Below are positions 1-64,000 of a stretch of 64,000 nucleotides of DNA, one piece after another. Source of the DNA: Aquabacterium sp. Lineage in GTDB: Bacteria; Pseudomonadota; Gammaproteobacteria; Burkholderiales; Burkholderiaceae_C. The position numbers and the translations under genes are program-made. The notes under the pieces were generated by a model. That model worked only from the letters and a program-made list of their open reading frames with translations. It was not told where the DNA came from and made no database searches. Positions within the stretch are counted from its first letter, which is position 1. The number at the start of each line of letters is the position of its first letter. Location: contig JAURXM010000031.1 in the NCBI GenBank assembly GCA_030654395.1, positions 124,001-188,000 of the forward strand. The letters are read 5' to 3'.

Positions 1-53
1 CTGATCACGCATCACGCCCCTGCTTGAGATTACTCAACCTGATGTCTGTGTGA

Positions 54-65
54 TGCTGATCAGCA
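54..65. promoter_or_regulatory. 12-bp perfect palindrome upstream of cupin gene
   Basis: TGCTGATCAGCA reads the same on both strands and lies about 130 bp before the cupin-like gene. It could be an operator. The rest of positions 1-196 shows no recognisable gene, and I found no convincing -35/-10 pair with normal spacing. A ribosome binding site (GGAG at 187-190) precedes the ATG at 197. Confidence 0.2.
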
Positions 66-196
66 CCCTTCATTGAGGGGTTGTTGCCATCATTGAGTTC
101 GTCTGTGACAGAAGTTGCACCAGGTTAGCGACCGCATCGGTATTATCCGCTTACTGATCTAGGCTTTAGTGGCTGATGACATGACCGGAGAGCCAT

Positions 197-1078
197 ATGT
201 TGAAGTGTTTTGTAGATGATGCGCCATTTGAATTGCATGACCGGGCTGCGTTCAAGTTCAAGCACACATTGCAAAACCACCCCTCGCTCAAGCTTGAGAG
301 CCTGTGCAAATCGATTCCGGCATTGCCGGCAAGCAGTCTCTACTATTCCAAGGGGTCTTTGAAGACGAACGACGACTTCGACCGTGCGCCGAAAGATCAC
401 CCCAATGGGTTGTCGATTGAGGAGACGATTTCGAATATGAAAACGTCCGACTCCTACATCATGGTTCGTCGACCAGAGCTCAGCCCAGAGTTTGCTGAAT
501 TTCATCGCGAATTGATTGATGATTTGAAGGTGCTCACAAGCCGTCGAGGCTGGGGCACGCGGATTCTCAATCCGATGTTGTTCATGTTCATTTCTTCGCC
601 CAACAGCGTCACGCCGTTTCATATTGACCGCGCATCCAACTTCCTGATGCAGATCCAAGGTACCAAAACACTGACTGTGTTCAAGCCTTGGGACGAGCGT
701 GTGGTGACCCAGGAAGAAAGTGAACGTCGTTTGGCCTTTGCCGGAAATCCCGCGTGGAAGCCGGAGGCCGCACATTTGGGCGAACAGTTCCATTTTGTGC
801 CGGGTGATGCCTTGCATATTCCATTCTTGGCGGGGCATCATGTTCTCAATGGCCCAGAAGATGTGTCGGTTTCACTGTCTATCTTTTTCAACCATCGAGA
901 AACCGCTGATCGCATGCGTGCGTTGATGTTCAATCATGTCGCACGCGGGCCGCTAAGTCGGTTGGGGCTTCGTCCGTTCCCTGTTGCTCAGTCTGATTTT
1001 CGTGATCGTTTGAAGTCGCAAACCTACCGAGTTGGGCGCCGGCTCTTGCAGGGGGCGCAACCGGCCGAGCATCTGTAA
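197..1078 (+). CDS. Cupin-like / JmjC-type Fe(II)-2-oxoglutarate oxygenase
   Basis: The 293-residue protein has the double-stranded beta-helix pattern of the cupin-like (JmjC-related) oxygenases. The metal triad is visible: H142 and D144 in the segment TPFHIDRAS, and a distal H214 in AGHHVLN. A Lys in GTKTLTVF (about residue 157) fits the 2-oxoglutarate contact of the family. There is no signal peptide, so the protein should be cytoplasmic. Known relatives hydroxylate amino acid side chains or small molecules. The gene precedes the NRPS-PKS gene on the same strand with a 320-bp gap, so a role in tailoring or precursor hydroxylation of that product is an inference. Start: a GGAG sits 6 nt before the ATG. 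Fold confidence is good; the substrate is unknown. Confidence 0.75.
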   Translation: MLKCFVDDAPFELHDRAAFKFKHTLQNHPSLKLESLCKSIPALPASSLYYSKGSLKTNDDFDRAPKDHPNGLSIEETISNMKTSDSYIMVRRPELSPEFAEFHRELIDDLKVLTSRRGWGTRILNPMLFMFISSPNSVTPFHIDRASNFLMQIQGTKTLTVFKPWDERVVTQEESERRLAFAGNPAWKPEAAHLGEQFHFVPGDALHIPFLAGHHVLNGPEDVSVSLSIFFNHRETADRMRALMFNHVARGPLSRLGLRPFPVAQSDFRDRLKSQTYRVGRRLLQGAQPAEHL

Positions 1079-1398
1079 ATGGGCGAAAATTTTCAAGGTA
1101 ACAAATCAAGCAATGCGTGTGCACGCATGAGCCTTGTGTTGCGTAAGCCGGCGTGAGTGGGCCTCGCCTGCGAGCCGTGCGCACATACAGCCAACGGCTT
1201 GCGGACCCACTCTATCGCGACGGGTTTGTCGACCTCGACTCGCATCCTCGAAAACGTGTACTCGCGTCAGCAGCCTGCTAGTATTTGAGACGAACCCGAA
1301 ACATTCAGCATGACGAATTTCGTCATCAAGTTCGTCATTCTTTGTGCCGAAATCACGAACTGACCTCTCTTGAGGCTGTTTTGCTCATCCAGATTCCA
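1079..1398 (+). promoter_or_regulatory. Leader region of the NRPS-PKS gene with TTCGTCA repeats
   Basis: This 320-bp gap holds no gene I recognise. Positions 1311-1325 form an inverted repeat, TGACGAA-T-TTCGTCA, and the half-site TTCGTCAT recurs at 1331-1338. These repeats lie 61-88 bp before the chosen ATG at 1399 and look like an operator. A TTG at 1285 is in frame with the big gene but would put the repeats inside the coding region, and no clear ribosome binding site supports it. A small hairpin (about 1159-1175) and a GAAAATTTTC palindrome (1085-1094) are also present. No confident promoter boxes were found. Confidence 0.35.
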
Positions 1399-4300
1399 AT
1401 GTCCAACTCTGTTCCGCTCAGCAAAACGGCCCCGCATGCACTCCGTCATTGGTTGCGGCAGGCTGCCGAGCGTGTTCCTCAACATGCCGCTTTGGTTTCT
1501 CCAGAGGGCACCTTGAGTTATGCGCAGTTGTTGACGGTCGTACTGGATGTGGCCCAGTCGTTGAAGCAAAAAGGCTTGCAACCAGGCGACCGTATCGCGA
1601 TTGAGGCCACTCGGACACAAGAAACCATCATTCGGATACTGGCTGCGGTTGAGGCCGAGCTCGCTTATGTGCCGCTGGATCTGAGTTATCCAGCCGACCG
1701 TATCGCAGCGATGCTGGCGCAAGCGCAGGTTCGCTTGACCCTTGGCGATGACCAAACCGCCTCCCATCCTTTGGCTGAGGCAAGCAGCCTGTACGCCAGC
1801 GGCGAAGACTTGGCCTACGTGCTGTTCACCTCCGGCTCCACAGGGCAACCCAAAGGCGTGGCCATGGGGCAAAAGCCGCTGGTCAACCTGATCGACTGGC
1901 ACGCCCAGCACCCGCGTCTGGGCCACGCTTGCACCACGCTGCTATTCGCACCCTTGTCTTTTGACGTTCACTTCCAAGAGATCTTTTCAACCGTGGCCTG
2001 TCAAGGCACGATGGTGCTGATCCCAGAGGCGCACAGGCGTGACCCCAACTTGCTGCGGCAAGCTTTGGTCACCCACGGTGTCACCCGTTTGTATCTGCCG
2101 TATGTGGCCTTGCAAATGTTGGCCGAAGCCAACCGTGAAGCACTGAACACCCCCAGCCAAGGCCAATTGGTTTTGCATGACGTGATCAGTGCGGGTGAAC
2201 AATTGCAAATTACCCCCGTCATTCGAGATTTATTCAGCGGTCTGCCGCAGGCCGTTCTGCATAACCACTACGGCCCGACAGAAAGCCACGTCGTCACGGC
2301 CTTTGAATTGCCGAGCCAACAAAGCAATTGGCCCACCATCCCCCCCATCGGGCAGGCGCTGCCTTATGTCGAGATCGCGCTGCGTGATCCCGAAACCGGT
2401 CTGGTCACTCAAGCCGAGGGCGAATTGCTGTTGGGTGGTGATTGCCTGGCCCACGGTTACCTTGGCCAGGCGGAACTGACTGCAGACCGCTTTCGGGATG
2501 ACATCCCACAGTTGTCGGGACGTTGGTACACCACGGGTGATCTGGTTCGCCGCGATGCAAAGGGCGTTTTGACGTATCTGGGCCGAGCAGACCAACAACT
2601 GAAGGTCGATGGTTTCCGCATCGAGCCGGGTGAAATCGAAGTCGCCTTGATGGGGCACCCCCAAATTCAAGATGCGGTTGTGAGTGCCCCCGATTTGCCT
2701 AGTTTGGGCCGGCAATTGATCAGCCACCTGGTGTTGCGCAACCCCGGTGCTGAACTGAGCGCATTGATCACCGATTTGCGAAGCTACTTGCGCGCCCGGG
2801 TTCCCGAGTACATGGTGCCCACCCGCTTCATGGTCCTGGACCGCTTGCCGACCACGCCGAGCGGCAAGATTGACCGTCGCAACTTACCCGCCCCCATTGC
2901 TGCACCGTCATCCCAGCAGGGGTCGGTGACATCGGCCTTGGACGCGATTCGCCAAGCCTGGCAAGAGCTGCTGGGTCTGCCTCGTGTCAACGCCCAGGAC
3001 AATGTGTTTGACTTGGGCGCCAAATCCCTGCTGGTACTGCGCTTTGTGGCCCGCCTCAAAGAGTTGGGCCACAAGGCCACCGTGGGTCAGGTGTATGACC
3101 AACCCACAGCCAAAGGCTTGGCTGGTGCGTTGCAGGCCTCGCCTGCGGCCAAATCATCAGGCCGCGTCATCTCGCCCGGCAGCAGCGATGGCATCGCCAT
3201 TGTGGGCATGGCCGTGCGCACAGCGGGCGCCAAAACGCTGGATGCCTTTTGGGACAATTTGCTGGCCAACCGCGAAGGCATCCGCCACTTTGCACCGCAC
3301 GAGTTGGATACCAGCATTCCTGAGGGCATCCGCAACCGCCCGAACTTCGTGGCCGCCCGCGGTGTCCTGGAGGATGCTGATCGATTTGATGCGCCCTTCT
3401 TTGGTATCTCGGCACGCGAAGCCACCGTGCTGGACCCTCAGCAGCGACTCTTTTTGGAGCTGTGCTGGACCGCACTGGAACACGCCAGCATCGACCCAGC
3501 GCAACAACCTGACGACCGCTTTGGCGTGTATGCGGGCGAAGCCAACAACACCTACACCCCCGCATTGCGTCAGGAGCAGCCGGAGCTGGTTCAGCAATAC
3601 GGCGAATTCGGTGTCATGTTGGGCAGCGAGAAGGACTACATCGCCACCCGGGTCGCAAACCGCCTGAACCTCAAGGGCCCTGCGGTCAGCATTCACACAG
3701 CGTGTTCGACCTCGTTGGTCGCCATCACCCAAGCGTGGCACGCCTTGGCCAGCGGCCAATGTGATGTGGCCCTGGCTGGCGGCATGACGGTGGTCGTGCC
3801 ACAAGAAGCGGGCTACCTCCATGTTGAAGGCGGCATGGAATCAGCCGATGGGCACTGCCGTCCGTTTGACGAGAAAGCCTCGGGTACCCTGTTTTCCAGC
3901 GGCGGCGGCGTGGTGGTGCTCAAGCGCCTCTGTGATGCACAAGCTGCCGGCGACACCATTTATGGCGTCATCAAGGGCGTGGGCATCAACAACGACGGCA
4001 GCGACAAAGCCAGCTTCACCGCACCAAGCGTCACGGGGCAAGCTCAGGCCATTCGCATGGCACTGGACCATGCCGGCGTCAGTGCCCGCAGCATCGACTA
4101 TGTTGAAGCCCACGGCACGGGCACGTCTTTGGGCGACCCCATTGAAGTGGCCGCGCTGACTCAGGCCTGGGCCAGCGACACCCAGGATCGTCAGTTCAGC
4201 AAAATTGGATCGGTCAAAGGCCACCTGGGACACATTGTTGCCGCAGCGGGCGCGATTGGTTTGATCAAGACCACGCTGGCCTTGCACAGGCAACTGATCC

Positions 4301-7300
4301 CAGGCACGCTGCATTACCAGCGCCCCAACCTCAACATCGATTTTGGCGACACACCTTTCACGGTGGTCGGGCAAGCCACGCCCTGGCCCAAAGGTGATGC
4401 CGTCCGCCGCGCAGGGGTCAGCTCATTCGGCGTAGGGGGCACCAACGCCCACGTGATCGTGGAAGAGGCGCCAGCGCCCCTTCATACATCCCGCCCAACA
4501 CAGAGCAACGGCCCCGTTGTCTGGCCGCTGTCAGCCCGTTCTGAAGCCGCATTGGGCCAACGCATGGTTGACTTGGCTGACTTCGTTCAGGGCCAAGCCA
4601 CTGTTGACATACAGACCATTTTGGCGACGCTGACGCGCGGGCGGCAAGCCATGCGGCACCGTCATGTGATCGTCGCGCCCAATGTGCAAGAGGCCTGCGC
4701 GCTGTTGCGCCAAAAGGCCGCAGGACGAGTCGCTCTGAACGGCCCACGCGTGGTGTATCTGTTCCCAGGCCAAGGCTCACAGCACCCGGGTATGGCGCGC
4801 GGCTTGTACCAACAACTGCCCGCATTCAAAGACGCGTTGGACCGATGCATCGCCATCGCCAACCCCTTGCTGACACCTTGCGATCAAGGCCCTGCCGACT
4901 TGCTGGCATGGCTGACCCATGAAGACCCCAAGGACGCCGATATGGGCGCCCTGCTGGCTCAAACCCGTTATGCCCAGCCTGCCTTGTTCTGCATGTCCTA
5001 TGCGCTGACAGCTTGGTTGGACAGCTTGGGCATTGAGCCGCAAGCCATGATCGGGCACAGCATTGGCGAATATGCCGCTGCATGCTGGTCCGGCGTGATG
5101 AGCCTTGAGTCGGCCATCACCGCTGTCGTGGCACGTGGTCAGGCCATGTTTGAACAACGCCCGGGCGCCATGCTGGCCGTGCGCGCCAGTGCCGATGTGG
5201 TCCAGGCGGCCATGCCCGCAGGGGTCGAGATCGCCGCGCAAAATGCGCCAGCGCTCACCGTCGTCGCGGGCGATTTTGACGCCATCGATGCGTTTGCAGC
5301 CAAGTTGGAAGCGCAAGACATCGGGACCACCAAACTCAAGGTGTCCCACGCCTTTCACAGTGCCAGCATGGACGCAGCCTTGCCCCGTGTGGCAGACGCG
5401 CTGCGGGCGGCGCACCTGCAAGCGCCTCAGATGCCGCTTTACTCGTGCGTGACGGGTGAGTTGCTGCAAGCGCAGCAAGCCACAGACCCGCAATACTGGG
5501 CACAGCAAGTTCGCGCCAGTGTGCAGTTTCGTCGTGCCGTTGAAGCCGAACTGGCGCACGGCGATACCGTCTTTATCGAAGTCGGCCCGAGCCAGGCCTT
5601 GACAGCCTTGCTGCGCCAATACCGTACCAGCCAAGGCAAGCCAGCCAACGTGGTGCCACTCTTGGGTGCAGCCTCACAAGCCGGGCAACCCACTTTGACC
5701 GCCCTACAAGGTTTGGGTCAGCTGTGGGCCCTGGGCGTGAACGTGGCCTGGCCCGTCCCCGCGCAAGCACGACGCCAGACTTTGCCGACCTACCCATTCA
5801 TGGGTGAGCGCCATTGGTTCAAACGCAAATCTGCGCCAGCCTTGAACGTTGAGCCCACTCAAATGGAATTCACTTTGCCTCAGACCGCACAGATCATGAG
5901 CCGCATTCCTCGCTTGCAAGAAGAAGTCATCCGCATCATCTGTGATGTATCCGGGCTGACGCCAGACGCCATTCATGGCGATGCGATCTTTGTTGACATG
6001 GGACTGGACTCCTTGTCCATGACCCAAGCCACACTGGAGTTCGAACGCGTATTTGGCTTGAAACTGCGCTTCCGCCGCCTGATGGAAGACCTCCATAGTC
6101 TGTCCAAAGTGGTGGCTTTCCTCGATCAGCAATTGCCTGCTGATCAGTTTGCGCCGCCCCCTGTTGCGGTACCTGTGCTCCCTCCGCAAGGCGGACTAGC
6201 TGTTCAGCAATTGATCCATCAGCAAATGCAATTGATGGCCCAACAGCTGGCCGTGCTGTCTGGACAAGCGGTGCAACCCTTTGCTCCTTTCTCGCCTTTG
6301 CCCGTTGCAAGTGAAAGCGACGAAGCGGTACAACCGGGCATCAAAGCCTTGGTCGAAAAGCCCTTCGGCGCTTCGGCTCGCATCGTCCTGGAAAAGCAGC
6401 AGACCTTCACGCCTCAGCAGCAAGTCTGGATCGATGACTTCATCCAGCGCTACAACACCCGCACCGGTGGTTCCAAATCATTCAGCCAAGCCAATCGCAA
6501 GGTGATGTCTGACCCTCGCGTGGTCACGGGCTTCAACCCTTTGTGGAAAGATTTGGTCTACCCCATCGTGGCAAACAAGTCCAAGGGCGCCCGTATTTGG
6601 GATGTGGACGGCAACGAGTACATCGACCTGCTGTCATGCTTTGGCGCCAACTTGCTGGGCTACCAGCCCGACTACATCCTCAAGGCCATGCATGCGCAGC
6701 TTGAGGAAGGCATCGAGATTGGGCCTCAACACCCACTGACCGCTGAAGTGGCCAAGCTGATGTCCGAGTTGACGGGCATGGAGCGCGTTGCCTTTTGCAA
6801 CACCGGCTCTGAAGCTGTGATGGGTGCGATGCGGATTGCCCGCACCGTCACCGGTCGCAAGAAGATTGCCATTTTCAGTAACTCTTATCACGGCATTTTT
6901 GATGAAGTGATCGTGCGCGGCACCAAGCAACTGCGCTCGTTGTCGGCGGCGCCTGGCATCTTGGCCAACGCGGTTGAAAACATCATCGTGCTGGACTGGG
7001 CTACGGACGAGACCTTGGCTTACTTGCGTGAGCACGGCCATGAATTGGCGGCGATCATGACCGAGCCGATTCAGAACAAGTACCCCACGGTCCAACCGCG
7101 AGAGTTCGTCCGATCACTGCGTCAGATTGCCGATGCATCGGGTTGTGCGCTGATCTTTGACGAAGTGGTCACGGGCTTCCGCTTGGCCCCGGCTGGTGCA
7201 CAAGCGTTCTACGAGGTTCGCTCGGACATGTCTACCTATGGCAAGGTGATCGGCGGCGGCTTGCCCTTTGCCGCGATTGCCGGCGCCAGCCATTGGCTGG

Positions 7301-10300
7301 ACGCCCTGGATGGTGGCCATTGGCAATACGGGGATGACTCCTACCCTGAAGCTGGTGTGACCTACTTTGCTGGCACCTTCGTGCGTCACCCACTGGCCTT
7401 GGCCGCCGCCAAAGCTGCGCTGCAGCACATCAAAGACAGCGGTCCCGCCTTGTACGAGACCATGAACGGGCGCACCCAGCGCATGGTTGAACGGCTCAAT
7501 GCCGAGTTTGCCAAGCGCAAAGCGCCGGTCAAAGCGGTTCATTGCGCATCGCTGTGGCGTCTGGCATGGGACGAGAACCAAAAAGGCATCAGCCTGTTTT
7601 ACTACTTGGCTCGTTTCCACGGCCTGCACTTGTATGAGCAGTTTGGTCACTTCGTGACCGAGGCCATGGGCGAGGCAGAAACCGCTCGCATTGGTGACGT
7701 GTTCATCCAGTGTCTGGATGAGTTGATGGCTTTGGGCTTTATCACGCCCCAAGGCAGCGGTGCCCCATTGACCCCAGGGCAAACAGAGCGTTGGTTGGCG
7801 GCAGCGTTTGACGAAGGCGCGCGCCGGGCTCTGAACGAATCTTTTTGCGTTGGCCTGTCTGGTAACGTCGATGTGAGCGCACTCAAAGGCGCCGTTCAAG
7901 ATGTGCTGGCTCGACACGACGCATTCAAAATCGCGTTCGATCAAGATGAGCCTCGGCAATGGCTGCAAGCAAAAGGCCCCATGCCGATCCGAGAGGTAGA
8001 TTTGCGTGATCAGTCTGATTCGGATGCAGCGCTGGATGCGTTTTGTACGTCGGCCAGCGAGAAGGACTTTCCACTAGATCAAGCGCCCCTGGCCGCCGCC
8101 AGCGTGCTGCATCTGGCAGATGGCCGCAAAGTGGTTCACATCGTCGCCAGTCATCTGATTTTTGACGGATGGGCATCCAGCGTTTTTAACGCCGAGTTGG
8201 CCGCTGCGTACAAAGCTCGCACGACCGGCACGCCGCTTTCACTCAAGCCAGCAGAGTCGCCCCTCGTTTTTGGTGAGCAAGAGCAAGCCCGCATGACGGG
8301 CACGCAAGGCCAGGAAGCGATGCAGTACTGGCGCGAGGTGCTCCAAAACCCACCGCCATTGCTCTCGCTGGGGGATCGAACGCCCCCCTCGCCTCGACGC
8401 TATGAGGCCGACACCGTTCGCGCTCAGTTCAATGCCCCACTGGCTCAGTCGTTGAAGGACGCTGCTCGCCAGCGTGGCGCCACACTGTTCCAACTGTTGC
8501 TCACCGCTGTCATCGCAGCGCTGCGCAACCACAGCGGTCAGGACGAGTTTGTCATCAGCATCCCCTATGCCAGCCAAAGCCTGCAGCGCAGAGGCCCCCT
8601 GATGGCCGATGGCGTGTTGGATTTGCCTTTGCGTTTGCAATGTCAAGCCACTGACACCGGCACCCAACTGTTGAGCCGTGTACGCGATCAATTGATGGAC
8701 GCCCTTGAATACCCTGTGGCCACACAAGGTACGGTGGCCAGAGCTTTGGGCTTGCCCAGTTCTGGCGACCGCGCCCCGTTCACGGGCGTGTTCTTCAACC
8801 TCAATCCTCGCATCGACCTGTCCGGCTTTGCGCCCTTGACGGCGTCCATGCACGAAGGCCGCAAACGCGGCACGCTCAGCGAGCTTTTCTTCAACTTCTA
8901 CGAAGGCACCGAGGCGCTGACGCTGGATCTGCACTACAGCACCGAATTTTTCAGTCCTGAACGTGCGCAATCACTGGTCCAAGCCTTAAAGAGCACCTGC
9001 GAACAACTGGCGCAGTCGATTGACACCCCTGTGTCGCAACTCGTTGTAACGCAGCCAGTCAAAACCAACACACAACCCTTGGTCGTCGACCCACAGCTTG
9101 CGGCGTGGAATCAGACACAAGCACCGTTTGATCCTCATGCTCGTATTGAGCAATGGGTGACGCAACAAGCTCAGCGCACACCTGATGCGGTAGCTGTTCT
9201 AGCCCGAGGCGTTCGCCTGAGCTACCAAGAGCTGAGCCACCGAATCAACCGTTTTGCCAACCTGCTGATTGCCCGAGGCGTGAGCGAAGGCGACCGAATT
9301 GGGCTTTGCTTGAGCCGTGGCCCCGACATGATCCCGGCCTTGCTGGGCGTGTTGAAGACCGGGGCTGCTTATGTGCCGCTGGACCCAGGCTTTCCAACGG
9401 ATCGCCTGCACTACATGGCCCAAGATGCGGGCGTCAAATGGGTCATCACCGAAGCGGCCCATGCAGACCGGTCCGGTGTGTCTCGTCAACAGCAAATTCG
9501 GGTTGACGACGATGCTGGCATGATCAATGGTGCCCCGCATACTGACCTTAAGCCCTTGAAAGCTTTCAGTGCCGATGCCACGGCCTACGTCATCTACACA
9601 TCCGGCTCGACAGGGCAACCCAAGGGCGTCGTGCTGCCGCAGGCCGCTGTGTGCAACTTCCTGTCGAGCATGAAACGTCAGCCTGGCATCACAGCCAGCG
9701 ACCGTTTTCTGGCCGTGACCACGCTGTCTTTTGACATCGCTGTTCTGGAATTGTTCTTACCCCTGATCACCGGGGCCCGCGTTGTGCTGGCACAGCGTGA
9801 AGACGCCATGGACGGAGAATCCTTGTCGAAGTTGATTGCCGACGAGGGCATCACCTTCATGCAAGCCACGCCCACCACCTGGCACTTGCTGCTTGAAGCC
9901 TCATGGAAGGCACCTGTGGGCTTCAAGGCCCTGTGCGGTGGCGAGCCACTGCCACCGTCTCTGGCCGAGCCCTTGTTGGCGCAGGGCATGACGCTGTGGA
10001 ACATGTATGGCCCAACCGAAACCACCGTGTGGTCTACGGTTGCAGCCATCACGGATGCCAAACAAAAAATCACCATCGGCAAGCCCATCGACAACACCCA
10101 AGTGTGGATCCTGGATGAACAAATGCATCCTTGCCCGGTTGGGACAGAAGGCGAAATTTGTATCGGTGGCGAAGGCGTTGCAACTGGTTATTTCAAACGA
10201 CCAGAGCTAACCGCAGATCGCTTTGTGGCCGATCCATTTTCGTCACAACCTGGGGCCCGCATTTACCGAACAGGCGACTTGGGCCGTTGGCGGCCTGATG

Positions 10301-13300
10301 GCAACTTGGAGCACTTGGGCCGACTGGACTTCCAAGTCAAGATTCGAGGCTACCGCATTGAGCTTGGTGAGATCGAAGCCCGTTTGGCCGCTCAGCCTGG
10401 CGTTGCACGTACCGTTGTGGTCGCGCGAGAGGTCACGCCCAACGACACGCAGTTGATCGGTTATGTGACGCCACAGCCCGGCTGCGCCGTCGATACCGCC
10501 GTGCTGAGGCAAGCGCTGCGCACCGATCTGCCTGACTACATGGTGCCCCAGCACATCCTGCTGATTGCCAGCATGCCCCTGCTGCCCAACGGCAAAATTG
10601 ATCGCAAGTCTTTGCCGGTGCCATCCATCTCAGTGAGTGCGCTTGCTGCCGCTCCATCCGACAACGCATCCATTCAACAAGGCATTGCCCATGCCATGGC
10701 CGATGTGCTGGGCAAATCACACGTTGGTGTCACAGACAACTTTTTTGAACTCGGCGGACACTCGTTGCTGGCGGCCCGCTTGGCAGCCAAACTGATTGAC
10801 GTGGTCGGTTTCCGGCCAGCCTTGCGCATCATTTTTGAATCGCCGACACCTGCCGCGTTGGAACAAGCTTTGGCTCAAAAGCCCGCAGCTGGCGCCCAAC
10901 TCAGCACGACCGTGATTCCAGCCCGAGCCGATCAAAGCACCGCCCCCTTGTCGCAAATGCAGTTGCGCCTGTGGTTCCTGGAAACCTTGTCTCCAGGCAC
11001 GGTGGCACACAACACACCATCGGGTCACTTGCTGCATGGCCCGCTGGATGTGCCAGCCTTCCAGCAAGCCATGCAATTGTTGGTGAATCGACAAAGCGTA
11101 TTGCGCACCGTCATGGAGCGCACACCGGAAGGCGCCATTCAACGTGTCTTGCCCACGCTGAACTACGCACTGCCGGTGACAGACCTGTCTGCGCTGACCC
11201 CAGCAGAACAACAAGTGGCCTTGAACACAGCTGTCAAGGCCTTGGTCGAAACGCCTTACAACCTGGAGCAAGGTCCGCTGTTCAGCGCTCATTTGTGGCG
11301 ACTCTCGGCCACCGAACACGCGTTCTTCTTCCAGACGCATCACCTGATCTGGGACGGCTGGTCCTTCGATATTTTCTATCAAGATATCTCTGAGTTGTAC
11401 GAAGCCTGCCGCACCGGTCGCCAAGCACAACTGCCAGAGATCTCGGTGAGCTATGGTGACTTTGCCGTCTGGCATCAGCAATGGCTGAGCGGGCCTGAAC
11501 TGGCGCGTCAAACCCAGTACTGGCGTGACAAGCTCAGCCCCTTGCCGGACCCCATTGAGTTACCCTTGGATCGAGCCCGACCTGCGGTCATGTCAGGCAG
11601 AGGCGATTGCATCCAGTTCAATCTGGGTAGCAAGGTCACACGTGCCTTGCGGGAACAAGCGCAATGCAGTGGCCGCACGCTGTATGTGACGCTGTTGTCT
11701 GCCTACGCCCTGGTTTTGCATCAAATCAGTCAGCAAAAGGATTTTGTCGTTGGCACGCCAGTTCGTGGCCGCGAACAAGCTGGACTGGAACCCTTGATGG
11801 GGTTCTTCGTCAATATGCTGCCCATGCGCATGCAGATCGAGCCAGCGCAACGCATGAATGCGTGGATGGATCAGGTTCACCGCATGGTTGTCGAATCATT
11901 TTCCTACCCGGAAGTGCCTTTTGAGCATCTGGTCAGGGAGCTGAAGGTGCCGCGCGACAGCAGCTACTCACCGATCTATCAAGTCTCGTTCTCGTACCAG
12001 GATGCACGAGATCGCCAAACACATTGGGGTAACGTCGAACACGACCGAATGGCCACGCCGATTTTGGGCGCTGCCCAAGACATCGGCTTGTGGTGCGTTG
12101 AAACAGGTGACGAAATTGAATTTGTCTTCACCTACAACACCGATGTGTTCGATGCCAGCACCGTCGCCCGCCTGGGCACACGGATTGAATCGGTGCTGCA
12201 CCAACTGGAGGCCGAGCCCGATGGACCGTTGCATCACTACAGCGTGCAACCTGCCAATGAGCGCGATCAAATCGCTGCCTGGAACCAAACCACTCGCTCC
12301 TACAACCAGCACATCACCGTCCATCAGCTGATTGAAGAACAAGCTGAGCGCACTCCACAAGCTACAGCCATCGTGCAACCAGGCTGGGGGCAATTGAGCT
12401 ATCAGGAACTGAACGGCCGAGCCAACCGACTGGCCCGTGTCCTGCGCCATCGTAGTGTGGGGCGTGGCGCGCTCGTGGGGCTGTGCGTAGAACGCGGAGT
12501 GGACATGTTGACCGCGCAACTGGCAGTCCTCAAGGCCGGTGCAGCCTATGTGCCGCTGGACCCGTCGTATCCATCTGATCGCTTGGTTTACATGAGCGCT
12601 GACGCGCAACTGTCATTGCTGATATCCGAACAAGGCCTGACTGATGTCCTGCCGTGGGCACGAGAAAAACTGATCTTGCTGGACTCGGACGCAGCCGAGA
12701 TCACCGCGCAAAGTGACACGCCTTTGGTGCCGCACCCAAGCTTGGATGCACACGCCGAAGATACGGCTTATGTCATTTACACATCGGGCTCCACCGGTCG
12801 GCCAAAGGGCGTCATGGTGCCTCACCGTGCTGCGGTCAATTTTCTGAGCAGCATGGCCCATGAGCCCGGTCTGCAAAGCAGTGACCGACTCCTGGCGGTG
12901 ACCACGTTGAGCTTTGATATCGCTGTGCTTGAACTGTTCTTGCCGCTGAGCCTGGGTGCCCAGGTTGTGTTGGTCAGCCGTGAGCAAGCTCAGGATGGAG
13001 CGTCCTTGCAAACGCTGATCGCCAGCCACAACATCACAGTCATGCAAGCCACACCGGCCAGTTGGCACCTGCTGCTGGACGCAGGATGGCCAGGCAAGAC
13101 AGGCTTCAAAGCACTGATTGGCGGCGAAAGCCTGTCCCCCGCTTTGGCTGAGCAACTGCTGACCCGATGCAGTGAACTGTGGAACATGTATGGCCCCACA
13201 GAAACCACCGTGTGGTCGACCTGCGCACGCATTGTCAACACGCAAGAACTGATCACCATTGGTGGCCCCATCGCCAACACCCAGATCCACGTGCTGGACG

Positions 13301-14154
13301 AACATGCGAAGCTCTGCCCTATTGGCGTAGCTGGTGAGATTTTCATTGGTGGCGATGGTGTCACCCAAGGCTACTTGAACCGACCAGAGCTGACGGCTGA
13401 ACGTTTTGTGGTCGATCCCTTTGGTTCTTTGCCAGGTGCTCGTCTCTACCGCACTGGCGACCGGGGCCGCTGGCGCCCAGATGGCACCATTGAACATATG
13501 GGCCGACTGGACTGCCAGATCAAAGTCCGCGGGCACCGCATTGAGCTGGGTGAAATCGAGTCGATATTGGCCACGCATCCAGAGGTCAACCGATCCGTCG
13601 TGATCGTGCGTGAAGACAGCCCTGGTGACGCCAGGTTGGTGGCTTACATCGTGGTACAACGGGACATGCTTGCTATCAGCACCTTGCGTGATCACCTCCG
13701 GGTATCCTTGCCTGATTACATGGTGCCGCAACACTTCGAGCAATTGGCGTTCATCCCGCTTTTACCCAACGGGAAGGTCAACCGCCACGCCTTGCCTGTA
13801 CCCAAGGCATTGACCATTGCGCCTGCCGCTTCAACAAGCCTGTCTCAAACAGAAGAAGAAAAAGTGATTGCACAAGTCTGGCAAGAACTGCTGGGCGTGG
13901 ATCAGATCATGGGCTCCGACAACTTCTTTGATTTAGGCGGTCACTCCCTGCTGGCCATGCGCGCTGTGACGGAGATCAACCGCCGCTTGCAAACCCAGTT
14001 GACGGTACGACAAATGATTTATGGCTCTCTCGCACAATTGGCGCAAGCCGAAAAAGTGTCACCGGTGGCGCCATCAAACAGCAACGTGCCCCCTCAAACC
14101 GCAGCCAAAGAAACAGGCTGGATCCGAAAAATGGTCAGCAAACTGCTCACTTGA
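1399..14154 (+). CDS. Hybrid NRPS-PKS, A-PCP-KS-AT-ACP-AMT-C-A-PCP-C-A-PCP
   Basis: The protein has about 4251 residues from the ATG. Order: A1 (about 10-510, SGSTGQPKG near 146); PCP1 (S543); KS (about 597-1020; C769, H905, H945); AT (about 1118-1400; S1221 in GHSIGE, and HAFHS, which indicates malonyl-CoA); ACP (S1538); class III PLP aminotransferase (about 1716-2114, K1949); C1 (SHLIFDG, catalytic H2252); A2 (about 2574-3077); PCP2 (S3122); C2 (HHLIWDG, 3314-3315); A3 (about 3631-4135); PCP3 (S4183). The chain ends in a short amphipathic tail. There is no KR, DH, methyltransferase or thioesterase. The KS-AT-ACP-AMT block resembles those of mycosubtilin and microcystin synthetases, which make beta-amino acids. 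Hand-read codes are A1 DVQYIAHVVK (unassigned) and A2 and A3 DILQLGMVWK (glycine-like). The expected product is a beta-aminoacyl-Gly-Gly chain. Release probably needs a trans enzyme encoded downstream. Confidence 0.93.
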   Translation: MSNSVPLSKTAPHALRHWLRQAAERVPQHAALVSPEGTLSYAQLLTVVLDVAQSLKQKGLQPGDRIAIEATRTQETIIRILAAVEAELAYVPLDLSYPADRIAAMLAQAQVRLTLGDDQTASHPLAEASSLYASGEDLAYVLFTSGSTGQPKGVAMGQKPLVNLIDWHAQHPRLGHACTTLLFAPLSFDVHFQEIFSTVACQGTMVLIPEAHRRDPNLLRQALVTHGVTRLYLPYVALQMLAEANREALNTPSQGQLVLHDVISAGEQLQITPVIRDLFSGLPQAVLHNHYGPTESHVVTAFELPSQQSNWPTIPPIGQALPYVEIALRDPETGLVTQAEGELLLGGDCLAHGYLGQAELTADRFRDDIPQLSGRWYTTGDLVRRDAKGVLTYLGRADQQLKVDGFRIEPGEIEVALMGHPQIQDAVVSAPDLPSLGRQLISHLVLRNPGAELSALITDLRSYLRARVPEYMVPTRFMVLDRLPTTPSGKIDRRNLPAPIAAPSSQQGSVTSALDAIRQAWQELLGLPRVNAQDNVFDLGAKSLLVLRFVARLKELGHKATVGQVYDQPTAKGLAGALQASPAAKSSGRVISPGSSDGIAIVGMAVRTAGAKTLDAFWDNLLANREGIRHFAPHELDTSIPEGIRNRPNFVAARGVLEDADRFDAPFFGISAREATVLDPQQRLFLELCWTALEHASIDPAQQPDDRFGVYAGEANNTYTPALRQEQPELVQQYGEFGVMLGSEKDYIATRVANRLNLKGPAVSIHTACSTSLVAITQAWHALASGQCDVALAGGMTVVVPQEAGYLHVEGGMESADGHCRPFDEKASGTLFSSGGGVVVLKRLCDAQAAGDTIYGVIKGVGINNDGSDKASFTAPSVTGQAQAIRMALDHAGVSARSIDYVEAHGTGTSLGDPIEVAALTQAWASDTQDRQFSKIGSVKGHLGHIVAAAGAIGLIKTTLALHRQLIPGTLHYQRPNLNIDFGDTPFTVVGQATPWPKGDAVRRAGVSSFGVGGTNAHVIVEEAPAPLHTSRPTQSNGPVVWPLSARSEAALGQRMVDLADFVQGQATVDIQTILATLTRGRQAMRHRHVIVAPNVQEACALLRQKAAGRVALNGPRVVYLFPGQGSQHPGMARGLYQQLPAFKDALDRCIAIANPLLTPCDQGPADLLAWLTHEDPKDADMGALLAQTRYAQPALFCMSYALTAWLDSLGIEPQAMIGHSIGEYAAACWSGVMSLESAITAVVARGQAMFEQRPGAMLAVRASADVVQAAMPAGVEIAAQNAPALTVVAGDFDAIDAFAAKLEAQDIGTTKLKVSHAFHSASMDAALPRVADALRAAHLQAPQMPLYSCVTGELLQAQQATDPQYWAQQVRASVQFRRAVEAELAHGDTVFIEVGPSQALTALLRQYRTSQGKPANVVPLLGAASQAGQPTLTALQGLGQLWALGVNVAWPVPAQARRQTLPTYPFMGERHWFKRKSAPALNVEPTQMEFTLPQTAQIMSRIPRLQEEVIRIICDVSGLTPDAIHGDAIFVDMGLDSLSMTQATLEFERVFGLKLRFRRLMEDLHSLSKVVAFLDQQLPADQFAPPPVAVPVLPPQGGLAVQQLIHQQMQLMAQQLAVLSGQAVQPFAPFSPLPVASESDEAVQPGIKALVEKPFGASARIVLEKQQTFTPQQQVWIDDFIQRYNTRTGGSKSFSQANRKVMSDPRVVTGFNPLWKDLVYPIVANKSKGARIWDVDGNEYIDLLSCFGANLLGYQPDYILKAMHAQLEEGIEIGPQHPLTAEVAKLMSELTGMERVAFCNTGSEAVMGAMRIARTVTGRKKIAIFSNSYHGIFDEVIVRGTKQLRSLSAAPGILANAVENIIVLDWATDETLAYLREHGHELAAIMTEPIQNKYPTVQPREFVRSLRQIADASGCALIFDEVVTGFRLAPAGAQAFYEVRSDMSTYGKVIGGGLPFAAIAGASHWLDALDGGHWQYGDDSYPEAGVTYFAGTFVRHPLALAAAKAALQHIKDSGPALYETMNGRTQRMVERLNAEFAKRKAPVKAVHCASLWRLAWDENQKGISLFYYLARFHGLHLYEQFGHFVTEAMGEAETARIGDVFIQCLDELMALGFITPQGSGAPLTPGQTERWLAAAFDEGARRALNESFCVGLSGNVDVSALKGAVQDVLARHDAFKIAFDQDEPRQWLQAKGPMPIREVDLRDQSDSDAALDAFCTSASEKDFPLDQAPLAAASVLHLADGRKVVHIVASHLIFDGWASSVFNAELAAAYKARTTGTPLSLKPAESPLVFGEQEQARMTGTQGQEAMQYWREVLQNPPPLLSLGDRTPPSPRRYEADTVRAQFNAPLAQSLKDAARQRGATLFQLLLTAVIAALRNHSGQDEFVISIPYASQSLQRRGPLMADGVLDLPLRLQCQATDTGTQLLSRVRDQLMDALEYPVATQGTVARALGLPSSGDRAPFTGVFFNLNPRIDLSGFAPLTASMHEGRKRGTLSELFFNFYEGTEALTLDLHYSTEFFSPERAQSLVQALKSTCEQLAQSIDTPVSQLVVTQPVKTNTQPLVVDPQLAAWNQTQAPFDPHARIEQWVTQQAQRTPDAVAVLARGVRLSYQELSHRINRFANLLIARGVSEGDRIGLCLSRGPDMIPALLGVLKTGAAYVPLDPGFPTDRLHYMAQDAGVKWVITEAAHADRSGVSRQQQIRVDDDAGMINGAPHTDLKPLKAFSADATAYVIYTSGSTGQPKGVVLPQAAVCNFLSSMKRQPGITASDRFLAVTTLSFDIAVLELFLPLITGARVVLAQREDAMDGESLSKLIADEGITFMQATPTTWHLLLEASWKAPVGFKALCGGEPLPPSLAEPLLAQGMTLWNMYGPTETTVWSTVAAITDAKQKITIGKPIDNTQVWILDEQMHPCPVGTEGEICIGGEGVATGYFKRPELTADRFVADPFSSQPGARIYRTGDLGRWRPDGNLEHLGRLDFQVKIRGYRIELGEIEARLAAQPGVARTVVVAREVTPNDTQLIGYVTPQPGCAVDTAVLRQALRTDLPDYMVPQHILLIASMPLLPNGKIDRKSLPVPSISVSALAAAPSDNASIQQGIAHAMADVLGKSHVGVTDNFFELGGHSLLAARLAAKLIDVVGFRPALRIIFESPTPAALEQALAQKPAAGAQLSTTVIPARADQSTAPLSQMQLRLWFLETLSPGTVAHNTPSGHLLHGPLDVPAFQQAMQLLVNRQSVLRTVMERTPEGAIQRVLPTLNYALPVTDLSALTPAEQQVALNTAVKALVETPYNLEQGPLFSAHLWRLSATEHAFFFQTHHLIWDGWSFDIFYQDISELYEACRTGRQAQLPEISVSYGDFAVWHQQWLSGPELARQTQYWRDKLSPLPDPIELPLDRARPAVMSGRGDCIQFNLGSKVTRALREQAQCSGRTLYVTLLSAYALVLHQISQQKDFVVGTPVRGREQAGLEPLMGFFVNMLPMRMQIEPAQRMNAWMDQVHRMVVESFSYPEVPFEHLVRELKVPRDSSYSPIYQVSFSYQDARDRQTHWGNVEHDRMATPILGAAQDIGLWCVETGDEIEFVFTYNTDVFDASTVARLGTRIESVLHQLEAEPDGPLHHYSVQPANERDQIAAWNQTTRSYNQHITVHQLIEEQAERTPQATAIVQPGWGQLSYQELNGRANRLARVLRHRSVGRGALVGLCVERGVDMLTAQLAVLKAGAAYVPLDPSYPSDRLVYMSADAQLSLLISEQGLTDVLPWAREKLILLDSDAAEITAQSDTPLVPHPSLDAHAEDTAYVIYTSGSTGRPKGVMVPHRAAVNFLSSMAHEPGLQSSDRLLAVTTLSFDIAVLELFLPLSLGAQVVLVSREQAQDGASLQTLIASHNITVMQATPASWHLLLDAGWPGKTGFKALIGGESLSPALAEQLLTRCSELWNMYGPTETTVWSTCARIVNTQELITIGGPIANTQIHVLDEHAKLCPIGVAGEIFIGGDGVTQGYLNRPELTAERFVVDPFGSLPGARLYRTGDRGRWRPDGTIEHMGRLDCQIKVRGHRIELGEIESILATHPEVNRSVVIVREDSPGDARLVAYIVVQRDMLAISTLRDHLRVSLPDYMVPQHFEQLAFIPLLPNGKVNRHALPVPKALTIAPAASTSLSQTEEEKVIAQVWQELLGVDQIMGSDNFFDLGGHSLLAMRAVTEINRRLQTQLTVRQMIYGSLAQLAQAEKVSPVAPSNSNVPPQTAAKETGWIRKMVSKLLT

Positions 14155-14161
14155 TGTCAAC

Positions 14162-14935
14162 ATGATTCCGTTTCGTTTCGGCATTCCCAACCACCGCTTG
14201 TTTGCAGCCTTTTATCAGCCTCATCAAAGCCAGACGCCATGTCAGGCTGTGCTGCTGTGCAATCCATTCGGGCAAGAATCGGTTCGGGTGCACAGGTTTT
14301 ATAAAGTACTGGCAGATCATTTGTCGCGTGCGGGCATGGCTGTCATGCGCTTTGACTACTTTGGCACAGGCGATTCCGATGGCGACGACCTCGATGGCCA
14401 TCTCGACGTCTGGCGCAGCGACATTGTGCTGGCACATGAGGAATTGCAGCGGCGCAGCGCTTGCGCCAACATCTCATGGATTGGCGCCCGACTTGGTGGT
14501 TCACTGGCCATGCAAGCAGCTACACAGACGCAACTGGAGCGCCTGATTTTGTGGGAACCGATCCTAGATGGCACCCACTATCTAACAAAGCTGGCGCAAG
14601 ACCACGTCGCCAGCATCACCCGTGTGGGGCAATCCAAGATCAAAGTGGCAGACAAGCAGCCACGAGGTGAAGCGCTAGGATTTGGCATGAGCGAGCGTCT
14701 GATAGCCCAAATAGCCCAAATTCGTCCGGACTTGCTTTTGCAGCCCACACACGCCAAATCAACTGTTGTGTTGAGCCCAGACAGTCGGTCGACCAAGGAG
14801 CATGTGGGCTCGGTCATGCATCGAACCTTAGCCGTCCCTTTTGACTGGACGTCCGAAGAGGCCCTCAATACATCGCTGGTGCCAACTGCCGCATTGAAAG
14901 CCATCACAAGCCTGTTCGAGGGTGGCTCTGCATGA
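14162..14935 (+). CDS. Alpha/beta-hydrolase lacking a Ser nucleophile (exosortase-hydrolase-like)
   Basis: The 257-residue protein starts 7 bp after the NRPS-PKS stop, so the genes should be co-transcribed. It has the alpha/beta-hydrolase core: an oxyanion-region segment (LLCNPFGQE), a second strand RFDYFGTGDSDG, and an elbow ISWIGARLGGSLA. At the elbow the usual G-x-S-x-G serine is replaced by Arg (G-A-R-L-G). It most resembles the hydrolases found beside exosortase systems, which also carry G-x-R-x-G. Such a protein may be non-catalytic or act as an acyl-binding partner of the next gene product. Release or proofreading of the peptidyl chain is an inference from position. The last bases overlap the next gene by 4 nt (ATGA). 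Confidence 0.75.
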   Translation: MIPFRFGIPNHRLFAAFYQPHQSQTPCQAVLLCNPFGQESVRVHRFYKVLADHLSRAGMAVMRFDYFGTGDSDGDDLDGHLDVWRSDIVLAHEELQRRSACANISWIGARLGGSLAMQAATQTQLERLILWEPILDGTHYLTKLAQDHVASITRVGQSKIKVADKQPRGEALGFGMSERLIAQIAQIRPDLLLQPTHAKSTVVLSPDSRSTKEHVGSVMHRTLAVPFDWTSEEALNTSLVPTAALKAITSLFEGGSA

Positions 14936-15765
14936 ACGAATTGATCGTCACCATGGGCGCCGATCAGCGTTTGGTCGGCACGCTGTGTATGCCCACCGAG
15001 GTCGCCCCCAAATCCATTGCCTTTGTCATGCTCAATGCAGGCGTGGTGTCTCGCATCGGGCCACATCGCTTCAACGTCAAATTGTCTCGGCATCTGGCAA
15101 CGCAGGGCTTTTCCAGTTTGCGCTTTGACTTGTCAGGACAAGGTGACAGTGCCCCTCCATCCGCATTGGCCGCAGCGTCACAAGAAGAACAAGTGATGCT
15201 CGATTTGCGTGATGCACTGGATCACATTGCCCAGACGACAGGCATTGAGCGCTTTGTCATCGCTGGCATTTGCTCGGGTGCGGTGGCGGCGTACTTCTAC
15301 GCCCAACGCGATGAGCGTGTCATCGGCACGTGGATGCTGGACGGCTACACTTTCCACACTTGGCAGTCCCACTGCATTCGGTATGCAGGCAAAGTCAGTC
15401 GCCTGCTGACACGGGATTGGAGCAGCACCCTCGCCAAAATCAAGGCGCTGCTGTCGTCGGACTCACAACAAGTTGCGGATGAGGTGGATTACGGCTCAAA
15501 CCGTCAGCCCAGTAAAATCGAGTACATCACAGCCATGCAAAGTATGGCCCATCGGGGTATGCGTAGCTTCATGATGTTTTCGTCTGACATCCACTGGTAC
15601 TACAACTACCAAAATCAATTCGTTGATGCCTTCAGAGGGCAGGACTTTGCAAGCCACGTCACCACGAAGTACCTACCCACTACTGATCACACCCTGACCC
15701 AGGTGAAGGATCAAACCTATGTCATTGAATGCATCGGAACCTGGGCATGCACGCTCGCCGACTGA
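14932..15765 (+). CDS. Alpha/beta-hydrolase with Cys-type nucleophile elbow
   Basis: The 277-residue protein overlaps the upstream hydrolase gene by 4 nt, which suggests translational coupling and a possible heterodimer. It shows an alpha/beta-hydrolase fold with RFDLSGQGDS and an elbow FVIAGICSGAVAA in which Cys sits at the nucleophile position of G-x-Nu-x-G. A likely catalytic His lies in TTDHTL near the C-terminus. Cys nucleophiles occur in dienelactone-hydrolase-like enzymes and some thioesterases. Because the assembly line lacks a thioesterase, this is the best candidate for chain release or macrocyclisation, though that is inferred only from context. It also resembles exosortase-system hydrolase 1. 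No signal peptide is visible. Confidence 0.78.
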   Translation: MNELIVTMGADQRLVGTLCMPTEVAPKSIAFVMLNAGVVSRIGPHRFNVKLSRHLATQGFSSLRFDLSGQGDSAPPSALAAASQEEQVMLDLRDALDHIAQTTGIERFVIAGICSGAVAAYFYAQRDERVIGTWMLDGYTFHTWQSHCIRYAGKVSRLLTRDWSSTLAKIKALLSSDSQQVADEVDYGSNRQPSKIEYITAMQSMAHRGMRSFMMFSSDIHWYYNYQNQFVDAFRGQDFASHVTTKYLPTTDHTLTQVKDQTYVIECIGTWACTLAD

Positions 15766-16844
15766 TCATGGCCTTGAGCATCATCATGCTGATCACCGCT
15801 TGTGCGGTATGGGCACTGTGGGCCACATCGCAAGGCACACCTCTGACTTTGCCGAAAGCTGAAACGCCACCACAAAGCATTCCTTTGGCTATTTTGGGCG
15901 ACTCGGACAGCCACTCCTACCAAGATACCGTGTCCTTCCCCGAAGGGGGGGCAGACCGGGGTGGGCGTTACCGAGCCCAAACCTGGCAGTGGGGAGAACT
16001 GCTCAGCCGCCTACGAGGCGATCAACTGGACCTGGGCCTCTGGCGCACATGGGGCACCCGAAGGGTGATCGCCAAAGCACAAGATGCGCTGGGATGGCAA
16101 GGACGCTTCCCGCGCAAAATGGACTACCGACATAACATGGCTGTATCCGGGGCGGTTTGCCGCGACTTGAGCGAAGGTCGGATGGTCAAACAACTGATTG
16201 ACCTGATGAACGAGAACCCCCAGAGATGGCAGAAGGGCATTGTCGTGATCCGCATCGGGGTCAATGATGTTGGCACGCGGCAAGCCCTGACAGCCTGGGC
16301 TCAAAATGGACGGGATCCCAAACTGATGGGACGAGTCCAGGAATGCATTGATCAGTACAAGCACGCCGTCACATCCATCTGGCAAGCTCATCCGCAGGTT
16401 CGTTTTGTGCTGGTCGGTTTGTTTGACAACAGCAACTGGGCACCCTTGATTGACAACTGGCAAGATCCGGTCGACTTGCAAAACATCGCAACAGGTTTGA
16501 ATGCCTTTAATGCTCCGCTCAAATCATTTGCAGAGCAGGATAAACGGCTGAGCTTCTTTGATGATCAGGCTTGGTTCCGACAACACTGGGGGGGGCGCCA
16601 TTCTGATGGTTCACCCCACTTTGGATTGGCCCACATAGATGGTCGTTGGCCAACGCACAATACATCTGGCGATAGCCCCAATCATGCCAACGTCCAAGAC
16701 GGTCATGCTGGCACGATCTGGAACTTACTGTGGACACAAGCCTTGGTCAGGCACATCAACACGGCATTCGCAACGGGTGTGTCAGACATCCGTGATCAAG
16801 ACTTGGCTCACTACCTGAGTTCAAATGGCATCAGCAGTTGGTGA
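15747..16844 (+). CDS. Membrane-anchored or exported SGNH/GDSL hydrolase
   Basis: This SGNH-family protein of about 365 residues has block I GDSDS (nucleophile Ser near residue 53), block II Gly in AVSGAVCRD, block III GVND and block V DGHAG (catalytic Asp/His near the C-terminus). A positively charged start (HARRL) and a hydrophobic stretch ending in CAVWALWATS form a signal anchor or signal peptide, so the catalytic domain should face the periplasm. The gene overlaps the upstream hydrolase gene by 19 bp; an ATG at 15729 is an alternative start. SGNH enzymes deacylate or transacylate sugars, lipids and peptides. As the last gene of the biosynthetic operon it may act on the exported product or provide self-protection, which is inference. 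Confidence 0.78.
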   Translation: MHARRLIMALSIIMLITACAVWALWATSQGTPLTLPKAETPPQSIPLAILGDSDSHSYQDTVSFPEGGADRGGRYRAQTWQWGELLSRLRGDQLDLGLWRTWGTRRVIAKAQDALGWQGRFPRKMDYRHNMAVSGAVCRDLSEGRMVKQLIDLMNENPQRWQKGIVVIRIGVNDVGTRQALTAWAQNGRDPKLMGRVQECIDQYKHAVTSIWQAHPQVRFVLVGLFDNSNWAPLIDNWQDPVDLQNIATGLNAFNAPLKSFAEQDKRLSFFDDQAWFRQHWGGRHSDGSPHFGLAHIDGRWPTHNTSGDSPNHANVQDGHAGTIWNLLWTQALVRHINTAFATGVSDIRDQDLAHYLSSNGISSW

Positions 16845-16893
16845 TGAACTGCGCCATTGACGTCCTTTCTTCGCTGAGGTGTAAGGCAATTGT

Positions 16894-17790
16894 TCAGGGC
16901 AACGTCAACACCTGAGCCAAGTGGCTGTACACCGTGGAGACCCGGCGCAGGTGTCGGGACTCCGGGTGCGTCAGTATCCACAGTTCGGTTTGGCATTCGG
17001 CAAGGACGTCGGTGAGGGGCTTGAGGTCTTGGCGTGATTGCGCCAAAAACACGGGCAGCAAGCCCACCCCCAAACCCTGAGCAACCAACTCGGCCACCGT
17101 CAAAATACTGCTGACCCGGTAGGTCGGCATCACCTTGGGGAAGTGGCGTTTGCGCCAAACCACGGAGGGGTGATCAGGCAAGGCATCATCAGGCGCGATC
17201 CAGTCGCCCCGGCCTGCTTCGATATCAGCATAGCGTTTGATGCCGCCTTTTTTTGACGTGTAAAGCGCCATGTGGATGGTGCCCACCTGCTTGCCAACCA
17301 GATGGGGCGGAGGGCGTTTGGTGGCCCGCACGGCGATGTCCGCATCGCGCCGCGTCAGGTTGGCTAACTCATTGGCTGTGTGCAGTTCGTAGCACAACAG
17401 CGGGTGCGCTGCGTGCAGGTCACGCAAGGCAGGCGCCAGCAAGCCGTGCAAGATGGTGTCGGTGGTGGTGATGCGCACTGAGCCCGAGACCTGATCTGCT
17501 TGGCCGTGGACAGCCGATCTGGCGGCATCCAGCGCAGACTCCACATGCTCGGCCTGCTCGCTCAGCGACAAGCCCAAGTCGGTTGGACGGTAGCCCGTGC
17601 GTGAGCGTGCGAACAAGGCTTGGCCCAAACCCCGCTCGATGCGTTGCAGTGAGCGAAAGACGGTTGATGTGTCCAAGCCCAGTCGCTCACCAGCCAAGGC
17701 CAGCGTGCCTGCGCGCACCATTGCCAGTACCAGTGCCAAGTCGGCAGCACTCAGATTGAATTGCGTTTGCGCATGAGATTGTTTCATCAT
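16894..17790 (-). CDS. LysR-family transcriptional regulator
   Basis: The 298-residue protein has an N-terminal winged helix-turn-helix of LysR type (residues about 14-70: LALVLAMVRAGTLALAGERL, then a recognition helix TSTVFRSLQRIE) followed by a periplasmic-binding-like effector domain (about 100-290, ending in the usual VAQGLGVGLLPVF strand). It is transcribed divergently from a glutathione S-transferase gene, with only about 65 bp between starts, and probably controls it. The shared gap holds a perfect GCGTATACGC palindrome. The effector is unknown. The gene faces the biosynthetic operon tail to tail across 49 bp in which I see no terminator. Confidence 0.88.
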   Translation of the reverse strand: MMKQSHAQTQFNLSAADLALVLAMVRAGTLALAGERLGLDTSTVFRSLQRIERGLGQALFARSRTGYRPTDLGLSLSEQAEHVESALDAARSAVHGQADQVSGSVRITTTDTILHGLLAPALRDLHAAHPLLCYELHTANELANLTRRDADIAVRATKRPPPHLVGKQVGTIHMALYTSKKGGIKRYADIEAGRGDWIAPDDALPDHPSVVWRKRHFPKVMPTYRVSSILTVAELVAQGLGVGLLPVFLAQSRQDLKPLTDVLAECQTELWILTHPESRHLRRVSTVYSHLAQVLTLP

Positions 17791-17804
17791 TGCCTATTTC
17801 ATTA

Positions 17805-17814
17805 GCGTATACGC
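17805..17814. promoter_or_regulatory. Candidate LysR operator (GCGTATACGC)
   Basis: A perfect 10-bp palindrome sits between the divergent LysR gene (start 17790) and the GST gene (start 17856 or 17844). LysR proteins bind partly palindromic sites in such gaps, so this is a reasonable operator candidate, but no experimental or comparative support is available here. Confidence 0.4.
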
Positions 17815-17855
17815 AATACTACATTGGGCAAATCAACCACGCTATGGATCGACAT

Positions 17856-18506
17856 ATGACTGCCCCCATCACACTGGTCTCACATCATCTGTGCCCTTAC
17901 GTGCAGCGCGCGGCCATCGTTTTGGCTGAAAAGGGCGTGGCCTTTGAGCGGCGCGACATTGATCTGGCCAACAAGCCAGATTGGTTCAAGCAGGTCTCGC
18001 CCTTGGGTAAAACGCCGGTGCTGTTGGTGGGCGGTGACGCCATCTTTGAGTCGGCGGTGATCTGCGAATACTTGGACGACACGGTGTCACCACGCATGCA
18101 CCCTGAGCAGGCACTTGAGCGCGCCCGCCACCGTGCGTGGATGGCGTTTGGATCGGAGGTGCTCAATGCCATCGGCGGCTTTTACAACGCCACCGATAGG
18201 GCTGCTTTGCAGGGCAAAGCAAGCGAAATCAGAGGCCGCTTTGAGCAGTTGGAGGCCGCCTTGGGTGAGGGGCCGTACTTCAGTGGTGGTGACTTCAGCA
18301 TCGTAGACGCGGTGTTTGCACCGGTATTTCGCTACTTTGATGCGTTGGATGAGTTGCTTGACTTCGGGTTTTTCAATGGCTTACCCAAACTTATCGCATG
18401 GCGCCACGCGTTGGCGCAGCGGCCATCGGTTAAGGATGCCGTTGACAGCGGCTATGCTGCGCGCTTGCGTACCTTCTTGGTGGCCAAGCTGGCACTGATT
18501 CACTGA
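17856..18506 (+). CDS. Glutathione S-transferase family protein
   Basis: The 216-residue protein has an N-terminal thioredoxin-like domain (LVSHHLCPYVQRAAIVLAEK, then the cis-Pro segment KTPVLL and the ESAVICEYLD motif that contacts glutathione) and an all-helical C-terminal domain. The CPYVQ site resembles the Cys-containing omega/beta-class enzymes, which favour thiol transfer or deglutathionylation rather than conjugation. An ATG at 17844 is an alternative start. The gene is divergent from a LysR regulator gene and is followed after 3 bp by a hydrolase gene, so a small regulated operon is likely. The substrate is unknown. Confidence 0.85.
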   Translation: MTAPITLVSHHLCPYVQRAAIVLAEKGVAFERRDIDLANKPDWFKQVSPLGKTPVLLVGGDAIFESAVICEYLDDTVSPRMHPEQALERARHRAWMAFGSEVLNAIGGFYNATDRAALQGKASEIRGRFEQLEAALGEGPYFSGGDFSIVDAVFAPVFRYFDALDELLDFGFFNGLPKLIAWRHALAQRPSVKDAVDSGYAARLRTFLVAKLALIH

Positions 18507-18509
18507 ACC

Positions 18510-19340
18510 ATGTCAGCCAGTAAAAAGCGAGGGCGTCCCGTGACACGTTGCATTGTTTACTTTCACGGCACGCCCGGTGCGCCAGCTGAGGCCGCCGTGT
18601 TGCAGCACCATGCGGCCGCGGTGGGGCTCAAGGTGATCTGCCCAGACCGCTACGCGGTGGATGCACGTATCACTGGTGCTCGCTACTTTCAGGCCTTGGC
18701 CGATGACATCGTCCAGCAAGCCCACGGCAGGCCTGTTGACATCGTCGGGTTCTCGATGGGGGCCTTTGTGGCGCTGCAGGTTTGCAGGCTCATCCCTGAG
18801 CAGGTGGCCAGCCTGCACTTGGTCGCTGCTGCGGCACCATTGGACGGCGGGGACTTCCTCCCGCACATGGCAGGCAAGACCGTTTTTGCCATGGTCAAGG
18901 CCTGGCCTGTGGTGTTCAAACTGATGTCCTACTGGCAGGGCTTGTTGGCCTCTGTGTGGCCCAGCATGCTGTACAAAATGCTGTTTGCCAGTGCCGTGGC
19001 GGGTGACAAAGCCTTGGCCCGTGACCCTGATTTCCGCGACCTCATTGGCGGCGTCCTTCAGGCCTGCTTCAGCAGGGACAAGATGCCCGGCTACCTGCGC
19101 GATGTGCAGGCTTATGTCTCGTCGTGGCGGCACACCTTGACTGGCATCACGGTCAAGACCCACCTGTGGCATGGCGACCAAGACAACTGGGCCCCCGTGG
19201 CCATGTCGACATATTTGGCGCAAGCCCTCAAAGGGTGTGAGGGCGTGCACATCCTAGCGGGCCTGTCGCACTACTCCGCTCTCTACGCTGCGGCCCCGCA
19301 GATCTGCGCGTTATGTGGGCGAGATCAAGGTGCGCTGTAA
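18510..19340 (+). CDS. Alpha/beta-hydrolase
   Basis: The 276-residue protein has an oxyanion segment YFHGTPGAP, nucleophile elbow GFSMG (Ser about residue 81), a candidate acid in HGDQDNWAP and a catalytic His in LSHYS. This is a complete Ser-Asp-His triad in the usual order, so an active hydrolase or esterase is expected in the cytoplasm. It starts 3 bp after the GST gene and is probably co-transcribed with it. Its 3' end overlaps the end of the convergent hydrolase gene by 30 bp, an unusual tail-to-tail overlap. The substrate cannot be deduced. Confidence 0.82.
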   Translation: MSASKKRGRPVTRCIVYFHGTPGAPAEAAVLQHHAAAVGLKVICPDRYAVDARITGARYFQALADDIVQQAHGRPVDIVGFSMGAFVALQVCRLIPEQVASLHLVAAAAPLDGGDFLPHMAGKTVFAMVKAWPVVFKLMSYWQGLLASVWPSMLYKMLFASAVAGDKALARDPDFRDLIGGVLQACFSRDKMPGYLRDVQAYVSSWRHTLTGITVKTHLWHGDQDNWAPVAMSTYLAQALKGCEGVHILAGLSHYSALYAAAPQICALCGRDQGAL

Positions 19341-20264
19341 AAAATCGATTTGCTTGTTGATCGCGTCTTGCAAGGTGTCACCGACGTAGATGCCAAAGTG
19401 CCCGACCGGATACCGGTGCAACTCTGAGCCGGGCCCAGCCAGTTTCGCGGCTTTGAGCGCCGGCCCGACGGGTGTCAGGTCATCGCGGTCGGCGGCAAAA
19501 ATCTGAATGGGGCAGGCGATTTTGGACACATGCCGGATAGGGCGAAACGGCCACCGAACGAAGTCACGTGGGGCCAATCTGTTTTGCCAATCTACTCCCC
19601 GGATTTGGTCAACTTGGTTCATGGATTCGTCGCTCACATAGGCGGCCATCTCGCCGCTGCGGCCCATGCAACGCACATACACGGGTTTGGTCTGAAACAA
19701 ACCTGCCAGCGCGTCAGCCAAGCCATGGGCAAGCAGCCACAGGCCACGCAGCGGTGCCTTCAAGGTCAAACGCGCCGTCATATACAAACCCGTGGCCACG
19801 TTGTCCAGATTGGGTACCTGTATCACCAGCGCTTGCACGCGTGCGTCTTCATAGGCGCATTGCGTCGCGATGCCGCCGGAGTACGACGTGCCCCACAAGG
19901 CCACCCGTCTGGCGTCGACGCCGGGGGCCTCGCGTGCAAAGGCCAGAGCAGCGTGGTAGTCCTCGACCTGCATCTTGACGGAGATCAAGTCCCGTATCGC
20001 ACCGCCGCTTTGGCCAAAGCCTCTGTAGTCAAAGACAAAGACGTGAAAACCCGCTTTGGCAAACTGCTCGGCGTACAAGTGCAAGCCGCAATCGCGGGTC
20101 AGGCTCAAGCCGTGTCCCATCACGATGGCGGGCCGCTTTTCGGCACCGCGTGGCCCTGTGGGTGTGGGGGCGTAATGGCAGGCGGAGACCCTCACCCCTT
20201 TGGACTGGAAGTCCACTTGGCGGTGTTCAAATGTCTTGTCGATAAAGCGTGGGTGACTGCTCAT
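19311..20264 (-). CDS. Alpha/beta-hydrolase (X-Pro peptidase S15-like fold)
   Basis: The 317-residue protein starts at MSSHPRF. It shows GHGLSLTRDCG for the oxyanion hole, FDYRGFGQSGG, a nucleophile elbow GTSYSGG, an acid in AADRDDLTP and a C-terminal His in PVGHFGIY. The G-T-S-Y-S-G elbow is typical of dipeptidyl-peptidase S15-like and acyl-hydrolase proteins. It is the third gene of a minus-strand set (PanE-like, Vgb-like, hydrolase) with a 14-bp gap to the propeller gene, so they are likely one operon. A role in hydrolysing an ester or lactone of a shared substrate is an inference. Confidence 0.82.
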   Translation of the reverse strand: MSSHPRFIDKTFEHRQVDFQSKGVRVSACHYAPTPTGPRGAEKRPAIVMGHGLSLTRDCGLHLYAEQFAKAGFHVFVFDYRGFGQSGGAIRDLISVKMQVEDYHAALAFAREAPGVDARRVALWGTSYSGGIATQCAYEDARVQALVIQVPNLDNVATGLYMTARLTLKAPLRGLWLLAHGLADALAGLFQTKPVYVRCMGRSGEMAAYVSDESMNQVDQIRGVDWQNRLAPRDFVRWPFRPIRHVSKIACPIQIFAADRDDLTPVGPALKAAKLAGPGSELHRYPVGHFGIYVGDTLQDAINKQIDFLQRTLISPT

Positions 20265-20278
20265 TGGGTGTGTCTCAA

Positions 20279-21274
20279 TCAAGGCAGGGTGATGCGCACA
20301 ATCTTGTCGCCCAGTACTTCGGTGAACCATAAGTTGCCATCCGGCCCGACACTGATCCCGTCTGGCACCACGCCGAAGCCTAATTTATGGGGTTCTTCGT
20401 GAATCTGGCCATTTGGGTCTACGAACCCGACTTTGGAGCCGAAATACTCGACAAACCACATGTTGCCGTCTGGCCCGTTGACGATGCTGACTGGCGCACC
20501 GGGCTTGCTCAAACCCTGTTGGAAATGGGTGACCTGCCCCGTCGTGGTGATGCGGCCCACAGAGCCGGTGCCTTTGCTGAATAACTCGGTGAACCACAAG
20601 GCGCCATCGCGACCTGTATTGATATTCACCAGCATGGCAGCTGGTGCGGATTCAGTTTTGAAATAGGTGACTTTGCCTTGTGTGCTCATGCGGCCAATAC
20701 GGCCACCAAATCGTTCGGTGAACCACAAGTTGCCATCTGGCCCGGCGACAATATCTGTCGGCATCTTCAAAGCACTGCTGGCATTGAATTCAGTGATGAC
20801 GCCGCTGGTGGAGATGCGGCCAATTTTGCCTGTGCCAGACTCAGTGAACCACATGTGGCCATCAGGGCCGGCGGCAATACCAAATGGCCTGGCACCAATC
20901 AGGCCCTTTGACAGGCCATCGCTGAACTCGGTTATTTTGCCATCAGGTGTGATGCGGCCAATTTTGTTGCAAAGCAATTCGGTGAACCATAAATTACCAT
21001 CCGGGCCTCTCGCGATGCGATCCGGGCCACAAAGCGGGCTCATACCGTCTTTGTACGTGGCCAGTAATTCGCCTTTGGGGGACATTTTGCCGATGTAGTT
21101 GCCCAGTGTGGCTGCAAACCAGATGTTGCCGTCAAACCCGGCCACGGTGGTTGCAGCACCAGAGCCTTTGGGGATGGCGAAAATATCGGCGGTGGTGGCC
21201 GATGCATTCATGCCGCAGCCCATGCTGAGGCAAGCTGAGATGGCTATGATTTGGTGAATATATTTTCTTGACAT
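20279..21274 (-). CDS. Exported Vgb-like (streptogramin lyase-type) beta-propeller
   Basis: The 331-residue protein begins with a signal peptide (MSRKYIHQIIAISACLS, then cleavage near ASAT). The body is a series of about seven repeats of the form GPDGNLWFTE...KIGRIT, the hallmark of virginiamycin B lyase-like and NHL-type propellers. True Vgb linearises streptogramin B by elimination and is cytoplasmic, so this exported protein is more likely a binding or surface propeller or a lyase with another target. The chosen start removes eight extra residues and leaves a 20-bp gap to the upstream gene. Cys residues in the mature part (PLCGPDR, LLCNK) could form a disulfide in the periplasm. Confidence 0.8.
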   Translation of the reverse strand: MSRKYIHQIIAISACLSMGCGMNASATTADIFAIPKGSGAATTVAGFDGNIWFAATLGNYIGKMSPKGELLATYKDGMSPLCGPDRIARGPDGNLWFTELLCNKIGRITPDGKITEFSDGLSKGLIGARPFGIAAGPDGHMWFTESGTGKIGRISTSGVITEFNASSALKMPTDIVAGPDGNLWFTERFGGRIGRMSTQGKVTYFKTESAPAAMLVNINTGRDGALWFTELFSKGTGSVGRITTTGQVTHFQQGLSKPGAPVSIVNGPDGNMWFVEYFGSKVGFVDPNGQIHEEPHKLGFGVVPDGISVGPDGNLWFTEVLGDKIVRITLP

Positions 21275-21294
21275 GTAGTACTCCTTAACATGAG

Positions 21295-22248
21295 TCAACA
21301 GATTGATACGTTGTTATTGGTTTGGCTAACCAAGGTATTGAGAGCCGGTAGCTTGTTCAAGCCACCGGTGGTATCTAGCGCACAGAGCGCTTCGATCAGG
21401 TAAGCCACTTCATCCTTGGCATGCCCCACGTGGGCGTTTGTAGCAGCGCGCACCATGCGTGTTCTGAATGAGGCCCAGACGAATATAGTCAATAGAAAAT
21501 ACGGGACATGCTGGACAAAGCGCATATTCCACGGTTCAATGTTCGACTGGATGCGTTTGAGGGTGCTAAACCCCTCTTTCATGGCGCTGGCGATCAATTT
21601 GGCCTTGGACCAAGGCAGGTTGTTATCCGTGCCGGTCAGTAAACCCGCTGCCATGATCGGTGCCATGAATGCCGCATGGGTTTTTAACCATGCTGGCATA
21701 TCAGCACAAATGGCCGTGGCGATCCCGGATGATTGGAACATGTGACGGATTTCATCAAGACCTGCTGGCGTGTAATCAGGCATGGCACCCACTGTGGTAA
21801 TTTGCATCCAAGCCAGATACCGTGGCATGACCATATATTCAAGCTGTTGGTTTTTTATGTCGGCCAATATGGCAGGCAAGCCCAGCATGAATCGATCGCG
21901 ACCTACTGCCTGGCGCAAGGGTGCGACATCGGTGACCGTGTTGAGCATGAATAAAATATATTGTGAATTTGATGCTGCAATCATCGGCAACAGCGCGTCT
22001 AGTTGCTGGCCTTGAACAGAGACAATCATCAAGTCCCAAATCACATCAGGGTTAATTGCCGACAGGGGGGTGACGGCGGCTTCGCTTTGCCTCCCTGTGA
22101 GCATGTTTTTCACTCGAAGCGAGGATGTTAGGGTTAAGGCCGCCAGCCGATTGCCCCTCGCAAAAATACCGACCTCATGCCCAGCTTTAGACAGATATAA
22201 ACCCAAGGTGCTGCCGACAGATCCGGCGCCAACAATCAATATTTTCAT
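21295..22248 (-). CDS. Ketopantoate reductase (PanE/ApbA)-family dehydrogenase
   Basis: The 317-residue protein carries the N-terminal Rossmann motif ILIVGAGSVGSTLGLYLSKAG and the PanE-type pattern of an NADP-binding domain followed by a helical C-terminal domain. Residues 160-310 match the family only loosely, and a hydrophobic stretch PYFLLTIFVWASF is present. True PanE reduces 2-dehydropantoate. This member lies with an exported propeller and a hydrolase gene under a divergent AraC regulator, so another 2-oxo or hydroxy acid substrate is more plausible. Its A+T content looks higher than that of its neighbours, which may mean transfer. It is the first gene of the minus-strand operon. Confidence 0.75.
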   Translation of the reverse strand: MKILIVGAGSVGSTLGLYLSKAGHEVGIFARGNRLAALTLTSSLRVKNMLTGRQSEAAVTPLSAINPDVIWDLMIVSVQGQQLDALLPMIAASNSQYILFMLNTVTDVAPLRQAVGRDRFMLGLPAILADIKNQQLEYMVMPRYLAWMQITTVGAMPDYTPAGLDEIRHMFQSSGIATAICADMPAWLKTHAAFMAPIMAAGLLTGTDNNLPWSKAKLIASAMKEGFSTLKRIQSNIEPWNMRFVQHVPYFLLTIFVWASFRTRMVRAATNAHVGHAKDEVAYLIEALCALDTTGGLNKLPALNTLVSQTNNNVSIC

Positions 22249-22396
22249 GGTGTATATGTTCGAATCGTCGGTGACAAAGCGTGCTTATAATTTTGCGCAT
22301 GACGAGTTCGTTAAACGAGGTTTAATCTGGTCACAATGGGGTTCAATATGGCCATTTCACGCTCATTTCAGTCAACTACAGTATTAACCCGCCCCT

Positions 22397-23413
22397 ATGC
22401 CCACACCGCTTGCCGTTGAGTTAATCAGCAAACGAGCAGACATCTTGGTCGAGCTGGCGCTGGAGCGCGGCGCGACCTGGTCCCAGTTGACCGTGGGCAC
22501 AGCGGCTGAAGGCTCAGCAATGGGCGCGGTGAAGTTGTGCACGGTCAAAGACCACGGCTTGCTGATGCGCAACGTCATGAAGTTGTTTCCTGACAGTGAC
22601 ATGGCTTTGTGCTGGGGAAGCCGGGTGAGCCTGAACGCCCGAGGTAGCTTTGGGCTGGCCATGATGAGCATGGCCACGCTGGCCGACGTGGCTGCACACG
22701 TTGAGCAATTGCGCGAGATCCTTCAGAGCTCTTATCGTCTCAGCCACGAGGTCGTGGGTGATGAGCTCTGGCTGAAAATCGACTACCCAGCAGCAGCCAA
22801 AGGCAGCGAGTTGGCTCGCTTCAATACCGAGGCCATGTTTGCCAGTTATGTGACCCTGATCGCGACCCTGTTGGGCGTGGATGGGCGGGCGCTGCGGGTG
22901 TTGATGCCAGGCACGGCGCCTGTTCACAGCGCCGCCTACCCACGTTATCTGGCACGCCAAAGCGTGTTCATGGCGGATGGTTACGTCTTGGTGTACCCCG
23001 CCAGTTTGCTGCACATGCCGATTCGAGGGGCCAGCCGCACCTTGGCATCGCACTACCTCCAAGAGTTCAACGCAGCCCTGCGTGAAGCCAAGGCTTGCGA
23101 AGGCGTGGCACTGCGGGTGGCGCAGGTTTTGGGGGCTCGCGTGGGTGACTACCCCGATCTCCCGACGGTGGCGCGTAGCCTTGGTCTGGGTGAGCGCAGT
23201 TTGCGGCGCCGCCTTGCCGAGGATGGCGCTGGTTTTCATCAGCTTCTGAGCCAGGCCAAGCAAGCCCATGCTGAACGTCTGTTAGGCGACCTCAGTTTGT
23301 CTGTGGACGCCATCGCGTCTCAGCTGGGGTTCAGCGATGCAGCCAATTTCCGCAAGGCCTTCAGGCAGTGGACGCAGATGTCGCCTGCGCAATGGCGTGC
23401 GCGTTTAAGTTAG
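22397..23413 (+). CDS. AraC-family regulator with N-terminal ligand domain
   Basis: The 338-residue protein has an N-terminal effector domain of the kind found in OruR/PhbR-like AraC proteins (CWGSRVSLNARGSFGLAMM) and two C-terminal helix-turn-helix motifs (about 252-335: LPTVARSLGLGERSLRRRL and VDAIASQLGFSDAANFRKAF). It diverges from the PanE-like operon across 148 bp and is its likely regulator. Two more AraC proteins of the same architecture occur in this window (29042 and 49764), each divergent from an enzyme gene. The effector is unknown. Confidence 0.88.
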   Translation: MPTPLAVELISKRADILVELALERGATWSQLTVGTAAEGSAMGAVKLCTVKDHGLLMRNVMKLFPDSDMALCWGSRVSLNARGSFGLAMMSMATLADVAAHVEQLREILQSSYRLSHEVVGDELWLKIDYPAAAKGSELARFNTEAMFASYVTLIATLLGVDGRALRVLMPGTAPVHSAAYPRYLARQSVFMADGYVLVYPASLLHMPIRGASRTLASHYLQEFNAALREAKACEGVALRVAQVLGARVGDYPDLPTVARSLGLGERSLRRRLAEDGAGFHQLLSQAKQAHAERLLGDLSLSVDAIASQLGFSDAANFRKAFRQWTQMSPAQWRARLS

Positions 23414-23561
23414 AAGGGAAGCTGACCGATACAGAAGGCTTGTCTCGACTGGCCCTCCACTCACCTCCTATGGTTGCTTCAGCCTCGCTACCGTATACAG
23501 ACGCCCATGAGGTTCGGCGCAAGGGCCTCAAGCGGCTCATGTTTTCGTTGCAGCTCTGCGT

Positions 23562-24926
23562 TTGTGTCATATGCGCTGGCTAAGTCCCATCGCTCCCCCT
23601 ATCCGTGCGGTGCCACCAGCTTTGGTCGCCAAGCACAGGCGCAGGGTGGCCATGCTTTTGCTGTTTGGCAGCAGTGTGGCCATTGTCGTCAGTACGTTTT
23701 GGGCGTGTTATCTGATCGTGCTAGGGCAGTGGACCAGTGTGCCCATTGAACTGGCTACATCGGCCGTTGGCATCATGTGTGTGGTGCTTATTCGGCGCGA
23801 CAAGCTGGCGGCGGCATCCGCGCTCTACTTCTCGGCCATGTTCGTTGTGGTCTGCGCCGTCGCCGTGGTCTTGGATAACCCCTCTCCGCAGACACCTCGG
23901 GTGGCGCACCATTTTTTGCTGCCCTTGGGTACAGCCGCATACTTGATGCTGCGTGGCAGTCGTTTGTGGTGGTTGCGGCACGGCGTGCCTGCTGTATTTT
24001 TTGCCGCTTTTTGTGTCCTGGACAGCAACCTGTTTTGGATGACGAGCGCTTACAACTTGCCTGAAGACGTTCGTGGTGTGGGTCTGTGGATGACCAACGG
24101 GTTTTGCATGGTATCGCTCTATTTGGTGCTGCATGTGATGCAGGCTGATGTCGTTGCGACCCATCGGTTTGAGGCCGACCTGCGCCAAGCCTTGGTGGAT
24201 GGACAATTCATCCTGCACTACCAACCCCAGATTGGCTCAGATGGTCACGTGACGGGTGCCGAGGCCTTGGTGCGCTGGGTGCACCCCAAACTTGGCATGG
24301 TGCCGCCCAATGATTTCATCCCCTTGGCCGAGGAGACAGGCTTGATCTTGCCGCTGGGTGATTGGGTGCTCAAACAAGCCTGCGTGCAACTTGCGGCATG
24401 GGCGACGCAGCCAGAGATGGCGTCCCTCAAGCTGGCCGTGAATGTGAGCGCACGCCAGTTCCGTCAACCCGACTTTGTGCTGCAAGTATTGAACATCGTT
24501 GAGCGCTGCGGCATCGAGCCCAATCGCCTCAAACTGGAGCTGACAGAGAGCATGCTCGTCAACGACATGGACGACATCATCACGAAAATGAAGCAACTCA
24601 AAGAGCGTGGTGTGGGTTTCTCGCTGGATGACTTTGGCACCGGGTACTCGTCTCTGGCCTACCTCAAGCGCCTGCCGCTGGACCAGCTCAAAATCGACAG
24701 GTCTTTTGTCAAAGACCTATTGACCAATGCCAACGATGCCGCCATTGCACAAACCGTGGTCAGCTTGGGACGTGCTTTGGGCATGGAGGTGATCGCCGAG
24801 GGGGTGGAAACACAAGGCCAGCGTGACCATTTGATCACCCTTGGCTGCCATGCCTTTCAAGGCTATTTTTACAGCAAGCCTTTGGCCAGCGGCGACTTGG
24901 ATGTTTTTGTGAAAGCACGTGCCTAG
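23562..24926 (+). CDS. Membrane-bound EAL-domain c-di-GMP phosphodiesterase
   Basis: The protein has about 454 residues; an ATG at 23571 is an alternative start. Residues about 25-200 contain five or six membrane segments forming an input domain. The EAL domain follows (about 205-450) with the key motifs intact: EALVRW, NVSARQF, ELTES, DDFGTGYSSL, KIDRSF and EGVET. These are the metal- and substrate-binding residues, so an active enzyme that linearises cyclic di-GMP is expected. There is no GGDEF domain. The gene is followed at 20 bp by arfB but is functionally unrelated. The ligand sensed by the membrane domain is unknown. Confidence 0.9.
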   Translation: MCHMRWLSPIAPPIRAVPPALVAKHRRRVAMLLLFGSSVAIVVSTFWACYLIVLGQWTSVPIELATSAVGIMCVVLIRRDKLAAASALYFSAMFVVVCAVAVVLDNPSPQTPRVAHHFLLPLGTAAYLMLRGSRLWWLRHGVPAVFFAAFCVLDSNLFWMTSAYNLPEDVRGVGLWMTNGFCMVSLYLVLHVMQADVVATHRFEADLRQALVDGQFILHYQPQIGSDGHVTGAEALVRWVHPKLGMVPPNDFIPLAEETGLILPLGDWVLKQACVQLAAWATQPEMASLKLAVNVSARQFRQPDFVLQVLNIVERCGIEPNRLKLELTESMLVNDMDDIITKMKQLKERGVGFSLDDFGTGYSSLAYLKRLPLDQLKIDRSFVKDLLTNANDAAIAQTVVSLGRALGMEVIAEGVETQGQRDHLITLGCHAFQGYFYSKPLASGDLDVFVKARA

Positions 24927-24945
24927 TCCGTCTAGACTGCGTGCC

Positions 24946-25359
24946 ATGCCTGATCCCCTGATCCCCTTGCGCGAAGCAGAAATGGACTTCAGTGCCATCC
25001 GCGCCCAAGGTGCGGGTGGCCAGAACGTCAACAAAGTGTCCAACGCGGTGCACCTGCGTTTTGACATACCTGCATCATCCTTGCCTGATGTCATCAAGGA
25101 TCGCTTGCTGGCACTGAGCGACCAGCGCATCACGGCCGATGGCGTCGTGGTCATCAAAGCACAAGGCAGCCGCAGCTTGGAGCAAAACAAAGCCGATGCG
25201 GTATCGCGTTTGCAGGCTTTGGTCGATGGCGTGGCGGTGTTGCCCAAGGCCAGGCGTGCCACAAGGCCGACGCGCAGCTCGCAACGCAAGCGGCTGGAGG
25301 GCAAAGCGGTCAAGGGTGATGTCAAGCGTTTGCGTGGCCGCGTGTCGGGCAGCGACTAG
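24946..25359 (+). CDS. arfB: Alternative ribosome-rescue factor B (peptidyl-tRNA hydrolase)
   Basis: The 137-residue protein carries the release-factor GGQ motif in RAQGAGGQNVNK and a basic, Arg/Lys-rich C-terminal tail that in ArfB (YaeJ) enters the empty mRNA channel of stalled ribosomes. Length and layout match the family. It hydrolyses peptidyl-tRNA on non-stop ribosomes as a backup to tmRNA. The start at MPDPLIP puts the GGQ motif at the usual distance from the N-terminus; an upstream ATG at 24919 would overlap the EAL gene. Confidence 0.92.
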   Translation: MPDPLIPLREAEMDFSAIRAQGAGGQNVNKVSNAVHLRFDIPASSLPDVIKDRLLALSDQRITADGVVVIKAQGSRSLEQNKADAVSRLQALVDGVAVLPKARRATRPTRSSQRKRLEGKAVKGDVKRLRGRVSGSD

Positions 25360-25481
25360 AGGCAGGGGCCCTCAGCTTGCGGGGCATGCCTAGTGCCTTG
25401 GGATAGCCATGACTTGGCAAGACGCCATTTTTAAACGACCATGGCGGCCGCAACGCACATCGTGTGCAAAAGGATGATGAC

Positions 25482-26171
25482 ATGAACAAATATGCAGCAG
25501 AGTTTATTGGGACGTTTTGGTTGGTCTTCGGTGGTTGTGGCAGCGCTGTGCTGGCCGCAGCCTTTCCGGGTCTTGGTATTGGCTTTGTCGGGGTCTCGCT
25601 GGCTTTTGGCTTGACCGTGTTGACCATGGCCTACAGCATTGGCCACATCAGTGGCTGCCATCTGAACCCCGCTGTGTCGGTCGGCTTGTGGGCCGGTGGC
25701 CGCTTCTCAGCGGCTGACTTGCTGCCCTATGTGTTGTCGCAGGTGGTTGGTGGTGTCGCGGCTGCGGGCGCGCTCTACCTGATTGCGTCGGGCAAGGCTG
25801 GTTTTGATGTGACGGCTGGCTTTGCGTCTAACGGTTTTGGTGCTCACTCACCTGGCGGCTTCTCGATGCAAGCCGCACTGGTGTGCGAGTTGGTGCTCAC
25901 AGCGATGTTCCTGTTCATCATCATGGGCGCCACCGATGACCGTGCGCCCAAGGGCTTTGCGCCACTGGCCATTGGCTTGGGCCTGACCTTGATCCACCTG
26001 ATCAGCATCCCCGTGACCAACACCTCCGTCAATCCTGCTCGCAGCACAGCCGTCGCTTTGTTTGCTGGTGGTTGGGCCATCGAGCAGTTGTGGTTGTTCT
26101 GGGTTGCCCCGATCTTGGGTGGTGTGATTGGCGCTTTGACCTACCGCTTTGTGGACGGCAACAAAGCCTGA
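25482..26171 (+). CDS. aqpZ: Aquaporin Z
   Basis: The 229-residue, six-helix membrane channel has both NPA boxes (HLNPAVS and VNPARS). The selectivity-filter His, Thr and Arg are present in [19 protein letters not shown], matching water-selective AqpZ rather than glycerol facilitators. It works in the inner membrane for rapid water flow. AGGATGATGAC supplies the ribosome binding site before the ATG. The gene is monocistronic and converges on an SDR gene; a strong hairpin lies between them. Confidence 0.95.
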
Positions 26172-26187
26172 GGCAGGCCCCGGCTGT

Positions 26188-26218
26188 GCCTGATTTCAGC
26201 ACGGTGCTGAGATCAGGC
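26188..26218. terminator. Hairpin between convergent aqpZ and SDR genes
   Basis: GCCTGAT (26188-26194) pairs with ATCAGGC (26212-26218), and inside it CAGCAC pairs with GTGCTG, separated by small internal loops. The structure lies between two convergent genes and overlaps the SDR stop codon. No T-tract follows on either side, so it may stabilise mRNA ends rather than act as a classic intrinsic terminator. Confidence 0.55.
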
Positions 26219-27016
26219 TCTGTCCCACTCTCTCTTGTCAACGAGATACTGCGAGAACACCAGCTTGAAGAAGAACGGGATCCAGCTGCGGGGCACCAGC
26301 CTCGAACCCAGATACATCAGGTTGTTCAACAGACCGGGAAAGACCAGTTTGTCATTTCGGGCCAAGGCCGCCAGACCAAGCTGCGCCGCCTGCTTGGCTG
26401 GCATGAGTTTGTTGACGGCCACCGATGTGCCGCTGACCTTGTAGAAGTCGGTGGCCGTGGCACCGGGACAGAAGGCCGTGCAGTTCACGCCGTGAGGCTT
26501 CAGGGCGTGATGGGCACCTTCGGTGAAGTGGGACACATAAGACTTGGTAGCGTGGTAAATGACCGACTTCGGGCTGATGGAAATCATGCCCACGGATGAG
26601 ATATTCAAAATGCCACCCGACTTCCTTTTGATCATTTCCAGACCGAAGGCGTGGGTGAGCTGTGTCAGTGCCAAGACATTCAGCTCGATCATCTTCTCGT
26701 AAATGGCGAAGTCATATTTGAAGATATCGCCGAAATGATCGAAGCCGGCATTGTTGATGAGAATAGTAGATTTGCGCGCATACCGATCAATCAGTTGCTT
26801 CCGATCACTTTCTTGGTTGAGATCGGCTGTGGCCAGTTCGATGACGATCTTGTTATTGACAGCCCTGCATAAAGCAGCCACTTCCTCGAGTTGAGGCATT
26901 CGCCTGGCAACCAGAATCAGTTTTTCGGCCACCTCAGCCAGCTCAATCGCAAAAGCCTTGCCAAGACCGGCAGATGCTCCGGTGATTAAAATGGTCTTTC
27001 CGTTATAGTATTTCAT
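26213..27016 (-). CDS. Short-chain dehydrogenase/reductase
   Basis: The 267-residue protein is a classical SDR: cofactor motif TGASAGLG (residues 13-20), NNAG, catalytic Ser in NISSVG, and Y-x-x-x-K in YHATKSY. The Arg after the second strand (VARR) favours NADP(H). The C-terminal part (LLNNLMYLGSRLVPRSWIPF) resembles membrane-associated SDRs that act on lipids or steroids. The downstream edge overlaps a hairpin. It is on the same strand as the frameshifted beta-helix gene and 15 bp after it, so the two are probably one transcript, but a shared pathway is not obvious. Confidence 0.88.
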   Translation of the reverse strand: MKYYNGKTILITGASAGLGKAFAIELAEVAEKLILVARRMPQLEEVAALCRAVNNKIVIELATADLNQESDRKQLIDRYARKSTILINNAGFDHFGDIFKYDFAIYEKMIELNVLALTQLTHAFGLEMIKRKSGGILNISSVGMISISPKSVIYHATKSYVSHFTEGAHHALKPHGVNCTAFCPGATATDFYKVSGTSVAVNKLMPAKQAAQLGLAALARNDKLVFPGLLNNLMYLGSRLVPRSWIPFFFKLVFSQYLVDKREWDRA

Positions 27017-27030
27017 GGTGATTGATCTTG

Positions 27031-28909
27031 CTATCGAGATTGAAATTTGGGCGGTGACTCAAGATGATCATCAATAACACGCCGCATAGGTTTGTAGGCG
27101 GGCTCTAGCCCGGCCTTATCTGCTACTTCCTGCGCCTCGGCTGGTAAAGCCCGCCCTGCTTGAATCAACTCGTTGTTGTCAACCCGATTGCTTTTGTCTG
27201 GCCAGAAGAACCGCAGACGGACGGCCTTGATCAAAATCACGGTAAGTCAGTACATCCGACCAGTTGTGATGGGTTTGGGTGTTGGTGGACATCACCAGCG
27301 CGACCCAAGCGCGTGAAATACGGTGATACCAAATTGGTTTAGGCATGTTGACTGAGAGATTGTTGTAAATCTCACCATGATCAACAAACACATCAAAATA
27401 GATGCCGGCGTTGTTGGGGCTGACGCCCACGCCGTCTATATAGTTGTGATGGATTTTGGTGTAGCCCGCATTTGAGCAGGCCACGTACAGTGCACCAAAA
27501 TCATCTAAGCCAGAACGCACCACATCGCTGGTTTTGTTCCACGAATATTCAATGTTGCCAGCATGGCCGCGCCAGCCAAGATGCCGCCAACTATTGCGAA
27601 TGGCGTTGATGGTGGTGCCACGAATTTCGTTGTGAGTGCAGCGCACGTTGCGCGAAAATTCAGAGTACGTGATGCCAGCGGCCAGGCTGTCTAGGCCGAC
27701 ATCGCGGATGTAGTTGTTGCAAAGCTCTACACCGTCGAAAAACTTGTTTTTGTTTTCTGGCAGGATGCCGTGCTTGCTTTTGTTGCTCACCCATAAATTG
27801 GTTTGGCTCAGAGAGATGGCGGAGCGTGAAACATCGCCAAAACCGTTGCCTGTGATTTGGATGTTGTGGCCTTGAAGATCAAAGTGCAGGGCGTCGTGGC
27901 CCATGTGCAAGAAGCAGTTGTCCCGCACAATGATGTTGTTGCCCGCGTTGACTTGTACAGCGGCTTCGGGTGTGGGTGTGATTGCTTTGGTGGGTTCGGT
28001 TGGGAAGCCAGCCGTCACGCCTATTTTGGTGCCTTTGCTATAGGCAAAATGGATGCCCTGAATGACGACATTGTTAATCGGGTCTTCTAGTGAACCATCC
28101 AGCTTAAAAAACGTCTTTAATTGCGAATACGTCAACACACTGTCAGGCCCAAAACCATCATCGGCGAAAGGTTTGAAATACAGTGCCGAAGCTTGTTTGT
28201 CCAAATACCACTCACCCTCGTCTGTGAGTAACTCGTAAGCGTTCTCGATGTAAAAACGTGCGAGTTTGATGGTGATGAAGTTCAGTAATATATACAGGCT
28301 AACAGGCTCCATGACACCTAATGCCGTGCTGGGGACTTTATAGCTTGCCAACTCAGCTGGGTCGAGCTGGATTTCTTTGCCAACAATACCTTGTACATTG
28401 GCTGGAATATGTCGCCACATGAATTGCTTGGTCACCACGATGTCATGTGGGTTTTTCCAGCTGGCCACATTCGGCGCGTCTTGGGTCATTTTTAAGCCGA
28501 GGCGGCTGTTTTTAAAGCCCTTGGGATTCCAGCCGGACCACGCACGCGTGAGGCGCTTTGAGCCTTGCCACAGGTGCTCAAAATCGCTGCCGGCGCTCAC
28601 CTGTGCTGCCCAGATGTTTTTTGATTCGTCGTATAGATGCCAGCCAGTTACAGATACAGCGCCGCTGAATACTGGTTTTGCGCCTTCGGCATGACACCAG
28701 CGCACAAAAAATCCGTTTTTACCAGCCGCATCAGATCGAATAACAATGGGCTGTGTTCTTGAATACAGGCCGTCATACAAATGCAGGTTAACGTCTTCTG
28801 ACATGTTGACGCATGCCGCTTTAACAAGCATCTGTGCTTGCTCAATAGAACAAGGGTCTGTTGGCGTACCGCGGCCATGGCCGTTGGGTGATACAAATAT
28901 ATCAGTCAT
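27031..28909 (-). pseudogene. Right-handed beta-helix protein, frameshifted near its C-terminus
   Basis: From MTDIFVSP the reading frame runs about 576 residues and shows parallel beta-helix repeats of pectate-lyase or chondroitinase-B-like type (NNIIVRDNCF, NIQITGNGF, HNEIRG, IHHNYIDG, GEIYNNLS). It leaves the expected frame after the segment SAVLLA (about 27192-27200) and stops at 27179. The adjacent frame continues with PDKSNRVDNN and a tail (PAEAQEVADKAGLEP) typical of the end of such enzymes, and stops at 27031. One indel therefore separates the last 45 or so residues. No signal peptide is seen. The propeptide-like first segment SPNGHGRGTPTDP is the usual N-terminal motif of these proteins. 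Either a recent mutation or a sequencing error would explain the break. Confidence 0.72.
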
Positions 28910-29041
28910 TAAAAACACAGACTACATTGCTGACTTATTGCTCACGATTTAATCTGCAACCGTGTGATGCGCAGATTTTGAGCGATAGACGCTCCCACGC
29001 TATTGACAGATACCGACATACACTTGACAGTTGCAGACATC

Positions 29042-30052
29042 ATGCAGTCACTACCTACCAATCCCTATTACGCCAGCACCTATGTCAGGTTGCTCTTTGA
29101 CTATTTGGCGTCAAAAGGCTTAGATGGCGAACGCATTCTGGGTGAGCCGCCGCCTGATGCGGGCCATCGCGGGCTCGTGCGCTATTCATCCGCACGTTGG
29201 CAAGGGTTTTTGGAGAAGGCTGCGAAGGCACTGGACGATCCGCTGCTGGGCTTGCATCTGGGTCGTACCATCAAGCCGGAGCATCTGGGTGTGCTGGGTT
29301 ATGTCATTCAGGCGTGTCGTGATGCTGGCAGTGCCTTGCTGCGTTGGCAGCAGTTTGAGAAGTTGGTGACGAACATGGCGAATCTGCACTTGCACATGGA
29401 AGGCGCATCTGTTGTGCTCGAGTGGGTCACCTCGCATCAGAGTGACGGCTGGCTGTCCGATGAAACGGTGATGGTCGCGTCGGTCGAGCTGTGTCGAAAG
29501 GTCGTGGCAGAGTCATTTGCGCTGGAGGAAGTGTGTTTCCTCTGCCCGCCGCCCCAGGATGTCAGCCCCTACCTAGATTATTTTGGATGCCCGGTGCGGT
29601 TTGCTCAGCCCGAAATGAGCATTCGCTTAGCAGCCACCCACTTAGCCTTGCCAATGCGCCAAGCGGACGAAGCATTGCAGAGTTTCATGGAGCAGCAGGC
29701 GAAGGCCATGTTGGCCGAGTTGCCCCCGATGGATGATCTTGAGGAAACGGTCAGGCGTGCCATTGCGCGCCTGGCCAGAGAGGGCGAAATCAGCATTGAA
29801 AGGGTCGCGGGGGACTTGAATCTGACCTCGCGGTCGTTGCATCGCAAGCTGGCCAAGCTCGGTTGCAATTTCAGAGGCCTGCGTGAAGACACACGCCGCC
29901 TGTTGGCTCAGGACTACCTCAAGGACCCCCGCTTGGCGCTAGGCGAGGTCGCGTGGTTACTGGGCTATTCGGAGTTGAGCGCGTTTTCTCGGGCGTTCAA
30001 GCGCTGGACGGGGCACTCGCCCAGCGAGGTCAGGCTGACCCAGTCACACTGA
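29042..30052 (+). CDS. AraC-family regulator with N-terminal ligand domain
   Basis: The 336-residue protein has an effector domain (LLGLHLGRTIKPEHLGVLGY is the typical motif) and a C-terminal pair of helix-turn-helix units (ISIERVAGDLNLTSRSLHRK and LGEVAWLLGYSELSAFSRAFKRWTG, about residues 250-330). The ATG at 29042 was preferred over an in-frame TTG at 29003, whose extension looks weakly conserved. It diverges from the beta-helix/SDR genes over about 130 bp and may regulate them. Architecture matches the other two AraC proteins of this window. Confidence 0.87.
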   Translation: MQSLPTNPYYASTYVRLLFDYLASKGLDGERILGEPPPDAGHRGLVRYSSARWQGFLEKAAKALDDPLLGLHLGRTIKPEHLGVLGYVIQACRDAGSALLRWQQFEKLVTNMANLHLHMEGASVVLEWVTSHQSDGWLSDETVMVASVELCRKVVAESFALEEVCFLCPPPQDVSPYLDYFGCPVRFAQPEMSIRLAATHLALPMRQADEALQSFMEQQAKAMLAELPPMDDLEETVRRAIARLAREGEISIERVAGDLNLTSRSLHRKLAKLGCNFRGLREDTRRLLAQDYLKDPRLALGEVAWLLGYSELSAFSRAFKRWTGHSPSEVRLTQSH

Positions 30053-30080
30053 CCCGTGGGTCATGAGGAATAATCCAGCC

Positions 30081-31538
30081 ATGTTCGACACCCTCGAAGC
30101 CCTCGCGCGTCAAGCCGCACCCCGTGATGTCCAACATTGGGCCGTTCGCGGCGTGAGTGAGCGCGCGCAGCACCTCACCGTGCGGCAAGACGTGGCGCAA
30201 GCCCCTGTGCTGACACGTGATCAAGGCGTGATGGTCACTGTGATCGCGGGTGGCTTGGGTTACGCCGCGACAGCCGATGTGTCTGTGGCGGGGCTCAAGG
30301 CCGCGTTCGCCAAGGCCAAGGCTTTGGCTCAAGCCAGCAGCGGTAAAGCGGTGTTTGACTACACCCGCTTGTCCATGCCCCAGCCACAGGGCCGCTACGA
30401 CAGCGTGGTCGCACAAGACAGCGCAGGCCTGAGCTTGCTGGGCCGCATGGACCTGTTGCGCACCATCAGCAGCGCCACTCACCTTGATGCGCGCATCGTC
30501 GACTGGTCAGCCAGTTTGTCGACGGTACACAGCGACCAGCTCCACATCACCAGTGAGGGCGGGCGTGCTGAGCAACACTGGCAGCTGCTCACCCCATCGA
30601 TACAAGCGACAGCACAGGTCGCAGGCATCACCCAAACGCGCTCATCAGCGGGTCAGTACAACGGGTTTTGCCAACAAGGCGGCCTAGAGGTGCTTGAACG
30701 AGCCCGCTTTCATGAAGACGGCCCACGTGTGGCGAGTCAGGCCATTGAGTTGGCCATGGCGCCCCCCTGTCCCACTGGCGAGATGGACTTGGTGTTGATG
30801 CCCGATCAGATGATGCTGCAAATCCACGAATCCATTGGGCACCCCTTAGAGCTCGATCGCATCTTGGGTGACGAGCGCAACTACGCGGGCACCAGCTTCG
30901 TGACTTTGGATATGTTTGGCCACTACCGCTATGGCAGCGACTTGCTCAACGTCAGCTACGACCATGGTCAAGCGAATGAGTTCGCTGGTTTTGCCTTTGA
31001 TGATGATGGCTCGCCTGCGCAAAGGCACTTGGTCATTGAGCAGGGCATGCTCAAGCGGCCATTGGGCGGGGCGATCTCGCAGGCACGCGCACGCGCCTTG
31101 GGCTTTGATCTGGGCGGCGTGGCCACCACACGGGCTTGCTCGTGGAACCGCGCACCCATTGACCGCATGAGCAACCTCAACGTGGAGCCGGGCGCGACCA
31201 GCTTGGATGACATCATCGCCTCGGTCGATCACGGCGTGGTGATGCACACCAACTGCTCGTGGAGCATCGATGACTCGCGCAACAAGTTTCAGTTTGGTTG
31301 CGAATACGGCCAAGTGATCCGCCAAGGGCGGCTCGCCGAAGTGGTGCGCAACCCCAGCTACCGAGGCGTATCGGCCACCTTTTGGCGCTCACTGGCCATG
31401 GTCGGTGATGCGCACACCATGCAGGTCATGGGCACCCCGTTTTGCGGCAAGGGCGAGCCATCACAAGTGATCAGGGTGGGGCATGCTGCGCCCGTGTGCA
31501 AGTTTGCCAATGTGGCCGTGTTTGGTGGGGTGGCTTGA
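30081..31538 (+). CDS. TldD-like zinc metallopeptidase subunit
   Basis: The 485-residue protein belongs to the TldD/PmbA family. It has the metal-binding motif HESIGH (H249-E250 and H254), which marks the catalytic TldD-type subunit. In characterised TldD/E complexes a heterodimer degrades small unstructured peptides, and in some bacteria it trims modified peptide antibiotics such as microcin B17 or cleaves the CcdA antitoxin. The partner gene follows after 1 bp and lacks this motif, so the pair should form the heterodimer. Adjacent TldD and TldE genes differ from the usual separated housekeeping copies, suggesting a second, specialised pair. Start chosen at MFDTLEA. Confidence 0.85.
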   Translation: MFDTLEALARQAAPRDVQHWAVRGVSERAQHLTVRQDVAQAPVLTRDQGVMVTVIAGGLGYAATADVSVAGLKAAFAKAKALAQASSGKAVFDYTRLSMPQPQGRYDSVVAQDSAGLSLLGRMDLLRTISSATHLDARIVDWSASLSTVHSDQLHITSEGGRAEQHWQLLTPSIQATAQVAGITQTRSSAGQYNGFCQQGGLEVLERARFHEDGPRVASQAIELAMAPPCPTGEMDLVLMPDQMMLQIHESIGHPLELDRILGDERNYAGTSFVTLDMFGHYRYGSDLLNVSYDHGQANEFAGFAFDDDGSPAQRHLVIEQGMLKRPLGGAISQARARALGFDLGGVATTRACSWNRAPIDRMSNLNVEPGATSLDDIIASVDHGVVMHTNCSWSIDDSRNKFQFGCEYGQVIRQGRLAEVVRNPSYRGVSATFWRSLAMVGDAHTMQVMGTPFCGKGEPSQVIRVGHAAPVCKFANVAVFGGVA

Positions 31539-31539
31539 C

Positions 31540-32883
31540 GTGACTCAGCCTCACAACCTGACCCACCGCGCCTACATGGAGGCCTTGGCCGATGCCGTGC
31601 TGGGCGCCCTGCCCGGTGTGCACGCCAGCCTGTATCTGGCAGCCGAGTCCAGTGACTTCATCCGCTTCAACCATGCGCAGGTCAGGCAGGCCACACATGT
31701 GACCCAAGCTTACGTCACGCTGAGTTTGGCGCAGGGGCAGCGTGCCATCCAGTCGACACGCACGGTCAGTGGTGATTTGGCCATCGATGTGCCCGCCCTG
31801 TTGGCCGATCAGCTTCAGCTGGCAAGTGACTTGGCTTGCTTGCCGCCCGACCCCTATCTGCTCTTGCCGGACGAGGTCAAGCACACCACGCGCGAAGACC
31901 AAGGTGCACTACCCCAAGCAAGCGAGGTCATCGATGCGGTGCACAGGCACGCCAGTGGCTTGGACTTCGTGGGCTTTTACGCGGGTGGCCCCGTTGTGCG
32001 GGCTTATGCAGACAGCCGTGGGCAGCGCAATTGGCACCGTGTGGACAGCTTTAACTTGGAGTGGTGCCTTTATCACGCCACCGACAAAGCCGTGAAGACT
32101 GGCTACAGCGGCACGCATTGGTCAGAAGAGGCGTTTGCCAAGCGCATGCAACAAGCGGCCCAACAGGTTCAGTTGCTTGCTCGCCCACCCCAAACCTTGT
32201 CACCGGGACGCTACAGGGCTTACTTCGAACCCACCGCTGTTGGTGAACTACTGGCCACCTTGGCGTGGGGCGGCTTCAGCCGTAAATTGCAAGAAACGGG
32301 TACCTCGCCCTTGATGCGTTTGGTGCGCGGTGAGGCCGCTTTGCACGCCAGCGTACAGCTATCAGAACACACAGGCCGCAGCAGTGCCCCTGCCTTCACG
32401 CCCAGTGGCTTCACGCGACCTGAGCGGGTCGCCTTGGTCACCAATGGGCTGCACGCGGGCAGCCTGTGCTCACCCCGATCGGCCCGTGAATACGGCGTGT
32501 TGCCCAATGGCGCCACGGCAGGAGAGGCGCCCGAGGCCTTGTATCTGGCACCCGGCCAACTGCCTGAGGCCGATGCGCTCAAGGCGCTCGGCACAGGCCT
32601 GTATCTCAGCAACCTGCACTACCTGAACTACAGCGACCGTCAGACCTGTCGTTTGACGGGCATGACCCGGTTTGCCTGCTTTTGGGTTGAGGACGGCCAA
32701 CTCAAAGCCCCCCTCAACGTGATGCGCTTCGATGATGACCTGCTGGCCTTGTTTGGCCCCCGCCTGCTGGCCTTGACCGATCAGACGCAATGGCTGCCTG
32801 ACACCAGCACCTATGGCGAGCGCCAGCTCAGCTCAATCACCACGCCCGGCATGTTGGTTGACGGATTTGAGTTGACGCTGTGA
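31540..32883 (+). CDS. TldE/PmbA-like partner subunit
   Basis: The 447-residue protein starts with GTG directly after the tldD-like stop. It has the PmbA/TldE layout (N-terminal domain with TASLYLAAESSDFIRFNHAQVRQ-like strand, C-terminal beta domain with NLHYLNYSDRQTCRLTG) and no HExxxH. In known complexes this subunit shapes the substrate tunnel but does not bind zinc. Tight coupling (1 bp) supports a fixed stoichiometry. Substrates are not evident, and no small precursor peptide gene was seen beside it. Confidence 0.82.
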   Translation: MTQPHNLTHRAYMEALADAVLGALPGVHASLYLAAESSDFIRFNHAQVRQATHVTQAYVTLSLAQGQRAIQSTRTVSGDLAIDVPALLADQLQLASDLACLPPDPYLLLPDEVKHTTREDQGALPQASEVIDAVHRHASGLDFVGFYAGGPVVRAYADSRGQRNWHRVDSFNLEWCLYHATDKAVKTGYSGTHWSEEAFAKRMQQAAQQVQLLARPPQTLSPGRYRAYFEPTAVGELLATLAWGGFSRKLQETGTSPLMRLVRGEAALHASVQLSEHTGRSSAPAFTPSGFTRPERVALVTNGLHAGSLCSPRSAREYGVLPNGATAGEAPEALYLAPGQLPEADALKALGTGLYLSNLHYLNYSDRQTCRLTGMTRFACFWVEDGQLKAPLNVMRFDDDLLALFGPRLLALTDQTQWLPDTSTYGERQLSSITTPGMLVDGFELTL

Positions 32884-32904
32884 ACGTACAGGCAAAATAG
32901 AGCC

Positions 32905-33162
32905 ATGCCGAACCTGCCCGCCCCCCCTGATGACCAACCCCGCAACCCACTGCATGGCCTGACCCTGCAACACATCGTGGAAGCGCTGGTTGACTACTAC
33001 GGGTGGGAAGGACTGGGCCAACGCATTGCCGTGCGCTGCTTCACCGATGACCCCAGCGTCGCGTCCAGCCTGAAGTTCTTGCGCAAAACCCCTTGGGCAC
33101 GCGAGAAGGTCGAAGGCCTCTACCTGTTTACCTTGCGCGAAAGCCGCAGGCAGCAGCGCTGA
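32905..33162 (+). CDS. VF530-family (DUF2132) small DNA-binding protein
   Basis: The 85-residue protein matches the VF530/DUF2132 family: [20 protein letters not shown], then [39 protein letters not shown]-binding role was proposed from structure, but the function is unsettled. It lies 21 bp after the TldE-like gene and 3 bp before a methyltransferase gene, so it is probably part of a run of co-transcribed genes. Confidence 0.85.
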
Positions 33163-33165
33163 CCC

Positions 33166-33804
33166 ATGGCCCTCAGCCCTGACGACTTGGCGCACATTGC
33201 CACCCACACGCTGGCGCACTACAGCGCGCAGGCCGAACAGTTTTGGTCGGGCACCCGTGACCACGATGTCAGCCAAAACATCGACGCCTTGCTGCGCTAT
33301 ATCGACGCACCCGCACCTTTGGCCATTTTGGATGTGGGGTGCGGCCCCGGCCGTGATTTACGCACCTTTGTGAACCTGGGCCACCACGCCACGGGCTTGG
33401 AAGCCTCGCCGCAGTTTGTGGCCATGGCGCGTGCCCACAGCGGGTGTGAGGTGCTGGCGCAGAGTTTCGTTGACTTGGATTTGCCCGACGCGCGCTTTGA
33501 TGGCATCTTTGCCAACGCGTCTTTGTTTCATGTGCCCAGCCAATTGCTGCCGCGCGTTTTGCAACAGCTGCACGCCACACTCAAGTCCGGCGGCGTCTTG
33601 TTCAGCTCTAACCCTCGCGGTGAAGGCCAAGAGGGCTGGCAAGGGGGGCGTTATGTGGTGTTCCACGACCTGACCGCGTGGCGCACCTTCATGGCCGATG
33701 CTGGCTTCATGGAGCTGCTGCATTACTACCGACCCGAAGGCCTGCCACGCGCACAACAACCTTGGTTGGCCAGTGTCTGGCGCAAGCTGGAGGCACCCAC
33801 GTGA
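33166..33804 (+). CDS. Class I SAM-dependent methyltransferase
   Basis: The 212-residue protein has motif I LDVGCGPGRDL (about residues 55-65), an acidic residue at the end of strand 2 (TGLEAS) and FDGIFANASLFHVP for motif IV, all typical of small-molecule methyltransferases. The gene starts 3 bp after the VF530 gene and overlaps the next gene by 4 nt (GTGA). The substrate cannot be read from the sequence. Confidence 0.85.
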   Translation: MALSPDDLAHIATHTLAHYSAQAEQFWSGTRDHDVSQNIDALLRYIDAPAPLAILDVGCGPGRDLRTFVNLGHHATGLEASPQFVAMARAHSGCEVLAQSFVDLDLPDARFDGIFANASLFHVPSQLLPRVLQQLHATLKSGGVLFSSNPRGEGQEGWQGGRYVVFHDLTAWRTFMADAGFMELLHYYRPEGLPRAQQPWLASVWRKLEAPT

Positions 33805-35270
33805 GCTTGGCACTGGTTCAGAGTCTGCAACAACGCTGGGGCGCCCGCCTGATAGAGACGCACATCTCATGGGTTTTGCTCGATGGCGTTCACGCTTGGA
33901 AGATCAAAAAACCGGTCAATCTGGGTTTTCTGGATTTCAGTGAACTGGCGACCCGGCACCGCTTGTGCGAGGTCGAGCTGCACCTGAATCAACGCCTCGC
34001 GCCTCAGCTGTATCTGGACGTGGTGGCGATCCGGGGCACCGCCCAGCAGCCTGTGTTGGACGGCGATGCGCCCGTGATTGAATACGCCTTGCGCATGAAG
34101 CAGTTTGAACCCGGCGCCTTGCTGGGTGAACGCTTGCAGGCCGGTTTGCTGCAGCCCCAACAGCTCGATACTTTGGCCGCGAGGCTGGCCTCGTTTCACC
34201 AAGCCGCCCCTGTGGCCACAAGCCAATCACCCTATGGCAGCACCGCGCACATCACCCAGGCGGTAGGGCAGGTATTGGCTGGTTTGGCCAAACAAGGGTG
34301 CGTGCAGGCCCGTGTTTTTTGGCAACCTTGGCTCCAATCTCAGTCCGCCCAATTAGGGGATTTTTGGGCGCAGCGTCAAGCCACAGGCCACGTCATCGAA
34401 GGCCATGGTGATCTGCACCTGAACAACGCGGTGGTTCTGGGTGATGAGGTCACCGCCTTCGACTGCATCGAGTTTGACCCCGCCTTGCGCTGGATAGACG
34501 CTTGCAGCGACATCGCTTTCATGGTGATGGACTTGATGGCGCACAGCAGACCCGATCTGGCCTACCGCTTTCTCAATGCTTATTTGGACGAAAGCGGCGA
34601 CCATGCGGGCTTGCCCACGCTGCGCTTTTACCTTGTGTACCGCGCCTTGGTCAGGGGCTTGGTGGCAGGTATCAAAGGTGACCAAGGCGAGCACGATCAG
34701 CCGGACTACCTTGATCTGGCCGAGCGTTTGACGCAGCCGGCGCCACCACGTCTGCTCATCACACACGGCTTGTCCGGGTCGGGTAAGTCCTTTCACACGC
34801 TGGGCTTGCTGGGTCACGCACAAGCCATCCGCGTGCGCGCTGATGTCGAGCGCAAGCGCTTGGTCGACATCCCCGATCGCTACACACCACAGGCAACGGC
34901 ACAGACATACGCCCGTTTGCGTGAGCTGGCGTACACGGCGCTGCAAGCTGGCTACCCGGTGATCGTGGACGCGACCTTTCTGCGCCGTGCCCAGCGCGAT
35001 GACTTCCGCCAACTCGCGCGGCAGTTGAACGTGCCCTTCACGATTTTGCATTGCCTCGCAGACCCTGCCACCTTGCGCCAGCGAGTCACGCTGCGCAGTC
35101 AGCAGGGCCACGACGCCTCTGAAGCCGATGCCACTGTGCTGGCGCAACAATGGGGCGTTGTCGAGCCGTTGCAAGAAGATGAACACGCCTGCACGATCAC
35201 GGTCGACGCAGCACAGCCCGTGACCCCAGAGGCACTGGCCACCCAATGGCTATGGATGGAACCGACATGA
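33801..35270 (+). CDS. Aminoglycoside-phosphotransferase-like and P-loop kinase fusion
   Basis: The 489-residue protein has two kinase-like halves. The N-terminal APH-like half (about 1-310) carries the catalytic loop HGDLHLNN and the metal Asp in FDCIEFDPALRWID. The C-terminal P-loop half (about 325-489) carries GLSGSGKS and resembles the AAA_33/gluconate-kinase-type domain. Fusions of this kind are widespread in proteobacteria but poorly characterised, and phosphorylation of a small molecule is likely. A GTG start at 33801 overlaps the methyltransferase stop, and the end overlaps the GST gene by 4 nt, so expression is coupled. Confidence 0.85.
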   Translation: MSLALVQSLQQRWGARLIETHISWVLLDGVHAWKIKKPVNLGFLDFSELATRHRLCEVELHLNQRLAPQLYLDVVAIRGTAQQPVLDGDAPVIEYALRMKQFEPGALLGERLQAGLLQPQQLDTLAARLASFHQAAPVATSQSPYGSTAHITQAVGQVLAGLAKQGCVQARVFWQPWLQSQSAQLGDFWAQRQATGHVIEGHGDLHLNNAVVLGDEVTAFDCIEFDPALRWIDACSDIAFMVMDLMAHSRPDLAYRFLNAYLDESGDHAGLPTLRFYLVYRALVRGLVAGIKGDQGEHDQPDYLDLAERLTQPAPPRLLITHGLSGSGKSFHTLGLLGHAQAIRVRADVERKRLVDIPDRYTPQATAQTYARLRELAYTALQAGYPVIVDATFLRRAQRDDFRQLARQLNVPFTILHCLADPATLRQRVTLRSQQGHDASEADATVLAQQWGVVEPLQEDEHACTITVDAAQPVTPEALATQWLWMEPT

Positions 35271-35932
35271 TCACGCTTTACCACTGCATCAGTGCACGCT
35301 CCTTTCGCCCCCTGTGGACGCTGGAGGAATTGGGCCTGTCCTACACACTCCACATGCTGCCCTTCCCACCGCGTGTGTTGGCCAAAGACTTCCTCGCCAT
35401 CAACCCGCTGGGCACCATCCCCGCCTTGACCGATGGCGAGATGTTGATGACCGAATCGGCCGCCATCTGCCAGTACTTGGCCACGCGTGCTGGCGCCACC
35501 CCTTTGTCGATCCAGCCGGGTGACCCACAGTACGGCCCCTTCCTTAACTGGCTGCACTTTGGTGAGGCCACGCTCACCGTGCCGCAAACCATTGTGCTGC
35601 GCTATGGCCGCTTTGAGCCCTTGGAGCGCCGCCTGCCCCAAGCCGAGGCTGACTACCGCAAGTGGTTCCTGGCGCGGCTCAAGGGCTTGGAGCCAGCGCT
35701 GGCACGGCACCCCTATCTGTGTGGTGATCACTTGACTGCGGCTGACATCTCAGTCGGCTACGCGCTGATGCTGGCGAGCTACCTTGACCTGACAGCGCGT
35801 TTCTCTCCAGCGGTGTCCGCCTATTGGCAACGCTTGCAAGACGGTGCGGGCTACCAGCGCGCGCTGGCCGCGCAAGTGAACGCGGCGCAGGCACAAGGCA
35901 TCTCGCTGACCCCTGCGCCGATGGGTGGCTGA
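35267..35932 (+). CDS. Glutathione S-transferase family protein
   Basis: The 221-residue protein has an N-terminal thioredoxin-like domain (MITLYHCISARSFRPLWTLE, NPLGTIPALTDGEM, TESAAICQYLA) and a helical C-terminal domain. The motif SARSFR with Ser at the catalytic position suits a Ser- or Cys-type bacterial GST. The gene overlaps the kinase-fusion gene by 4 nt (ATGA) and closes the run starting at about 30 kb. Remains of a restriction-modification gene begin 3 bp after its stop, marking the edge of a rearranged patch. Confidence 0.87.
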   Translation: MITLYHCISARSFRPLWTLEELGLSYTLHMLPFPPRVLAKDFLAINPLGTIPALTDGEMLMTESAAICQYLATRAGATPLSIQPGDPQYGPFLNWLHFGEATLTVPQTIVLRYGRFEPLERRLPQAEADYRKWFLARLKGLEPALARHPYLCGDHLTAADISVGYALMLASYLDLTARFSPAVSAYWQRLQDGAGYQRALAAQVNAAQAQGISLTPAPMGG

Positions 35933-35935
35933 GTT

Positions 35936-36289
35936 CTGGGGCGCGACGTGATCGAGCTCGTGGACTAACTGCGCTTTCGCTCGCAGACCGAGAAACACGA
36001 GCTGTCGCACCTGTACGAAGCCAAGATCAAAAACATGGGCAACGCCGGGCGCAACGGCGGCGAGTACTACACGCCCCGCCCACTGATCCGCGCCATGATC
36101 CAAGTCGTGGCCCCCAAGATTGGCTAGCGCATTTATGACGGCGCTTGCGGGTCGGCTGGCTTCTTGTGCGAAGCCTTTGACTACCTGCAAAGCCAGCCCA
36201 ATCTGACCACGACTGACCAGAAGACGCTGCAAACGCGCACCTTCTGCGGCAAAGAGAAAAAGAGCCTTGCCTTCAATGGCGACTTATGA
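35936..36289 (+). pseudogene. hsdM: Fragment of type I restriction-modification hsdM (N6-adenine methyltransferase)
   Basis: Read in one frame, this stretch gives segments typical of HsdM: ELRFRSQTEKHELSHLYE-like, KNMGNAGRNGGEYYTPRPLI, then YDGACGSAGFL (the SAM-binding motif I) and TRTFCGKEKKSLAF. The frame contains stop codons at 35966 (TAA) and 36125 (TAG) and ends at 36287 (TGA). The N-terminal part, the catalytic NPPF region and everything after KEKKSLAF are missing. This is a decayed internal fragment; no function is expected. It ends directly before the MazEF-type module. Confidence 0.8.
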
Positions 36290-36294
36290 AAAAT

Positions 36295-36339
36295 ATGTTG
36301 CATGTAACGAGCGAGTCCCCTAAGATGTTGCATGTAACG
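36295..36339 (+). promoter_or_regulatory. Two 15-bp direct repeats, candidate toxin-antitoxin operators
   Basis: ATGTTGCATGTAACG occurs at 36295-36309 and again at 36325-36339, exactly 30 bp apart. Each copy holds a near-palindrome GTTGCATGTAAC with one mismatched pair. They sit 20-65 bp before the antitoxin start and fit paired operator sites for autorepression by the antitoxin-toxin complex. An AGGAG ribosome binding site at about 36350 follows. Confidence 0.6.
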
Positions 36340-36359
36340 CTGCAAACTAGGAGCTGCAA

Positions 36360-36572
36360 ATGGCCACAGCAACATCAGAACGAGTGCAAAAGCACCGCAT
36401 CGCATTGCGTGAATCGGGTTTGCGCCCAGTGCAAATCTGGGTGCCTGACACGCGCCGCGCTGGCTTTGCCCAAGAGTGCCGTCGCCAGTCCCTGCTGCTG
36501 CAAGACGATGCGCAAGAACGCGAAACCACCGATTGGCTGAAAGCGGCAGCGGACACTGAGGGCTGGCAGTGA
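36360..36572 (+). CDS. MazE-like antitoxin (DUF3018 type)
   Basis: The 70-residue protein matches the antitoxin MazE family of the DUF3018 kind: SERVQKHRIALRESGLRPVQ, then IWVPDTRRAGFAQECRRQS. The N-terminal half should bind DNA at the repeats just upstream, and the acidic, unstructured C-terminal part (TTDWLKAAADTEGW) should wrap and block the toxin. It overlaps the toxin gene by 4 nt (GTGA), the classic layout. The pair sits between hsdM and hsdR remnants, so it was probably carried in by, or survived from, a mobile restriction locus. Confidence 0.85.
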   Translation: MATATSERVQKHRIALRESGLRPVQIWVPDTRRAGFAQECRRQSLLLQDDAQERETTDWLKAAADTEGWQ

Positions 36573-36892
36573 AGCGTGGTGATGTGGTTACGGTCGCCCT
36601 GCAAGGTGATCTGGGCAAGCCCCGCCCGGGGCTGGTGATTCAATCGGATTTGTTTGACCTACATCCTTCGGTAACGATTCTGCCGGTGACCAGCGATTTA
36701 CGAGCCACGCCGCTGTTTCGCATTACGGTCGAGCCCACTCCAGAAAACGGGTTGAACAAGCCCTCGCAGGTGATGGTGGACAAGCCGCAATCAGTGGCCC
36801 GTGACAAGATTGGTGCCGTGGTAGGGCACCTGGATGACGCTGCCATGTTGGCCGTGAACCGAGCGCTGGCCGTTTTTCTGGGGTTGGCCTAA
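36569..36892 (+). CDS. MazF/PemK-type mRNA endoribonuclease toxin
   Basis: The 107-residue protein has the PemK/MazF fold: KRGDVVTVALQGDLGKPRPGLVIQ at the N-terminus, the central VTILPVTSDLRATPLFRI strand pair and QVMVDKPQSVARDKIGAVVG with the conserved RDKIG. Known members cleave single-stranded mRNA at short specific sequences. The gene starts with GTG and overlaps the antitoxin gene by 4 nt. It looks intact, so the module may still be addictive and may maintain the decayed restriction locus around it. Confidence 0.9.
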   Translation: MKRGDVVTVALQGDLGKPRPGLVIQSDLFDLHPSVTILPVTSDLRATPLFRITVEPTPENGLNKPSQVMVDKPQSVARDKIGAVVGHLDDAAMLAVNRALAVFLGLA

Positions 36893-36895
36893 ACC

Positions 36896-36994
36896 ATGAA
36901 CGAAGCCGAAACCCGTGCCGACCACATTGACCCCGCCCTAAGGGCCGCAGGCTGGGGCGTGGTTGAAGGCAACTTCAGCAATACGGTCATGTAG
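36896..36994 (+). pseudogene. hsdR: N-terminal stub of type I restriction subunit hsdR
   Basis: Three bases after the toxin stop, a reading frame begins MNEAETRADHIDPALRAAGW, matching the start of HsdR-type restriction subunits of the same family as the upstream hsdM fragment. Similarity continues to VVEG, after which the sequence diverges and stops at 36992. Only about 25 of roughly 800 expected residues remain. Together with the hsdM piece it shows that a whole hsd operon once stood here, with the toxin-antitoxin pair within it. Confidence 0.7.
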
Positions 36995-37056
36995 TGCCAG
37001 CCGTCTCCGATGTCCTTGGCCTTTGACAGGGCCAGTGCCCTCACGCCATTGCACAT

Positions 37057-37662
37057 TTATGGATTAGGTCTGTAGTTGTCGAGTGAAATTGGGTTTAACT
37101 TACGTGCCGTTGAGACCACTCTTTTTTCGAGAACCAATGCGGCTGCATCGGTGGCGTTTGAATTTGGCGTCATCCAATTTTCAAAAATCCGTTTGTGAAA
37201 AATAAAGTTACGATGTGCTGGGGAGTACCTGAATGTCAAGTAGTCAGTCCAGTGCTCACCGCAAGCCGTGGTATTTTGAACCGTGAAGAACAAGCCTTTC
37301 GCGACAATTCCTTCTTCGCCATCAAGAAATGGGTCGCATTGCCCGCCCTCATCTGCAGCGTAGACTAAATGGTCATTTCTTGATATTTGAACGAATTCCC
37401 CATTGTCGCCTTGAGTGAAAACAAGAAGTGGCCTTCGAGGCGCAGGCTTTCCTTGATCAGCTATTTTTCTCTCTGCCTTGCGATGAATAACCACGATGTA
37501 ATCTAGGAGACCGTCGCTATTGAAGTCCATGGACATAAAAGTCATTACCTCATATTCTGATGGTAGTTGCGTGGAAATGTTGACAGGAAGTCCTTGTGCT
37601 TGTATTGCAGATGGGAAAATAAACACACTTACCAATAAAAACAAAACGTATATTATTTTCAT
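37057..37662 (-). CDS. Secreted protein of unknown function, AT-rich, candidate immunity protein
   Basis: I do not recognise this 201-residue protein. It has a clear signal peptide (MKIIYVLFLLVSVFIFPSA, cleavage near IQAQ) and a segment DFNSDGLLDYIVVI that resembles a calcium-type FG-GAP/VCBS loop. Codon use is visibly richer in A+T than its neighbours, pointing to transfer. It is the last gene of the minus-strand VgrG cluster, 89 bp after the lipoprotein gene. A periplasmic location would fit protection against the cell-wall-directed effector encoded upstream, but this is inference. Confidence 0.55.
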   Translation of the reverse strand: MKIIYVLFLLVSVFIFPSAIQAQGLPVNISTQLPSEYEVMTFMSMDFNSDGLLDYIVVIHRKAERKIADQGKPAPRRPLLVFTQGDNGEFVQISRNDHLVYAADEGGQCDPFLDGEEGIVAKGLFFTVQNTTACGEHWTDYLTFRYSPAHRNFIFHKRIFENWMTPNSNATDAAALVLEKRVVSTARKLNPISLDNYRPNP

Positions 37663-37751
37663 TTTTTAACGGATGGAATTTTTTAAAATTGGTATTAAGG
37701 TGTAATGCGATTGGAATGGATTTCCAAATCACGGAAGCATGTGACTATTGG

Positions 37752-38708
37752 TCACTGCGGATACGTTCCTGATTTCTCTGGAGGATCTGGAAATACGGGG
37801 ATGCGTGTCGGTCTCTTGGGTTCATTCCAACCGTTCTTCTTTGCCCATGCTTTGATGTCTGGAATCAAGCCAGGTTTGTCACCGCCTGGGCATTCATGAA
37901 AGCAATACCAGTCGGCCTCGTGCTTGCCGATGACGGGTTTGGCGGGATCACTGAAACGTGACCAGCCAAATATCTCACGGATATAGGTGCCGCTGCCGTC
38001 TGGATCATCCTTCTTGCGCAAGTAACTTGTGATGTCGATATAGGGCCGGTCTGGGTGTTGGAGTTGGTAAGCCCATTCGCGGCAGCCGAAGGTCATATAA
38101 CCTGGTGTGGGCTTGAAAGCTGGGCCATAGAGATACAAATCGTCAGTCTTGGCGAATGGGCCAGGGATGGTTTTCGCGCCGCATAGCCCAGGCGCCCAGT
38201 GCGTACTGATGTCGCCAAGGCCCATGAACCAGTAGCCCAAGCTGTAGCGAGGCTGCGTGGCGTAGTCGCCCTGACTAAGTTCAACCCGCATTAGCCGATC
38301 AATCTTTCCGTATAACGGCGCTTCAAAGCTGTGCGGTGTCTTGACCTTGCCGTCTTCATCGAACTCGATCAGCACTGCAGACAGCCCATCTCCGGGTTGA
38401 GCCCATTTGTCTCGTGAGGGGAAAAAGACTTGGGGCTTAAAAAGCAACTCCCACCAATATCGATTCAACACACCACTGCCTGCTTTGTCCTTGGCATTTT
38501 GTGCGCTCTTGACGACGATGTCCCAAGGATCGTCCGTCACATACAAGACATATCGCAATTCCCAAGGACGCGCCAGCCATTCAATGCGGTACTCCCCCGC
38601 CGTCGCAGTTTGTGCGCAACCAGCCATGAGCCCGATGCATGCTGCCAACAAGGCCATAGGCTTGTATTTTCCAACGAGGGGTGCTGTAAGAGTGGGCGTG
38701 AATTTCAT
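37752..38708 (-). CDS. Lipoprotein of the VgrG cluster, candidate T6SS immunity protein
   Basis: The 318-residue protein carries a lipobox LLAACIGLMAGC (Cys about residue 30), so it should be lipid-anchored in the periplasm or outer membrane. An ATG at 38657 would give a more typical signal length. The rest (EYRIEWLARPWELRYVLYV, RYSLGYWFMGLGD, HECPGGDKPGLIPDIKAW) matches no family I know, although it looks like the lipoproteins often found after VgrG and effector genes. It overlaps the effector gene by 4 nt, so immunity to that effector or an accessory role is the best inference. Confidence 0.6.
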   Translation of the reverse strand: MKFTPTLTAPLVGKYKPMALLAACIGLMAGCAQTATAGEYRIEWLARPWELRYVLYVTDDPWDIVVKSAQNAKDKAGSGVLNRYWWELLFKPQVFFPSRDKWAQPGDGLSAVLIEFDEDGKVKTPHSFEAPLYGKIDRLMRVELSQGDYATQPRYSLGYWFMGLGDISTHWAPGLCGAKTIPGPFAKTDDLYLYGPAFKPTPGYMTFGCREWAYQLQHPDRPYIDITSYLRKKDDPDGSGTYIREIFGWSRFSDPAKPVIGKHEADWYCFHECPGGDKPGLIPDIKAWAKKNGWNEPKRPTRIPVFPDPPEKSGTYPQ

Positions 38709-40060
38709 AGGATTTTCGGGTCATCGACCGTGATGTGTAGATGGTGGGCATGGAGCGTTTCGTTACCCGTCTTCTGCATGTTGGGCTCAGAAGCAGTGGC
38801 GTCCTTGACGTTGGCATTCATGAACCACGGGTCGAAGAGTTGTCGCACACAGGCACACCGTAGCAAGGCGACACGATATTGGCGGACGTGGTTGGGTTCA
38901 CCCAAGGCACGCTCGGCATTCCAAGCATCGAGCTTTTCCCGATCGACCATATTTGCATTCCGCAATGCCTCTACCGCATTCCTCTGCCGCTCCACCGCAC
39001 GCTGCGTCGCCTCAGCACTACCTGACTTCTTGGCAGCAGCCAGCGCCTGGTCTGCCGCCTCCTTTTCAGCCTTGGCACGCTTTGTATCCACCAGCGCTTG
39101 CTCATACCCCCCAAACGCCTTCACCTCGGCCTCGGTAACATTGTCCTTATCGTTGCCATTGCCATGAGGACTGGTTTTAGACGCATTGATCGATCGCCGC
39201 AACTCTTGCCTGTTCATGGTTGTGCCGTCCACGACAGAGACATCCAGCCCCAGCCCTGCACGATGGGCGATGCTGCCCAGCATCGGCCTCCAACAAGAAG
39301 ACACCGAGACGGATTGGACCTCGGCTTGAAGCGCAGCATTGATCAGAGCGGCGTAGCCACCAGGGTGAACGCGGGGCAGCCCATCGCTCAACAGTGAATA
39401 GCTGGTGATGTTTTCCTTGGGGTTGCTGGAGTCGGCGAACTTCACAGTCAAGGTACGAGCGGGCTTCTCGCCTTGAGCAGGTCTGTCGATGGTCAGGGTG
39501 GCTGAACTCAGTCCCTTGTAGATTTTTTTGACCGCGCTCTTGACCTCTTCGCTTGTGCCCGTTGGCATTCGCGCATCAACTTCATCAGGGGTGTACTTGT
39601 GCGACACCTTCATCCAAATATCGCCCGTCAGCTTGGCCGTCATGTGCTGCACTGTACGGCCTGTCGCTTCATCTTTGCTTGGGTTGCCCGATTCAGGTGC
39701 ATCGGTGCACGTCAGCTTGCCTGCTACCTCGGTGATCACCACTTCAACATCGTCATCGCACACCGTCACTTTGTAGACGGGATGTTGTCGGTAGGCGGGG
39801 TGCGCATCGCTGTTGAGGTAGAGCTCAACCGTCTGGCCTGCATCGACGATCAAGGGAATCTTACTGTCCGTGCGTTTCGGGCGGTCTTTGAAAGCGGGCA
39901 ACACTTTGCCGTTCACGGCCACCGCGTAGGGCATGGACAGCTTGCTTCTAAAAACGAAGCGGTAGGTCACCTTGCATGCTTTTTTGCATGGGGCATCAAC
40001 CACCGAGTTGGGCTTGTCATTGGTTTGGCAGGAGAAGTCGGGTTTTTGGTCTTTGGCCAT
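38705..40060 (-). CDS. Putative T6SS effector with LAS-type (M15-like) peptidase motif
   Basis: The 451-residue protein has no signal peptide. The C-terminal half carries the LAS metallopeptidase signature H-x6-D (H266 and D273 in AHRAGLGLD) and H-x-H (H440-L-H442 in HHLHI), preceded by SSCWRP. LAS enzymes such as VanY and lysostaphin cut peptidoglycan peptides. Between the two halves of the active site lies an Ala/Lys/Glu-rich helical insert (about 320-390) likely to be coiled coil, which is unusual. The N-terminal half (about 30-220) is a beta-rich domain with no clear match, perhaps for VgrG loading. The gene follows vgrG by 3 bp, as effectors do. Peptidoglycan cleavage in rival cells is inferred. 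Confidence 0.75.
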   Translation of the reverse strand: MAKDQKPDFSCQTNDKPNSVVDAPCKKACKVTYRFVFRSKLSMPYAVAVNGKVLPAFKDRPKRTDSKIPLIVDAGQTVELYLNSDAHPAYRQHPVYKVTVCDDDVEVVITEVAGKLTCTDAPESGNPSKDEATGRTVQHMTAKLTGDIWMKVSHKYTPDEVDARMPTGTSEEVKSAVKKIYKGLSSATLTIDRPAQGEKPARTLTVKFADSSNPKENITSYSLLSDGLPRVHPGGYAALINAALQAEVQSVSVSSCWRPMLGSIAHRAGLGLDVSVVDGTTMNRQELRRSINASKTSPHGNGNDKDNVTEAEVKAFGGYEQALVDTKRAKAEKEAADQALAAAKKSGSAEATQRAVERQRNAVEALRNANMVDREKLDAWNAERALGEPNHVRQYRVALLRCACVRQLFDPWFMNANVKDATASEPNMQKTGNETLHAHHLHITVDDPKIL

Positions 40061-40063
40061 TTT

Positions 40064-42865
40064 TTAGCATCCCTCGTCAGCAGGCACATCTGGGAAATCA
40101 TCTTGCCCGTCGGGTGCGAGCCACGTCACGTTCATCTTTTCTGGGGTGGCGCTTGCCATTCGCTGTGTTTTGCCGGTTTCGTCTGTCACGTCCTGCATGG
40201 TTGTGCCATCTGGCAGGCTGATTTTGTAGCGTTGACCAACAATGGGTTGCTTCGTTTGCGCAGACATGGCCCGAATTTGCTCGTCAAACAACTTGACTCT
40301 CGAATCGGGCAATGGGGTGCTGTTTGCAGCATTACTCCCCCCCGCACCCCAATCATGCATCGCCCCCTTCACCGTCCACGTACCCGGACACGTGAAGGTG
40401 ATGTCCCCGCCCTTGAGCACAATCTGGCATTGCCCTGCGGCCAAGGTGATGCTGTCTTTGGCCTGCACGCGGATCTCGTCGGTGGTGCTTTGGATGGTCA
40501 GGTCTTTGTCTGACCATATTTGCTGCGCATCGGTGTGGGCGCGCAGGCTCAAGGTGGCGTTGGCGGTGATGGCTTTGATGCCGCCTGCGTGGGTATACAA
40601 ACTGGTGGTTTGGCCGCTGACGCTGCTGGTGGTGTGGGCTGCAGTCAAGTGGGCATCGCCTTGCGTGGTCAAGCTGGTGCCCTGTCCACTGAAGATGCTG
40701 ATGTTGGCGGGCGTCACAAAGCTGGCGCTGACAGGGGTGTCCAAGTGCAGCAGGGGCTTGTTAAAACGTTCAACCGGGTCGCCCAAGGTGCGGCTGCCGC
40801 TCTGGGCTTTCTTGGCCTCTTGCCCGCCCACGTTGCCGCTGTACTTGCCGTGTGCTTGTGGGTCGATGTTGTCAGTGTGCTGTTGTAGGGCTTGATCGGC
40901 ATCGTGGCTGGACAGGCCTTGCGCGCCTTGTTGGCGTGCGCTGGTGCTCAGTGCGCTGCCCAGTTGGCGTGCCGCTTTGAGTTGGCCTACGGCCTCGGCG
41001 GCGTCCATCTGGGTGCTGCTGACGCTGGTGCCTTGGCTTGCGCGGGCTGTGCTGGTTAAGAACAAGCCTTCACCGGCCCGCACAACAGCCCAGCCGTCGG
41101 TGCTGCCGTAAAAGCCGTCGCCCAGCCATTGCCCGCGTTGGGCGTGGCCTGCGCCGCCGTGGCCGCTTTGTTGGATCAGGTGGCCCAAGCTGAGCTCGCT
41201 CCAGCCGGTTTGCACGCTGTGGCTGGCCATGCGCATGCGCACTTGGCCTTGGGCGTCGTCAATGAGCCATTGGTTGGCGCCTTGTTGGTCCAAGTGCGTG
41301 TGGTGCCAGCCGGACACGGTGCCGGGGTGGTTGGCACCCGAGTCCACGCCTGCGGGCCAGGGCAGGTCGTTCTGGCCGTTGTGCAGCTGGCCGATGACGA
41401 TGGGGCGGTCGATGTCGCCATCCACAAAGTCAATCACCACTTCGCTGCCTGCGCGGGGTGTGAACATGGCGCCCCAGTTGGGGCCTGCCACGCCTTGGGC
41501 CACGCGCACCCAGGTGCCACTGCGGTGGTCACCCGGTGTACCGCGTTGCCAGTCGAACTGCACGCGGATGCGGCCATCGCGGTCAGTGTGCAGGGGCTCG
41601 CCGGGGGCGGCCATCACTTGCGCCGTTTGCATGCCGGGTGCCGTGGGGAGGCGCAGCGGCAGGGGCGCGATGCGGGTGCCATCGGGCACGGCGTTGAACT
41701 GGTTGCGGTAGCTGCCTTGCTCGATGTCACCAACGTGGAGGATTTGGGCGGCTTGGGTGCCCAAGTTGTTGGCCGCCTCGTGGGTGACGCTCAAGACTAC
41801 ATAGGTGGCATCAGGCAAGCTGCCTAGTCCACCTAGGGCCCCAAAACCCGCGTGCTCTGTGAGTTCAAAGCGGGCGCTTGGGCGCAGCGCCCGCACGGCG
41901 CTTTGGCCGCAGGCGTAGTGGTGGTGCAGCTCGTGTGCGGCCATCAGGGCATCGGCGCGGCCATCGGCATGGCGGCGCTCGCCTTGGCCGAGGTAGGTCT
42001 CTAGCGTGGGCACTTGGCCATGCTGGCCTCGGGCCAAGGCTGTGCTGGCGACGTTGTTGACTTGGCGCTCGTCCCACGCGGACAGGCTGACGGCATTGGG
42101 TGTGATGCGCTGGCCCACGCTCCACGCGGTGATGGTGTCGCTGCCAAATCCTTGTAAACCCGGCAAACCGTGGCTGGCGCCGTGCACGTCAGGTCGGCTG
42201 TAGCGCAACGCGCCTAAGTCGGGTACCTCAGCGTGTTGATCAAAAACGATGAGGCTGTGCAGGCCCTGATCACCGTCATGTCCCCCGTCTTGATCGACGC
42301 GCCAGCTCCAGCCCTCGGCGGCCATCAGTCGCTGCACAAAGGCCCAGTCGGTTTCGCGGTATTGGGTGGTGATCGCACGCAGTGACCCGGGGTCAGCCAC
42401 ATCGATCTTAAAGTGGGCTTGTGGGCAGGCTTGCAGCACGGCGCTGATGGTGTCAGCGACCGTTTGGTCTTGGAAGATACGCGTGTCGCGGCGGTGGCGC
42501 AACCAGTGTGTCCACGCAGCCAAGGTGAGCCGGTAGCGGGCCAAGCCGCCATCGGTGCCCAGTTGGGCGCAACGCACCACGTAGCCATGCCAGTTTCGCC
42601 AGCTGCCGTCAGCTTGTATCAGGCGCAGTGTGGCTGGCTCGCCTGTAAGCGTCTTGGGGTCAAGGTAGGCGCTGGTGCTCAGGCAATCGATGTCAGCCCA
42701 CAGGGGCTCATCAGCGTGCACGGCCTCGGTGACATGGCAGCGCTCAACCACCAAGGTGCCCGATGGCAGGGCCGTTTCAAGCTGCAGCAAGCGGGTTGCT
42801 TGGCCTATGCCCAGCGCACTCAAGAGGCGTGAGACGAGTTCATCCCCTATCGCTGACAGATTCAT
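40064..42865 (-). CDS. vgrG: Type VI secretion spike protein VgrG with DUF2345 extension
   Basis: The 933-residue protein has the gp27-like N-terminal part (about 1-400), the gp5-type OB domain (HTDRDGRIRVQFDW, GTWVRVAQG, RAGSEVVIDFVDGDIDRPIVIGQ, about 420-520) and a C-terminal DUF2345 beta-prism with repeated TTS and AQ stretches. It would form the puncturing trimer of the type VI secretion tail and carry cargo on its tip. The window contains no other T6SS structural genes, so the spike is an orphan island whose apparatus lies elsewhere. The gene leads the minus-strand cargo cluster and diverges from slyX over about 137 bp. Confidence 0.95.
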   Translation of the reverse strand: MNLSAIGDELVSRLLSALGIGQATRLLQLETALPSGTLVVERCHVTEAVHADEPLWADIDCLSTSAYLDPKTLTGEPATLRLIQADGSWRNWHGYVVRCAQLGTDGGLARYRLTLAAWTHWLRHRRDTRIFQDQTVADTISAVLQACPQAHFKIDVADPGSLRAITTQYRETDWAFVQRLMAAEGWSWRVDQDGGHDGDQGLHSLIVFDQHAEVPDLGALRYSRPDVHGASHGLPGLQGFGSDTITAWSVGQRITPNAVSLSAWDERQVNNVASTALARGQHGQVPTLETYLGQGERRHADGRADALMAAHELHHHYACGQSAVRALRPSARFELTEHAGFGALGGLGSLPDATYVVLSVTHEAANNLGTQAAQILHVGDIEQGSYRNQFNAVPDGTRIAPLPLRLPTAPGMQTAQVMAAPGEPLHTDRDGRIRVQFDWQRGTPGDHRSGTWVRVAQGVAGPNWGAMFTPRAGSEVVIDFVDGDIDRPIVIGQLHNGQNDLPWPAGVDSGANHPGTVSGWHHTHLDQQGANQWLIDDAQGQVRMRMASHSVQTGWSELSLGHLIQQSGHGGAGHAQRGQWLGDGFYGSTDGWAVVRAGEGLFLTSTARASQGTSVSSTQMDAAEAVGQLKAARQLGSALSTSARQQGAQGLSSHDADQALQQHTDNIDPQAHGKYSGNVGGQEAKKAQSGSRTLGDPVERFNKPLLHLDTPVSASFVTPANISIFSGQGTSLTTQGDAHLTAAHTTSSVSGQTTSLYTHAGGIKAITANATLSLRAHTDAQQIWSDKDLTIQSTTDEIRVQAKDSITLAAGQCQIVLKGGDITFTCPGTWTVKGAMHDWGAGGSNAANSTPLPDSRVKLFDEQIRAMSAQTKQPIVGQRYKISLPDGTTMQDVTDETGKTQRMASATPEKMNVTWLAPDGQDDFPDVPADEGC

Positions 42866-43002
42866 GCAAAGCCCACCTGATTTTTTATGGATATAGCCGA
42901 CGATTGTCTGGTGTCAGGGCGACAGCACACACCCCGCTCAAGGGGGGACTTTGCAAGCAGGTGTTACCGGCGCACGAGGGTGAGGTCTGTTCCAATACAG
43001 GC

Positions 43003-43221
43003 ATGGAACACGTGCACGATATCGACAAACGCCTGATCGATCTTGAGATCAAAGCCAGCTTCACTGAGGACTTGGTGGAGGAGCTCAATCAGATGGTCAT
43101 CCGCCAGCAGCAGCAAATCGACCTGCTGGTGCGTGAGATCACCCACCTGCGAAATCAGGCCCCCGACGAGGGTGCACCTGCCTTTCGCAGTCTGCGTGAC
43201 GAGCTACCGCCCCACTATTGA
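43003..43221 (+). CDS. slyX: SlyX family protein
   Basis: The 72-residue protein fits SlyX: an acidic helical stretch RLIDLEIKASFTEDLVEELN then IRQQQQIDLLVREITHLRNQ, predicted as a coiled coil. The function is not established in detail. The ATG at 43003 was chosen because the upstream extension has no similarity. Its end overlaps the end of the convergent DTW-domain gene by 18 bp. Confidence 0.85.
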   Translation: MEHVHDIDKRLIDLEIKASFTEDLVEELNQMVIRQQQQIDLLVREITHLRNQAPDEGAPAFRSLRDELPPHY

Positions 43222-43806
43222 GGGCGTCAGCGTGCCGCGGTGCGCGATGAACTGATCAAACGCGGTCAGCAGCGGGGCATAGCGTGACGCGTTGCCCTCC
43301 AGTTGAGACAGCGCCGCACACGTGGCCTCCAGCGTGGACAGCTGGCCCGCTTTGTGGGCCTTGCGGATGACATAGCGAGACGGTGCCAAGTCAGCCAGCG
43401 CCAGCCTAGGCAGGGCTTGTAGCAAAGGATTGAGGTGCAGCAGTTTGCGGCTCTTGCGCCACGTGCCGTCTAGGACAATCAAGCGCACGCTCTGGCATGT
43501 GGCGGCGATAGTGGCTGCTTGTGCGCTCGCCACCCCATCCTCATCAGGGTAAAGCAACACATTGTGGGGCGCGGCATCCAGCCAACGCTGCAAGATGTGC
43601 GGCTCAAAGGTCTCGCCCACCTCTACTTGGCATTGCGCCAAACTCAGCCCCAACAAGCGCACGCTGCCTTTGGCCTCTTGCACCTCAGAGGGATGCTGCA
43701 AAATCAGCACGGGGACGGTGTTGTCGGTCGGTGCAATCCAGTGACACAGGCACACACTTTGCGGCAAGCCACAACGGGCACACTGCGCCCGCGTGGGGCC
43801 CTTCAT
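43204..43806 (-). CDS. tapT: DTW-domain tRNA aminocarboxypropyltransferase
   Basis: The 200-residue protein has the N-terminal cysteine cluster CARCGLPQSVCLC and the domain motif LDGTWRKSRKLLHLNP, the variant of the D-x-T-W signature. Family members such as TapT (YfiP) transfer the 3-amino-3-carboxypropyl group from SAM to uridine 47 of tRNA. The start MKGPTRAQC overlaps the pepD stop by 4 nt (ATGA), so the two are coupled; an ATG at 43851 is possible but would lie inside pepD. Confidence 0.83.
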   Translation of the reverse strand: MKGPTRAQCARCGLPQSVCLCHWIAPTDNTVPVLILQHPSEVQEAKGSVRLLGLSLAQCQVEVGETFEPHILQRWLDAAPHNVLLYPDEDGVASAQAATIAATCQSVRLIVLDGTWRKSRKLLHLNPLLQALPRLALADLAPSRYVIRKAHKAGQLSTLEATCAALSQLEGNASRYAPLLTAFDQFIAHRGTLTPSIVGR

Positions 43807-45272
43807 GCGGGCGAACCAATGGCCGATACGATGGCCGTGAACAGTTGCCACGTGCGCGCGACCGAGGCCACCTCAACTGACTCACCCGGTGCATGGGCGC
43901 CGCGGATCGTCGGCCCGAAGGACACGATGTCCATGTCCGGGTACTTGGCGGCGATGATGCCGCATTCGAGCCCTGCGTGGATGACCTGCACCTTTGAGGC
44001 CTCATGGAACTCACGCTGGTAAACCTGCTGGCACAGGCTCAACAGCTGGGATTCAGGGTTAGGTGTCCAGCCGGGATAGGCGCCCGACTTCACTGCGACC
44101 GTGTTTGACAGTGCCCACAGGCTGACGATCTCGTCGGCCAGGGCTTGGCTGGCGCTGTCCAGCAGCGATCGCACCATGAAATTGCACTCGCCCTGCGCAG
44201 GGGTCAAGTCGACCATGCCCAGGTTATTGGATGTCTCGACCACGCCGGGCACGCGTTGGCTCATGCGGCGCACGCCGTGGGGTGCAGCGTGCAGGCTGCG
44301 CAGCCAAATGGCTTGGTCGCCCTCGGACATGACTTGATTGACCGACGTGGCTTGTGCTGTCAGGGTGATGCCCGCTTCGACGCCTGTGAACTCGTGGTTC
44401 AACAAGGCCTGCCATTGCGCCAAGGCACTTGCCAAGGCGGCACCCTGATCGGCTGGCAGCGTGATGGTGGCAAAGGCCTCGCGTGGCAGCGCATTGCGGG
44501 CAGACCCGCCTTGCAAGCTGGCCACATGCAGGTGGCCCAGCCCTTGCAGTGCTTGTAGTACCCGCACCAACAGCTTGATCGCGTTGCCACGCTCTTCATG
44601 GATGTTGACGCCAGAGTGCCCGCCGCGCAGCCCGGTCAAGGCGATGCGCCATGCCGTGTGACCCGACGGAATCGCTTGGGCCACGCCGTTGCGCGCCACG
44701 TTCACATCCAGTCCGCCTGCGCAGCCCAGATAGAATTCGCCCCACTCTTCGGTGTCCAGATTCAGCATCAAGCTGCCTTGCAGCACACCCGCAGCCAAAC
44801 CCTGTGCCCCGCCCATGCCCGCTTCTTCATCGACGGTCAACAGGGCTTCGATGGGGCCGTGCGCGAGGCTATCGTCGGCCAGCAAGGCCAAAATCATCGC
44901 CACACCCATGCCGTTGTCTGCGCCCAAGGTGGTGTCGGGGGCTTGCACCCAACCGTCTTGCAGTACCGGTGCAATCGCATCGCGGCTGAAGTCATGCGTC
45001 GATGTGCTGTTTTTTTGGCAGACCATGTCCAGATGGCCTTGCAGCACCAAGCTTGGCATGCCCTCACGGCCAGCGGTGGCGGCTTTGCGGATGATCAGAT
45101 TGCCTGCCGCGTCCACCAACGTGGCCAAACCCAGCCCTTGCGCCCACTGCTGCAGGTGCAAACGCAGCGCGTCTTCTTGTTTGGATGGCCGTGGGATGCG
45201 GCACAGCGTGGCGAAGTGCGCCCAGACGGCGGCAGGTTGCAGGGTGCTCAGGCTGGATGAAATGTGGGGCAT
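43803..45272 (-). CDS. pepD: Aminoacyl-histidine dipeptidase (M20 family)
   Basis: The 489-residue protein matches PepD: the metal ligand pattern LQGHLDMVCQK (first His-x-Asp), GADNGMG with the bridging Asp, VDEEAGMGGA with the catalytic Glu pair, LNLDTEEWGEF, and a C-terminal His in RGAHAPGES. It hydrolyses Xaa-His and other dipeptides in the cytoplasm with two zinc ions. Length is typical. It starts at MPHISSS; a longer frame up to 45395 overlaps the start region of the divergent trhP gene and has no similarity. Confidence 0.93.
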   Translation of the reverse strand: MPHISSSLSTLQPAAVWAHFATLCRIPRPSKQEDALRLHLQQWAQGLGLATLVDAAGNLIIRKAATAGREGMPSLVLQGHLDMVCQKNSTSTHDFSRDAIAPVLQDGWVQAPDTTLGADNGMGVAMILALLADDSLAHGPIEALLTVDEEAGMGGAQGLAAGVLQGSLMLNLDTEEWGEFYLGCAGGLDVNVARNGVAQAIPSGHTAWRIALTGLRGGHSGVNIHEERGNAIKLLVRVLQALQGLGHLHVASLQGGSARNALPREAFATITLPADQGAALASALAQWQALLNHEFTGVEAGITLTAQATSVNQVMSEGDQAIWLRSLHAAPHGVRRMSQRVPGVVETSNNLGMVDLTPAQGECNFMVRSLLDSASQALADEIVSLWALSNTVAVKSGAYPGWTPNPESQLLSLCQQVYQREFHEASKVQVIHAGLECGIIAAKYPDMDIVSFGPTIRGAHAPGESVEVASVARTWQLFTAIVSAIGSPA

Positions 45273-45336
45273 GGGGCAGGGCTGATTGTTGGATGGCTGT
45301 CGCACATCAATACGCTCAATGGTAAGACAGGACAGA

Positions 45337-46644
45337 ATGCCGCGCATGATTCGCCTCGCCCCAGAACTGCTCCTGCCCGCTGGCTCGCTCGACAAGATGC
45401 GTGCTGCTTATGACTTCGGCGCTGACGCCGTCTACGCGGGCCAGCCGCGCTACAGCCTGCGCGCCCGCAACAACGAGTTCAAACTAGAGCAGTTGCAGCA
45501 AGGCATCAACGAGGCCAAAGCCCGTGGCAAACGCTTTTATGTGACCAGCAACCTGCTGCCGCACAACGACAAGGTACGCACCTACTTGCGTGACATCGAG
45601 CCCGTGATCGCCATGCAACCCGACGGTCTGATCATGGCCGATCCCGGTTTGATCATGATGGTGCGCGAGAAGTGGCCGCAGGTGCCCGTGCACCTGTCGG
45701 TACAGGCCAATACGGTCAACTACGCGGCCGTCAAGTTCTGGCACACGATGGGCCTCAAGCGCATCATCTTGTCGCGCGAGTTGAGCTTGGACGAGATCGA
45801 GAAAATCCGCCAAGAATGCCCTGACATCGAGTTAGAGGTATTTGTGCATGGCGCCCTGTGCATCGCGTATTCAGGGCGTTGCCTGTTGTCGGGGTATTTC
45901 AATCGGCGCGACGCCAATCAAGGCACCTGCACCAATGCCTGTCGGTGGGAATACAAAACACACAGCGCTGGCGCCTCTGCGAACACGGGAGAGGCCATCC
46001 CCATCCAGCGCCATCCGGCCGCAGATCAAGCCTATTTGCTTGAGGAGTCGGAACGGCCCGGTGAGCTGATGCCCATCATCGAAGACGAGCATGGCACCTA
46101 CATCATGAACTCGAAGGATCTGCGCGCCGTGGAGCAGGTGGCCCGATTGGCGCAGATCGGCGTTGATTCGCTCAAGGTCGAGGGGCGCACCAAGTCGCTG
46201 TATTACGTGTCGCGCGTGGCCCAAGTTTACCGACGTGCTATTGACGATGCGGTGGCCGGTCAGCCCTTCAACCCTGAATTGCTGCTGCAACTAGATGGCT
46301 TGGCGAGCCGGGGCTACACCAGCGGCTTTTTGCAACGCCACCCCGCACAGGATTATCAGAACTACGTGACCGGACACTCCCAAGGCTTGCGCAGTCAGTT
46401 TGTGGGCGAGGTCAAATCACTCAGCGGCGGCTGGGCAGAGGTCGAGGTCAAGAACAAGTTCCAGGTCGGCGATACCTTAGAGCTCATCCACCCCAGTGGC
46501 AACCGCATGATCCAGCTTGAGCGCATGCTCAACCTAGACGGCGAACCGATTGACGTCGCGCCAGGCAGCCCGCTGCATGTGCGCATACCCCTTGACGATG
46601 CCCTCCAAGGGGCCTTGATCGCGCGGATGTTGGCGTCGGCTTGA
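45337..46644 (+). CDS. trhP: tRNA uridine-34 hydroxylation protein (peptidase U32 family, YegQ)
   Basis: The 435-residue protein belongs to the U32 family. The signature CIAYSGRCLLSGYFNRRDA with the following cysteines (GTCTNACRW) supplies the four-cysteine site seen in iron-sulfur-binding U32 proteins. The N-terminal part (LLLPAGSLDKMRAAYDFGAD) matches TrhP/YegQ, which is needed for prephenate-dependent 5-hydroxylation of uridine 34 in tRNA. The start MPRMIRL has an AGGACAG binding site 7 bp upstream; MIRL at 45346 is an alternative. It was formerly called a collagenase-like protease. Confidence 0.9.
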   Translation: MPRMIRLAPELLLPAGSLDKMRAAYDFGADAVYAGQPRYSLRARNNEFKLEQLQQGINEAKARGKRFYVTSNLLPHNDKVRTYLRDIEPVIAMQPDGLIMADPGLIMMVREKWPQVPVHLSVQANTVNYAAVKFWHTMGLKRIILSRELSLDEIEKIRQECPDIELEVFVHGALCIAYSGRCLLSGYFNRRDANQGTCTNACRWEYKTHSAGASANTGEAIPIQRHPAADQAYLLEESERPGELMPIIEDEHGTYIMNSKDLRAVEQVARLAQIGVDSLKVEGRTKSLYYVSRVAQVYRRAIDDAVAGQPFNPELLLQLDGLASRGYTSGFLQRHPAQDYQNYVTGHSQGLRSQFVGEVKSLSGGWAEVEVKNKFQVGDTLELIHPSGNRMIQLERMLNLDGEPIDVAPGSPLHVRIPLDDALQGALIARMLASA

Positions 46645-46645
46645 C

Positions 46646-47260
46646 TCAGGCCACGAACTTCAGCACAGTGAAGTAGTGGCTGGCTGTGCCGCCCAGTACA
46701 AACAAGTGCCAGATGCCATGCGCATGACGCAGGCGCTTGTCCAGCACATAAAAAATGATGCCCACGGTATAGAGCAGGCCGCCAGCCAACAGCCACATCC
46801 AACCTTGTTCATGCAGGCCTTCCATCAGCTGCGAGGCAGCAGCCAGCCCGCACCATCCCATCAACACATAGAGCGGCACAGATGGCACGGTCTCACGACC
46901 CCACCACAGCTCTTTGCCAATGCCGATCAGCGCCAGCACCCAGACAAAGGCGAACAGGCTCCAGCCCAGCGTACCGTTTAGCGTCACCAAGGTGAATGGG
47001 GTGTAGGTGCCTGCAATCAACAGGTAGATGGCGCAGTGATCGACCTTGGCCCACTGCGCCTTGCTCACGCCCTTGATGCTGTGGTACAGAGACGAGGCGC
47101 CATACAGCACGATCATTGACAGACCAAAAATGCTGAAGCTGATGATTTTGAGGGCATCGCCGCCGTGTGCTGCTTGTGCAATCAGCACAGCCGACCCGAC
47201 CACGGACAGCGCCAGACCGAGTAAGTGTGTGACGCTGTTCAATCGTTCGCCGTGGTACAT
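46646..47260 (-). CDS. Hemolysin III family (PAQR-like) membrane protein
   Basis: The 204-residue, seven-helix membrane protein has the family signatures HGERLNSVTHLLGLALS at the N-terminus, YGASSLYHSI, KVDHCAIYLLIAGTYTPF, and HAHGIWHLFVLGGTASHY at the C-terminus. The conserved His/Asp residues suggest a zinc site like that of PAQR proteins. The enzymatic activity is unproven; hemolysis is mainly a historical label. The gene is convergent with trhP, 1 bp away. Starts at MYHGER. Confidence 0.9.
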   Translation of the reverse strand: MYHGERLNSVTHLLGLALSVVGSAVLIAQAAHGGDALKIISFSIFGLSMIVLYGASSLYHSIKGVSKAQWAKVDHCAIYLLIAGTYTPFTLVTLNGTLGWSLFAFVWVLALIGIGKELWWGRETVPSVPLYVLMGWCGLAAASQLMEGLHEQGWMWLLAGGLLYTVGIIFYVLDKRLRHAHGIWHLFVLGGTASHYFTVLKFVA

Positions 47261-47376
47261 GGTGTGCCTTGTTTTTGCCTTGCTGTGCGCAGCCAGGATG
47301 CTGCGCTTTCCTTGCGTCATCATGATGACAATGGCACAGGTAGTCTATGCTGCGCCAGATCATGTGAGGGGGGACG

Positions 47377-48072
47377 ATGTCTTTACACCGCCAGCAAAAG
47401 ATGGCTACTGAACTGGGGCGCTTCGAGCACAGCATGGGCGCGCGCCCTAGGCTCTTCATCGCGCTGGTTTTTGGCGCGGTCGTGGGGGTGTTGATGCCGC
47501 ACAGTGTGGCCGATCACAGCGTGGCGCGTGGGCTGATCGGCTGGAATGTGGGCGCCCTGCTGTACTTGATTTTGTCAGGGGTCATGATGGTTCGGTCGTC
47601 ACACGACCACATGCGCCAGCGTGCACTGCTGCAAGACGTGCGGCCTTGGTTGGTGCTGAGTTTGGTTGTGCTCGCCGCTCTGGTCAGCTTGGTGGCCATT
47701 GTGCTGGAGCTGGTCGTGGCACGGGAGTTCCATGGTCTGCCCAGGGCCCTGCATATGGCTCTGGCGGGTTTGACGATCGTCACCTCGTGGGCCTTCACAC
47801 ACACCATGTTTGCCTTGCACTACGCCCATGATTTTTACTTGGCGCAGGTGCGTGGTGAGCCGCCCGGCTTGCTGTTCCCTGGAACAGATCAGCCAGACTA
47901 CCTTGATTTTTTGTACGTCTCCTGTGTGATCGGCACATCCGGTCAAACAGCCGATGTGGCCTTTAGCAGCTCGGGCATGCGCCGCACAGGCTTGTTACAT
48001 TGCGTGCTCGCCTTTGCCTTTAACACCACCGTGTTGGCTTTGACCATTAACATCGCCGCTGGGCTGTTTTAG
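47377..48072 (+). CDS. DUF1345 family membrane protein
   Basis: The 231-residue protein has about five membrane helices and the DUF1345 pattern: RPRLFIALVFGAVVGVLMP near the start, FTHTMFALHYAHDFY, then PDYLDFLYVSCVIGTSGQTADV. The function is unknown. In that family the acidic/polar motif resembles the selectivity region of ion channels, but this is only a suggestion. ATG at 47401 (MATELG) is another possible start. It diverges from the hemolysin III gene. Confidence 0.85.
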   Translation: MSLHRQQKMATELGRFEHSMGARPRLFIALVFGAVVGVLMPHSVADHSVARGLIGWNVGALLYLILSGVMMVRSSHDHMRQRALLQDVRPWLVLSLVVLAALVSLVAIVLELVVAREFHGLPRALHMALAGLTIVTSWAFTHTMFALHYAHDFYLAQVRGEPPGLLFPGTDQPDYLDFLYVSCVIGTSGQTADVAFSSSGMRRTGLLHCVLAFAFNTTVLALTINIAAGLF

Positions 48073-48296
48073 CTCGATAGGCCCGATGAATAGCCGCTTA
48101 GCGGGTCAACGACACCGCTCATCCGGGGCGGCATTTAAGTGTGATGTGTTTACTTCCACGTGTAAACCCTGTTGTTGGGCGACTTGCCTGTGATCGGTCA
48201 TCTCTTTGAAAACCGTAGCAACAGAACGCTTTACAAGTGCCGTGTCTATTGCACAATAGCTTGCCCGACGTTTGCGGGTGCCACCTACATTCGACC

Positions 48297-48701
48297 ATGA
48301 ACAAAACCGAACTGATCCAGCACCTTGCTACCAAGCACACACTGACCAAGGCAGAAGCCGGTCGCATCCTCGAAACCTTGCTTGACGTGGTCGTGGCCTC
48401 TGTCAAGAAGGGCGATGCCGTCGTGATTCCAGGCTTTGGTTCTTTCAAACAGCACGCACGTGCAGCACGCAATGGCGTGAACCCAAGCACTGGCGCGAAG
48501 ATCAAGATCCTCGCCGCCAAGCTGCCTAAGTTCACGCCGGGCGCCACCTTCAAGGCGGCTGTTGATCCCAAAGCAGCTGCTCGCAAGGCTGCTGCCAAGC
48601 CAGCCGCCAAGCCAGCTGCTAAAAAGGCTGTGGCCAAGAAGGCCGCTAAACCTGCAGCCAAGCCAGCAGCGAAAAAAGCCGCAGCCAAGAAAGCCAAATA
48701 A
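48297..48701 (+). CDS. HU-family histone-like protein with Ala/Lys/Pro tail
   Basis: The 134-residue protein has a complete HU/IHF fold (residues 1-90: MNKTELIQHLATKH, then IPGFGSFKQHARAARNGVNP) followed by a basic low-complexity tail of repeated AAKPAAK and AAKKA units. Such HU proteins with histone-H1-like tails are common in betaproteobacteria. It should bind and bend DNA without sequence specificity, with the tail adding charge-driven condensation. The 224 bp before it (48073-48296) hold no gene I recognise. A clear intrinsic terminator follows at 48724. Confidence 0.92.
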   Translation: MNKTELIQHLATKHTLTKAEAGRILETLLDVVVASVKKGDAVVIPGFGSFKQHARAARNGVNPSTGAKIKILAAKLPKFTPGATFKAAVDPKAAARKAAAKPAAKPAAKKAVAKKAAKPAAKPAAKKAAAKKAK

Positions 48702-48723
48702 GGCTCAGTTGGCTTGCATAGAG

Positions 48724-48770
48724 GCCACCGGACGGACCATCCACAAGATGGCACCGCCGGTGGCTTTTGT
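48724..48770 (+). terminator. Rho-independent terminator of the HU gene
   Basis: The 8-bp stem GCCACCGG (48724-48731) pairs with CCGGTGGC (48757-48764). An inner hairpin CCATC/GATGG (48737-48751) closes part of the loop, and the run TTTTGTATTT follows. It starts 23 bp after the HU stop codon. Confidence 0.85.
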
Positions 48771-48780
48771 ATTTCTGCGC

Positions 48781-49653
48781 TCAGGTTGTTGAGGCATGGC
48801 GTGGGTAAGCTTGATCAACCCAATCTGGCCCTTTCCACAAAACGCGCAAGTCCTTGTGGCGCCACACGTCGCCCCACATGGCGAACCACTCGTCGAGGTT
48901 CAGACGCAAGGGGTTGAGCGTGGTGGGCTGGCGCGAGTTGATGCCGTACACGATCTTGCCCGCATCTCGCTCGTCCACGAAGGTGCCCAGCAGGCGATCC
49001 CAGATGATCAACACGCCGCCGAAGTTGGTGTCGGTCTGCTTGGGGTTGCTGCCGTGGTGAACGCGGTGGTGCGATGGCGTGTTGAAGATGGCCTCATACC
49101 AAGCGGGCATGCGTTGGATGACTTGGGTGTGGATGAAGAACTGGTAGAACAAGTTCAGCTCAATGGCCACGACAACCGACATTTTGTCAAAGCCTATCAA
49201 GGCCAATGGCACCCACCACAACAGGGCCAGCCCGCTCAGGTCTATCAGAAAGTTTTGACGCAAGGCGGTCGAGAAGTTGTAGCGCGTCGAGCTGTGGTGC
49301 GTCGCGTGCACAGACCAGCCGTATCTCACTTTGTGCATCATGTAATGCAGGCAGTAGAACAAAGCGTCTGTGATGAAGAACAGCAGCACGATCGTGGCCC
49401 ACTTGTTGGGTGGGGTGTACTGCAGGCCCCATTGGTGAACCGTGTCGTAGAACTGGGTGACAAAGATGGCGACCACCGCACCGTCCACCATTTTGTAGAC
49501 AAAGCCCATGGTGAGATTGGACATGGACTCTTTCAAGTCATAGGCGTTGTGAACCTGCTTGCGCCGCAAATAGGCGGCCTCAGCCAAGATGATGACTAAA
49601 AATACCGATCCGGCGATCAGCACGAAGGACAAGGCGTGAAGGATGTCATCCAT
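48781..49653 (-). CDS. Sterol desaturase / fatty acid hydroxylase family protein
   Basis: The 290-residue membrane protein has the di-iron histidine boxes HYMMH, HATHHS and HHRVHH in the usual order, with four or so membrane helices. Enzymes of this superfamily hydroxylate or desaturate lipids, sterols or carotenoids using oxygen and an electron donor. The exact substrate is unknown. The gene is divergent from an AraC-family regulator gene (49764) with 110 bp between starts, so lipid- or sterol-responsive regulation is plausible. Confidence 0.9.
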   Translation of the reverse strand: MDDILHALSFVLIAGSVFLVIILAEAAYLRRKQVHNAYDLKESMSNLTMGFVYKMVDGAVVAIFVTQFYDTVHQWGLQYTPPNKWATIVLLFFITDALFYCLHYMMHKVRYGWSVHATHHSSTRYNFSTALRQNFLIDLSGLALLWWVPLALIGFDKMSVVVAIELNLFYQFFIHTQVIQRMPAWYEAIFNTPSHHRVHHGSNPKQTDTNFGGVLIIWDRLLGTFVDERDAGKIVYGINSRQPTTLNPLRLNLDEWFAMWGDVWRHKDLRVLWKGPDWVDQAYPRHASTT

Positions 49654-49763
49654 GGGTGTGCTTCCTTTGATGTAGTGACATGGCGCTGATGCTCACTGTA
49701 GGCATTGCGGGTGCACATTGATGGACAATGGCTGCCTTTGTTTAAACTATCTATGCCAAATTC

Positions 49764-50759
49764 ATGAGCATGCTGGTTCGTGTCACGGGTGCTTGGACCC
49801 AACTCTTGGTTGACTGGCTCGATCGCGAGCACATGGCCGCGCCCACCATCAGGGCAAGTTTGGCCGCGTACACGCCAGACAGTGCGGTGCCTGTGTCCGT
49901 CTGGCGCGATTTATTGGCGCAGGCGCAGGCGCTCAGGCCCGATTGTGTGGCGCTGGGTTTGACCATGGGTGAGCGTGTGACACCGCGCCATGTGGGCGTG
50001 CTGGGCTATCTTGTGCTGGCCAGTGACAACCTCGGCGAGGCCTTGATGACCTACCAGCGGTACGAGCGTCTGTTCTATGGCGCTGATTTGGCTGAGGTGG
50101 TGATCACGGCTGACGAGGTCGAAATCCGCTGGCCAGATGGGGCTTTGGGTGTGACCGGCAACGAGTCTGGTATTGCCGCGCTCGTGTCTTTCTTGCGCAG
50201 GCAGATTCAATCGCCGCCGCCGCTGTCTAAGGTGGCCTTCACACACGATGTGGCGCCAGAAGTGGTGCGTGTTTACGAAGCCTTTTTCGGGTGCCCCGTT
50301 GAATTTGGCAGCGCCTACACCCGGGTGCGCTTCCCGGCGTCTTACCTGAGCATTCCCATGCCTCACCGCGAGCCAGGTCTGCGTGCCTTGCTCGATCAAC
50401 AAGCGCGTGCATTGCTTGATGCCTTGCCCGCGCCCAATGCCTTTGATCACGCGGTGCAGCAGTTGTTGGTGCGCTTGCTACCCGATGGCGAAGTGTCCGT
50501 GGACAAGGTGGCGCTGGCCCTGAACCAGTCAACCCGCACACTCCAGCGGCGCTTGGCAGAAAGTGGTTTCACCTGGCAACAATTGTTGGATCGCACACGT
50601 GAGCAACTGGCGCGCCAATACCTCGCCGACCATGTTTTGTCACTGGCCGAGATCGGCTTGCTACTCGGTTACAGCGAGCAAAGTGCCTTCACGAGGGCTT
50701 TTAAGCGGTGGACTGGCGTAACGCCCTTGGGTTTTCGGACGCAACATGCTCGCTTTTGA
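49764..50759 (+). CDS. AraC-family regulator with N-terminal ligand domain
   Basis: The 331-residue protein has an effector domain with LGLTMGERVTPRHVGVLGYLVL, the same motif as in the AraC protein at 29042, and C-terminal helix-turn-helix units (VSVDKVALALNQSTRTLQRR and LAEIGLLLGYSEQSAFTRAF). It is divergent from the desaturase-like gene and is its probable regulator. The start codon is ATG (MSMLVR), with a second in-frame ATG two codons downstream. Confidence 0.88.
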   Translation: MSMLVRVTGAWTQLLVDWLDREHMAAPTIRASLAAYTPDSAVPVSVWRDLLAQAQALRPDCVALGLTMGERVTPRHVGVLGYLVLASDNLGEALMTYQRYERLFYGADLAEVVITADEVEIRWPDGALGVTGNESGIAALVSFLRRQIQSPPPLSKVAFTHDVAPEVVRVYEAFFGCPVEFGSAYTRVRFPASYLSIPMPHREPGLRALLDQQARALLDALPAPNAFDHAVQQLLVRLLPDGEVSVDKVALALNQSTRTLQRRLAESGFTWQQLLDRTREQLARQYLADHVLSLAEIGLLLGYSEQSAFTRAFKRWTGVTPLGFRTQHARF

Positions 50760-50808
50760 GGGCCAAGACGGTTCACAATCGCACCTTTAGTTTAATTGCG
50801 ACCGACTC

Positions 50809-51573
50809 ATGTCCTCGACCCCTTCGGCACCTGCCGATCAAGCTGCTCAAGCCCACGACGCTGTGATGCCCGAAACCACTGAAGCCACTGAATCCACTGA
50901 GGTGGCTGCAGCCGCAGAATCCAGTGAGCCCGTGGTGGCCACCACCGCATCGGCACAGCCGCAGGAATCCCCTGCCGCCACAGCGGCCCGTTTGGCAGCG
51001 TTGTTCCCGGCTTTGTTTGCGGGTACCCCCAAGCCTTTGAAGTTGCGCATCCAGGTTGATATCCAAGAGCGCGCGCCGGGTGTCTTCACCAAGCAAGCGC
51101 TGTCGGCCTATTTCCGCCGTTATACGGGCGGCACGGCCTATTTGTTGGCGGTGTCAAAAGGCAAGCAGCGGTTTGACCTTGACGGCCAGCCTGCAGGCGA
51201 TTTGACCGAAGAGCACCGCAAGGTGGCCGCAGACGAGTTGACCCGTCGGCGCACCAATGCCAACGCCAAGCGCGAGTTGGATGAGCAGCAGCGCCATAAC
51301 CGCGCGACCTTGTTGCGCGATTTTGAAGCCACCAAGCTGACCACCCCCAACTTCTGCGCCCTCAAGGGTTTGCCGGTTGAGGCGCTGGATGGCCTGCTGG
51401 AGCTGGCGCGTGCCGATGCGTTGGAAGACGCACAACGGCCCGCTCGTCCTGAGCAAGCACGGCGCGACGGCCCTCGCGATGGTCCGCGTAACGGTCCACG
51501 CAATGACACACGCAATGGTCCGCGTGGCCCCCAAGGCGCGCGACCACCCCGTCGTGCTGAACCTTCGCGCTGA
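50809..51573 (+). CDS. proQ: ProQ/FinO-family RNA chaperone
   Basis: The 254-residue protein has a long acidic, Thr/Glu/Ala-rich N-terminal extension (about 1-60), a ProQ/FinO domain (about 60-170; LAALFPALFAGTPKPLKLRIQ, ALSAYFRRYTGGTAYLLAV, RFDLDGQPAG) and a C-terminal Arg/Gly/Pro tail with repeated RDGPR and RNGPR units. ProQ binds small RNAs and mRNA 3' ends. The tail has the charge pattern of an additional RNA-binding region, and the acidic extension is longer than in E. coli ProQ. The gene leads into a methyltransferase gene 12 bp downstream. Confidence 0.9.
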   Translation: MSSTPSAPADQAAQAHDAVMPETTEATESTEVAAAAESSEPVVATTASAQPQESPAATAARLAALFPALFAGTPKPLKLRIQVDIQERAPGVFTKQALSAYFRRYTGGTAYLLAVSKGKQRFDLDGQPAGDLTEEHRKVAADELTRRRTNANAKRELDEQQRHNRATLLRDFEATKLTTPNFCALKGLPVEALDGLLELARADALEDAQRPARPEQARRDGPRDGPRNGPRNDTRNGPRGPQGARPPRRAEPSR

Positions 51574-51585
51574 TCGCCGTCCAAG

Positions 51586-52887
51586 ATGAACCTGACTTCG
51601 GCTCTGCCCGACCGTGTTGCGGATGCCAACGTGGCCCAGCTTGCTCGCTTCCATGCGTTGTTGACCACGGCGCTCAGCCAAGGTCGTTGCCTCAAGGTTG
51701 TGATGGCGCACTACATGGGCGCGGACGCCGAGTTGGGCCCCGACGTGCAGCGCGTCATGGTGCGTCCGGTTGAGCTCAAGGGTGGCCTGCACCTGTCGTT
51801 CTTGTTGCGCTACCCCACCAAGGACATCACCAAAAACCTGTTGGTGGACGAGGGTGTCGCCTTGTTGATGAAGTGGGCACAGACCACCGCGTTTCGCAAT
51901 GCCCATTTGCACACGCCCACTGAAGAGGTGCAGTTGGCCTTCAGCAAAAAAGGCAAGGCCAGTCTGCGTATCGGCAAAGCGCATGTGTCAGAAGGCACAG
52001 CGCCAGCCGAGCCTGCTGGCCACAACCGCGATAAACACCGCTTCCTTGAGCTCTCTCGCCCCTTTCTGCATGAGCTGGGTGTGACCGATGCGCAGGGACA
52101 GTTGATCCCGGCCATGTCACGCAAGTGGAAGCAGATCAACAAGTTTGTTGAGGTGTTCTCGCACGCGCTGGAGCGCTCGCCTTTGGCCGATAAAAAGCAG
52201 ATCAACGTGGTCGACTTTGGTTCAGGCAAGGGCTACTTGACCTTTGCCATCCACGACTGGTTGCGCCATACCTTGGCACGTGAAGCCCAGGTCACAGGCG
52301 TGGAGCTGCGTGACGATCTGGTCAAGCTGTGCCAAGGCGTGATCAAGCGGCTGAGCTTGTCCGGCATGGACTATGAGCAAGGCGATGTGCGCGACTACCA
52401 CCCTGCTGCGCTCAACGTGATGATCGCCCTGCACGCCTGTGATGTGGCCACCGATTACGCCATCCATCTGGGCATCCGGGCCGGGGCTGAGATCATCATG
52501 TGCTCGCCCTGCTGCCACAAACAGATCCGCCCGCAGCTGCTCAGCCCGCATCCGCTCAGGCCTATTCTTCAGCACGGCATCCATCTGGGGCAAGAGGCCG
52601 AGATGCTGACCGACGGGCTGCGTGCCTTGCTGCTTGACGCGGCCGGGTATGACACGCAGGTCTTTGAGTTCATCTCCTTGGAGCACACCAACAAGAACAA
52701 GATGATCTTGGCCGTCAAGCGTGATCAAGCGACATCGCCTGATGAGGTGATCCAGCAGATCAAGGACATCAAAGCCTTTTATGGCATCAAAGAGCACTGC
52801 TTGGAGAGCTTGCTCAAGGCGGATGGGCTTGTCCCAATAGGGATGCCCCTTCTTGGCGCAGACACCGGAATACCACCAAGCCTGTGA
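51586..52887 (+). CDS. Methyltransferase of the Methyltransf_32 type
   Basis: The 433-residue protein has the SAM motif VVDFGSGKGYLTFAIHDW (about residues 208-225), a middle segment LNVMIALHACDVATDYAI, and the conserved CSPCCHKQIRP near residue 310. This set marks the Methyltransf_32 family, whose members include rRNA- and tRNA-directed or protein methyltransferases of uncertain target. An RNA substrate is plausible beside ProQ. The last twenty or so residues (KADGLVPIGMPLLGADTG) may be poorly conserved. Confidence 0.82.
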   Translation: MNLTSALPDRVADANVAQLARFHALLTTALSQGRCLKVVMAHYMGADAELGPDVQRVMVRPVELKGGLHLSFLLRYPTKDITKNLLVDEGVALLMKWAQTTAFRNAHLHTPTEEVQLAFSKKGKASLRIGKAHVSEGTAPAEPAGHNRDKHRFLELSRPFLHELGVTDAQGQLIPAMSRKWKQINKFVEVFSHALERSPLADKKQINVVDFGSGKGYLTFAIHDWLRHTLAREAQVTGVELRDDLVKLCQGVIKRLSLSGMDYEQGDVRDYHPAALNVMIALHACDVATDYAIHLGIRAGAEIIMCSPCCHKQIRPQLLSPHPLRPILQHGIHLGQEAEMLTDGLRALLLDAAGYDTQVFEFISLEHTNKNKMILAVKRDQATSPDEVIQQIKDIKAFYGIKEHCLESLLKADGLVPIGMPLLGADTGIPPSL

Positions 52888-52924
52888 ATGCGCCCCTTGG
52901 GCGGTATATCGAGGGTACGCAAGG

Positions 52925-53134
52925 ATGTCTACTGACGAAGTCCAAGCCACCCTGCATGCGCTCAGCTCCAGCCAGATCTTGATCTTGCGGGATATCAATG
53001 AATGGAGTGCACCAGAAGCGGCCGACTACCCCGGCATCACCGTCGAGGCAGCCAAGAGCCGTCTTCATCGCGCCCGCAACCTGATGAAGCCGCGCTTGAT
53101 GGCGGGGTGCTATTCGGCGGGGGATGCCTGTTGA
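52925..53134 (+). pseudogene. C-terminal fragment of an ECF sigma factor
   Basis: A 69-codon frame gives LHALSSSQILILRDINEWSA then PGITVEAAKSRLHRARNLMK, the region 4 helix-turn-helix of ECF sigma factors. Regions 1 and 2 are absent, and the frame begins just after the methyltransferase stop. The usual LGI before VEAVKSRL is PGI here. An isolated region 4 has no promoter-melting part, so it is most likely a relic of a lost sigma gene. Confidence 0.65.
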
Positions 53135-53227
53135 AATCTTGGCATCGACGGCACTAGCTAGTTTTTTCGTCCGCGCAAGCACAAATGGGGCCTAGTCATC
53201 GCCGCGCTGATCCGCTACAGTGTAGGC

Positions 53228-53467
53228 ATGGCACCAACTGTTGTCCGAGACGGCTCTTTCCGTCTGTTTTTCTTCTCACGGGAAGAGTTGCGCATCCACG
53301 TACATGTCGCACATCCGGATGGAGAGGCCAAGTTCTGGCTCACGCCCAGTGTCTCCGTCGCAACATCTACCGGTCTATCCTCTCGCCAATTGAACGAAGC
53401 ACAAGCGATTGTCGAAGTTCATCTCAAGGAAGTTCAAGATGCTTGGAATCATCACTTCGGCTCCTGA
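53228..53467 (+). CDS. DUF4160 family small protein
   Basis: The 79-residue protein matches DUF4160: MAPTVVRDGSFRLFFFSREE then IHVHVAHPDGEAKFWLTP. Genes of this type are usually paired with DUF2442 genes, as here, and such pairs have been proposed as toxin-antitoxin-like modules without firm proof. Its end overlaps the partner gene by 29 bp. Both genes are small and intact, in a patch of broken genes. Confidence 0.8.
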   Translation: MAPTVVRDGSFRLFFFSREELRIHVHVAHPDGEAKFWLTPSVSVATSTGLSSRQLNEAQAIVEVHLKEVQDAWNHHFGS

Positions 53468-53690
53468 GGTCACGCATGTGTCCAAGCACGGTTTTTGGCT
53501 GCTGCTCGACAACGAGGAACTTTTGCTTCCTTTTGAGCAGTTCCCATGGTTCAAAAAAGCCACCATTGAGCAGTTGTCTGATGTACAGCTGCCAGCCGCT
53601 GACCACCTCTATTGGCCACGCCTTGACGTTGACCTGTCAGTTGCCTCCATTCGCAAGCCCTCAGACTTTCCGCTGATCTCACACGTGTGA
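53439..53690 (+). CDS. DUF2442 family small protein
   Basis: The 83-residue protein starts MLGIITSAPEVTHVSKHGFW and continues LLLDNEELLLPFEQFPWFKKA and YWPRLDVDLSVASI, which fits DUF2442. It overlaps the DUF4160 gene by 29 bp, so the two are coupled. It may be the antitoxin-like partner; DNA binding has not been shown for this sequence. A stop at 53688 is followed directly by the PEP-CTERM remnant frame. Confidence 0.8.
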   Translation: MLGIITSAPEVTHVSKHGFWLLLDNEELLLPFEQFPWFKKATIEQLSDVQLPAADHLYWPRLDVDLSVASIRKPSDFPLISHV

Positions 53691-53741
53691 TCAATCTCCT
53701 TCAAGTCGAGGTACTCGCCGTCTGAAGCGACATATCAGTTC

Positions 53742-53921
53742 ATGTTCGATGACGGATCAACTCGGAATTATCAGTTTTCTGTTCCGTACTCGCCAATGGC
53801 CCAAGCCGCTGGGTACACACGTTTGTCCGCCACTGTTCCGGAACCAGCTGCAATCTACCTGACTGTGTTGGGGTTGGTGGCGTGCGTTGCTGCAAAAAGG
53901 CATCGCAAAATGGCTAACTGA
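53742..53921 (+). pseudogene. Truncated PEP-CTERM protein, C-terminal tail only
   Basis: A 59-codon frame contains YQFSVPYSPMAQAAGYTRLS then VPEP, a hydrophobic stretch AAIYLTVLGLVACVAA and the basic end KRHRKMAN. This is the classic PEP-CTERM sorting signal: VPEP, membrane segment, Arg/Lys cluster. There is no signal peptide, and the frame opens directly after the DUF2442 stop, so only the tail of a former exported protein remains. Confidence 0.7.
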
Positions 53922-53976
53922 TCGTTGCACGCGCAAGCGGTGAACTTGGCGGTAGGCGCCACCAAAACCACACGGC

Positions 53977-54717
53977 TTAGAGCCCTGCGGCAGCCATCTC
54001 TGCCCCCGATTGAGCCAGCCAGACCTTCAGGCGTTGGCGCTCAAGCAGGCCGAGTTTGGGGCCTTCGTTGCTGGGCAAATGCCGCGCTGCCCAAAAGCTG
54101 CTGTTGGCCGCATCGATTTTGCGCAGCACGGTGTCTTGCACATGTTTGAGCTTGACCACCCGTGCGCCCAAGCCCAGTGCACGCGCCAGTTGACCAGAGG
54201 TTTCAAGTTGGCTAAAGCAATCGCCACGAAGCTGGTTGAGCACCAAGACGTAGCGTAACCGGTCTCCGAAGCGATCGAGCAAGCGTGCCAGTAAATCGAC
54301 GGAGTCGCGCCCTGTGTCCATCACGTGCCAGTAGTTCACCGTGACGCCGGTTTCGTGCGCCAGTTCGAGTACGCCTGATTCATCCATCCACGCGGCCAAT
54401 GCATCGTGGGTTTGCGCGGCCAGATCGACCAGCACGCGCTGGCCTGGGTGTTCAACGGCACGCTCCATGATCGCGTCAAGTGCCTCCAAGCTATCGACCA
54501 ACGCAGGTGATGCGTAATCGGCGTAAAAGCGCATCAGGGCACCGTGCGATCGATCGGTGTCAAAGCCTGTGAAGGCGATGCCGCGGTCAATCAGCTGTTG
54601 CGCAATCAGGCGTGAGACGAGTGATTTGCCAACCCCGCCTTTTTCTCCGCCTATGAAGTGGACAACAGAGGGGCCAAGGGCGGCCACGGCTGCATCTGGA
54701 GGTGTGATCAAGGTCAT
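53977..54717 (-). CDS. Orphan ParA/MinD-like P-loop ATPase
   Basis: The 246-residue protein carries the deviant Walker A motif FIGGEKGGVGKS (Lys at the second position, typical of the ParA/MinD superfamily) and Walker B-like VLVDLAAQ. A C-terminal RLKVWL segment may be amphipathic. No ParB, McdB or similar partner is adjacent. The residue after Walker A and the DTDRSHGAL segment resemble ParA-like proteins that position cargo or control mobile elements. The start at MTLITPP was chosen because residues before it have no similarity. It diverges from cynS, with 143 bp between the two starts. Confidence 0.78.
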   Translation of the reverse strand: MTLITPPDAAVAALGPSVVHFIGGEKGGVGKSLVSRLIAQQLIDRGIAFTGFDTDRSHGALMRFYADYASPALVDSLEALDAIMERAVEHPGQRVLVDLAAQTHDALAAWMDESGVLELAHETGVTVNYWHVMDTGRDSVDLLARLLDRFGDRLRYVLVLNQLRGDCFSQLETSGQLARALGLGARVVKLKHVQDTVLRKIDAANSSFWAARHLPSNEGPKLGLLERQRLKVWLAQSGAEMAAAGL

Positions 54718-54860
54718 AAGCTGTGACAAGTAGTGGACGAGCTGATCGCAGCACGGTTCGTGCCAGCCAGCTGAGGCGTGGCCTCGCGCGGCATTGAGCA
54801 CAGATTTTGCATGTGCCCGTGCTCACCTATCAACCGACACACACGTTTGAGGAGCCCAGC

Positions 54861-55304
54861 ATGAACCGTCAAGACGTCACTGACCAGATCATCCAAGCCA
54901 AGGTCAAAAAAGGACTCAAGTGGACTTACGTTGCCACCAAAGTAGGGTTAAGCAAGGAGTGGGTGACGGCTGGCTGCTTGGGCCAGATGGCTTTCACGCC
55001 TCAGCAGGCTGCTACGGTGGCTGAGGCGTTTGATTTGTCGGACGAAGCCAGGCTATGGCTGCAAGAAGCGCCCTATAAAGGCTCGTTGCCATCCGATGTG
55101 CCGACCGATCCGTTGATTCACCGCTTCTATGAGTTGATCAACGTCTACGGGAGCACCTTCAAAGCGTTGATCCACGAAGAGTTCGGCGACGGCATCATGA
55201 GCGCCATCGATTTCAAGATGGATTTGCAGCGTGAACCTGACCCAGCTGGCGATCGCGTCAGCATCACGATGTCGGGTAAGTTTTTGCCTTACAAAACCTA
55301 TTGA
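54861..55304 (+). CDS. cynS: Cyanate hydratase (cyanase)
   Basis: The 147-residue protein contains the catalytic residues at family spacing: R88 and E91 in PLIHRFYELINVYG and S114 in GIMSAIDF, equal to R96, E99 and S122 of the E. coli enzyme. The N-terminal helix-turn-helix-like part (WTYVATKVGLSKEWVTAGCLG) is normal for CynS. It converts cyanate and bicarbonate to ammonia and carbon dioxide and assembles as a decamer. GAGGAG lies 6 bp before the ATG. There is no cynR or cynT beside it. The gap after it (55305-55452) holds a 25-codon GST-like frame from 55379 that I do not trust. Confidence 0.95.
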   Translation: MNRQDVTDQIIQAKVKKGLKWTYVATKVGLSKEWVTAGCLGQMAFTPQQAATVAEAFDLSDEARLWLQEAPYKGSLPSDVPTDPLIHRFYELINVYGSTFKALIHEEFGDGIMSAIDFKMDLQREPDPAGDRVSITMSGKFLPYKTY

Positions 55305-55452
55305 CTGCTAGATGAGTGGTCTGAGCTGAGCAGGCCTCTGGGGGGGCTATGATCGTTGCCAACTAAAATGGCCCGACCATGATCACTCTGTACACCTTCG
55401 GCGCCGTATTTTTCAAGGCGCGCATGCTGCAGCGTTTCCCCCCCAGCTTGAG

Positions 55453-56301
55453 ATGAGCGAATCGACCACGCCTGATCAACTTGGGTTGCTTGATCCTGTC
55501 CCCGATGACTTTCGGGGCGTGTGGCAACGCACCTTGCTGCAAACGGATTTGTCAGCGGGCGAGCACATGGTCAACGACAGCACCACTTGGGTGCGGTGGT
55601 TGCAAACCAGCCTTTGGCATGGTCATCTGAGCGTGCCCCAACACATTCAGCACGATCGCCCTGCACAGCCCTTGTCTGCTTTACTGCCCTCGCAGCTGGG
55701 TGCCTTGACTGAGCAAAATGGCTTCACAGGCATCACCAAGATAGCCTCCTTGCCTGAGGGCTTGGTCTGCAAGTGGCTGCACCGCGTTGATTACCAGCCC
55801 CCTAGCGTATTGCCTGATGCGGGCTGGATGTTGGGCGATCGACCGGGGCACCTCATTGAGATTGGCGTGCACGCCGAGTACAACGCCACGTGGGAGCTTT
55901 TGCCCGACTCTACAGGGCGCTTCATCGCATTGGCGGGTGTCAACCAGCGTGGGCAGGATGATGGCAGTCGCATCATGGTGGCTGGTCGCTACCTGATGTG
56001 CGTGCGGCCTCGGGTCAAACGCTGGCCGCGCGGCATGACGCCCGGTTATACCCTGACAGATGTGATGTTGACCTATCCGGAGCTGGCGCTGGCGTGGCTG
56101 GATTGTGAAGTCTCGTTTGGGGTCTTGACCCAAGGGCACTGGCACATCGAGCGGTCCACCTTGCCTGATCGCGAAAATCAGCAAAAACCGTTTGAGCTGC
56201 AACGGCTCGGTGAAGGCCGCGCGCAATTGATGTCGCCGGACATGCCAAGTGATTGGCAGATACTTGAATGGACAGCCGATGGTGACCGCATCACGGCCTG
56301 A
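55453..56301 (+). CDS. Protein resembling the HRI1 family
   Basis: I do not assign a function to this 282-residue protein. It has no signal peptide. Features visible are FRGVWQRTLLQTD, then VRWLQTSLWHGHLSVP, GFTGIT, LIEIGVHAEYNATWELLP and FVVLTQGHWHIE-like strands. This recalls HRI1, a fungal protein of two lipocalin-like barrels, and its scattered bacterial relatives. The last 23 bp overlap the SET-domain gene, so both are probably expressed together. Whether the two act in one process is unknown. Confidence 0.5.
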   Translation: MSESTTPDQLGLLDPVPDDFRGVWQRTLLQTDLSAGEHMVNDSTTWVRWLQTSLWHGHLSVPQHIQHDRPAQPLSALLPSQLGALTEQNGFTGITKIASLPEGLVCKWLHRVDYQPPSVLPDAGWMLGDRPGHLIEIGVHAEYNATWELLPDSTGRFIALAGVNQRGQDDGSRIMVAGRYLMCVRPRVKRWPRGMTPGYTLTDVMLTYPELALAWLDCEVSFGVLTQGHWHIERSTLPDRENQQKPFELQRLGEGRAQLMSPDMPSDWQILEWTADGDRITA

Positions 56302-56731
56302 TCGCATCATTGCGGATCCCCAAAAATTCCGCGTGCAAGTGGGCCCCAGTGCCATTGACGGGCAGGGTGCATTTGCAGACGAGGCCATCCCCGCTAAGCG
56401 CAAAATCGGTGAGATCAGGGGGGAGTTCATCGACGTGGCCTTGGCACGACAGCGCGCACGAGAGGCCGAGCGCAGCACAGGCCGGATCTTCATGATCGCG
56501 ATCTCTGATAAACGTGCTGTGGACGCAACCCATTCTGTTGACGCACTGCGCTTTGTCAACCACTCGTGCGCACCCAATGTGGTGCTCAAAGTGCAGCAAG
56601 GGCGCATCGCGTTTTATGCTTTGCGCGACATTGCCTCAGGCGAGGAATTAACCGCCCGCTATGGCACCACGCACCATGCAGGGCGTTTGCTTTGTCGCTG
56701 TGGTGCGACGCAGTGTCTCGGTCGACTTTGA
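56279..56731 (+). CDS. SET-domain protein lysine methyltransferase-like protein
   Basis: The 150-residue protein shows a compact SET domain: GQGAFADEAIPAKRKIGEIR near the N-terminus, the knot motif RFVNHSCAPNV, and the second motif GEELTARYG, followed by a post-SET cysteine set (LCRCGATQCLG) that binds zinc beside the active site. These are the catalytic and SAM-binding elements of protein lysine methyltransferases. Bacterial SET proteins can methylate HU-like or host proteins; the target here is unknown. The start MVTASRPD lies in the end of the upstream gene; another ATG at 56249 would extend the overlap. Confidence 0.87.
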   Translation: MVTASRPDRIIADPQKFRVQVGPSAIDGQGAFADEAIPAKRKIGEIRGEFIDVALARQRAREAERSTGRIFMIAISDKRAVDATHSVDALRFVNHSCAPNVVLKVQQGRIAFYALRDIASGEELTARYGTTHHAGRLLCRCGATQCLGRL

Positions 56732-56815
56732 TACCGGTGGCTTGTCCTATTTCATGAGGGCTTAGCACCATAGAATGGGCTCATTGCAGTCCTCATTTAC
56801 AAGGTATTCGTCACG

Positions 56816-58636
56816 ATGGTTTCGTTCTCGCAGCCTCTGTTAGACCGCTCGCCAAGTGACGCCAAGCTACAAGCACGCGTATGGTCTGAGCGCATGAAGA
56901 TGCTGTGCTCGCATGTGCCAACTGTGATGGGCTTGTCAGTGGGGTTTGCCTTGGCCTTGTGTTGGTTGTTGCGCACGCAAGTTGATGCGCTCAACCTGGC
57001 TTGCTGGTTTGGGCTGCGGTCGGTGGTGGTGCTGGCACGTTTCAGCCACGCCCGCATGTACATGTCGGCACCCGATCAACATCAAACAGCTTGGTATCGG
57101 GGCCTTTTGGCGTTGGTGTTTCTGGACGGCCTGTTGTGGGGGGCGACATGGTGGTGGCTGGTGCCCGTAGACCGCATGGAGCTCACGGCCATCACCTTGA
57201 CGGCCATCATGGGGGTGGCATCGCTGTCAGCGTTCATCTTGCATGCTGACACACGCTCGGCAGCATGCCACTTGTTGCCCATGCTCTTGCCTAGCGCACT
57301 CTATAGCCTGACAAGGCATGACGCTTATGGCCTGTTTGGCTCATTTTGTTTGCTGACTTTCGCTGGGTTTTTATTGTTTGAAACGCATCGAACACAAGCA
57401 CGCCTGCTGGAGTTGCTGACCTTGCGCTTCGTACACGAAAGCGTCTTGCAAGAGCGCGAACAAGCACTGGCCTTGGCGCAGTTTCACAGCGAGGCCAAGA
57501 GCAGCTTCTTGGCCTCCATGAGCCATGAAATGCGCACCCCACTGCATGGCATTTTGGGTTTGACAAGGTTGCTGAGCGAGGACGAAGCGCGACCTGTCGC
57601 ACAGCGTCGCTTGGCTTTGCTTGAGCGCTCGGGCGAGCACCTGCTGACCGTCATCAATGACGTACTGGACATATCAAAAATTGAGTCAGGCCATGTACAG
57701 GTTGACAGCCAGCCCTTTGACTTGTCTGTGTTGGTGGCCGAGGTGGCTGAGGTCTCTACCGTTACAGCCAACCGCAAGGGCTTGCATCTGCTGTTGCAAA
57801 ATGACTTGCCCACAGCCTTTACTGTCAGGGGCGATGCCATGCGGGTGCGGCAGATCTTGCACAACCTGCTGGGCAATGCCATCAAGTTCACGGACAAGGG
57901 ACGGGTGACCTTGCACGTCGCACGTCGAACCGGCAGTGATCACATCGCTTTTGTGGTCACTGACACCGGCGTGGGTATCCCAGAGGCTGAACAGCGCCAT
58001 ATTTTTGATGCATTCCATCAAGTCAACAACGCGCTGGACACCCGCTATGGCGGCACGGGGCTGGGCTTAAGCATCTCTCGGCAGTTGTGCATGGCCATGG
58101 GGGGGGATTTGAGCTGTGCCAGCCAGAAGGGCGTGGGCTCTAGCTTCGAGTGCTTGCTGGCCTTGCCTGAAACGCAGCTCACGTTGGTCCCGAGCGCCGA
58201 GTTGTCGCCGCCGGATGTGCTGTTGACCATGGCCCATGCTCACGTCCTGCTTGTTGAGGACAACCCCATCAACGCCATGGTGGCTGAAGCCGCCTTGCGT
58301 CAAATCGGGGTGCAGGTGCATTTGGTGGATGACGGCAGCCAAGCAGTCACTTGGCTGGGGCAGCATCATGCTGACTTGGTGCTGATGGACTGCCAGATGC
58401 CGGTCATGGACGGCTTTGAAGCGTCGCGTCGCATTCGATCTCAGGAGCTGGCACTTGGGCTCAAGCGTGTGCCCATCATCGCCCTGAGCGCCAATGTGTT
58501 TGCTGGCGAGCGGGCGCGTTGTCTGGAGTCAGGAATGGATGATCACCTTGGCAAGCCCTTCTACCGGGAGGACTTGCACAAGATGCTGGCGCGTCACATG
58601 CAGCGCGGCGCACAAGGTGCACGCCAAGCCGCATGA
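56816..58636 (+). CDS. Hybrid sensor histidine kinase / response regulator
   Basis: The 606-residue protein has five or six N-terminal membrane segments (about 30-185), a dimerisation domain with H237 in SHEMRTPLHGILG, a HATPase domain (N-box LLGNAIKFT, DTGVGIPEA, and GGTGLGLSISRQ) and a C-terminal receiver domain with phospho-acceptor Asp in DLVLMDCQMPVMDG and Lys in LGKPFYRED. There is no PAS or HAMP domain. A phosphorelay from His to Asp is expected, with an unlinked histidine phosphotransfer protein or output regulator. The membrane sensor is of unknown ligand. It stands alone, convergent with the PEP-CTERM gene. Confidence 0.94.
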   Translation: MVSFSQPLLDRSPSDAKLQARVWSERMKMLCSHVPTVMGLSVGFALALCWLLRTQVDALNLACWFGLRSVVVLARFSHARMYMSAPDQHQTAWYRGLLALVFLDGLLWGATWWWLVPVDRMELTAITLTAIMGVASLSAFILHADTRSAACHLLPMLLPSALYSLTRHDAYGLFGSFCLLTFAGFLLFETHRTQARLLELLTLRFVHESVLQEREQALALAQFHSEAKSSFLASMSHEMRTPLHGILGLTRLLSEDEARPVAQRRLALLERSGEHLLTVINDVLDISKIESGHVQVDSQPFDLSVLVAEVAEVSTVTANRKGLHLLLQNDLPTAFTVRGDAMRVRQILHNLLGNAIKFTDKGRVTLHVARRTGSDHIAFVVTDTGVGIPEAEQRHIFDAFHQVNNALDTRYGGTGLGLSISRQLCMAMGGDLSCASQKGVGSSFECLLALPETQLTLVPSAELSPPDVLLTMAHAHVLLVEDNPINAMVAEAALRQIGVQVHLVDDGSQAVTWLGQHHADLVLMDCQMPVMDGFEASRRIRSQELALGLKRVPIIALSANVFAGERARCLESGMDDHLGKPFYREDLHKMLARHMQRGAQGARQAA

Positions 58637-58646
58637 ATCGCGCCGA

Positions 58647-59417
58647 TTAGGCCGCTTGAGCCAGCTTGCGGCGTGTTGCCATCACCAAGCCCACCAAGCC
58701 CAAGCCCATCAAGGCATAGGTTGAAGGCTCAGGGATCGAGGGTGTCACAGGGGTGCCAATGATTTGTGATGTTACGGTGCCGTAGTCTGTGATGCCTTGC
58801 ATGGCCGAGACGCCCAGCTTCAATAGGCCCAAGGACTGGGAGAAGACGGCGAAGCTGTCTGCGTTCAAACTCAAGCCAGAAATGGTGTTGTTGTACACAC
58901 CCGCGCCAGCGAATTTGGTTGTGCCGGTGATGGTGGTGAAATCCCACAGCGCGAAGTTGGTTTTGGTGCCCACACCATTGCCGCCGATGATCGTGGCATA
59001 GATCTTTTTGGTGACGAGGTCAGCGGCCAAATCGGTGACCACCAATGAGCCGCCGCTTGAGACGCTTTTCAGTGCAGGGGCGATCAGGGTCATGCCGCCT
59101 GATGACGCAACCCTCAGAACTTCCTCTGACACGTCATCGAAGGTGGCTGAAGTCAAAGGCGCTGCTGCAGTGGCTGACTCAAAGAAGCCGTCAGAGTCTT
59201 TGGTGATCGTGGAGGTGGCAGCACCGTAGTTGGTCAGGGAGATTTTGCCGGTATCCAAGGCACCCAGCAAGTCGGCGCTGAAGGAGAGTGATGCCGTACC
59301 CGATGCGGTCAAGCCTTTATACGTGTCGCCCACGCTGACATACACAGGTGCGGCGTGTGCGATACCCGTTGCGGCGATAGCTGCAGCTGCAGCGATGTGT
59401 TTGATGGCCAGTTTCAT
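58647..59417 (-). CDS. PEP-CTERM sorting-signal exported protein
   Basis: The 256-residue protein has an N-terminal signal peptide (MKLAIKHIAAAAAIAATGIA, cleavage near AHAAP) and a C-terminal PEP-CTERM signal: SIPEPSTYALMGLGLVGLVM then the basic end RRKLAQ. The mature part is rich in Thr, Ser, Gly and Ala with beta-type repeats, typical of PEP-CTERM extracellular matrix proteins. Export via Sec and processing by an exosortase are expected. No exosortase gene is seen in this window, so the sorting machinery must lie elsewhere. The function is unknown. Confidence 0.85.
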   Translation of the reverse strand: MKLAIKHIAAAAAIAATGIAHAAPVYVSVGDTYKGLTASGTASLSFSADLLGALDTGKISLTNYGAATSTITKDSDGFFESATAAAPLTSATFDDVSEEVLRVASSGGMTLIAPALKSVSSGGSLVVTDLAADLVTKKIYATIIGGNGVGTKTNFALWDFTTITGTTKFAGAGVYNNTISGLSLNADSFAVFSQSLGLLKLGVSAMQGITDYGTVTSQIIGTPVTPSIPEPSTYALMGLGLVGLVMATRRKLAQAA

Positions 59418-59809
59418 GTGAAGTCCTTGAGGAATAAAGAAGTAAGTGGTTTACCCTTGAACCTGACTCCATCTGACTGCTGCGCTGGAAACCGGGTTCA
59501 GTCTTGTTAGATTAACGATGATCGATAAATGATTGCTTAGGGTTGTCTTTGACTTCAGGGATCGATTGACGACATCTACCCATATATTAGCTTCACACCG
59601 CCTGAGTAACGAGGCATGAGGCATGAGGGGGTATATCCGGATGTAAAGTAACCCGCGTGGGGTAATCAACGACAAAGGCCTGATGGGCCACTTATGTCAT
59701 CTGTTATTCTGTCAATAGATATCAAAAAATTCCTTCTAAACGGGCATTTATATGCCTTATGTTGAATAGTCGTTATTGTGTAATCTGATCTGTCATGTTA
59801 GTGAGGTTG
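59418..59809. other. Intergenic region between divergent PEP-CTERM and solute-binding genes
   Basis: About 390 bp with no recognised gene. It looks more A+T-rich than the flanks and should hold the promoters of both divergent genes. GAGGCAT is repeated as GAGGCATGAGGCATGAGGG near 59613, and a near-inverted GTAACCCGCG/TGGGGTAA lies near 59648. A ribosome binding site GTGAGG occurs at 59801-59806. I could not place promoter boxes with confidence. Confidence 0.3.
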
Positions 59810-59812
59810 ATG

Positions 59813-60847
59813 ATGATTAAGAAATGGCAATATGCTGCTGTGGCGGCATTGATGGCCGCGAGTCCTTTGGTCGAGGCCAAGCAGCGTGTCTGTGTGTTCG
59901 ATATTCTGGGCACTGGCGGTGACGGCTTTAACTCGGCCAAGGATTACGCTATTGAGATGCAGAAGCACGGCGGCGATCTCGAGCTCAAGGTCTATATTGA
60001 CGAGCGTGTGGCCGTTGAAGACTTCCGCACAGGCCAATGCGATGCCGTGATGGCAACCGCTTTGCGAACGCGTGTTTTCAATCCCTTGTCTGCTGCGCTG
60101 GACTCGGCTGGCGCCTCAACCGTGGTGCGCAATGGCAAAGTCGACATGACTGGCAGCTACGAGGTGGTGCGCAAGACCATTCAAACCTTCGCTTCGCCTA
60201 AAGCGGCTGCGTTGATGGTGCAGGGCAACTACGAAGTGGGCGGTGTTGTGCCTTTGGGGGCGGCCTATGCCTTTGTCAACGACCGTCAGATCAGCAACCT
60301 TGAGGCGGCCAGTGGCAAGCGCGTGGCCGCGTTTGATCATGACAAGGCACAAGCGCAGTTGATTCAGCGTGTGGGCGCACGTCCGGTGGTGGCCGACGTG
60401 ACCAATTTCGGCACGATGTTCAATAACGGCAATGTGGACGTCATCATGGCGCCCTCCATCGCTTTTAAGCCTCTGGAGCTGTACAAGGGCTTGGGTAACA
60501 AGGGCGCTGTGCACCGCTTCCCGATGACCATTTTGACCTACCAGATGATCATCAAGCGTGACAAGTTCCCAGAAGGCTATGGGCAGAAGTCGCGTGAAGT
60601 GTGGCTCAGCCGTTTTGATAACGTGCTGGAACTCACCAAGCGTGCCGATCTCACCATCCCTGCCAAATTTTGGATGGACCCCAGCGAGGCAGAGGTTGAG
60701 CGTTACGTCACTTTGATGCGCGACGGGCGTTTAGACATGGCGGATAGGGGCTTTTATGACAAGAAGGGCCTCAAGATCATCAAGCGCGTTCGTTGCGACG
60801 TGAACCCTTCGGCTTCGGATTGCAGCCAGTCAACTGAAACTTGGTAA
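59813..60847 (+). CDS. Periplasmic solute-binding-like protein (RND-associated type)
   Basis: The 344-residue protein has a signal peptide (MIKKWQYAAVAALMAASPLV, cleavage near EAKQ) and a layout similar to periplasmic substrate-binding proteins. Motifs seen are VFDILGTGGDGFNSAKDYAIEM and MATALRTRVFNPLSAALDS. It matches the putative solute-binding proteins found near RND-type membrane transporters, which bind unknown hydrophobic ligands. No transporter gene lies next to it here. Two ATG codons at 59810 and 59813 are possible starts; the GTGAGG favours the second. Confidence 0.7.
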   Translation: MIKKWQYAAVAALMAASPLVEAKQRVCVFDILGTGGDGFNSAKDYAIEMQKHGGDLELKVYIDERVAVEDFRTGQCDAVMATALRTRVFNPLSAALDSAGASTVVRNGKVDMTGSYEVVRKTIQTFASPKAAALMVQGNYEVGGVVPLGAAYAFVNDRQISNLEAASGKRVAAFDHDKAQAQLIQRVGARPVVADVTNFGTMFNNGNVDVIMAPSIAFKPLELYKGLGNKGAVHRFPMTILTYQMIIKRDKFPEGYGQKSREVWLSRFDNVLELTKRADLTIPAKFWMDPSEAEVERYVTLMRDGRLDMADRGFYDKKGLKIIKRVRCDVNPSASDCSQSTETW

Positions 60848-60870
60848 CCCGCTGCGATCGGGCAAAAAAA

Positions 60871-60895
60871 AGCCTCCTGGTTCAGGAGGCTTTTT
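60871..60895. terminator. Bidirectional rho-independent terminator
   Basis: AGCCTCCTG (60871-60879), loop GTT, CAGGAGGCT (60883-60891) form a 9-bp stem with an A-run before and TTTTT after it. It therefore works on both strands, ending the solute-binding gene and the convergent 70-residue gene. Confidence 0.92.
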
Positions 60896-60908
60896 CATGT
60901 GTGGGTGA

Positions 60909-61121
60909 TTAACCCAGTGCTGCCAAGTCAGCAGAGACCTTTTGCAGCAGGTCGTCGGTGATCAGGCCACCGGAGAACTTGGCAACCATGGACAGTGCAA
61001 AACCCTTGCCCATGCCGATTTGTGGATGGGTAGAGATGCCTGGCATGTGCTTTTCCAGGATGGCCTTGGTGGCTTCGTTGTCCAGCAAGTCGGCGAGTTT
61101 GGTTTCGATTGAAAAGCTCAT
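60909..61121 (-). CDS. Small protein of unknown function (70 residues)
   Basis: The protein starts MSFSIETKLADLLDNEATKA and continues ILEKHMPGISTHPQIGMGKG and FALSMVAKFSGGLITDDLLQ. The sequence is mostly helical with no signal or membrane segment. The same short domain (…LLxNxxAxAVLEKHxPGI…HPQIGM…) is, from memory, found as an appended C-terminal unit on various sugar- and ester-processing enzymes. The function is unknown. It ends at the shared terminator 60871-60895. The 950 bp upstream of its start contain no other gene. Confidence 0.75.
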   Translation of the reverse strand: MSFSIETKLADLLDNEATKAILEKHMPGISTHPQIGMGKGFALSMVAKFSGGLITDDLLQKVSADLAALG

Positions 61122-61363
61122 GTGTGTCTCACTATGGATGATGGGTTGGAGAAGGGGTGCGCCCCGCACATCTATCGTCAAGCTGCTTTGGGCTCAGGCA
61201 CAAGCATAACTGGTTCAAACGGTTGTTTGCCGGATCAGAGGCATTTTCATGTCAACACAGGTGTTGTGTTGGGTGGGCGATGCCGCGACCGCGTGCTGCG
61301 TTAGCACAAAAGCATATCTGTTTTTGACCGTTTGTTGCTCATTTTCGTGTTATCAGCCCTGAC

Positions 61364-61995
61364 TTATCCCCAAAAAAGGGCACGTCTATCCGGACAAGTG
61401 TTGGTTGAAAGTGACGCCGTGTAAAGCACGAGGTTGTGTTGTAAGTCATTGATTTATATAGGTATAAAACGGATGCGTCTTTGTGGTGCATGCTCAGGAA
61501 AACCCTGTGTAAACAAGCGCTTGCCGCAAGTGTGAATAGGTTCTCCACAAAGTTATCCACAGATTGTGTGGATAACAGGCGGGGCCATGTAAATCAAGCA
61601 CTTACAGGCGAACGCTGCCCTCTGACTTTGACTGTCGCCATCAACATGGGGCCAAAATATGACGTGTGAAACAATTGCTGCAGTGGGCCCGAACGGTGCG
61701 TGAACCATGTCACACCCTGACACGGCGTGTCAGTTTTTGAGCAACTAGGTTAAACCCTAGGATTTGAAAATCATTGTCGTACTTATCCCCATATTTTGGG
61801 GCGTGGCCGCACTAAGTTGGTGTATGGAGGGTGGATGGGTCTTATTGATTAGATAGAGCGCTAAGTCATTGATTCATATAGAGCCCTTCAGAGTGCCTCA
61901 ACTTGTGGCAATCTGATTCAAACGCCCGTCTGACAAGCAGTTAGCGCTTGTTTGCAATCCTTTCCCACAAAGTTATCCACAGGCTCCGTGGATAA
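61364..61995. other. DnaA-box-like cluster in a 420-bp duplicated module, candidate replication origin
   Basis: No gene is visible between 61122 and 62069. Perfect DnaA boxes TTATCCACA occur at 61553-61561, 61567-61575 (minus strand, TGTGGATAA) and 61973-61981. One-mismatch forms occur at 61987-61995 (CGTGGATAA) and as TTATCCCCA at 61364-61372 and 61783-61791. The second set repeats the first at offsets of 419-420 bp. The stretch AAGTCATTGATTTATATAG at 61443-61461 recurs nearly unchanged at 61863-61881, again 420 bp later. Each copy therefore has a box, an AT-rich stretch and a pair of opposed boxes. This fits an origin or a DnaA-binding regulatory region before priA. Calling it oriC needs cumulative GC skew and dnaA/gyrB context. 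Confidence 0.55.
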
Positions 61996-62069
61996 GCGGT
62001 TTGGCCTCTGCTGGCCCTTGCAGGCCATGGGCTAAGCTCACTTTGTCAGTATTTCGGAGACAAGATCGC

Positions 62070-64000
62070 ATGCCCGCACCCAGCTCGCCCCCGCACCGTC
62101 TTGGGGTGGTTATTGAGGCACCCCAGCACAGTGGCCTGTGGGGTGCGCTGGACTATTTGAGTGATCGCCCTTTGCCAGCGGGTACGCTCGTGCGCGTCCC
62201 TTTAGGCAAGCGTGTGGTCACCGGCGTGGTGTGGACTGGAGCGGGTGAGCCAATGCTTGCCGCCAGCGTGGCCGCAAGCGATTTGAAGGCCGTGATCGAG
62301 GTGCTCGATGGGCTGCCTCCCATGCCACTCGCGTGGCGCCAGCTTGTCAAGTTTGCGAGTGCTTACTATCAACGCAGCCTCGGAGAAATGGCCTTGATGG
62401 TGCTGCCACCTGAGTTACGTCAGCTCGATGCGACCCAGTGGGCCAGACGCTTGAAACGCTTGGACAAGGCTTTGGCGCCAGGGCTGGATGCGGCGCCCCT
62501 TGAGGTCGTTTTGCCTGATCTGACTGCGCAGCAAAGCGCCGCACTGGACGCCTTGGCAGTGCCTGGGGACAAGCCTTATCTGCTTTGGGGCAGCACGGGC
62601 AGTGGCAAGACCGAGGTGTATCTCCGGCAAGCTCAGCGTGCACTGGGCCAAGGGCGCCAAGTCTTGATGATGGTGCCCGAGATCAACCTCACGCCGCAAC
62701 TGGAGCAGCGTGTGGCCGAGCGGTTTGCAGGTCGGCGCATTGTGTCCTTGCACAGCGGCCTGACGCCTGCGCAACGCTTGCGCAATTGGTTGATGGCGCA
62801 TTACGGTCATGCGGAGTTGGTGCTGGGGACGCGCTTGTCGGTGTTCACGCCCATGCCTCGGCTGGGCTTGATCGTGGTGGACGAAGAGCATGACCCCAGC
62901 TACAAGCAGCAAGATGGCGCACGTTATTCAGCGCGTGACTTGGCCGTGTACCGCGCACGCTTAGAGGGCATTCCGGTGATTTTGGGTTCAGCCACGCCCA
63001 GCTTGGAGACGTGGCACAACGCCTTGCCTGAAGCCGAAGGCGGCGCAGGACGCTATACCTGTTTGGCCATGCCCGCGCGGGTGGGCGATGGCGACATGCC
63101 TAAGGTGCGCGTGGTGGATCTATCCCGATCCCCTAAGGGCAACGCAGGCCAAGAGCCACCGCCCTTGGCGCGTGAGCTGCTTGATGCGATTGCCAAACGG
63201 GTTGAGCGCGGTGAGCAAAGTTTGTTGCTGCTCAATCGCCGAGGCTACGCGCCCGTTTTGCATTGCAGCGACTGCGGCTGGAAGAGTGGCTGCCCTCATT
63301 GCAGCGCGTGGCGTGTGTTTCATCGCCAAGACCGCAGCTTGCGCTGTCACCATTGCGGGTTCAGTGAGCGGGTGCCACGTGCTTGCCCTGATTGCGGCAA
63401 CACCGACATCCAACCCGTGGGTCGCGGCACAGAGCGCTTAGAGGAGCAAATGGCGGCGGCCTTTCCTCAAGCACGCGTCGGGCGCATCGATGCCGATGTG
63501 GTCAAACACAAGGGCACTTTGGAGGCCAGGTTGGCCGATGTGCATGCAGGCGAGGTGGATGTGCTGGTTGGCACCCAGATGGTGGCCAAGGGGCATGACT
63601 TCCGCCGTATCACCTTGGTTGCAGCGGTGAACCCGGATGGCGCCTTGTTCGCCAGCGATTTCAGAGCGGCAGAGCGGCAGTTCGCTTTGCTGTTGCAAGC
63701 CGCGGGCCGGGCTGGGCGAGATGCCGATGTGGCTGGGCACAGTGAGATGTGGGTGCAAACCTACCACCCCATGCACCCGCTGTACCAGACCTTGCTGCGC
63801 TATGACTACGCTGACTTCGCCGCGCAGCAGCTCTCAGAGCGCAAGATGGCTGGCCTGCCGCCGTATGCCAGTTTGGCCATGCTCCGTGCCGAGGCCAAGA
63901 CCCAAGAGGGCGCACAGGCATTTTTGTCAGCGGCGGTCGAGGCGGTGCAACATCTGGCCGACGAGATGGGCCAGATCACGCTCTATCCAGCTGTGCCCAC
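62070..64000 (+). CDS. priA: Primosomal replication protein N' (PriA helicase), 3' end beyond window
   Basis: About 643 codons are visible; the stop lies past the window edge. Motifs are in PriA order: N-terminal DNA-binding domain (about 1-150), Walker A WGSTGSGKTEVY (about 173), DEEHDPSYKQQD, GSATPSLE, the zinc-binding cysteine clusters CSDCGWKSGCPHC and CHHCGFSERVPRACPDCG, then GTERLEEQ, GTQMVAKGHDF and the arginine-finger region QAAGRAGRDAD. It restarts collapsed forks by loading the primosome. GGAGA 9 bp before the ATG gives the ribosome binding site. It lies just after the DnaA-box-rich region. Confidence 0.97.
   Translation, partial: MPAPSSPPHRLGVVIEAPQHSGLWGALDYLSDRPLPAGTLVRVPLGKRVVTGVVWTGAGEPMLAASVAASDLKAVIEVLDGLPPMPLAWRQLVKFASAYYQRSLGEMALMVLPPELRQLDATQWARRLKRLDKALAPGLDAAPLEVVLPDLTAQQSAALDALAVPGDKPYLLWGSTGSGKTEVYLRQAQRALGQGRQVLMMVPEINLTPQLEQRVAERFAGRRIVSLHSGLTPAQRLRNWLMAHYGHAELVLGTRLSVFTPMPRLGLIVVDEEHDPSYKQQDGARYSARDLAVYRARLEGIPVILGSATPSLETWHNALPEAEGGAGRYTCLAMPARVGDGDMPKVRVVDLSRSPKGNAGQEPPPLARELLDAIAKRVERGEQSLLLLNRRGYAPVLHCSDCGWKSGCPHCSAWRVFHRQDRSLRCHHCGFSERVPRACPDCGNTDIQPVGRGTERLEEQMAAAFPQARVGRIDADVVKHKGTLEARLADVHAGEVDVLVGTQMVAKGHDFRRITLVAAVNPDGALFASDFRAAERQFALLLQAAGRAGRDADVAGHSEMWVQTYHPMHPLYQTLLRYDYADFAAQQLSERKMAGLPPYASLAMLRAEAKTQEGAQAFLSAAVEAVQHLADEMGQITLYPAVP

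Follow-up and report, generated by a model that had tools for sequence, protein, structure and literature searches.

An NRPS-PKS synthetase of Aquabacterium sp. predicted to start from proline and make a β,γ-diaminoacyl-glycyl-glycine, and its adjacent hydrolase pair

The DNA stretch analyzed here (the window, 64,000 nucleotides) is positions 124001-188000 of contig C25 in a draft Aquabacterium sp. genome of 4.37 Mb, with 95.62% completeness and 8.27% contamination. A single NRPS-PKS synthetase gene lies near its start, together with genes for a probable oxygenase, two α/β hydrolases and an SGNH/GDSL hydrolase (Table 1). The synthetase frame runs from its ATG to the stop codon through 4251 residues with zero internal stops; a TTG at 1285 is in the same frame. 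The positions of the motifs along the chain and the Pfam matches give the domain order A-PCP-KS-AT-ACP-AMT-C-A-PCP-C-A-PCP. The intact frame, Pfam and the motifs thus agree with the original prediction, made from the sequence before this analysis, of a one-gene hybrid of 4251 codons with this domain order.

Table 1. Genes and synthetase domains at the locus, with coordinates in the window
Feature	Position	Strand	Basis
Cupin_8/JmjC protein, FIH-like Fe(II)/2-oxoglutarate oxygenase, probable hydroxylase	197..1078	+	PF13621, PF08007, FIH match
NRPS-PKS synthetase, 4251 aa	1399..14154	+	uninterrupted frame, Pfam domains, motif check
A1, proline-type starter adenylation domain, DVQYIAHVV	1441..2898	+	code alignment, published code, PDB match
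PCP1 (DLGAKSL)	2920..3138	+	Pfam, motif
KS with C-terminal extension	3187..4668	+	Pfam, motifs
AT, malonyl-type (GHSIGE, HAFH)	4753..5667	+	Pfam, motifs
ACP (DMGLDSL), approximate limits	5896..6108	+	PF00550 (four stretches in gene), motif at 5995
AMT, class III aminotransferase domain, approximate limits	6496..7713	+	PF00202; MycA AMT 6kfm; tree
C1 condensation domain	7765..9078	+	Pfam, motif
A2, glycine-type, DILQLGMVW	9151..10638	+	code alignment
PCP2	10681..10893	+	Pfam, motif
C2 condensation domain	10933..12273	+	Pfam, motif
A3, glycine-type, DILQLGMVW	12331..13803	+	code alignment, motifs
PCP3, terminal carrier	13864..14046	+	Pfam, motif
hyd2, α/β hydrolase without elbow nucleophile (GARLGG), distant TIGR03101 hydrolase 2 type	14162..14935	+	profile match, alignment
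hyd1, α/β hydrolase, Cys elbow (GICSG, C114; D252/H253), distant TIGR03100 hydrolase 1 type	14932..15765	+	profile match, alignment
SGNH/GDSL hydrolase, start approximate	15729..16844	+	PF13472; 13 aligned rows; hydrophobic N-terminus by eye

Pfam finds three AMP-binding, four PP-binding and two Condensation matches in the synthetase, and one each of ketoacyl-synt, Acyl_transf_1 and Aminotran_3. A motif check located ACSTS, EAHGTGT and KGHLGH in the KS, GHSIGE and HAFH in the AT, YGKVIGGG in the AMT, and the core motifs of A1, A2 and A3. We take HAFH to denote a malonyl-type AT, as had been predicted. The serine-bearing motifs of the four carriers are DLGAKSL, DMGLDSL, ELGGHSL and DLGGHSL. The catalytic residues expected in each domain are in place. 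The C motifs are HLIFDGW and HHLIWDGW, the former with Ser where the usual pair of His residues begins. KS, AT, ACP and Aminotran_3 with their catalytic residues are present in a single chain, the composition of a β-aminating NRPS-PKS module. Identity is 58% between A2 and A3 and 23% between C1 and C2. None of the 12 Pfam families in the synthetase at E ≤ 0.001 is a KR, DH, TE or luciferase-type (MOX) family. The reported lack of KR, DH and TE therefore holds inside the gene, where a search for a hidden thioesterase domain at this threshold found none; the missing in-line TE is, however, offset by the two α/β hydrolases directly downstream.

The substrate codes were read by alignment, with the GKxxR motif supplying the tenth letter, K. 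Such codes can be misleading, and one code can be common to analogues. The A1 code, DVQYIAHVV, is identical to that of the LpmD Pro domain (DVQYIAHVVK) and differs by one letter from that of the PstD Pro domain (DVQYVAHVVK; PMC9113097). Pro domains have been grouped by Val236 and Gln239, and DILQLGMIWK is the code given for MOX-bearing Gly domains (PMC12283262). A2 and A3 share DILQLGMVW, one letter off the latter, in a synthetase with no MOX-type match. Against the PDB, the top chain matching A1 in a single stretch is tyrocidine synthase 2 (residues 469-960, 256 bits), and higher-scoring chains match in two or three stretches. The matched tyrocidine synthase module is presumably proline-activating. 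The starter code, left unassigned in the original prediction, is thus proline-type, and the placing of both C-terminal A domains near the glycine consensus is upheld.

We put the probability at roughly 60% that the synthetase loads L-proline, extends it with malonate, transaminates the β position and adds two glycines, with release by the adjacent hydrolases and tailoring by the oxygenase and the SGNH hydrolase. A1 would load L-proline, and one malonyl unit would extend it to 3-oxo-3-(pyrrolidin-2-yl)propanoyl-ACP. The AMT would turn the β-ketone into an amine. Because an AMT takes the place of a KR, the expected unit is 3-amino-3-(pyrrolidin-2-yl)propanoyl-ACP, a β,γ-diamino acid. The two C-A-PCP modules would each append glycine. 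The Cys-type hydrolase hyd1 would then take the terminal thioester with the assistance of its nucleophile-less partner hyd2, and the chain would leave by hydrolysis, cyclisation or transfer. The FIH-like oxygenase would hydroxylate the molecule, and the SGNH hydrolase would modify or transfer an acyl group. Of the β-aminoacyl-Gly-Gly peptide originally predicted, the AMT and the two glycine-type A domains remain, but the proline start makes the first unit a β,γ-diamino acid. These starter and glycine assignments give exact masses to seek: the computed mass of the core acid, C11H20N4O4, is 272.1485 ([M+H]+ 273.1557), with 255.1452 for the cyclised and 289.1506 for the hydroxylated form. No product for this assembly line, or for any member of the lineage described below, was found in a literature search that covered few subscription papers.

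Close relatives of the line are found within the genus. An AMT search of 100 genomes, 42 of them from the genus including its own, returned AMTs with 74-100% identity in 19 of the 42 genus genomes, its own again included (L007-L025). The next best (L026, 50% identity) is from outside the genus. A line unique to one strain is thereby ruled out, and the single-gene line is not the one-off it had been thought to be. We compared 17 of the 18 relatives (up to 20 kb each) with the window, giving 18 loci; the relative in G008, on a 3.7 kb contig, was omitted. The starter code can be read in every locus except L114, which is cut off, and is DVQ[YF][IV]AHVV in all 17, the window among them. What follows the AMT is more varied: among the 18 loci the next A domain is Gly-type in 12, DVWHxSL[VI]D, presumably a Ser-type code, in four, and DMPQMGLVY in two. 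The proline-type start and the AMT are therefore constant in these loci where readable, but Gly-Gly is not. Five relatives (L115, L116, L119, L122 and L123) have an extra C-PCP without an A domain. A longer relative of the line (L027) is present in Aquabacterium commune DSM 11901, and since this strain is deposited, the proposal is testable there.

The terminal module differs in its A domain, whose core motif is present in eight of 17 readable genus synthetases (window included) and absent from nine (L124 is cut off). The adenylation domain thus seems to be in the course of being lost from the terminal module, which may be dispensable, and the family as a whole cannot be characterised by Gly-Gly. 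The last A domain was seen to be degraded, truncated or absent, with C and PCP kept, in L108-L114, L118 and L120. One explanation for the missing motifs is that a single residue is added after the diamino acid and the terminal C-A-PCP relays the chain or is skipped. The family product would then be a diamino-acyl-glycine, and Gly-Gly either an exception or an artefact of reading the line module by module. It is also consistent with the gap between C and PCP in L114, L125 and L045, which at 23-80 residues is too short for an A domain. However, A3 of the window has all core motifs and the same glycine code as A2, and the eight synthetases that kept the motif include this one. We consider addition of a single residue here unlikely and prefer the two-glycine product for the window line.

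To place the line in a wider class, we scanned named genomes and classified the best 80 loci listed, so that the counts are not natural frequencies. By profile annotation, 34 have A-T-KS-AT-AMT without a preceding C domain, 11 have C-A-T-KS-AT-AMT, nine appear to be FAAL-started, as assigned from domain order and code, and 26 are other or cut off. Among the 34 amino-acid-started loci, 10 starters are Pro-type (DVQ..[AS][HQ]V) and nine Val-type (DA[FL]W[LI]GGTF). The first downstream A domain reads DILQ[LI]G..W in 21 of them, has another code in 10, and is unreadable or absent in three. The loci span Pseudomonadota, Bacteroidota, Cyanobacteriota, Acidobacteriota, Bdellovibrionota and others. 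KS-AT-AMT lines with an amino-acid start, in many cases with glycine next, thus occur in several phyla.

A maximum-likelihood tree was built from 87 AMT domains, comprising the best 80 loci, the window and six of the 20 loci in the set that includes the 17 genus relatives. One branch (bootstrap 99, SH-aLRT 96) sets off a 53-row group that holds the window and 40 of 41 amino-acid-started AMTs. L100, a long-branch amino-acid-started row, is located outside it. The group also contains four of 11 C-A-T-KS rows and nine of 26 others, several of them on cut-off contigs. None of the nine FAAL-type rows and none of the five Bacillus, Paenibacillus and Viridibacillus rows falls within it. The amino-acid-started label changes nine times on the tree, so the lineage is rich in amino-acid starts but not pure. 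The window line has the order A-PCP-KS-AT-ACP-AMT, and its AMT lies within the supported group. Together with the proline code of A1, this branch places the line outside the iturin/mycosubtilin or FAAL-started AMT lineage.

Our analysis also revealed a conserved hydrolase pair directly downstream of the synthetase. The ATG of hyd2 lies 7 bases past the synthetase stop, its end overlaps the start of hyd1, and the SGNH frame comes next. In an alignment of the hydrolases and cupin proteins with 27 rows, representing 24 distinct loci (L027/L119, L029/L116 and L030/L113 are from the same organisms), Cys114, Asp252 and His253 of hyd1 are kept in every row. The nucleophile place of hyd2 is occupied by Arg or Gly in 24 of 27 rows; the other three are poorly aligned there. 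It is therefore unlikely that hyd2 is the release catalyst. The existence of the pair argues against the view that release is impossible without a TE. Judged from these sequences, the chain is probably released in trans by the pair, with hyd1 as the probable chain-release or transfer enzyme. A Cys nucleophile next to a carrier-bound chain suggests transfer or cyclisation over plain hydrolysis.

The closest known counterparts of the pair are hydrolases 1 and 2 of exosortase-A systems (TIGR03100 and TIGR03101), which are also adjacent, with a Cys elbow in one and Arg in the other. The XrtA-type copies in this genome read GLCDG and WGLRAG. The same Cys and Arg in these copies indicate that the logic of the pair is common to both systems. 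However, the cluster copies score below both family cut-offs (hyd2 103.9 bits against 202.75 for TIGR03101, hyd1 79.0 against 168.45 for TIGR03100), and we reject membership of the cluster in an exosortase-A system. The hydrolases of the genome that exceed the TIGR cut-offs are located on C61, where a ligase cut by the contig end scores 552.5 bits against a cut-off of 592.35. Four exosortase matches in the genome are over cut-off, one of them on C25 about 44 kb upstream of the window.

The kinship with exosortase-A hydrolases raises the question of whether the product is a free metabolite. Alternatively, the Cys hydrolase could transfer the chain, as a peptidyl or aminoacyl group, to a glycan on the surface or to some other cell-envelope acceptor. 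Several relatives are consistent with this. In Luteibacter (L045), a gene upstream encodes an XrtA-type glycosyltransferase, EpsB_2, which exceeds the TIGR03013 cut-off with 561 bits, and the glycosyltransferase and O-ligase matches downstream stay under their cut-offs. L028 carries UDP-sugar dehydrogenase and epimerase genes by eye. A search with six polysaccharide-related query proteins from L045, L028 and L031 (E ≤ 1e-8) found EpsB_2 homologues in L031, L041 and L051 (3e-198 to 5e-154), and weaker ones in L126, L056 and L070. All six of these loci are on the amino-acid-rich side of the AMT tree. A polysaccharide-type gene is present in five of the seven non-genus loci that have the hydrolase pair (L028, L031, L041, L051 and L126, but not L089 or L127), and a fused hyd2-hyd1 gene elsewhere in this genome (L146) adjoins such genes by eye. 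Against this, the six queries had no match in the 17 genus loci, the 64 kb window or the 20 kb upstream (E ≤ 1e-8), and the cluster hydrolases are far under the TIGR03100 and TIGR03101 cut-offs. A direct link to polysaccharide genes is thus rejected for the window. Attachment to the envelope is a doubtful reading here; for the family the envelope link is an unproven lead, and it does not count as evidence at the locus in the window itself. A broader and somewhat less doubtful, still tentative reading is that the gene belongs to a cross-phylum class with proline, valine and other starters that makes β,γ-diamino acids, mostly followed by glycine, and that in Pseudomonadota the chain may be passed by the pair of Cys hydrolase and pseudohydrolase to one particular acceptor, which might be located on the cell surface.

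Among lines with known products, the layout had been likened to mycosubtilin- and microcystin-type synthetases. The likeness consists of a class III AMT embedded on a PKS module and followed by C-A-PCP, and the AMT of MycA is the best solved match of the AMT (6kfm, E 1.4e-111). It does not extend to the tree, in which the AMT groups with amino-acid-started lines, apart from Bacillus/Paenibacillus and the nine FAAL-type rows; the tree had no named microcystin AMT. Mycosubtilin/iturin and microcystin-type lines have lipid or aromatic starters, whereas the starter code here is that of an amino acid.

A second comparison is with detoxin/rimosamide-type (DRL) synthetases. The Det unit of miramide is proline whose carboxyl is extended by malonate and whose keto group is reduced (PMC9503745). 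RmoI, MirF/MirE and PipC join proline and one malonate on an NRPS-PKS, a step that is predicted here from the A1 code and the AT motif. Tailoring in detoxin-type pathways comprises hydroxylation of the proline ring by a dioxygenase and its acetylation by a complex that includes an SGNH-family protein (PMC12828459). DRL clusters encode a dioxygenase and an SGNH-family (GSCFA) protein (PMC9503745, PMC12828459), and the oxygenase and SGNH hydrolase in the window may be a parallel to them. In DRL synthetases a KR gives an alcohol, the AT acts in trans, a Val/Ile module comes first and a TE is built into the line. In contrast, the window line has an AMT that would give an amine, a cis AT, proline as the predicted true starter and glycine as the predicted next residue, and Pfam finds neither KR nor in-line TE in it. 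By analogy, its logic would be that of detoxinine, but with the ketoreductase replaced by an aminotransferase.

The starting domain order of the window line has been recorded previously. Table 2 of a 2013 survey lists A-CP-KS-AT-CP-PLP1 proteins from Pedobacter heparinus (C6XWU5) and Thiorhodococcus drewsii (G2E5C9), with antiSMASH guesses such as Nrp-Mal-Gly-Pk (PMC3870968). Product, starter assignment and β,γ-diamino unit are all absent from that section of the survey. A 2026 preprint describes three ways of starting cyanobacterial β-amino polyketide units, from an alpha-keto acid, an aromatic acid or a fatty acid (PMC13252402). If the starter retains its alpha-amine up to the transamination, the outcome would be one more kind of unit, with a vicinal diamine, and this group could bind metals or targets.

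The FIH-like oxygenase and the SGNH hydrolase are, by analogy, likely tailoring enzymes. The best solved match of the cupin protein is FIH (E 1.5e-5), and its HxD...H iron site (H142, D144, H214) is present in all 25 rows that have letters there, of 27. A profile built from the family's own cupins found a cupin gene near nine of the 34 amino-acid-started loci and none of the 46 others among the best 80 (Fisher p 2e-4). Without L027-L030 the count is five of 30 (p 0.008); both values treat related loci as independent, and the flanks covered are limited. The SGNH protein had no PDB match at E ≤ 0.1. The oxygenase gene upstream, and the fact that analogues can share a code, would also fit a starter that takes a proline analogue (pipecolate, hydroxyproline, azetidine carboxylate or a dehydro form), but this is improbable given that the A1 code exactly matches a published proline code and that no proline-oxidising acyl-CoA-dehydrogenase-like protein was noticed by eye among the neighbours read. 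Formation of a pyrrole, as in prodigiosin-type pathways, was dropped on the latter ground.

The synthetase is likely activated from another locus. No PPTase or exporter was seen among the window proteins at 197-20330, which were read or searched. Frames resembling an Sfp-type PPTase are located nearby in L108, L112, L114 and L117 by eye. Three PF01648 matches in the genome are over cut-off. One of them, C101:265534-265833, has as neighbours another hyd1-hyd2 pair and genes that, by eye, encode RND efflux proteins. It is 42-48% identical to frames in L108-L114 and is the likely activator of the synthetase. The second pair is found at 10456-12827 of L144 (G000:C101:255001-275000), with the PPTase and the efflux genes and no synthetase between them. 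Its hyd2 is 53% identical to that of the window, and the site may be a relict of the cluster or a helper locus. The fused hyd2-hyd1 gene, at 8992-10836 of L146 (G000:C23:108001-126000), encodes a protein of 614 aa that likewise has Arg and Cys at its elbows. The gene is directly upstream of polysaccharide-export-like genes, and a VgrG-like gene is further upstream, by eye.

Other condensation-domain genes in the genome are a 1173 aa frame with C and A domains (G000:C37:529246-532077) and a fragment on C46, a 3.2 kb contig. Two further sets of genes were noted by eye in the window. At 30063-32883 (+), two adjacent frames resemble proteases of the TldD/TldE (PmbA) pair. At 37752-42865 (-), a gene for a VgrG-like protein of 933 aa, one for a peptidase-like protein and one for a small lipoprotein-like protein resemble a type VI secretion effector set.
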